From Candidatus Omnitrophica bacterium UBA5776 (GTDB taxonomy: Bacteria > Omnitrophota > Gorgyraeia > Gygaellales > Profunditerraquicolaceae), in contig DIEK01000001.1 of assembly GCA_002418595.1 (NCBI GenBank), forward strand, positions 14,048 to 37,690: DNA of 23,643 nucleotides, in the 5' to 3' direction. Below the pieces are notes generated by a model, which was not told the DNA's origin, did no database searches, and saw only the letters and a list, made by a program, of their open reading frames with translations. Shown here one piece after another: positions 1-23,643 of this stretch. The translations under genes were made by a program, and so were the position numbers. How positions within the stretch are numbered: the stretch's first letter is position 1; every line of letters starts with the position of its first letter.

Positions 1-151
1 GTACGAACCGGTATAACCGCCGGTAAATTGCGTTACGGAGACAACGCTACGCCTCCGGCAGAATTACGTCTTCCCTCCGTCCGGCATCGATACGACGGGA
101 ACGCTTGGGCTCCCGCAACAAACATTATCACTGGATAAGAACGGGCTTAGA
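1..151. other. Left edge, no recognisable gene
   Basis: This stretch precedes the RND pump gene. Frame 1 of the + strand is open from the edge to a TAA at 136-138 (about 45 codons), but its translation resembles nothing I know. The other + frames stop at 14-16 and 24-26. Any of these could be the tail of an upstream gene such as an outer-membrane factor or another pump component, but I cannot choose. No convincing promoter or terminator is visible. Confidence 0.3.
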
Positions 152-3100
152 ATGAGTTTACCGGGGTTCTCGGTCAACAGGCCGACCTTCATATCGATGC
201 TTTTCGCCGGCATCATCATAATCGGGGTGATCGCCCTGAAGATGCTGCCGGTGGAGATGATGCCGAACATAAGTTACGGCGATATCACCATAAACATAGA
301 CGTGCGCGGCGGCATCCCCGCTTCCGAGATAGAGAACCGCATCTCCAAACCGGTGGAAGAAGCGGTCAGCTCCGCTTCCCATCTAAGGAACATCCTCTCC
401 ATATCCAAAGAAGGCAACGCCACCATTATCCTGGAATTCGAGCCCGGCACGGAAATGAATTTCGCCGCCTTGGAAGTGCGCGAGAAATTCAACCGTATCC
501 GCAACAAACTCCCCAGAGAGATAGAAAAACCAGTCATAGCCAAATATGAATATATGGACGTGCCGATAATGATATTGGCCGTTACCAGCGACCGCCGTTC
601 CCCGGAACAACTGCGCAAAATAGTAGATGAGCGGATAAAAGACCGCATTCAAAGGATAGAAGGTATAGCCAGGGCTGAAGTGGTCGGCGGCCGCGAAGGC
701 AAGATCATAATCGAGATAGACCAGTACCGCCTTCAGGCATACCAGCTTTCCATAAATAAAGTGGTGGACATCATAAACCTTAACAATTCAAACCTCCTGG
801 CCGGAGAAATTAAAAGGGCCAAGGACAAATATCTGGTAAGGACCATCGGCGAGCTGGAAAGTCTGGAGGATATCGCCAACCTGGCGGTGGCGACAACTAA
901 AGAAGGCTCGGTGGTCCGCCTGAAAGATATAGCAAGCATCAAGGATTCTTATCTTGAACCCACCGCCTTTGCCAGGCTGAACGCCCAGCCGGTAATCTCC
1001 ATTTATATCCAGAAAGAGTCGCTGGCAAACACGGTGCAGATATCCAAGGACGTGAACAAGGAAATAGAAAACCTGAAACGCAGCCTGGAGAGCGATATAA
1101 AGCTTTCCCTGATCTCCAACCAGGCGGATATAATCCAGCAGGCCGTCAATCAGGTAAATTCCTCCCTGCTCACCGGGGCCCTGCTGGCGAGCTTGATACT
1201 CTTCATCTTTCTCTGGGATATCAGGCTTGTATTCATCATTAGCTCAAGCATCCCTCTCTCCGTGATACTCACCTTCTGCCTGATGTATTTCTCCAAGCTG
1301 ACCCTTAACGTAATGACCTTGAGCGGCCTGGCGCTCGGCGTAGGCATGCTGGTGGACAACGCCATCGTGGTTCTCGACAACACCTTCAAGAAACGCGACG
1401 ATTTTCTGGCGCAACCGGGCAGGTTCCCGGAAGATATGCCGATGAAGGAGATACAGAAGAGGCTGGCGGTGGAGGCCAGCGAAGAGATGTTCCTGGCGAT
1501 AGTGGCCTCCACTTTTACCACCATCGTGGTCTTCCTTCCCCTGTTTTTTATCAATCCGGAGATCAAGCTCCTTTACAGCGGCATCGCCCTGACTATTACC
1601 TATTCCCTGCTGGCATCCCTGTTCACGGCAATAACCCTGATCCCCCTGCTGGCGTCGCGGTTGAAGTTGAAAGACCCGCGCCTGCCGCCGCCGCCGGTCC
1701 CGGAAGAATCTTTGTCGAAAGATACCGTGACGGCGGGAACGGAAAAAGAAAAAATAAAAGAACCCGGAGGAGGGTTTCTGGAGAAACTATACAAGATATT
1801 CATCGCCCTGGTGCTGTTTCTGCGATATCTGGTGGTCTTCCTGGTGGTAGTGGCACTGCTGCGCGTAGTGCAGGAGGCTTCCAAGCTGGAGCAGGAATTC
1901 ATCGGCATCGCCGAACAGAATAAATTCACCATCTTCGTGGAGATGCCCACCGGGACGAAGATCGAAATAACCGACAAGATAATCGCAGGCATAGAATCGT
2001 TCGTGGCGAGAATGCCGGAAGTCAAGAACGCTACCTCCAAGGTAGAGCCCTGGTCCGGAAAGATATTCGTGGAACTTAAACCGCTGGCGGAACGCAAGAA
2101 ATCAACAGGCGAATTCATGAACACGCTGCGCCCCTACACGGACAAGTTCTACCAGAGCCACCGGGCGTTCGTCTATTACGAGGAACCGCAGGAGGTCGGC
2201 ACCAAGGAAATCCTGCTGGAACTCTACGGTCACGACTACGAGGTGCTGAAAAGCCTTGCCATCCAGGTGGCCCAGCGCCTGCAGACCATACCGAAATTCA
2301 CCGATACAAAGATCCGCATGCGCGAGGGCCGCCCGGAGATACAACTTATCCTCGACAAGCGCGAAGCCGCGATGTTCGGACTTACCGCAGAGGACGTGTC
2401 TCTGGCGCTGCACACCCATATGCGGGGGCTGGTGGCCACGCGTTTTCGCGGCAACCGGGAATCGTTGATAAAAACCCAGGACCCCAACTTCAACCCGCGA
2501 TGGCATTTCAACGGCAGCCCCGCCTTGCACAACGGGACTTCCCGGGACGGCGCTGAAAAGGCGGAGGAAACGGAGACGATCGTCCGCATCGGAGAGGAAT
2601 TCCGCCACACGCGAGATGACCTGCGCAGGATAACTCTGGTGACTCCTTATGGAGATATGGTTTTTCTGAACCAGTTGACGGCGTTTAAGGATGAATACGG
2701 CCCGAGCGAAGTGTGGAGAAAGAACAAGTCCCGAATGGTCCAGGTAAGCGCCAATACAGGCGGCGTCGCGCTGGGAACGGCGGCCATTAAAGTGAAAGAG
2801 GCGATCAAGGATCTCAAATTCCCGAAAGATTATTTTTGGCAATTCGGCGGTAATTATGATAAAATGATACAAAATCAGAAGGAACTTTACTGGGCGTTGA
2901 TAATCAGCCTGGTGCTGGTCTATATGATACTCGCGGGGCTCTTTGAATCGCTTACGGAACCTTTCATTATTTTATGCACGGTGCCGATGGCGGCGATAGG
3001 CGCAGTCACGGCGCTGAGGCTGACCGATAAACCTGTGGGAACCGGGGTGCTTATCGGGGCAATAATGCTCGGCGGGATAGTCGTCAACAACGCGATCATA

Positions 3101-3400
3101 CTTATAGACCGCATAAATTTCCTGAGGAATAACTTTAAAGACAAGTATTCCCAGCGGGGCGGCGCCAAGAAAGCGGTGATAGACGCATCCTTCGACAGGC
3201 TCAGGCCGATCATGATGACATCCTTAACCACTATACTGGGGCTCATCCCGATGGCCCTGGATAAAAGCGAATCGGCTAACTTGTGGTCGCCTCTTGCGAT
3301 AACCGTTATCGGAGGGCTTTCGGTCGCGACCTTTCTCACTCTTTTCGTAATACCTTGTGTTTATCTTGTTTTCCGGGATTTCTGGCTGGTTAAACGATAG
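152..3400 (+). CDS. RND efflux pump inner-membrane subunit (AcrB/HAE1-like)
   Basis: Full-length (1082 aa) proton-driven transporter of the AcrB/AcrD/AcrF superfamily, expected to export hydrophobic compounds through a tripartite complex. TM1 is at about residues 12-32, followed by a large periplasmic loop, TM2-TM6 (about 337-500), TM7 (about 549-573), a second periplasmic loop and TM8-TM12 from about 915. The TM4 motif GMLVDNAIVVLDN (about 398-410) has one Asp where AcrB has two, and TM10 has GGIVVNNAIILID without the AcrB lysine; this variant is common in HAE1-like pumps of non-proteobacteria. A hydrophilic insert near residues 785-815 lies in the second porter domain. ATG 152 is the first start after the frame opens and fits the usual N-terminus; its Shine-Dalgarno is weak. 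The adaptor gene follows after 15 bp. Substrate unknown. Confidence 0.95.
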   Translation: MSLPGFSVNRPTFISMLFAGIIIIGVIALKMLPVEMMPNISYGDITINIDVRGGIPASEIENRISKPVEEAVSSASHLRNILSISKEGNATIILEFEPGTEMNFAALEVREKFNRIRNKLPREIEKPVIAKYEYMDVPIMILAVTSDRRSPEQLRKIVDERIKDRIQRIEGIARAEVVGGREGKIIIEIDQYRLQAYQLSINKVVDIINLNNSNLLAGEIKRAKDKYLVRTIGELESLEDIANLAVATTKEGSVVRLKDIASIKDSYLEPTAFARLNAQPVISIYIQKESLANTVQISKDVNKEIENLKRSLESDIKLSLISNQADIIQQAVNQVNSSLLTGALLASLILFIFLWDIRLVFIISSSIPLSVILTFCLMYFSKLTLNVMTLSGLALGVGMLVDNAIVVLDNTFKKRDDFLAQPGRFPEDMPMKEIQKRLAVEASEEMFLAIVASTFTTIVVFLPLFFINPEIKLLYSGIALTITYSLLASLFTAITLIPLLASRLKLKDPRLPPPPVPEESLSKDTVTAGTEKEKIKEPGGGFLEKLYKIFIALVLFLRYLVVFLVVVALLRVVQEASKLEQEFIGIAEQNKFTIFVEMPTGTKIEITDKIIAGIESFVARMPEVKNATSKVEPWSGKIFVELKPLAERKKSTGEFMNTLRPYTDKFYQSHRAFVYYEEPQEVGTKEILLELYGHDYEVLKSLAIQVAQRLQTIPKFTDTKIRMREGRPEIQLILDKREAAMFGLTAEDVSLALHTHMRGLVATRFRGNRESLIKTQDPNFNPRWHFNGSPALHNGTSRDGAEKAEETETIVRIGEEFRHTRDDLRRITLVTPYGDMVFLNQLTAFKDEYGPSEVWRKNKSRMVQVSANTGGVALGTAAIKVKEAIKDLKFPKDYFWQFGGNYDKMIQNQKELYWALIISLVLVYMILAGLFESLTEPFIILCTVPMAAIGAVTALRLTDKPVGTGVLIGAIMLGGIVVNNAIILIDRINFLRNNFKDKYSQRGGAKKAVIDASFDRLRPIMMTSLTTILGLIPMALDKSESANLWSPLAITVIGGLSVATFLTLFVIPCVYLVFRDFWLVKR

Positions 3401-3415
3401 GAGGGGCAAATAAAT

Positions 3416-4675
3416 ATGGGCTCTAAATTATTGAAACTTCTGCTTATCCTGGTATTGGCCTTTGTAATGTGGGGAGTCTATCAGACAGGCATCAAGCTTT
3501 CCACGCAAAAGGCCCCTTTCATGCAGGATATGATAAGCAAGGTGAAGAAAGAACCCCCTCCGTCCCAAAAGCAGAGCGCGGCAACACCGGTCCGGCAGGA
3601 AGAACCGCCCGCGCAGCAGCAGTCGCCGTCCGAACCCGCGCCTATCATGGTGCGGGTGTTCAAGATGAAACCCACCGATTTCCACGATTTTCTCCCGGTA
3701 ATGGGCACGGTAAAAGGCAAAACGGAAATTGAACTGAAATTCGAAATTCCGGGTGTGATCAAAAAAATCTATTTCAAAGAAGGCGAAAAAGTGAGAAAAA
3801 GCGCGCTGATCGCCTATCTGGTCCCGGATGACGCTAAACTGAAGCTGAAATACGCGAGGAACAAGTTCATATCGGCCCAGGCGGCATACGAATCCTCCCT
3901 GAAGAAATACGAGATAAACCAGAAGCTGTTCGAGGTCGGGGCGATCATCAAATCCAAAATGGAAGAAGCCGAACTTGATGCGAGAAGCGCCAAGGCCCAG
4001 GTGGATACGGCTAAAGCCGAAGAAGACCTGGCAAAGAACGATTTTCGCAAAGTCTTCATCTACTCCACAAAAGACGGGGTCATGGGGCCGAGAGAAGCCG
4101 AGGAAGGGGAATTCGTGACTTCCCAGGATAAAATGGGCACGCTGTTCGAAATCAGTGAAGTTTACATTGAAGTAGGTATCGTCGAAAGAGACATAAACAA
4201 GGTCCGGCTCGGGCAGAAAGCCAGCATATACGTTGACGCTTACCCTACCAGGGTGTTCGAGGGAACGGTGGACAGCGTCTATCCCATCATAGAGGGAAAA
4301 AGCAGGACGCTCACCGCCAAGATCAAGGTGGACAACAAAGAAGGACTGCTTATGCCGGGTATGTTCAGCAGGGCGGAAATAAGCATAGCGGACCTGAAAC
4401 AAGTTTTGATAATCCCTACTTCCAGCATCATGCAGGCCGGCGGCGGGAAAATACTGGTGCCGGTCGTCCCCAAGACGACGTTGAGGACCGGAGAAGACGG
4501 CATACAGACCGGAACCGTTCAGATACGCAGGGTCGTGCAAGGATATGCCACGAACGACTATGTGCAGGTGGCGCAGGGGCTGGGAGAAGACGATCTGATC
4601 ATCATAGAAACGCAGGGCGAATTGAAGGATAACGCCAAGGTCAAGATCGTGGGGACGGAAGAGTTGGGACTTTAA
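3416..4675 (+). CDS. RND periplasmic adaptor (membrane fusion protein, HlyD/AcrA family)
   Basis: 419-aa adaptor that would bridge the pump encoded just upstream to an outer-membrane channel. An N-terminal hydrophobic helix (about residues 4-22) serves as anchor or signal. A Pro/Gln-rich linker (about 45-76) follows, then the first lipoyl half (residues about 95-130, including GVIKKIYFKEGEKVRK), a coiled-coil hairpin (about 140-200), the second lipoyl half with a GEFVT segment, a beta-barrel (about 245-320, LMPGMFSRAEI) and a C-terminal membrane-proximal domain. A strong AGGAGGGG Shine-Dalgarno lies 9 bp before ATG 3416, overlapping the end of the pump gene. The adaptor comes after the pump, the reverse of the acrAB order. 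No outer-membrane factor gene is visible in the window. It converges with the PPIase gene 38 bp further on, and I see no clear terminator between them. Confidence 0.93.
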   Translation: MGSKLLKLLLILVLAFVMWGVYQTGIKLSTQKAPFMQDMISKVKKEPPPSQKQSAATPVRQEEPPAQQQSPSEPAPIMVRVFKMKPTDFHDFLPVMGTVKGKTEIELKFEIPGVIKKIYFKEGEKVRKSALIAYLVPDDAKLKLKYARNKFISAQAAYESSLKKYEINQKLFEVGAIIKSKMEEAELDARSAKAQVDTAKAEEDLAKNDFRKVFIYSTKDGVMGPREAEEGEFVTSQDKMGTLFEISEVYIEVGIVERDINKVRLGQKASIYVDAYPTRVFEGTVDSVYPIIEGKSRTLTAKIKVDNKEGLLMPGMFSRAEISIADLKQVLIIPTSSIMQAGGGKILVPVVPKTTLRTGEDGIQTGTVQIRRVVQGYATNDYVQVAQGLGEDDLIIIETQGELKDNAKVKIVGTEELGL

Positions 4676-4713
4676 CCCGCGGTTTGCGCAGAATGGGGTA
4701 TTCCGGCAGTGCC

Positions 4714-5631
4714 TTACTTGATCCTGCCTTCGTGGATCTCTATGCCGGCATTGTTCTTCAGATCCTGCAAAAGTTTCTTTATCCTGTCCTGCTTCTTTTT
4801 CTGCAGCAGAACGGCTTTTATTTCATCCTGCATCTCTTCAAAAGGCCGCCCCCGGAACCTGCGTATTGCCTCTATCCTCACTATATAGAATCCTTCGGGG
4901 CAGGAGAACACACTGCTGATCTCTCCTTCATGCAGTCCCGGGGCGAATACCGCCTTGTCGAACTCCGGGGAACGTTTACCGCGCTTTAAAAACCCCGCGT
5001 CACCGCCTTTATCGCGGCTTTCCGTTCTGGAATATGCCTCGGCCAGCAAAGCAAAATCTTCCCCCTGAAGAAGGCGGATCAAGATACCCTGCGCCTCTTT
5101 CTCAGTAGGCAGCAATATCTCCCGGACATGACGTTCTTCCAGCTCCGCCAGTCTGGCTTTATACCCGCGGTAGTATTCTTCGGCTTCTTCCCCGCTTGTC
5201 TCCGAGCCGAACGTCTCCTGTTCTAAAAGCAACAGGGCCAGAATCTCCTGCCTGGTCTTTTCCATCAGCCGCTTGAATTCTTCCTCTCCCTCCAGGCCGC
5301 GCCGCTGAGCCTCCTGGGAAATAAGCAGGCGCTGGATAATCTCTTCTTTCAAATAGTCGGTCTTGGCGGAAAGAGAATCAATTCTTCTCCGGTCTCCTTC
5401 CGGGAAGGCGGAGTTATAATATTTCACTTCGAAATCCAGATCATTATCGGTTATGACCGTGCCGTTCACCGAAGCGACGGCGTTGGCGGGAGTGCCGGGT
5501 ACAGGCTCTTTGCGGGAAGAACAGCCGGCCATAAAGATTACCGCCGCCGCCAAACAAGCCGGCATTGACAGGAGGCGGAGCAGATTATTCAAGATACGTG
5601 TATATCTTGCCTTTATAATTGCGCAGGACAT
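4714..5631 (-). CDS. SurA/PrsA-like parvulin peptidyl-prolyl isomerase lipoprotein
   Basis: Periplasmic folding-chaperone type protein (305 aa). The N-terminus has basic residues (K7, R9, R12, R19), a hydrophobic stretch and a lipobox FMAGC with the lipidated Cys at about residue 37. A SurA_N-like helical region (about 48-150, beginning VASVNGTVITDNDLD) and a PpiC rotamase domain (about 160-265, with REILLPTEKEA, GDAGFLKRGK and GFYIVRIE) follow. The start at 5631 has an AAGGGGA element upstream and supplies the charged n-region, but it overlaps the 3' end of kamA by 47 bp. A later ATG at 5565 would give a 15-residue signal with no basic residues, so it is less likely. It is the last gene of the ligase-ligase-kamA operon, which may be incidental or may tie it to envelope assembly. 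Confidence 0.88.
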   Translation of the reverse strand: MSCAIIKARYTRILNNLLRLLSMPACLAAAVIFMAGCSSRKEPVPGTPANAVASVNGTVITDNDLDFEVKYYNSAFPEGDRRRIDSLSAKTDYLKEEIIQRLLISQEAQRRGLEGEEEFKRLMEKTRQEILALLLLEQETFGSETSGEEAEEYYRGYKARLAELEERHVREILLPTEKEAQGILIRLLQGEDFALLAEAYSRTESRDKGGDAGFLKRGKRSPEFDKAVFAPGLHEGEISSVFSCPEGFYIVRIEAIRRFRGRPFEEMQDEIKAVLLQKKKQDRIKKLLQDLKNNAGIEIHEGRIK

Positions 5632-6778
5632 ATTTTCCCCTTGCCTGCGAAAGTATGTAGCTCGGGCTTACCGGTATCTTGCCGCCGCCCCCCGGGCCGT
5701 CTATCACATAGGTAGGGACGGCATACCCGGAAGTATGCCCGCGCAGTTTCTCCATTATGTTTATACCGGCGGCCACGGGAGTGCGAAAATGCTGGGTGCC
5801 CCTGACCGGATCGCACTGGTAAATATAATAAGGCCTCACCCTTATCTGCAGCAACTCGTGCATCAGGCGTTTCATGATGTAAGGCCTGTCGTTTATTCCT
5901 TTCAAAAGGACGCTCTGGCTGCCGAGCGGGATGCCGGAATCGGCAAGCATTTCACAGGCGATACGGCACCTCTTGGTTATCTCCTTGGGGTGATTGAAAT
6001 GTATGCTCATCCATAACGGATTGTATTTCTTGAGTATCCCCGCGAGCTTGGCTGTAATACGCTGGGGAAGGGTTACCGGGACGCGGCTTCCGATACGAAG
6101 GAACTCCACGTGTGATATCGCGCGGATCTTCTTGAGGAGGTCCTCTATCTGCTCGTCTTCCATGGTCAACGGATCTCCGCCGGAAATCAGGACGTCCCTT
6201 ATCTTACGATTGGACTTTATGTATTCAACCGCCGCGTCGAACTTCCCCGCCCCGCAGGCGCCTTCTTTATCCTGCGCGCAGTCATGCTCTCCCACCAGCC
6301 TGCGCCTGGTGCAATGACGGCAATACATCGCGCAATGATCGGTGGCCAGCAGCAAAACCCTGTCCGGATACCTGTGCACCAGATGCGGCGCAGGAGAATC
6401 CCTGTCTTCCGCGCACGGATCGACCATCTCATGCGGCCCCACGGAATACTCTTGTGCCACAGGAACGGCCTGCCTGCGCAGCGGACAGGCGGGATCCTCC
6501 GGGTCCATCAAGGAGGCCCAGTACGGGGTGATAGCCATGGAAAGCCTGCCGTTGGCCTTGCGGATAGCTTCTTCTTCCTCTCCGCTCAATTTGATTATCT
6601 GCGCGAGTTCCTCCCGGGAGCGCACGCGTTTTCTCATCTGCCAATGCCAGTCCTCCCAATCAAGAGGGTTGACATCCTTGAAAAGCGGTATCTGCTGGTA
6701 ATCCCTAGGCCTTCTCAGAGAACGTATCTGCGGTTCCGGCTGATTCTTTTGCTGCTCTGCCAGTATGATATTCTCCAA
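5585..6778 (-). CDS. kamA: L-lysine 2,3-aminomutase (radical SAM, PLP)
   Basis: Converts L-alpha-lysine to L-beta-lysine using a 4Fe-4S cluster, S-adenosylmethionine and PLP. The radical SAM triad is C149-x3-C153-x2-C156 in DHCAMYCRHCTRRR. The PLP lysine is K367 in GPGGGGKIPV, and the two aspartates that bind the substrate amine in characterised KamA are matched by D323 (YQCDP) and D360 (YVIDG). At 397 aa, and with an N-terminus of the DWEDWHWQMRKR type, it matches true KamA better than the shorter EpmB that modifies EF-P. Translation starts at TTG 6776-6778, preceded by a strong GGAGGAGAGGG; the upstream ATP-grasp gene stops 1 bp away, so the two are coupled. No acetyltransferase for N-epsilon-acetyl-beta-lysine lies beside it. 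Instead the neighbours are two peptide-ligase-like enzymes. Confidence 0.95.
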   Translation of the reverse strand: MENIILAEQQKNQPEPQIRSLRRPRDYQQIPLFKDVNPLDWEDWHWQMRKRVRSREELAQIIKLSGEEEEAIRKANGRLSMAITPYWASLMDPEDPACPLRRQAVPVAQEYSVGPHEMVDPCAEDRDSPAPHLVHRYPDRVLLLATDHCAMYCRHCTRRRLVGEHDCAQDKEGACGAGKFDAAVEYIKSNRKIRDVLISGGDPLTMEDEQIEDLLKKIRAISHVEFLRIGSRVPVTLPQRITAKLAGILKKYNPLWMSIHFNHPKEITKRCRIACEMLADSGIPLGSQSVLLKGINDRPYIMKRLMHELLQIRVRPYYIYQCDPVRGTQHFRTPVAAGINIMEKLRGHTSGYAVPTYVIDGPGGGGKIPVSPSYILSQARGKYVLRNYKGKIYTYLE

Positions 6779-6779
6779 T

Positions 6780-7778
6780 TTACCCTCTCCTCCTTTTAAA
6801 GGCGCCCAGTAAGATCGTTTCTATCAGGTCTTCATACTGCATCCCTGCCGCGTATGCCATAATGGGAAAGTTAGAATCTTTAGGGTTCAATCCCGGCAAT
6901 GGGTTGATCTCCAGGACATAAGGCACGCCTTCTTCGTTCAACCGGATATCGGTGCGCGATATGTCGAAACATCCCACCGCGCGGTGGGTCTTTAGAGCGG
7001 TCTCCTTCACCAGGCCGTCGGTGTTCTTATCGAGCCGCGCCGGGCAGTAAAAATGCGGCACGAGTCCCATCTCCTTGTTCCCCTGGAATTCCTTCATCTT
7101 CCATGAATAGAAATACTCGCCGCTCCCGGAGCAATCGGAGAAATCTATTTCGAGTATCGGCAGAATTATGGTGCTTCCGTTCTCCAGGACTCCCACGGTC
7201 AGTTCCTTGCCGTTGATGAACTCCTCGGCCAGGATGGCCTGATTGTATATCTTCATCAGGTCACGAACCCTGGAATATAACTCCTCCGTGTCGCGCACGA
7301 CATTGGAAGACAATATCCCTTTTGCAGACCCTTCGAAATTAGGTTTAACGATCAAGGGGAATTTGAGTGTCCCGTCGATCTTCTCGCTGCCGCGGGAGAA
7401 AAGCTGCGAACGCGGAGTGGGAATACCCTCCGCCTTCAGTATCTTCTTGGTCGCCGATTTATTCAACGCCAGGGCGAGCGCGAAGGTGTTGGATCCGGTA
7501 TAAGGGATTTTGAGATAATCCAGGATTGCGGGTATTTGCGATTCGCGGTATTTGCCGGCGCGGCCTTCGGCGATATTGAAGACCATATCTACGCGGTTTT
7601 TCCTGAAATACGATACGATGTCGGGATTTCCGGCTTCCACCGGCAGGACATTATGCCCTTTCTTGCGCAGGGCGGAAGTAATGGCGTCTATGGTTTCCTG
7701 CGAGTCGAACTCGGAGAAATAGTCCGGGGGTTTCGATTCATCCTTCTCTTTCAGGTTATAGGTCAAGGCGATATCCAT
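6780..7778 (-). CDS. ATP-grasp ligase, D-Ala-D-Ala ligase-like (copy 2)
   Basis: 332-aa ATP-grasp enzyme related to D-alanine-D-alanine ligase, expected to join a carboxylate to an amine through an acyl-phosphate. The N-terminal domain carries FNIAEG (about 67-72), RESQIPAIL and IPYTGS, followed by the K/tK pair of the Ddl fold. The ATP-grasp loop is EGSAKG at 149-154, the metal/ATP segment is LAEEFINGKELTV, and the C-terminal signature YVLEINPLPGLNP provides Glu/Asn metal ligands. The Ddl HG..GEDG motif is replaced by NIAEG...RES, which argues against a housekeeping Ddl and for another amino-acid or peptide substrate. It starts 2 bp after the paralogous ligase and ends 1 bp before kamA, so the products probably act in one pathway. 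The substrate cannot be read from the sequence. Confidence 0.85.
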   Translation of the reverse strand: MDIALTYNLKEKDESKPPDYFSEFDSQETIDAITSALRKKGHNVLPVEAGNPDIVSYFRKNRVDMVFNIAEGRAGKYRESQIPAILDYLKIPYTGSNTFALALALNKSATKKILKAEGIPTPRSQLFSRGSEKIDGTLKFPLIVKPNFEGSAKGILSSNVVRDTEELYSRVRDLMKIYNQAILAEEFINGKELTVGVLENGSTIILPILEIDFSDCSGSGEYFYSWKMKEFQGNKEMGLVPHFYCPARLDKNTDGLVKETALKTHRAVGCFDISRTDIRLNEEGVPYVLEINPLPGLNPKDSNFPIMAYAAGMQYEDLIETILLGAFKRRRG

Positions 7779-7780
7779 AC

Positions 7781-8770
7781 TTACTCCAGTCCGTACCTTT
7801 TCAGTGCCGCGCGGAGAATATTCCCCACGATCTGTTCGTAAGAGATCCCGCCGGCCTCCGCCACCAGAGGGAAGACGTCGGCGGTCGACAACGAAGGCAG
7901 CGGGTTTATCTCCAGCACATACGGCCTGCCTTCCGGGTCAACCCTGAAATCCACCCTGCCGAAATCGCGGCAGTCTACCGCGAGGTAAGTTTTCAACGCC
8001 AGCTCGCCCAGGGTTTTTTCCAGCTCACGGCTGATGCGCGCCGGACAGATGTATTCTATCCTGTCGGAAGCGATACTGCTGAACGTATAGAATTTATCGT
8101 TAAGCTTCACCTTGCCGTCTATCTTCACCTGAACGGCCGGCATCACCTCGACCGGGTCGTTACCGACGATTGCCACGGTAAATTCCCGTCCGGCAACGAA
8201 TTCTTCCACCAAGGCAGGCTGATGGTATGCGTTCAGGATATACTCCGCCTGTTTCTTAAGCTCTTCCGGAGTCTCCACCCGCGAACTCTCGCTCAAACCC
8301 TTAGAAGACCCTTCAAACCTCGGTTTCACGATCAAGGGAAACCGCAGGCGGCCGGTCTCCAGCATGGAAGAGGCGTCCTTGATCTCTATCGAATTGGGGG
8401 TCGGGATACCGTCGGCCTGGAATATCTTCTTGGCCATTACCTTGTCAAGAGTAAGCCCAAGCGTCAGCGCGTCGGCGCCCACATAAGGGATACCCGACAT
8501 CTCCAAAAGCATCGGCACCTGCGATTCCCTGTTTCTCCCCTCCGTGCCTTCGGAGATATTGAAAACTATATCGACGTCGAGATTGTTCATCCTTTCCAAA
8601 AGGGACGATACGTTGCCGATCTTCTCCACCTTATATCCCTGGGACTCGATGGCGTCCACCAGCACGTCTATGGTTGACGGATGATCGAATTCCGCGTTGG
8701 CGTCGGGAGGATCCCCTTCCCTGAATTCGTAATCTGTTTTTAGATCGTACGTCAGTCCTACTCTTTTCAT
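7781..8770 (-). CDS. ATP-grasp ligase, D-Ala-D-Ala ligase-like (copy 1)
   Basis: First gene of the kamA operon (329 aa), paralogous to the next gene and with the same architecture: VFNISEG (about 69-75) and RESQVPMLLE in the N-domain, IPYVGAD, the grasp loop EGSSKG at 153-158, LVEEFVAGREFTV, RVDF and YVLEINPLPSLS near the C-terminus. The start is ATG 8770, preceded by GAGGGG at 5-6 bp; a longer frame opens 15 codons upstream but reads through the leader and starts without a ribosome site. Two tandem, non-identical ligases suggest sequential ligations or a heteromeric enzyme rather than a recent duplication. Like copy 2 it lacks the classical Ddl HG..GEDG motif. Transcription probably begins at the promoter at 8919-8947. 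Confidence 0.85.
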   Translation of the reverse strand: MKRVGLTYDLKTDYEFREGDPPDANAEFDHPSTIDVLVDAIESQGYKVEKIGNVSSLLERMNNLDVDIVFNISEGTEGRNRESQVPMLLEMSGIPYVGADALTLGLTLDKVMAKKIFQADGIPTPNSIEIKDASSMLETGRLRFPLIVKPRFEGSSKGLSESSRVETPEELKKQAEYILNAYHQPALVEEFVAGREFTVAIVGNDPVEVMPAVQVKIDGKVKLNDKFYTFSSIASDRIEYICPARISRELEKTLGELALKTYLAVDCRDFGRVDFRVDPEGRPYVLEINPLPSLSTADVFPLVAEAGGISYEQIVGNILRAALKRYGLE

Positions 8771-8821
8771 TCTGCCCCTCGAAATCCTTCCGTTTCCCGT
8801 CGAAAAACAACGCAACAGATA

Positions 8822-8856
8822 TAAAAAATAAGGGCTCCTTCTTTACAAGAGCCCTT
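8822..8856 (-). terminator. Hairpin with U-tract in the leader of the ligase-kamA operon (attenuator candidate)
   Basis: On the minus strand an 8-bp perfect stem AAGGGCTC/GAGCCCTT (8849-8856 with 8830-8837) and an 11-nt loop are followed by ATTTTTTATA. It lies about 50 bp before the first ligase start and downstream of the promoter at 8919-8947. It would therefore stop transcripts of the operon itself unless read through. The preceding glycosyltransferase gene already has its own terminator. Confidence 0.65.
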
Positions 8857-8918
8857 AAGAAATCTATTTCTGTTTTTCCCGGTAATCCTCCGCTTTGGAA
8901 TTAATAATTGTTGTTATT

Positions 8919-8947
8919 TTTTTAACACAAGCGGGGGTGATTGTCAA
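8919..8947 (-). promoter_or_regulatory. Sigma70-type promoter of the ligase-kamA operon
   Basis: On the minus strand a perfect TTGACA (8942-8947) is separated by 17 bp from TAAAAA (8919-8924, 4/6 to consensus). It directly abuts the T-tract of the glycosyltransferase terminator, so one unit ends where the next begins. The predicted transcript start near 8911 gives a leader of about 140 nt containing the hairpin at 8822-8856. Confidence 0.55.
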
Positions 8948-8988
8948 GTAAAAAAAGCCCTGCCGCCGGTTATAAGCGGCCGGCTTTC
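8948..8988 (-). terminator. Rho-independent terminator of the glycosyltransferase gene
   Basis: On the minus strand AAAGCC (8982-8987) pairs with GGCTTT (8954-8959) and inner GCCGC with GCGGC, giving about 11 bp of stem with a 9-nt loop that holds the gene's own stop codon (8970-8972). Seven T residues follow. Confidence 0.8.
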
Positions 8989-10121
8989 AAGGCGATTATG
9001 CCCCTGATGCCTTCCGTGTAAACGCCTAAGGAAACGGTCGCTTCCCGGCTGTAATCCGGCGGGACTGAAGCGCGCAGCGGTAAGGCGGAACGTATCGCTG
9101 TTTCCAGGGAAACGCCGTTCAGGACAACGGCTCCTTGCCCCCGGAACGCGGAGGCCGCCTCTTCCAGCCCCGGCGAGGGATAATACAGGACCTGCTTCCC
9201 GGCAGACAGGGCCTCCTGCAGGGCGAGTCCAAACGGTTCGTTCCTCAATATCGGAAACACGCAAATATCGCATAGCGCCAACAGCTTGTCCATGTCATTA
9301 CGGAAACCGAGCATCCTGACGCGTTCTTGCAGCCCTTCCTTCGTTATGACTTCCCGTATCGCTCTTTTATAAGACAGGCTCTTTGGGTCCCCGAAGGAAC
9401 AATCCCCCGCCAGCAGGACCGTGACCTCATAACGCTTTAATACCGGGGAGAAATCGCGTAGAAATTCCATCTGCCCTTTGAAAGGATGTATTCTGGAAGG
9501 CAGCAATATGACCGCCGTATGCCGGGGGATAGACAATTCCCTGCGCAACATCCCGTCTTCCTCCGTCAGGCGAGGAGAGAATGGCAGCGGCTCGCGGATA
9601 ACCGTCACTTTATCCCCTGCCCCCGGACACCTTACCCCGAACATCTCTTTCCGAATGTTCTCCGACATGCAGATTATCCTGCCGGGCAATACCAATGCCA
9701 GCCCGGCGAGTAAGCGGTTGAGAAAAGAAAACGGGGAATATTCCCTGAACATCCAGATATGCTTTTTCCCGCACAGGCACGCTGCCGGAAGCGGCGGCAG
9801 AAGCAAAAGGCTGTTTGAGACTATTCCTGCATAGCCGCCGAGGACCGCGTAAAGCATGATGTAAAACGTATTGAACGCCGAAAGCAGAAGATATCCGGCC
9901 GCGCGCGCCGGCGAGCAATGCGAGGAAAGTACCGCCAGCCTGTGCAGTTTGACGCGGTACCCGCGTTTACGCAGTAAATCCGCCAGCGGGCCATCCCCGG
10001 GCAGGAATACCGTGATCTCATACAGCCCGTCCAGGGCGGAGCAGAGATTGATCAACGCTTTTTCCGCGCCGTATATGAAAGCGCAGGAACCGAAGATCAG
10101 CAATCTGGGAGAGGAAGGCAT
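8970..10121 (-). CDS. GT4-family glycosyltransferase
   Basis: 383-aa GT-B fold retaining glycosyltransferase, probably cytoplasmic or membrane-associated and acting in surface glycan synthesis. The N-terminal acceptor domain starts with a Rossmann strand (RLLIFGSCAFIYGAEKAL) typical of GT4, with a hydrophobic region about 75-115 that may contact the membrane. The C-terminal donor domain has LLPSRIHPFKGQMEFL (about 206-221), a GFRNDM segment and the EX7E motif E295-PFGLALQ-E303 in front of ALSAGK. The donor and acceptor cannot be told. No clear Shine-Dalgarno precedes ATG 10121. The gene has its own terminator overlapping its stop and diverges from the O-antigen-ligase-like gene, with which it shares an overlapping promoter region; both may serve the same polysaccharide. 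Confidence 0.88.
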   Translation of the reverse strand: MPSSPRLLIFGSCAFIYGAEKALINLCSALDGLYEITVFLPGDGPLADLLRKRGYRVKLHRLAVLSSHCSPARAAGYLLLSAFNTFYIMLYAVLGGYAGIVSNSLLLLPPLPAACLCGKKHIWMFREYSPFSFLNRLLAGLALVLPGRIICMSENIRKEMFGVRCPGAGDKVTVIREPLPFSPRLTEEDGMLRRELSIPRHTAVILLPSRIHPFKGQMEFLRDFSPVLKRYEVTVLLAGDCSFGDPKSLSYKRAIREVITKEGLQERVRMLGFRNDMDKLLALCDICVFPILRNEPFGLALQEALSAGKQVLYYPSPGLEEAASAFRGQGAVVLNGVSLETAIRSALPLRASVPPDYSREATVSLGVYTEGIRGIIALKAGRL

Positions 10122-10133
10122 ATTTTTAACACT

Positions 10134-10162
10134 TTGACACGCATGCGCTTTTGTCTTAAAAT
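10134..10162 (+). promoter_or_regulatory. Promoter of the O-antigen-ligase-like gene
   Basis: TTGACA (10134-10139), 17-bp spacer, TAAAAT (10157-10162). The expected transcript start is at about 10169, only about 3 nt before ATG 10172, and there is no Shine-Dalgarno, so the mRNA may be leaderless. Confidence 0.65.
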
Positions 10163-10189
10163 TATAGCATAATGTTCACGCCGCTTCTA
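10161..10189 (-). promoter_or_regulatory. Extended -10 promoter of the glycosyltransferase gene
   Basis: On the minus strand TGC-TATAAT (TATAAT = 10161-10166, TGC = 10167-10169) is a perfect extended -10 element. The -35 at the right distance (10184-10189) is poor, as is allowed for extended -10 promoters. The -10 boxes of this promoter and of the opposing one overlap by 2 bp, so the two cannot be occupied together. Confidence 0.6.
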
Positions 10190-11320
10190 ATATTAATCTT
10201 TTTGCGCCCCTTCATTTCCCCTGAAGCCTTTCCGACGGCCGGAGCCGTTTATTTAAATCTGCTTCTGGCCTGTTTATGCGCGCTGTTGTGCCTCTTTTTG
10301 CTGGACAAAAGGAGACGCGGCAAGGCGGAAACGGCATCCTTACTGCCGGCAGCCCTCTTTATAATCGCAATACTACCCTCGGCCTTTCACGGAAACGCGG
10401 ACGGAGCCGCGCTGTTGATAAACCAACTGGCGGGATTTTCCGCTTGCCTGCTCGTCTCCCGGATGGATAAGGAACGGACATCGCGGATAATAGGCGCTAT
10501 CACGGCGGCCGGAGCGGGAATAGCGGTCATCGCCCTTTATCAGTACTTTTACGGATTCGGCCACCTGGCGGAATACATGGCGAAGAACGAAATGTCCGGC
10601 GGCATCGCAAGCGATTATCTGGGGTCAAAACGGGTATTCGCCCCTTTCGTAACGTCCAACGCGCTGGCCGGATTCCTGGCCATGGTCATACCTCTGCGAA
10701 TGGCCGGCAGAAAAACGGTGCTGTCTTCTTTACTACTGATCGTCCCGGCCTTCCTGCTGGCGAAATCCCTGGGGGCGACGGCCGCGCTCTTCTGCGGGAC
10801 GTTGCTTTTTCTCTCTCTTTCAAGGAACAAGTTCAAGAAAGCGGCCCTGGCCGTTCTGCTGCTTGCCGGGGTCTTTATAGCGGCTGTTTTCGTCTTACGT
10901 TCTACGGGGAGCCAATCCCCGGTTTTCTCCCTGCATTCGCGTCTCGTTTACTGGAGAGAAATCGCGCTGGCCATCAAAAATTCGCCCGTATGCGGGAACG
11001 GAACGGGCAACTGCGCCGGCTCGGCCTCTTCTTTCGCCCACAATCTTTTTCTTCAGCTCTGGTGCGAGCTCGGCATCCCGGGAACAGCCGCGTTCGCCTG
11101 GTTCATTCTCTCTACGGCATGGAAGGCATGCGCGCATATACGCCGCAGCGGGGACGATAATTATCTTCTGGTATTCTGCGCCTGGACGGTATTTCTAGTC
11201 CACAACATGGCCGACTTCACTTTCTTCCTTCCGCAGATATCATTCATCTGGTGGCTAACCGGCGGGATGCTCATTTCAAAGCCTGATCTAACGGAAGTCC
11301 CCGCTCCTTCTTCTCCTTAA
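10172..11320 (+). CDS. O-antigen ligase/polymerase-like membrane protein (Wzy_C)
   Basis: 382-aa polytopic membrane protein with about 10-12 hydrophobic segments along its length. The Wzy_C-like loop at about residues 245-310 has R-x-x-YW-x-x-A (SRLVYWREIALAI), a PVCGNGTGNC glycine segment and FAHNLFLQLWCELGIPG, the pattern shared by WaaL-type O-antigen ligases and related polymerases. These enzymes transfer or polymerise undecaprenyl-linked glycans on the periplasmic side. No Shine-Dalgarno precedes ATG 10172. The 3' end overlaps the convergent MFS gene by 50 bp, an unusual antisense overlap in which the last 16 codons are read on both strands. It pairs functionally with the divergent glycosyltransferase. 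Ligase versus polymerase cannot be decided. Confidence 0.78.
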   Translation: MFTPLLILIFLRPFISPEAFPTAGAVYLNLLLACLCALLCLFLLDKRRRGKAETASLLPAALFIIAILPSAFHGNADGAALLINQLAGFSACLLVSRMDKERTSRIIGAITAAGAGIAVIALYQYFYGFGHLAEYMAKNEMSGGIASDYLGSKRVFAPFVTSNALAGFLAMVIPLRMAGRKTVLSSLLLIVPAFLLAKSLGATAALFCGTLLFLSLSRNKFKKAALAVLLLAGVFIAAVFVLRSTGSQSPVFSLHSRLVYWREIALAIKNSPVCGNGTGNCAGSASSFAHNLFLQLWCELGIPGTAAFAWFILSTAWKACAHIRRSGDDNYLLVFCAWTVFLVHNMADFTFFLPQISFIWWLTGGMLISKPDLTEVPAPSSP

Positions 11321-12428
11321 GCAGTTTCCCGGACAAGAGAACGAACACCGCCAGGGCGATACCAAACACAACAAACCCTGCGGTGAAGCTCCTGCGTAAG
11401 AGAAAGCTGCCGACCAGCACCCCCGCCCCGCCGGAAAGGAACCGCAAACTGCTGTTAAGGCTCGCCGCTTCATTCAACACCGATGACGGCAAGTCGGCCA
11501 GCAACGTGGAGACCCCGGCATGATTGAAGGCCCAGCCAAACCCCCAGATGAACATGCTTACGCTTAGCAGCCAGGTGCCAGGGCGCAGAACGAGAAGGAA
11601 CAGCCCGACGGTCATCAATAATACGCCCGTCCCGGCCGCCTTTCGTCTGCCGGCATGATCGGCGAACCTGCCCCCGGCAGCCTCTCCCGGAATGCCGCTT
11701 ATACCGCTCAATGTCATCAGGGAGCTTATCTCCAGCTGTCCCCGGTTTAAGACGCTGGAGAAGTAAACGCCCAGCCACTGCTGGACTCCGTGATAGAGCA
11801 GGCTGATCGCCGCAATATACAGACAGACGCCGGCAACTCTCCTGTATTTCAGCGCCGTAACATACTGCATTCGGAAACGCTCCCTGTCCGGGAACTCTTC
11901 CGGCAGCGAAAAATAGAGCGGGAATAACAGTATGAACCCGGCGGCGGCGGGAATAAAGAAGACCCACCGCCAGGGCAGGACGCCGCTCAAAAACACGCCT
12001 ATCATCGATGAAACAAAAGTGCTGCTGAAAAAAAGGCCTATGTACCCTCCTCTTTTCTCCTTGGGGACGCGGCGGGAGATCATGATTATGGCCAGCGGCG
12101 TTACGGAAGCCCCGGTAACGCCGGCCAGGACGCGGCAGAGACATAACTGGCCAAAAGAAAAACTCAACGCCGCCGCCAGGTTGACGCAGGAGAAAACCGA
12201 TAGACAGGCGAGTTCGATCTTTTTCGTGCCGTAAGCCCTTACCAGGGGACCGTAAAACAACGCGGAGAGACCGTAAGGCAGCATATACAGCCAGATAATC
12301 TTTCCCGCCGCGAACTGAGGGATGGAAAAAGCTGATGCGATGGAGGGGACCAAAGCGGCGGAGGCGGCCACATTGAAAGAGAGGACCGCGCCTCCGGCGC
12401 AGAGGATAAAAAAAAGCTTCTTGCTCAC
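11271..12428 (-). CDS. MFS transporter (probable exporter of the PKS product)
   Basis: 385-aa major facilitator superfamily protein, 12 predicted TM helices in two halves. The loop 2-3 motif A region is GPLVRAYGTKKIELA; TM4 has LCRVLAGVTGASVTPLAI, and the second half repeats the motif as GRFADHAGRRKAAGT. This resembles the drug/proton antiporter group. It starts with GTG 12426-12428, overlapping the SRPBCC stop in a GTGA junction, so it is the translationally coupled last gene of the polyketide operon. Export of the polyketide or self-resistance is the natural inference. Its 3' end overlaps the convergent O-antigen-ligase-like gene. Confidence 0.88.
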   Translation of the reverse strand: MSKKLFFILCAGGAVLSFNVAASAALVPSIASAFSIPQFAAGKIIWLYMLPYGLSALFYGPLVRAYGTKKIELACLSVFSCVNLAAALSFSFGQLCLCRVLAGVTGASVTPLAIIMISRRVPKEKRGGYIGLFFSSTFVSSMIGVFLSGVLPWRWVFFIPAAAGFILLFPLYFSLPEEFPDRERFRMQYVTALKYRRVAGVCLYIAAISLLYHGVQQWLGVYFSSVLNRGQLEISSLMTLSGISGIPGEAAGGRFADHAGRRKAAGTGVLLMTVGLFLLVLRPGTWLLSVSMFIWGFGWAFNHAGVSTLLADLPSSVLNEAASLNSSLRFLSGGAGVLVGSFLLRRSFTAGFVVFGIALAVFVLLSGKLLKEKKERGLPLDQALK

Positions 12429-12865
12429 TTAGCGGATTCTGCTTCGATCACCCGTTTGAATATCCGCAGATTATCTCTGGAATGGGTATTGATGAAACCT
12501 TCCACCTGGCTGTCGCCGAACTTAGCTGAAGGATCCATTTCGAAATGCTGTATCCAGCTCAACTCGATTCCCTGCGGTTTGCGGGTATACAACCAGATGA
12601 TCTTCATGTATTTAAAAGGGAACAGCGGTTCCTGCCGCTCGGCGTAAGCGAACCCCTGCTTTTTCATAAGCAGACGCCGGGAGACCCAGCTCTTGCCTTC
12701 GTCATCGGTCAGCCGGAAAGTTATCTTATTGCCTTCCCTGTTTATTATCTCCGCCCCGGTGTATTCTCCGCCGAACAGCTCCGTCCAGCGAGGGATATCG
12801 TTGGAGATATCGAACACCTTCTCGTACGGCGCTTCGATGATTATGGAATTTACCGTATGCCCCAT
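12425..12865 (-). CDS. SRPBCC polyketide cyclase/aromatase-like protein
   Basis: 146-aa START/SRPBCC-fold protein with a hydrophobic pocket. It begins with the typical NSIIIEAPYEKVFDISNDIPRWTEL, where the strand and helix precede the conserved Trp; then comes the curved sheet (about 45-120) and a long C-terminal helix (about 122-143). In type II PKS clusters members of this family (TcmN, WhiE aromatase types) bind the poly-beta-keto chain and direct its first cyclisation and aromatisation; here that is inferred from the fold and context. A GAGGAGG Shine-Dalgarno lies 6 bp before ATG 12865, and the repeat array begins directly upstream of that ribosome site. The stop overlaps the MFS start. 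Confidence 0.82.
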   Translation of the reverse strand: MGHTVNSIIIEAPYEKVFDISNDIPRWTELFGGEYTGAEIINREGNKITFRLTDDEGKSWVSRRLLMKKQGFAYAERQEPLFPFKYMKIIWLYTRKPQGIELSWIQHFEMDPSAKFGDSQVEGFINTHSRDNLRIFKRVIEAESAK

Positions 12866-12878
12866 TTAAAACCTCCTC

Positions 12879-13324
12879 AATGAGCGCATAACTTATGGAG
12901 CGCCTGTAAAGGCGCGAACATAAGTTATTTGCGCGAATTGATCCCGAGAGCTGCAAGTAAATCTCCCTATAGAGATTTACGCAGCGTTTGCGAACGGGAC
13001 AATGAGCTTCTTCACATCCTGAGCAACTTCCACGCAGAGCAATGAGCGCATAACTTATGGAGCGCCTGTAAGGCGCGAACATAAGTTATTTGCGCGAATT
13101 GATCCCGAGAGCTGCAAGTAAATCTCCCATAGAGATTTACGCAGCGTTTGCGAACGGGACAATGAGCTTCTTCACATCCTGAGCAACTTCTACGCAGAGC
13201 AATGAGCGCATAACTTATGGAGCGCTTGTAAGGCGCGAACATAAGTTATTTGCGCGAATTGATCCCGAGAGCTGCAAGTAAATCTCCCATAGAGATTTAC
13301 GCAGCGTTTGCGAACGGGACAATG
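12879..13324 (-). repeat. Three tandem ~160-bp structured repeats inside the PKS operon
   Basis: Units begin with AATGAGCGCATAACTTATGG at 12879 (162 bp), 13041 (160 bp) and 13201 (124 bp, truncated). Copies 2 and 3 differ at one base over the shared 124 bp; copy 1 has one extra base in each of two hairpin loops. Each unit holds a long hairpin (ATAACTTATG pairing CATAAGTTAT, enclosing GCGCCT/AGGCGC and flanked by GCGC/GCGC) and a second one (GTAAATCTC/GAGATTTAC within CTGC/GCAG and TCCCG/CGGGA). A 40-bp spacer links the units. The array fills the gap exactly between the cyclase stop (13335) and the SRPBCC ribosome site. It is non-coding: unit lengths break the frame. Confidence 0.92.
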
Positions 13325-13334
13325 ACTACCCTAC

Positions 13335-14135
13335 TCACTCCAGTATGGCCGCCACTCTCGCCCAGGCCGCTCCGGTGTTGCGTATTCTCACCGGGAAACA
13401 TACAATCTTAAAACCGCAGGCGGGCAGTTTATCCAGATTGGCCAACCGCTCTATGTGCGCGTATTCTTTCTTGCGCCCGTAGAAATGCGCCGGCCAGAGC
13501 ACGCTCGCTTCGCCGGTGCGCAGGAAATCCGCCATCATATATTTATACGGCCTGTCGAATCCCAGGGTGTCTATCCCCAGCACTTTCACTCCTTTATTCA
13601 GCAGGAATTCGATGGCCTGGGGGCTGATCCCGGGATAACGGTAAAGATACTCGTTTGTCCCGAAATATTTGTCGGCCCCGGTCCTCAGAAGCACGATCAT
13701 ACCCGGTTTCAAGACGCAACCGGTCTTCTCCAGCGCCGCAGCCGCGTCAGCTCCGGTGACCGATTCCCCCGGCTTTTTGAAGGTAATATCCAGCACGATA
13801 CCTTCCGCGAAGCACCATTCAAGAGGTATCTCATCGGCATAACGCGAAGGCATGGATTGCGAAGACGTTCCGTAATGGAATGTGAAGTCTATGTGAGTGC
13901 CGGTATGCACCGGGGCGTGCACGGTCTCCAGGGAAAGGAATTCACCGTCCGGGAGATCCTCCGGTTTGATTATCCTGCGCCCGAAAAGGAACGCCAGCCT
14001 GCCGGGAAAGCTCTTCTTCATCATCACCCAGTTCAGGCGGCGCACCCCTTTTTTATGCCCGAGCCTTTCTATCCAGAAAGGGTGGGCTTCCGGAGCCCGG
14101 TCGTCTATGGGGAGGCTGAGATCTATTATTTTCAT
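13335..14135 (-). CDS. Cyclase-family metal-dependent hydrolase (PF04199 type)
   Basis: 266-aa protein of the kynurenine formamidase/putative cyclase family. The metal-binding signature H77-x-GT-H81-x-D83-x3-H87 (HTGTHIDFTFH) is intact, except that the Pro usual before the last His is Thr. It begins MKIIDLSLPI, the family's usual first strand, and also has LKPGMIVLLRTG and VKVLGIDTLGFD segments. In aromatic polyketide clusters homologues catalyse or assist later ring closures, while elsewhere they hydrolyse N-formyl or cyclic amides. Position next to the ACP (2-bp gap) favours a polyketide role. The 200-bp-plus repeat array lies downstream before the next gene. Confidence 0.85.
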   Translation of the reverse strand: MKIIDLSLPIDDRAPEAHPFWIERLGHKKGVRRLNWVMMKKSFPGRLAFLFGRRIIKPEDLPDGEFLSLETVHAPVHTGTHIDFTFHYGTSSQSMPSRYADEIPLEWCFAEGIVLDITFKKPGESVTGADAAAALEKTGCVLKPGMIVLLRTGADKYFGTNEYLYRYPGISPQAIEFLLNKGVKVLGIDTLGFDRPYKYMMADFLRTGEASVLWPAHFYGRKKEYAHIERLANLDKLPACGFKIVCFPVRIRNTGAAWARVAAILE

Positions 14136-14137
14136 CT

Positions 14138-14371
14138 TCAGGCGCTCCTGGAGGAGACCACCTTTTCTATCTCTTCCAGGGTGGAGAATTTGGTTATCTC
14201 CTTTTGGCTCAATTTGACGCCGAACTCTTTTTCCAGGGCGATCACAGCTTCCACCATCTCCGTGGAATCCACACCTATGCTGTCGTAAAGCCTGGCTTCT
14301 TCCTTTAATTCTTCCGGCTTAACCCTCAAAAGCTCGACAAAAACTTTCTTTATTCTGTCTTTTATGTCCAT
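14138..14371 (-). CDS. Acyl carrier protein of the type II PKS
   Basis: 77-aa four-helix carrier protein that would hold the growing polyketide on 4'-phosphopantetheine. The attachment site is S36 in SIGVDSTEM (D35-S36, the DS motif), with the usual helix 1 (DRIKKVFVELL) and helix 3/4 (KFSTLEEIEKVVSS). The start is ATG 14371 with GGAGGGGAG just upstream; the same frame stays open further back, but that part is antisense-like low-complexity translation of the radical SAM gene end. It sits between the radical SAM gene (17-bp gap) and the cyclase (2-bp gap), so it is dedicated to this cluster rather than a fab-locus ACP. Confidence 0.93.
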   Translation of the reverse strand: MDIKDRIKKVFVELLRVKPEELKEEARLYDSIGVDSTEMVEAVIALEKEFGVKLSQKEITKFSTLEEIEKVVSSRSA

Positions 14372-14388
14372 AGTCTCCCCTCCCGGCT

Positions 14389-15849
14389 TCAAATATGCAC
14401 TTCGCCCTTGGTGGCGCCGGCTTCCCACTTGCCGACCCCGGCCATGACGTCCTGGAAACAGAGCTTGGCCAGAATGTCGAAGTTGCTCTCCATTATCCTG
14501 TTTATCCTCCCCGGCTTGGAAAAGAATTCCCTCATACACCAGGAACCGAGCCTGCCCAATTCCTCTTTGCTTAAATGATTTGTGGGGATCACCGGATGCA
14601 GGAAATCCCATTTGCTGAAATCAACCCTGCGCGGATCTATCCAGTTGTTCTTCAGCGCGATCCTCCACATCGGCGAATTCGGCGCCGGGGTCACGTAACC
14701 TATCCAGAGTATGTCCGGATCGACTTCGTCGGTGAATTCATACCTCTGTTTGATAATCTTCTCGTCGTCGTAATCGAAGCCCATCATAATGTCGGCGACC
14801 ACGGCGATCTCGTTGCGGCGCAGGATCTCTATCGTCTTCTTTATCTGCTCTATGGTGATGCCTTTGGCTATCTTTTTCAGTTCCTCCGGGGTGGTGACCT
14901 CGATGCCGAAAACCCCGGTGAACAGCCCGGTCTGCTTCATCAAGGGCAGGATCTCTTCGCAGTTCACCCAATCCACAGCCCTGCCCAGCGAGACCCATTT
15001 AATGGGGATATCCTTTTTCAGCTTCAGCTCGCAGAACTTCTTTACCCTCGCCGGGTTCACGTTGAAATTGTCGTCCTGAATAACCACGACCTTAACGCCG
15101 TATTTCTTATGCAGTATCTCCATTTCCTCTATGACGCGCTCCGGAGACTTGGCGCGCCATTTAAGGAAGTCGGAAGGAGACCGCGGATCGTACTGATCCC
15201 ATTCGTAACAAAAAGTGCAGGCTGAAGGGCATCCGCGCGAGGTTACCATCTCCACGAAAGGTTTCCAGTGGGTGTGCCCCACGTATTTGTCCATGGGGAA
15301 AAGATCGTAAGCCGGCAACGGCAGGCTGTCCAGGTCTTCCAGCAGTTTTTTATGCGGTCCCATGACTATCTCTTTGCCGATGCGCGAAGTGACCCCGGCC
15401 ACGGCCCTGAGATCTTTTTCCCCTGATACGGCTTCGATAAGATCGTAGAACGACTCTTCTTCCCCCATGACCACGAAATCCACGGCCGGATTGTCTTCCA
15501 GCGTCGGGACCGGCATGGCGGAATACCATAATCCTCCGAATACTATCTTTACTTTAGACAGTTCCTCTTTGATCAACCTCGCCGTGTCGTTGAAATGGGA
15601 GATGATCCCGTATCCGCCGTAAGAATGCAGCATATCACCCAGGACGACCAGGTCGGGATTGCTTTTTTTGATCCTCTCCAGCATCTCCGGTGTATCTATC
15701 TCCAGAGCCCGGCAATCCAGCACTTCCAGGTCGGAATATCCTTTTTCCCTGACATAGGCGGCCCAGTGCGCGTAAAGCTGATTCGGCCCGAGATGTTTTC
15801 CGTGGGTGGCCCAAGCCCCAACTTTAGGCATTACGAACATTATTTTCAC
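14389..15849 (-). CDS. B12-binding-domain radical SAM enzyme
   Basis: 486-aa protein with an N-terminal cobalamin-binding Rossmann domain (about 1-140; FVMPKVG, NPDLVVLGDMLHSYGG, VKIVFGGLWYSAMP) and a radical SAM barrel with C207-x3-C211-x2-C214 in SRGCPSACTFCYEW. A segment VVVIQDDNFNVN and a C-terminal extension with APNSPMW are typical of the BchE/class-B methylase superfamily. The canonical DxHxxG cobalamin motif is not exact (D72-x2-H75-x2-G78), common in this group. Likely reactions are methylation at an unreactive carbon or a ring-forming/oxidative step on the polyketide. It starts at GTG 15847-15849 after AAGGAGG (7 bp). It lies between the KS-beta and ACP genes, where tailoring genes are unusual. 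Confidence 0.88.
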   Translation of the reverse strand: MKIMFVMPKVGAWATHGKHLGPNQLYAHWAAYVREKGYSDLEVLDCRALEIDTPEMLERIKKSNPDLVVLGDMLHSYGGYGIISHFNDTARLIKEELSKVKIVFGGLWYSAMPVPTLEDNPAVDFVVMGEEESFYDLIEAVSGEKDLRAVAGVTSRIGKEIVMGPHKKLLEDLDSLPLPAYDLFPMDKYVGHTHWKPFVEMVTSRGCPSACTFCYEWDQYDPRSPSDFLKWRAKSPERVIEEMEILHKKYGVKVVVIQDDNFNVNPARVKKFCELKLKKDIPIKWVSLGRAVDWVNCEEILPLMKQTGLFTGVFGIEVTTPEELKKIAKGITIEQIKKTIEILRRNEIAVVADIMMGFDYDDEKIIKQRYEFTDEVDPDILWIGYVTPAPNSPMWRIALKNNWIDPRRVDFSKWDFLHPVIPTNHLSKEELGRLGSWCMREFFSKPGRINRIMESNFDILAKLCFQDVMAGVGKWEAGATKGEVHI

Positions 15850-15884
15850 GGCAAATCCTCCTTATCTTCACAATGCGTATATTA

Positions 15885-17114
15885 TTACGCCTTCTCGACC
15901 ACGAGGGCGGAATTTATGCCTCCCCTGCCGCGGGAGATGACAAGGGCCTTATCCACTCTTCTCTCCAGCGCTTTATCCTTTACGTAGTTCAGCCACGCGG
16001 GATCCGGATCGCGTAAATTGAGCGTCGGCGGAATCAGCGAATGCTCCATGGCAAGCAGAGCGATGATCACGTCCAGCGCCCCCGACGCGCCCAGCAGGTT
16101 GCCGAACATCGATTTCGGGCAGCTAACAGGGACGTCCCCGGCCTGTTCGCCGAACACCATTTTTATGGCCTCCGCTTCGCTTTGATCCCAGACGTCGTCG
16201 GCCATACCGTCCAGGCTTATATAATCTATGTCTTCCGGAGCGATGCCCGCCTCATCGAGCGCGTTTTTTATGGCACGTGCCAACTGCCGGCCGGATCTAT
16301 CCGGGTTGATCCTGTCCACCCCGTCGCAACTGGTGCCGTAACCGGTTATTTTTCCCATTAATGCGGCGCCCCTGTCTTTGGCGCGCTCGAGTTCCTCCAT
16401 AACCATAATTGCCGCGCCCTCGCCTACCACGAAACCCGCCCTGCTTTTATCAAAAGGCCGGTATGCGGCGGCTGGATCGGAGTTCTCCGTGCATAACCCT
16501 CCATAAGTATTACAACAGAGCAAGGCGTAAGGCGTCACCGGAGCCTCCATCCCGCCGGCCAGAATCAGGTCAAGCTTTCCTTTCAAGAGGGTCTTCCTGG
16601 CGTATCCCACCGCCATCAGGGAACCGGCCCTGTCCGCCACTACCGTCTTGCTGAACCCCTTTATCCCGTAGTAAATGGAAACCTGCCCCTGCGGGGCGGC
16701 CGGGAACCACGCGGAAGCCATGTAAGGAGAGACCCCTTCTCTCCCTTCTATGTAGAGGTCCCTTAGCTCCGTTTCGGCGTAAAGCCAGCCTCCGATGGCG
16801 TTGCCCAGGAATATCCCCACCCTCTCCGGATCCTCTTTTTTTATGTCTATGCCGGCTTCCTGCAAAGCCAATTCCGACGCCACCAGGGCCATGTGAGAAA
16901 ATGCGTCTATCTTTTTCAACAGGCGCTCCGACACGTGGCTGTATTTGTCCAGGTCGTCTATCTGACCGGCTATACGCGAGGGGTATTTGGAGGCGTCGAA
17001 ACGCGTTATCTCCCTGACAAAAGACCTTCCGGCTTTTATGTTGGCCCAGAACTGCCTTCTTCCTATCCCGGAAGGCGTGACTACCCCTATACCCGTGACT
17101 GCTATGGTTTTCAT
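15885..17114 (-). CDS. KS-beta / chain-length factor (catalytically dead ketosynthase)
   Basis: 409-aa thiolase-fold ketosynthase homologue. The FabF-like frame is complete (TGIGVVTPSGIG start, FDKSRAGFVVGEGAA, SLIPPTLNL, a GRGGINSALV end). All three catalytic residues are gone: the active Cys position falls in VADRAGSLMAVG (D161/R162 instead of Cys), the first His is D302 (SLDGMADD) and the second is N339 (SMFGNLLG), while the Lys K334 is kept. That pattern is what defines a chain-length factor that pairs with a KS-alpha to set polyketide size; actinobacterial ones usually replace Cys by Gln. The gene starts immediately after the KS-alpha stop (0-bp gap), as in classical type II PKS operons. 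Confidence 0.9.
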   Translation of the reverse strand: MKTIAVTGIGVVTPSGIGRRQFWANIKAGRSFVREITRFDASKYPSRIAGQIDDLDKYSHVSERLLKKIDAFSHMALVASELALQEAGIDIKKEDPERVGIFLGNAIGGWLYAETELRDLYIEGREGVSPYMASAWFPAAPQGQVSIYYGIKGFSKTVVADRAGSLMAVGYARKTLLKGKLDLILAGGMEAPVTPYALLCCNTYGGLCTENSDPAAAYRPFDKSRAGFVVGEGAAIMVMEELERAKDRGAALMGKITGYGTSCDGVDRINPDRSGRQLARAIKNALDEAGIAPEDIDYISLDGMADDVWDQSEAEAIKMVFGEQAGDVPVSCPKSMFGNLLGASGALDVIIALLAMEHSLIPPTLNLRDPDPAWLNYVKDKALERRVDKALVISRGRGGINSALVVEKA

Positions 17115-18380
17115 CTATCCTTCGAACCTCCGCAGGACCAGCGACGAATGTATTCCGGAGAAACCGCTGCTGGTCTTAAGTATCACGTCAACCTTTTTCC
17201 GGCGCGCCTGGTTCGGAATATAATCCAGGTCGCAAAGAGGGTCTCTCTCCTCCTGGTTGATCGTGGGAGGCAAAAGATCCTTCTCGAAGATCATGGAACA
17301 GACCGCCAGTTCTATGGCGTTGGCGGCGGCAAGAGGATGTCCGATCATGGATTTAAAAGAGCTCATCGGAAGCTTATAGGCGTAATCGCCGAAGATCATC
17401 TTGTAGGCGCTGGTCTCGAATATATCGTTCATCCTGGTGGAAGAGCCGTGCGCGTTTATATAGCAGACGCCGCGCGGCCCGACCCCGGCGTCCTGCAAAG
17501 CCAGCCGTATGCAATTGGCCATGGCGGCCCCGTCGGCAGGCAGGTCGGTCATATGAAAGGCGTTACAGCTGGTGCCGAAACCGGCGACCTCTGCGTAGAT
17601 ACGCGCGTTCCTTTTCAAGGCGTGCTCCATCTCTTCCAGTATCAGGATACCCGCCCCTTCGGAAAGGACAAATCCGTCGCGTTTGGCGTCGAACGGACGG
17701 CTCGCTTTTTCCGGGACGTCGTTCCTTGCCGAGAGCACGTTCACCACGTCGAAAGAGCCGAAGGTGACCGGAGTTATCGGCGCCTCTGCCGCGCCGGCCA
17801 GCATAACATCATGTTCCCCGTCCTGTATGCTCTCCAGGGCGAACCCCAGAGAATCGGTGCCGGCGGTGCAGCCGGTGGATAATGTATTGCAGACGCCTTT
17901 AAGGCCGTATTTCCATGATAATTCTATCGACGGAGTATTGAACATGGCGGCATCGTAAAGATCCGGCCTGACGAGCAAAGGGTCTATCGGTTTTCTGCCG
18001 TTGTCCGTGACGAGCACGAATTCCTCTTCCATATATTTGGTGCCGCAGATGGCGTTGGCGAGACAGACGCCGCAGCGTTCGGGGTCCTGCGAAGACAATT
18101 CCAGCCCGCTGTCCCTGACCGCCATATCGGCTGCCACCACCGCGAACTGCACGTATCTGTCCATACGCACCGCGTCGCTATGGCTCAGTCCGAGTTTGAA
18201 CGGATCGAAATCCCTAACCTGCGCAGCTATCCTGGTGTTGAAAATAGAGACGTCGAATTCGTCCACCAGCCTGACCGCAGACTTGCCGCCGGACATCGCC
18301 TTCCAGACCGCCTCCTTGCCTATGCCGTTCGGCGAGATCACGCCGATCCCGGTTATAACCACCCTGCGCCTATTCTTCAT
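17115..18380 (-). CDS. KS-alpha, type II polyketide beta-ketoacyl-ACP synthase
   Basis: 421-aa condensing enzyme for decarboxylative Claisen elongation of an ACP-bound chain. The catalytic residues are C171 (LSTGCTAGTDSLG), H311 (NAHGSSTRMND) and H348 (KSMIGHPLAA), with K343. Other family marks are GIGVISPNGIG, FDAKRDGFVLSEGAG and LLPPTINQEERDP. A FabF identity is conceivable from one gene, but the adjacent dead partner, private ACP and cyclases make it a polyketide KS-alpha. Its ATG overlaps the TIGR04076 stop (ATGA), and it abuts the KS-beta gene, giving equimolar partners. No acyltransferase or phosphopantetheinyl transferase is in the window; both would have to come from elsewhere in the genome. 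Confidence 0.93.
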   Translation of the reverse strand: MKNRRRVVITGIGVISPNGIGKEAVWKAMSGGKSAVRLVDEFDVSIFNTRIAAQVRDFDPFKLGLSHSDAVRMDRYVQFAVVAADMAVRDSGLELSSQDPERCGVCLANAICGTKYMEEEFVLVTDNGRKPIDPLLVRPDLYDAAMFNTPSIELSWKYGLKGVCNTLSTGCTAGTDSLGFALESIQDGEHDVMLAGAAEAPITPVTFGSFDVVNVLSARNDVPEKASRPFDAKRDGFVLSEGAGILILEEMEHALKRNARIYAEVAGFGTSCNAFHMTDLPADGAAMANCIRLALQDAGVGPRGVCYINAHGSSTRMNDIFETSAYKMIFGDYAYKLPMSSFKSMIGHPLAAANAIELAVCSMIFEKDLLPPTINQEERDPLCDLDYIPNQARRKKVDVILKTSSGFSGIHSSLVLRRFEG

Positions 18381-18982
18381 TCCGAATAGTTCTCTTTCTT
18401 TTCCCGCGAACGGGAGACTTTAAAGACGATATTGCCTCCGTCCGGGCAAGTGACCGTGTCTATTCCGTCGGGATCGTCCATAAAAAAGAATTTAGCGCCG
18501 AAATTGAGCGCGAAGAGCGCCGGGAAAGCGGTGTGAAAAGCGGCTCCGCAGAAACCCGGGATGCATTTTAGGCCGGTGGTCTCGAATTTATCCCCCACTT
18601 TGTACCCGTAGGCGCATTTGCCCTTGGCCTTGACCACCTCTATGGCCATTTTCTTGGGCGCGGGGCCGGAATAAGCCGGATCTTTGGGAACGTTCTCTAC
18701 CGCTCCGGTCTTATCCATTATCTCGACCTTGAATTCAAGTTTGCCTCCGTCCGGGCAGGTTACCTGAAGGGAACGCTGATTGTCCCTGAAAGGGAACTTC
18801 GCCCCGAAGCTCAAAGAGTATATTATCGGGAACAGCACGTGCGCCAGCCCCAGACAAAAATGCTCCGGAGGATGCGTAAAATCCTCAAGAATTATCTCGT
18901 CGCCCGGTTTATAACCGTGATAACACTCTCCGTGGACGTTGATAACGGTAAGTTTCAATTTTGGGAAAGGGGTCTTTACCAT
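18377..18982 (-). CDS. Duplicated TIGR04076-family protein
   Basis: 201-aa protein made of two similar units (about residues 10-88 and 112-190), each with a strand, a Cys-x2-GYKxGD segment (C20 / C123), a short Cys-bearing helix (C43 / C140, C145), a FxxLxFGAKF hydrophobic stretch and a VTCPDGG motif (C76 / C179). This is the TIGR04076 pattern; single-domain members are about 85-100 aa, so this is an internal fusion. Function is unknown in the family; the paired Cys suggest metal or cluster binding. No signal peptide. GGAG precedes ATG 18982. Its stop overlaps KS-alpha start, so it is co-translated with the ketosynthases, suggesting an accessory or redox role in the pathway. Confidence 0.75.
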   Translation of the reverse strand: MVKTPFPKLKLTVINVHGECYHGYKPGDEIILEDFTHPPEHFCLGLAHVLFPIIYSLSFGAKFPFRDNQRSLQVTCPDGGKLEFKVEIMDKTGAVENVPKDPAYSGPAPKKMAIEVVKAKGKCAYGYKVGDKFETTGLKCIPGFCGAAFHTAFPALFALNFGAKFFFMDDPDGIDTVTCPDGGNIVFKVSRSREKKENYSE

Positions 18983-18990
18983 AATTCTCC

Positions 18991-19995
18991 TTAATCCAGG
19001 AAACGGGCCGTTTCGCGCAGAAGTTCCTCTTTCCGGAAAAACCTGCCTCCGCGTTCTACGTCGTGCACCATCCGCACCAACAGTTCGTTCAACCCGGCCT
19101 TTTCTCCAGCAGCGGCGGCGATACGCACGAATTCCCCGTTAAAATAATCGATCTCGGAAGGCCTGCCTTTTTTGATGCTCTGCAATATCGAGCCGTAAAG
19201 CGGCTCGCCGCTCAATCCGGACATTATTCCGTGAAAAACTCCTGCGGCCTGCTCTAAAGGCATAGCCACCAGGCCGAAGACGCGTTCCGCCGGAAAACCC
19301 GGCAAGGATTCCGGCCTGAGCCCCGCTTTCAAAACCGCCCGCAAGCCCTCTTTCCAGACGGCGGCGCTTATCCCGCAGACACGCAGGTCGCTGAAAGCCT
19401 CCTGCATAGTCGTCCCCAGTATGGCGGGGATGCAGTTGCCGGCATTGATGAAAACCTTGAGCAGTTTCATACCCTTTATATTGCCGGCGGACTGAACGGG
19501 GAATACGGCGGAGAACAGCTCTTCCGCCTCGGTAACGCCGCTGCCCGAGCATCCATCATACCCGCCGAGGACCAGGCTTCCTTCGAAATTGTGCACGATC
19601 CTGCCGGGCTGTAAAGAAGTCGCCCCGAACATAACTATACCCGAAACTATGCTCTCCGGCCGGCAATACTCCAGAAGCAATTCCTCGGCGCGCAGTCCGT
19701 TCTGCGTGGTAACTACCGTTTTCGCCAGCAAGGCCCTGGGATTTGCCGACGCCGCTTCTTGTATATCCTGGGTTTTTACGGCGACCAGACAGAGATCGGG
19801 AATGAAATCTATTTTCTCCGTGACCGGGACTTTGACTGTCTTTTCCCCGCGCACTCCGGAAACGGATAATCCATGTTTTCCCAGGATATCCAGAACAGAA
19901 GCCTTAACGGCAACCGTAACGTCCCTGCCGGCGAGTTTAAGGTAAGCGGCGCACAGCCCGCCGATCGCCCCCGCGCCGATCACCGCTATCTTCAT
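18991..19995 (-). CDS. Ketopantoate reductase-like NADPH oxidoreductase (PanE/ApbA family)
   Basis: 334-aa enzyme with an N-terminal NADPH Rossmann fold (AVIGAGAIGG, residues 4-13; a K74 region VAVKTQD) and the C-terminal helical domain of 2-dehydropantoate 2-reductase. The family's catalytic Lys and Asn match K180 and N184 in LLKVFINAGN, and the conserved EIDYFNGEFV glutamate segment is present. A housekeeping pantothenate role is possible, but its ATGA overlap with the PCP_red gene and its place directly ahead of the ketosynthases suggest it supplies the missing ketoreductase activity or another 2-oxo reduction in the polyketide pathway. This assignment rests on context only. Confidence 0.83.
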   Translation of the reverse strand: MKIAVIGAGAIGGLCAAYLKLAGRDVTVAVKASVLDILGKHGLSVSGVRGEKTVKVPVTEKIDFIPDLCLVAVKTQDIQEAASANPRALLAKTVVTTQNGLRAEELLLEYCRPESIVSGIVMFGATSLQPGRIVHNFEGSLVLGGYDGCSGSGVTEAEELFSAVFPVQSAGNIKGMKLLKVFINAGNCIPAILGTTMQEAFSDLRVCGISAAVWKEGLRAVLKAGLRPESLPGFPAERVFGLVAMPLEQAAGVFHGIMSGLSGEPLYGSILQSIKKGRPSEIDYFNGEFVRIAAAAGEKAGLNELLVRMVHDVERGGRFFRKEELLRETARFLD

Positions 19996-20279
19996 TTACC
20001 GGCCTGCCGCGCGGCGTTGTCCGAAAGAGGCAGTCCGTGTTTACGGTAGTCGAATCCGCTCTGCTCCAGGACCCGGATCATCATACTATAGAACGCCAGA
20101 GGGACCTCGCTGAAGAAAGCGCTCACCACGTCCGCCTCCTCAACCCGGGCGGCATTACGCCGCGCGGCGTTAGCTTCGGCCTTCCTGACCACCGCCTCTT
20201 CGGCTATCCTCCTGTGAAAAACCGGCAGTTTGGCGATGACGGACTTGAATCGTGTCTCCGTGGATATATCCCAACGCAT
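19992..20279 (-). CDS. PCP_red-domain small protein
   Basis: 95-aa protein resembling the PCP_red domain found at the C-terminus of the light-independent protochlorophyllide reductase B subunit and as stand-alone proteins in many non-phototrophs. It opens MRWDISTETRFKSVIAKLPVF, then a helix HRRIAEEAVVRKAEA and a second helical part VEEADVVSAFFSEVP. The start is set at ATG 20279, where domain similarity begins, but no good Shine-Dalgarno precedes it; a GTG eight codons upstream or an ATG 33 codons upstream are formal alternatives that read through a GC-rich hairpin region. First gene of the PKS operon, overlapping panE-like by ATGA. Role in the pathway unknown. Confidence 0.68.
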   Translation of the reverse strand: MRWDISTETRFKSVIAKLPVFHRRIAEEAVVRKAEANAARRNAARVEEADVVSAFFSEVPLAFYSMMIRVLEQSGFDYRKHGLPLSDNAARQAGK

Positions 20280-20284
20280 AGGCT

Positions 20285-20395
20285 TATAAAAGAAAAACCT
20301 CACCCGAAAAACGGCACCTCCCGGACTTCGGCCCGGGGCCCCTGCTTTTTTCCGGCGGGGCTTTGCCTCCGCCGGCACAGAACATATATTCGGCT
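20285..20395 (-). promoter_or_regulatory. GC-rich structured leader before the PKS operon
   Basis: On the minus strand a CCGGCGG...CCGCCGG hairpin with an inner GGC-AAA-GCC helix (about 20352-20380) is followed by a run of A, a CCCGG...CCGGG hairpin (about 20318-20335) and a CCG/CGG stem. The T-tract is on the wrong side for a terminator on either strand. A segment near 20310-20330 loosely resembles a cobalamin B12-box, but I cannot place the other conserved parts of that riboswitch. Confidence 0.35.
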
Positions 20396-20428
20396 GTATG
20401 CTTGCTCAGGCGATATCCCCGGAGCTTC

Positions 20429-20612
20429 GCACGAGCGAACACTTAGCTTTCCAATAAGCTAAGGTGTACCGCACGAGCGAACACTTTCACACTGGTGAAC
20501 ACCTGCCTCTCAATTAAGGCAGGGTGTTATTCCAATAAGCTAAGGTGTACCGCACGAGCTAACACTTTCACACAAGTGAACACCTGCCTCTCAATTAAGG
20601 CAGGGTGTTATT
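20429..20612. repeat. 81-bp palindrome-rich tandem repeats (2 copies plus a partial)
   Basis: Copies at 20451-20531 and 20532-20612 differ at 3 of 81 positions. Each contains AACACCTGCCT/AGGCAGGGTGTT (8-nt loop) and TTCAC/GTGAA hairpins. The two differences in the latter hairpin fall in its loop. A partial copy sharing CGCACGAGCGAACACTT lies at 20429-20445. Spacing and unit form exclude CRISPR. Confidence 0.88.
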
Positions 20613-20696
20613 CCAATTGGCCAAGGTGTAACACACAGGTGTATACTTGGCCATCCAATTAGCCAAGGTGTAACACACAGGTGTATACTTGGCCAT
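20613..20696. repeat. 42-bp palindromic tandem repeats (2 copies)
   Basis: Copies at 20613-20654 and 20655-20696 differ at one base. Each is nearly one hairpin, GGCCAAGGTGTA pairing TATACTTGGCC around an ACACACAGGTG loop. The start CCAATTGGCCAAGGTGTA is homologous to the start of the 81-bp unit (CCAATAAGCTAAGGTGTA), and a further degenerate start occurs at 20697, so the two unit types share a module. Confidence 0.88.
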
Positions 20697-20712
20697 CCGA
20701 TAGGCTAAGGTA

Positions 20713-20745
20713 CACCCCGGGTTGAAACCCGGGAATTTCAGGGTG
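20713..20745. repeat. CCCGGGT-TGAA-ACCCGGG hairpin ending the repeat field
   Basis: A perfect 7-bp stem (20716-20722 with 20727-20733) with TGAA loop lies within CACCC/GGGTG arms. A similar hairpin occurs at 21939-21964, beyond two genes. Confidence 0.8.
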
Positions 20746-20908
20746 AAGGGGCGTAATTGAAATGTATCACACTGCTGTTAAGGGGGATACGCCCCGCAAT
20801 AAAAACAACCGGCCGCGGACACAAGGTGGCAACGGCCTTATCTTGCCGATACTGTTTTGTTATTTTATAAAAACATTTTCACGGTGTCAAGGAGAATACC
20901 TTTTGTTT
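20746..20908 (-). promoter_or_regulatory. Promoter and structured leader upstream of the PKS repeat field
   Basis: On the minus strand TTGACA (20885-20890), 17 bp, TAAAAT (20862-20867) is a strong promoter, starting RNA near 20855 towards the PKS operon. Directly after it GGCAA (20843-20847) can pair with TTGCC (20828-20832), and GGCCG between them (20833-20837) can pair with CGGCC (20811-20815), followed by TTGTTTTTATT. The second stem plus U-tract looks like a terminator, and both stems together would form an H-type pseudoknot. No protein gene seen here. Confidence 0.5.
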
Positions 20909-21163
20909 TCAGGCGGTAATGCTCACCAGCCTGGTTTTTACGCCCGGTAAGGCATCCAGCTCTTTCTTAAAACTCTTTATACGCGCCTCCTGCGGCAGCA
21001 GCTCCAATATGATAAGCCCGGCATCGGAACAGACGTTCTTACCCGAGTCATGGAGACCCAGCCTGGTTTTAACCAGACAACCGTACCTGGTCAAAACCTC
21101 CTGGACGGACAAAGCCTTCTTCAATCTGCTGCCTACCATCACTATAAGCAGAACCTTGCGCAT
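20909..21163 (-). CDS. TM1266-like iron-only hydrogenase system regulator (ACT-like fold)
   Basis: 84-aa small protein of the ferredoxin/ACT-like fold resembling the putative regulators linked to [FeFe]-hydrogenase gene sets (TM1266 type). It shows the beta strand RKVLLIVMVG, the helix before EVLTRYGCLVKTRLGL, a central DAGLIILELL strand and a closing helix-strand KSFKKELDALPGVKTRLVSI. ATG 21163 is preceded by AGGAGGG at 5 bp; an in-frame TTG lies just upstream. It starts 19 bp after the end of the HEPN-like gene, in the same direction. No hydrogenase gene is in the window. Other ACT-fold metal or nickel sensors are alternatives. Confidence 0.7.
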   Translation of the reverse strand: MRKVLLIVMVGSRLKKALSVQEVLTRYGCLVKTRLGLHDSGKNVCSDAGLIILELLPQEARIKSFKKELDALPGVKTRLVSITA

Positions 21164-21182
21164 CAATCCCTCCTTCCGGAGA

Positions 21183-21878
21183 TCATTCCGGAACGCTCAC
21201 CCCGTATTCCAGCTTGAATTTTTCGATAAAGTTTTTCTTGGGCAGGAATTCTTCTTCTTTGAGCCTGCGTATATAATCGGCGAATATCCTTTTTAAAAGC
21301 CGCAGAAATTCCACGGGGTTGACGTTTATCTCTTGTTGCCCGTCTCCCCATTTGACTATTTTTACCGCTTCTCCGGGATAACGCGTGCTTATGCGGCCGT
21401 ATTCGAGTATGCCGGCCGAATGCACCACCCCGCAGCGGAAACAGTGGTAAAAACCGTCCGCCACGTCCTTAATGGTCTCTTTCAGCCATTTCTTGCGCCT
21501 TTTGTTGAAATAACAACTGGTTATCGGAGGGTCTATATCGTAATTGTATTCTCCCAGGTATTCCCGGAAGAATTTCTTGAAAACGGATTCCCCGGAAACC
21601 GGGACCGCGTAGGCATACTGGCTCATAAGATCCAGGATGGTACTGCAGAGTATGACGACGGCAAAATTGTAGTCGGCTATCTTATGCTGTATCTCCTCCG
21701 CCACGTTGAAATACCATCTGTTGATCCTGTCCTCGAATATCTCCACTATTTCCTGATAAGAACGGGACCCCAGGTCGGAGTTCAACACGCCGGGGGCGAA
21801 CGGTTTGCCGGGATCCCCCCCGCGTTTCAAAGCGCAGACTTCATAAAGAGAGAGTATCTTTTCGGATTTCTTGGACAT
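21183..21878 (-). CDS. Unrecognised protein with HEPN-like Rx4H motif
   Basis: 231-aa soluble, mostly helical, charged protein that I do not recognise. The segment at about residues 140-160 (DVADGFYHCFRCGVVHSAGI) has R148-x4-H153 after a helix, the arrangement seen in HEPN-domain proteins, where it forms the RNase site. The central part (about 60-118) has long amphipathic helices, and the C-terminus (NVNPVEFLRLLKRIFADYIRRLKEEE) is another strongly basic helix. No signal peptide. It has no MNT nucleotidyltransferase partner next to it; the downstream neighbour is the hydrogenase-regulator-like gene. HEPN membership is an inference from one motif. Confidence 0.5.
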   Translation of the reverse strand: MSKKSEKILSLYEVCALKRGGDPGKPFAPGVLNSDLGSRSYQEIVEIFEDRINRWYFNVAEEIQHKIADYNFAVVILCSTILDLMSQYAYAVPVSGESVFKKFFREYLGEYNYDIDPPITSCYFNKRRKKWLKETIKDVADGFYHCFRCGVVHSAGILEYGRISTRYPGEAVKIVKWGDGQQEINVNPVEFLRLLKRIFADYIRRLKEEEFLPKKNFIEKFKLEYGVSVPE

Positions 21879-21911
21879 GCTTTATGGCAACCTTCCCCGT
21901 GATGAGAGTCT

Positions 21912-21986
21912 ATAAGAATAGAGCGGTTTGAATAAGGTAAATCCGGCTTTCAAGCCCGGGATTTCTGGACGAGAGGATTAAACCGC
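21912..21986 (-). terminator. Probable terminator of the PII-like/RND transcript
   Basis: On the minus strand GCGGTTT (21980-21986, overlapping the PII-like stop codon) pairs with AAACCGC (21923-21929), enclosing an AAATCC/GGATTT hairpin (21939-21964). It is followed by the T-rich TCTATTCTTAT. The long outer arm makes it an imperfect terminator. Confidence 0.45.
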
Positions 21987-22274
21987 TTTCTCCAGCGGCA
22001 TTATGAATATCTTCACGCCTTCATGCCGTATCTTTTCACGTAAAGCCCCGATGCCGGACGCAAGGTTTTCCGCCTGTTCCTGCGAACAGGCAACGTAAAG
22101 CAGATTGTTCTGCCCGGGCCAGACGTCTGTCCCCAGGTGAGCGCCGGAACCGGCGCCTTTGCCGTGCACCCCGGCGATCTTGGTATAATTGGAAACTCCG
22201 CATTTCGCCATCACTTCCATAACCTCTTCTTCCACCGCTTCGTTATAAACCAGCATCGCCATTTTCATGCCCAT
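21978..22274 (-). CDS. PII-like small regulatory protein beside an RND pump
   Basis: 98-aa ferredoxin-fold protein of the PII/CutA-like superfamily: strand MKMAMLVYNEAVEEEVMEVM, a CGVSNYTKIAGVHGKG loop, GAHLGTDVWPGQNNLLYVA, and a C-terminal HEGVKIFIMPLE strand. The VHGKGAGSG segment resembles the T-loop region; the tyrosine at residue 30 (NYTK) is conserved in such proteins from memory. It probably forms a trimer sensing a nucleotide or metal. The RND pump gene lies 44 bp upstream in the same direction, the usual neighbourhood of this small family, so a regulatory role for the pump is inferred. The start ATG 22274 has AAGGA nearby; a second ATG at 22268 is possible. Confidence 0.72.
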   Translation of the reverse strand: MGMKMAMLVYNEAVEEEVMEVMAKCGVSNYTKIAGVHGKGAGSGAHLGTDVWPGQNNLLYVACSQEQAENLASGIGALREKIRHEGVKIFIMPLEKAV

Positions 22275-22318
22275 TACCGTCCTTTTGTATTATATCCTAA
22301 CCGTTCTTGTCCGCATAA

Positions 22319-23643
22319 TCAAGCCGCTTTTTTCTTCAGGCGCGTTTCAAACACGGCGTAAAGGGTCGGGATAAACAGCAGTGTTATCAGCGTGGAAACG
22401 CTTAAACCCCCGATCATAGTCACGCCCAGCGGCTGCCAGCTTTCCGAACCTTCCCCGTTCGATAACGCCAGCGGCATCAGGCCGACCAGGGTTGTTATGG
22501 TGGTCATCAACACCGGGCGCAGCCTGTCGCCGCCCCCTCTGATGACCGCCTCGGACAGAGCCAACCCGCGCGCGCGCAGGATATTGATGTAGCTTATCAG
22601 GACTATAGCGTTGTTGACCACGATACCCATCAACATCACCACCCCGAGGAAAGAAATTATGTTTAGGGTCATGCCGCTGATGATGAAAGCGAATATTACC
22701 CCCACGAAGGTGAACGGTATGGAAAACATGACTATGAACGGGTCTATCAGAGACTCGAACTGCGCGGCCATGACCATGTAAACGAGGATAATGCCGAGCG
22801 CCAGCAGCAGCGCCAGGTCGCGGAAGGCCTTGGTCTGTTCTTCCGCTTCACCTCCGAGCTCCAGGGTAATGTCCGACGGCAGGGTAAGTTTATTCAACTC
22901 CCGCTTGACGTCTTCGACGATTTTGCCGGAAGAACGTTTGTAGGCGTTACATTCCACGCGCACCACGCGCTCCCTGTTCTTGCGTTCTATCTCCTGCGGC
23001 ACGAGCACCTCGCTGATACCTGCGATATTGGAAAGCCTCACCTGCCTGCCGGGGTCCACCCCGCCGCCGGAAGCCGGATAGACCGTGATGCTTTCGATAT
23101 CCTCCGGTTTGAGCCTGAACTTCTCCTCGGCGCGCACGCTGATGTCGTAGGTCTTGCCTTTCTCGCGATAATGCCCGGCGGTATTTCCTTCGATAAAGGC
23201 CTTGACCGTATCGGTTATCATCTGCATGTTGAGGCCCAGAGAAGACGATTTCTCCCTGTCCACGTCTATGCGCAGTTCCGGACGGTTGGCTTCCCTGGAG
23301 ATGCTCACGTCCACGGCGCCCGGTATATTTTCCATTATATCCTTGATCTGCGCGGCCACGGCGTCGGTATCCTGGAAAGAATGACCTATGATCTCCACCT
23401 GGACGCTCTTGCCGCCGGAACCGGAGATCACCCTTCCCATCGGGTTACCGGTGGTTATGTCCGTTCTTACCACCCCGGGCAGGGCGCGGATCCTGCCGCG
23501 CAGTATCTGCCCGATCTCTTTAACGGAACGTTCCCTTGCCGTCTTGGGGACGAGTTTGGCGCCGCAGGTAATTATGTGCGACCCTGAGGCGTTCCCCATG
23601 CTCTTTCCCACGCCGGATACTTCGCCGCTCCTGACATAATAAA
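22319..23643 (-). CDS. RND efflux pump, C-terminal part (5' end outside the window)
   Basis: A second HAE1-type RND pump, of which the last about 441 residues are present. The reading frame is open to the right edge, so the GTG at 23609-23611 is an internal codon and not a start. Visible are the second porter domain (ITTGNPMGRV, VDREKSSSLGLN, TAGHYREKGKTYDISVR), and TM8-TM12 with LVYMVMAAQFESLIDPFIVMF, MGIVVNNAIVLISYIN in TM10 (no AcrB lysine) and FIPTLYAVFE at the end. Similarity in arrangement to the complete pump at the left is clear, but sequences differ enough to be a different paralogue. The PII-like gene follows. Confidence 0.93.
   Translation of the reverse strand, partial: YYVRSGEVSGVGKSMGNASGSHIITCGAKLVPKTARERSVKEIGQILRGRIRALPGVVRTDITTGNPMGRVISGSGGKSVQVEIIGHSFQDTDAVAAQIKDIMENIPGAVDVSISREANRPELRIDVDREKSSSLGLNMQMITDTVKAFIEGNTAGHYREKGKTYDISVRAEEKFRLKPEDIESITVYPASGGGVDPGRQVRLSNIAGISEVLVPQEIERKNRERVVRVECNAYKRSSGKIVEDVKRELNKLTLPSDITLELGGEAEEQTKAFRDLALLLALGIILVYMVMAAQFESLIDPFIVMFSIPFTFVGVIFAFIISGMTLNIISFLGVVMLMGIVVNNAIVLISYINILRARGLALSEAVIRGGGDRLRPVLMTTITTLVGLMPLALSNGEGSESWQPLGVTMIGGLSVSTLITLLFIPTLYAVFETRLKKKAA

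Follow-up and report, generated by a model that had tools for sequence, protein, structure and literature searches.

The window, the whole 23,643-nt stretch analysed here, comes from a draft genome of Omnitrophota and carries ten open reading frames between positions 11271 and 20279, all on the minus strand. Pfam and NCBIfam searches agreed with a sequence-only reading of the same DNA on this run and on the families of nine of its genes. From the high-numbered end, they encode a small helical protein, DUF2621/PCP_red-like at best (95 aa, 19992..20279), a PanE/ApbA-family reductase (334 aa, 18991..19995), a TIGR04076 doublet (201 aa, 18377..18982), a KS-alpha ketosynthase (17115..18380), a chain-length-factor-like KS-beta (15885..17114), a BchE-like B12-binding radical SAM protein (14389..15849), an acyl carrier protein (ACP; 77 aa, 14138..14371, start ATG at 14371), a PF04199 cyclase-family protein (13335..14135), an SRPBCC protein of the TcmN aromatase/cyclase type (12425..12865), and an MFS transporter (11271..12428). 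The junctions had been described as 4 bp, 0 bp, or a few bp. Many were indeed tight, with 4-bp overlaps at 19992-19995, 18377-18380, and 12425-12428 and abutting KS-alpha and KS-beta genes (17115/17114), but gaps of 35 bp between KS-beta and the radical SAM gene, 17 bp between the latter and the ACP gene, and 469 bp between the cyclase and SRPBCC genes depart from that description. The 469-bp gap splits the gene run and consists mostly of a 160-bp tandem repeat (12878..13325; 2.8 copies, 98% matches), and no further copy of this repeat was found in the genome with a 223-base probe at E<=1e-10.

Conservation of the gene order in relatives, which the sequence-only reading had proposed as a check, was examined at 60 loci picked by their KS-beta; same-strand matches were counted, and the denominator for each gene was the number of loci with enough sequence. 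The gene set and most of the gene order were kept across the 60 loci. The ACP, cyclase, and SRPBCC genes were matched at every locus with room for them (55/55, 54/54, and 52/52, respectively), followed by the PanE and small helical genes (56/58 each), the radical SAM gene (55/60), and the TIGR04076 gene (48/58), while the MFS gene reached the set threshold in 38 of the 60 loci. Such conservation across KS-beta-selected loci excludes chance as the origin of the gene run.

In phylogenetic trees, KS-alpha fell in the type II PKS ketosynthase clade and KS-beta in the chain-length-factor (CLF) clade. Both lay outside the FabF clade, so that the placement among housekeeping or fatty-acid enzymes that would have spoken against the earlier reading was not seen, and its claim of a type II PKS outside the actinobacterial mould was supported. 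The Cys-His-His triad of KS-alpha (Cys171, His311, His348) was kept in 39/39 sequences, and a PDB search returned the actinorhodin ketosynthase as its best solved relative (1tqy_A, 403 bits), followed by AntD (379) and FabF (360). KS-beta instead carries Arg162 (40 of 41 sequences, one having Lys), Asp302 (41/41), and Asn339 (41/41), and judging from this nearly invariant triad it is dead, as had been claimed. Together with a discrete ACP (PF00550, 42 bits when run on 14138-14380; DS motif present in the sequence), the type II ketosynthase with its triad and the CLF-clade partner lacking the active Cys make up, by sequence, a type II PKS. KS-beta does not, however, have the Gln at the Cys position that classically marks actinobacterial CLFs, which occurred in four of the five compared, the fifth having Gly; its Arg at this site is also found in resistomycin-type KS-betas. 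In the PDB search KS-beta scored higher with FabF (303 bits) than with ActI-ORF2 (268 bits), and 14 of the 15 plasmid matches listed for it were annotated chain-length factors. The best NCBIfam model of both proteins was fabF (TIGR03150), at 461.3 bits for KS-alpha and 381.8 bits for KS-beta, below the cut-off of 493.75, and KS-alpha passed the broader NF005589 (449.8 versus 387). The earlier statement that no nameable cluster matches this one is reasonable where the gene set is concerned, although a 2023 catalogue had already listed KS-CLF pairs of Candidatus Omnitrophica, one of 14 phyla (PMC10132072).

The SRPBCC protein matched TcmN (2rez) at 96.5 bits and E 1.1e-26 over residues 3-142 of its 146, and its Arg64 aligned with Arg69 of TcmN. 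The location of Arg69, a residue with a catalytic role in TcmN, was taken from the mutant entry 2res. Near full-length homology and this arginine assign the protein to the TcmN-type aromatases/cyclases, and an aromatic product is therefore likely, which strengthens the word "aromatic" in the earlier claim of a cyclised, probably aromatic polyketide. The second cyclase matched PF04199 at 109.5 bits and carries the motif HTGTHIDFTFH, its nearest solved relatives being isatin hydrolases. The MFS protein (PF07690, 171.8 bits) is, from its family, probably the exporter of the product.

The radical SAM protein combines PF02310 with PF04055, and a CX3CX2C motif was read in its sequence. It scored below cut-off for all 19 NCBIfam models among the matches listed; the best was BchE (TIGR02026, 212.7 bits, cut-off 481.35), and the ladderane-associated TIGR04072 was matched weakly (79.6 bits, cut-off 360). 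No oxygenase family was found by Pfam among the ten genes. The PanE-like protein matched PF02558 and PF08546 and exceeded the cut-off of TIGR00745 (149.6 versus 141.35 bits). The TIGR04076 doublet matched its family over two stretches (103.5 bits, cut-off 33), and its AF2 model (pLDDT 90) had no PDB match at E<=0.001. The first gene had been called PCP_red, an assignment that fared poorly: PF08369 did not match the window's small protein even at E<=5, and among five family members scanned it appeared in two (best E 0.005), while DUF2621 appeared in four (best E 7.3e-6). The small protein itself stayed below every cut-off, and its AF2 model (pLDDT 90) found 2l09 as the best Foldseek match at a weak E of 1.2.

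The operon had also been described as complete, which does not hold. Another contig of the same genome carries genes for an SDR, a PF04909 amidohydrolase, a nucleoside phosphorylase, an MtnA-like isomerase, a class II aldolase with an SCP2 domain, an aldehyde dehydrogenase (ALDH), and an acyl-CoA ligase. These genes are joined to the core in relatives, one of which (L257) has PanE through aldolase in one co-directional run; some relatives carry a cupin. The amidohydrolase was nearest to 5-carboxyvanillate, uracil-5-carboxylate, and ACMSD decarboxylases, and its metal ligands (HxH, a third His, and Asp) were kept in 55/55 sequences, including that of the window's genome. A further site, which we take to be the catalytic His of related PF04909 decarboxylases, was His in 28 of the 55, Tyr in 15, Asn in 6, and Ser in 6; decarboxylation by this enzyme is a guess, because the residue is Asn in the window's genome. 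The phosphorylase was nearest to uridine phosphorylase (125 bits, below cut-off), with weak similarity to HpnG (54 bits, cut-off 187). The MtnA-like protein was scored in the relative L103 (TIGR00512, 197.6, cut-off 279), where the lipid-binding SCP2 domain on the aldolase was also seen, and the aldolase, below cut-off, weakly matched a haloarchaeal ribulose-1-phosphate aldolase model. Phosphorylase, MtnA, and class II aldolase, the gene set of a DHAP shunt, were thus present as Pfam families in L103 and as homologues in the window's own genome. Furthermore, one AcpS-family match was found in the draft, and FabD was matched in part at the ends of contigs, twice, with one of these matches below cut-off.

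KS-beta orthologues were found in 142 of 383 genomes of the phylum, 141 of them in the window's class. The aldolase occurred in 133 of these 142 genomes, being absent from nine, and in 13 of the 241 KS-negative ones; the amidohydrolase was absent from 20 KS-positive genomes and present in five without KS-beta. These counts are uncorrected for descent and the 383 genomes take in other classes. Within the window's family, the amidohydrolase occurred in 55/58 KS-positive versus 2/17 negative genomes and the aldolase in 55/58 versus 3/17. Seven genomes carry labels other than Omnitrophota; of these, the three with a close radical SAM protein (50-64%) had the aldolase and the four without had none. 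This comparison is small and uses metagenome-assembled genomes that may be incomplete, and L133, which is among the three, is placed within Omnitrophota by the tree.

We propose, with a probability of about two in three, that these genes form the core of a type II pathway to an aromatic polyketide, one that includes a BchE-like radical SAM step and 5'-deoxyadenosine salvage and has no recognisable oxygenases. The ACP would be charged by the cell's FabD and AcpS, KS-alpha/KS-beta would build a poly-beta-keto chain, the SDR would reduce a keto group, and the SRPBCC and PF04199 proteins, in some relatives with the cupin, would fold and aromatise the chain. The radical SAM enzyme may carry out an O2-independent oxygenation or ring closure; BchE catalyses an anaerobic six-electron oxidation (PMC13142503). 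The amidohydrolase may remove a carboxyl group or hydrolyse an intermediate, and the MFS protein would export the product. 5'-Deoxyadenosine, the by-product of the radical enzyme, would be converted by phosphorylase, isomerase, and aldolase to adenine, DHAP, and acetaldehyde, the last being oxidised by the aldehyde dehydrogenase; phosphorylase-MtnA-aldolase is a reported variant of the DHAP shunt (PMC10986504). Aerobic members described in the class Omnitrophia (PMC10066038) count against an oxygen-free reading.

For the proposed salvage part, plain nucleoside breakdown is possible, since the phosphorylase is nearest to uridine phosphorylase and all three enzymes score below their cut-offs, and the polyketide reading could be right with the phosphorylase-MtnA-aldolase-ALDH block serving general ribonucleoside breakdown and merely adjoining. 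The haloarchaeal aldolase match and the 13 KS-negative genomes that keep the aldolase fit this, yet we consider it rather unlikely in view of the aldolase's presence in nearly all KS-positive genomes, both phylum-wide and within the window's family, its tracking of the radical SAM gene across the seven genomes labelled outside Omnitrophota, and its co-directionality with the core in L257. Alternatively, the block may work on the polyketide itself instead of free 5'-deoxyadenosine, in a radical-based chain extension from SAM. HpnH and MqnE attach a 5'-deoxyadenosyl group to their substrates, and HpnG removes adenine. Here the radical SAM step would join this group to the polyketide, the phosphorylase would take off adenine, the isomerase would open the sugar, and the SCP2-bearing aldolase would release DHAP and leave a two-carbon extension, to be turned into an activated acid by the aldehyde dehydrogenase and acyl-CoA ligase. 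A small sugar phosphate as substrate gives little reason for an SCP2 domain, and the phosphorylase's weak HpnG similarity, with ALDH and acyl ligase downstream in the row, also favours this scheme; it is disfavoured because the radical SAM protein is of the B12 type, which is not known to adenosylate, and we regard it as improbable.

The polyketide core itself could be read as a fatty-acid or polyene-like (aryl polyene or ladderane-like) reducing pathway with the two ketosynthases as duplicated FabF. FabF is indeed the best PDB match of KS-beta and the best, though below-cut-off, NCBIfam model of both (461 and 382 bits), the radical SAM protein shows its weak ladderane-associated match, and a survey reported "ladderane" clusters in metagenome-assembled genomes of several phyla including Omnitrophota, which may or may not be the present cluster (PMC9902471). 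The trees, the TcmN-type SRPBCC protein, and the failure of Pfam to find a FabZ-type dehydratase or an enoyl reductase among the ten genes make this very doubtful. Still harder to sustain is a polyketide that supplies a prenylated respiratory quinone with its head group. This would fill a gap noted for Omnitrophota, in two classes of which over half the genomes are reported to have 4-hydroxybenzoate prenyltransferase, but no chorismate-pyruvate lyase (PMC10066038). UbiA-family genes were more frequent in KS-positive genomes (117/142 versus 147/241; in the window's family 45/58 versus 8/17), but 25 KS-positive genomes, several of them >90% complete, had no UbiA match at E<=0.001, and the association is much weaker than for either aldolase or amidohydrolase; moreover, an MFS transporter suits a secreted product.

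Most knowledge of how type II PKS products are tailored comes from aerobic actinobacteria, and such tailoring relies heavily on oxygenases. The conserved version present in many members of a single class of this uncultured phylum has a BchE-like radical enzyme and genes that fit salvage of its by-product, and this enzyme may do what oxygen-using enzymes do elsewhere. If the proposed pathway is true, oxygen-free aromatic polyketide chemistry would be a standing trait of the group, not a sporadic antibiotic cluster. It offers testable enzymes for what Omnitrophota secrete, for the roles of B12 radical SAM proteins that are not methylases, and for 5'-deoxyadenosine handling in cells that make heavy use of a radical enzyme.

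Among known systems, the resistomycin (rem) type II PKS of Streptomyces resistomycificus shares the Arg at the KS-beta Cys site. A locus of this species (L205), which we infer from the species name to be the rem cluster, has KS-alpha, KS-beta, ACP, SRPBCC, and PF04199 homologues close together; its KS-alpha and KS-beta are 50% and 41% identical to those here, but its KS-beta triad is R-H-H, not R-D-N, and none of the radical SAM, TIGR04076, PanE, and amidohydrolase proteins found a match in the 8 kb compared. The Photorhabdus anthraquinone PKS (AntD/AntE/AntF) is, like the present one, a Gram-negative type II PKS, and its AntD is the second-best solved relative of KS-alpha. Its ACP is reported to be loaded via the CoA ligase AntG, a further likeness to the present system; AntE is described as devoid of both the hallmark and the gatekeeper residues of CLFs, and the phosphopantetheinyl transferase (PPTase) AntB as required (PMC6638757). 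The draft genome here gave its one AcpS-family match. An Azospirillum brasilense plasmid PKS (L083) groups SRPBCC, SDR, KS-alpha, KS-beta, and ACP genes, with an R-D-H KS-beta and a WFPAAPQG signature nearly the same as here; it has antibiotic-monooxygenase-type genes, its own PPTase, and RND efflux, whereas the present locus has radical SAM and MFS proteins instead. BchE, the anaerobic Mg-protoporphyrin IX monomethyl ester cyclase, is the curated family nearest to the radical SAM protein, yet at less than half its cut-off score. Finally, the DHAP shunt (MtnP or MtnN/MtnK, MtnA, Ald2) has phosphorylase, MtnA-like isomerase, and class II aldolase in a row, as here, where the aldolase bears an SCP2 domain (L103), the phosphorylase is of the uridine phosphorylase kind by nearest match, and ALDH and acyl ligase are added.

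The window occupies bases 14048-37690 of contig C87 in a draft genome (G000) of 1.40 Mb that is 83% complete. Ten ORFs lie on the minus strand at 11271-20279, and Pfam and NCBIfam identified among them an MFS protein, a Polyketide_cyc SRPBCC protein, a PF04199 protein, an ACP, a B12-binding radical SAM protein, two ketosynthases, a TIGR04076 doublet and a PanE-family reductase. The small first ORF matched no Pfam or NCBIfam family above cut-off in the window; its naming as PCP_red in the sequence-only reading was examined by profile testing of the window protein and four homologues, plus fold comparison, and was not borne out, the gene being retained only as DUF2621/PCP_red-like. The TIGR04076 doublet gave a confident structure model, for which a fold search found no structural match at E ≤ 0.001. 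The tight junctions that had been described hold for most of the row, but the cyclase and SRPBCC genes are 469 bp apart. Most of this gap is filled by a tandem repeat (12878-13325) of a 160-bp unit with inverted ATAACTTATG...CATAAGTTAT arms, and a probe search of G000 gave no copy elsewhere in the genome. Two more tandem repeats, with units of 81 bp (2.2 copies) and 42 bp (2.4 copies), were observed at 20449-20711, upstream of the first gene by 170-430 bp. An Rfam scan of the window detected no family at gathering thresholds.

Several other genes accompany this row. An 85-aa protein at 20909-21166 belongs to the NCBIfam CPF_0552 family (93.3 bits versus a cut-off of 85), and the adjoining 231-aa ORF had no NCBIfam match at E ≤ 1e-5. 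A P-II-like small protein (PF00543) is encoded at 21978-22274, adjoined by an RND efflux gene at 22319-23611; of 40 loci, six (L040, L041, L045, L046, L052 and L065) also have this pair upstream of their PKS core. On one strand at 5585-8815 lie what we take to be a lysine 2,3-aminomutase-like radical SAM gene and then two ATP-grasp, D-Ala-D-Ala-ligase-like genes.

The relationship of the two ketosynthases to type II PKS and FabF proteins was then examined. Among solved structures in the PDB, KS-alpha was nearest to the actinorhodin ketosynthase (403 bits) and AntD (379 bits), with the best FabF at 360 bits; KS-beta scored higher with FabF (303 bits) than with ActI-ORF2 (268 bits). Fourteen of the 15 plasmid matches listed for KS-beta were annotated as chain-length factor (CLF), and KS-beta was 97% identical to an NCBI protein from a Candidatus Omnitrophica bacterium, on which basis the host is assigned to Omnitrophota. 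One further ketosynthase, FabF-like, was found in G000, on contig C19. In a 57-row tree, sampled from 15 of 60 loci hand-picked for spread plus chosen references, 15 Omnitrophota KS-alphas clustered with type II KS-alphas (support 100/98), and 16 KS-betas clustered with CLFs (100/98), the FabF rows standing separately from both. The FAS-like rows were separated from the rest with 84/89 support only, and one aryl-polyene ketosynthase was placed on the PKS side. A 74-row tree agreed, with FabF forming its own clade (100/98); it omits the aryl-polyene, NodE, FabB, Serratia and highly reducing rows of the former tree, the Omnitrophota loci L050, L088, L099 and L105, X-containing rows (L034 KS-alpha) and partial ketosynthases (KS-alpha of L148 and L182; KS-beta of L141). 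Both phylogenies thus support the type II PKS pair proposed by the sequence-only reading.

The active-site residues were highly conserved. Cys-His-His of KS-alpha was kept in 39 of 39 sequences, and at the corresponding KS-beta sites Arg occurred in 40 of 41, Asp in 41 of 41 and Asn in 41 of 41 sequences, with Lys at the Arg position in the f48 and f8 lineages. Arg at the KS-beta Cys site was also found in Streptomyces resistomycificus, Ktedonobacter, Azospirillum and Pyxidicoccus KS-betas; five actinobacterial CLFs compared there carried Gln (4/5) or Gly (1/5), and Nitrospirae-titled KS-betas Ser or Ile. As judged from these residues, the KS-beta Arg is a group trait and not peculiar to the window's cluster.

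Among 383 genomes of the phylum, each at least 80% complete, 142 had KS-beta orthologues (E ≤ 1e-110); of these, 141 belong to the window's class and the remaining one, G148, does not. Same-strand matches were counted in 60 loci chosen by KS-beta, with loci having enough sequence as denominators. ACP (55/55), cyclase (54/54) and SRPBCC (52/52) genes were always found, followed by PanE and the small gene (56/58 each), SDR (42/44), amidohydrolase (34/36) and TIGR04076 (48/58), and the KS-alpha and KS-beta alignments were at most 60 bp apart in 45 of 58 pairs. The gene set recognized in the window therefore recurs in relatives. The place of the radical SAM gene varies by family: it stands between KS-beta and ACP, precedes the small gene, or lies further downstream, close to the SDR gene; 5 of the 60 loci had no same-strand match to it. 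In a same-genus genome (G001), ALDH and aldolase genes were observed at a contig end (L121, G001:C22:105000-114604), and no KS-beta was detected at E ≤ 1e-110, which may reflect loss or an assembly gap.

In relatives, SDR and PF04909 amidohydrolase genes extend the core, and genes for a nucleoside phosphorylase, MtnA-like isomerase, SCP2-domain class II aldolase and aldehyde dehydrogenase adjoin it. In G000 these six genes stand in a row on another contig, C91, with an acyl-CoA ligase, so the operon cannot be called complete, as it initially had been. Across the 383 genomes, the amidohydrolase was found in 122 of 142 KS-beta-positive versus 5 of 241 negative genomes, and the aldolase in 133 of 142 versus 13 of 241. 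Because this set includes other classes, we recounted inside the window's family, obtaining 55/58 versus 2/17 for the amidohydrolase and 55/58 versus 3/17 for the aldolase; both counts are uncorrected for descent. On a 303-kb contig titled Deltaproteobacteria (L257), PanE through aldolase form one run on one strand; a Syntrophaceae-titled locus (L258) has a similar core, with the aldolase on another contig.

If the phosphorylase-isomerase-aldolase block serves the radical SAM protein, PKS clusters lacking the latter would be expected to lack the block. This was examined in a small sample of seven genomes titled other than Omnitrophota, their completeness not stated. In three of them, a radical SAM protein shared 50-64% identity with that of the window, and the aldolase was present in each; one of the three, L133, is probably a misnamed Omnitrophota genome. 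Among the four Nitrospirae-titled genomes, the radical SAM match was 33-34% in two and absent at E ≤ 1e-40 in two, and the aldolase was found in none (0/4 at E ≤ 1e-10).

The KS-beta protein search, limited to the best 120 of 7997 candidates, all at least 75% identical, had no distant kin within reach. Distant KS-betas were sampled by a WFPAAPQG pattern scan, giving at least 113 stretches, 80 with a title; as the scan sees only KS-betas with this motif, it samples their occurrence beyond the phylum, and the phylum names of L133, L142, L148, L158, L182, L195, L203 and L219 are record titles. Gene transfer, misbinning or misnaming may explain the clusters in MAGs whose titles read Syntrophaceae, Deltaproteobacteria and Planctomycetales (L142, L182, L133 and L158). 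Rows with these titles were nested among Omnitrophota rows in the 74-row tree, and misnaming is likely for L133 and L158 because both group within Omnitrophota. The Nitrospirae-titled rows adjoined the Omnitrophota rows (99/95 for KS-beta, 90/69 for KS-alpha); L195, L203 and L219 carry a divergent version (KS-beta 46%, KS-alpha about 60%) with PanE and TIGR04076, and their KS-beta residues are Ile-Ser-Asn.

As to the product, residues 3-142 of the 146-residue SRPBCC protein matched the TcmN aromatase/cyclase (96.5 bits, E 1.1e-26). Its Arg64 aligns with the residue altered in TcmN entry 2res and is shared by 97% or more of 34 sequences, and isatin hydrolases were the nearest relatives of the PF04199 protein. 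Because of these matches and the retained Arg64, an aromatic product is likely on homology grounds, in support of the initial proposal. A prenylated-quinone head group was also considered and rejected, as the link of UbiA to KS-positive genomes was too loose. The amidohydrolase was nearest to 5-carboxyvanillate decarboxylase (62 bits), with metal ligands kept. A variable site next to its active-site motifs carried His in 28, Tyr in 15, Asn in 6 and Ser in 6 of 55 sequences (L118:9965-10882 and relatives), variation that may reflect lineage-specific differences in the reaction catalysed. His at this site is presumably catalytic in such decarboxylases, and because G000 has Asn instead, that the enzyme would decarboxylate is only a guess.

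By homology, KS-alpha, KS-beta and ACP would build the chain, the TcmN-type protein would aromatise it and the MFS protein would transport the product. The SDR is a predicted reductase, and the BchE-like radical SAM protein a putative catalyst of O2-free oxygenation or ring closure. The acyl ligase may load the ACP, by analogy with the CoA ligase AntG, which does so in Photorhabdus (PMC6638757), and the block resembling the DHAP shunt, a known pathway (PMC10986504), would salvage 5'-deoxyadenosine.

Previous accounts touch on parts of this system. 'Ladderane' clusters were reported in Omnitrophota MAGs, with type I-III PKS clusters in that survey as a whole (PMC9902471); the antiSMASH 2.0 table for OP3 bins lists no polyketide cluster (PMC5383146), and an entry for Ca. 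Omnitrophica gives one cluster without its type (PMC7472256). The main text of PMC10066038 mentions neither polyketides nor ketosynthases, and a type II PKS review (PMC12664062) does not mention radical SAM, anaerobes, non-actinobacterial systems or Omnitrophota. Among the matches listed in searches of the main texts of openly licensed papers, we found none that described the set of genes, how widely it occurs or its link to salvage. Candidatus Omnitrophica KS-CLF pairs themselves already stand in a catalogue (PMC10132072); these three features appear to be new.
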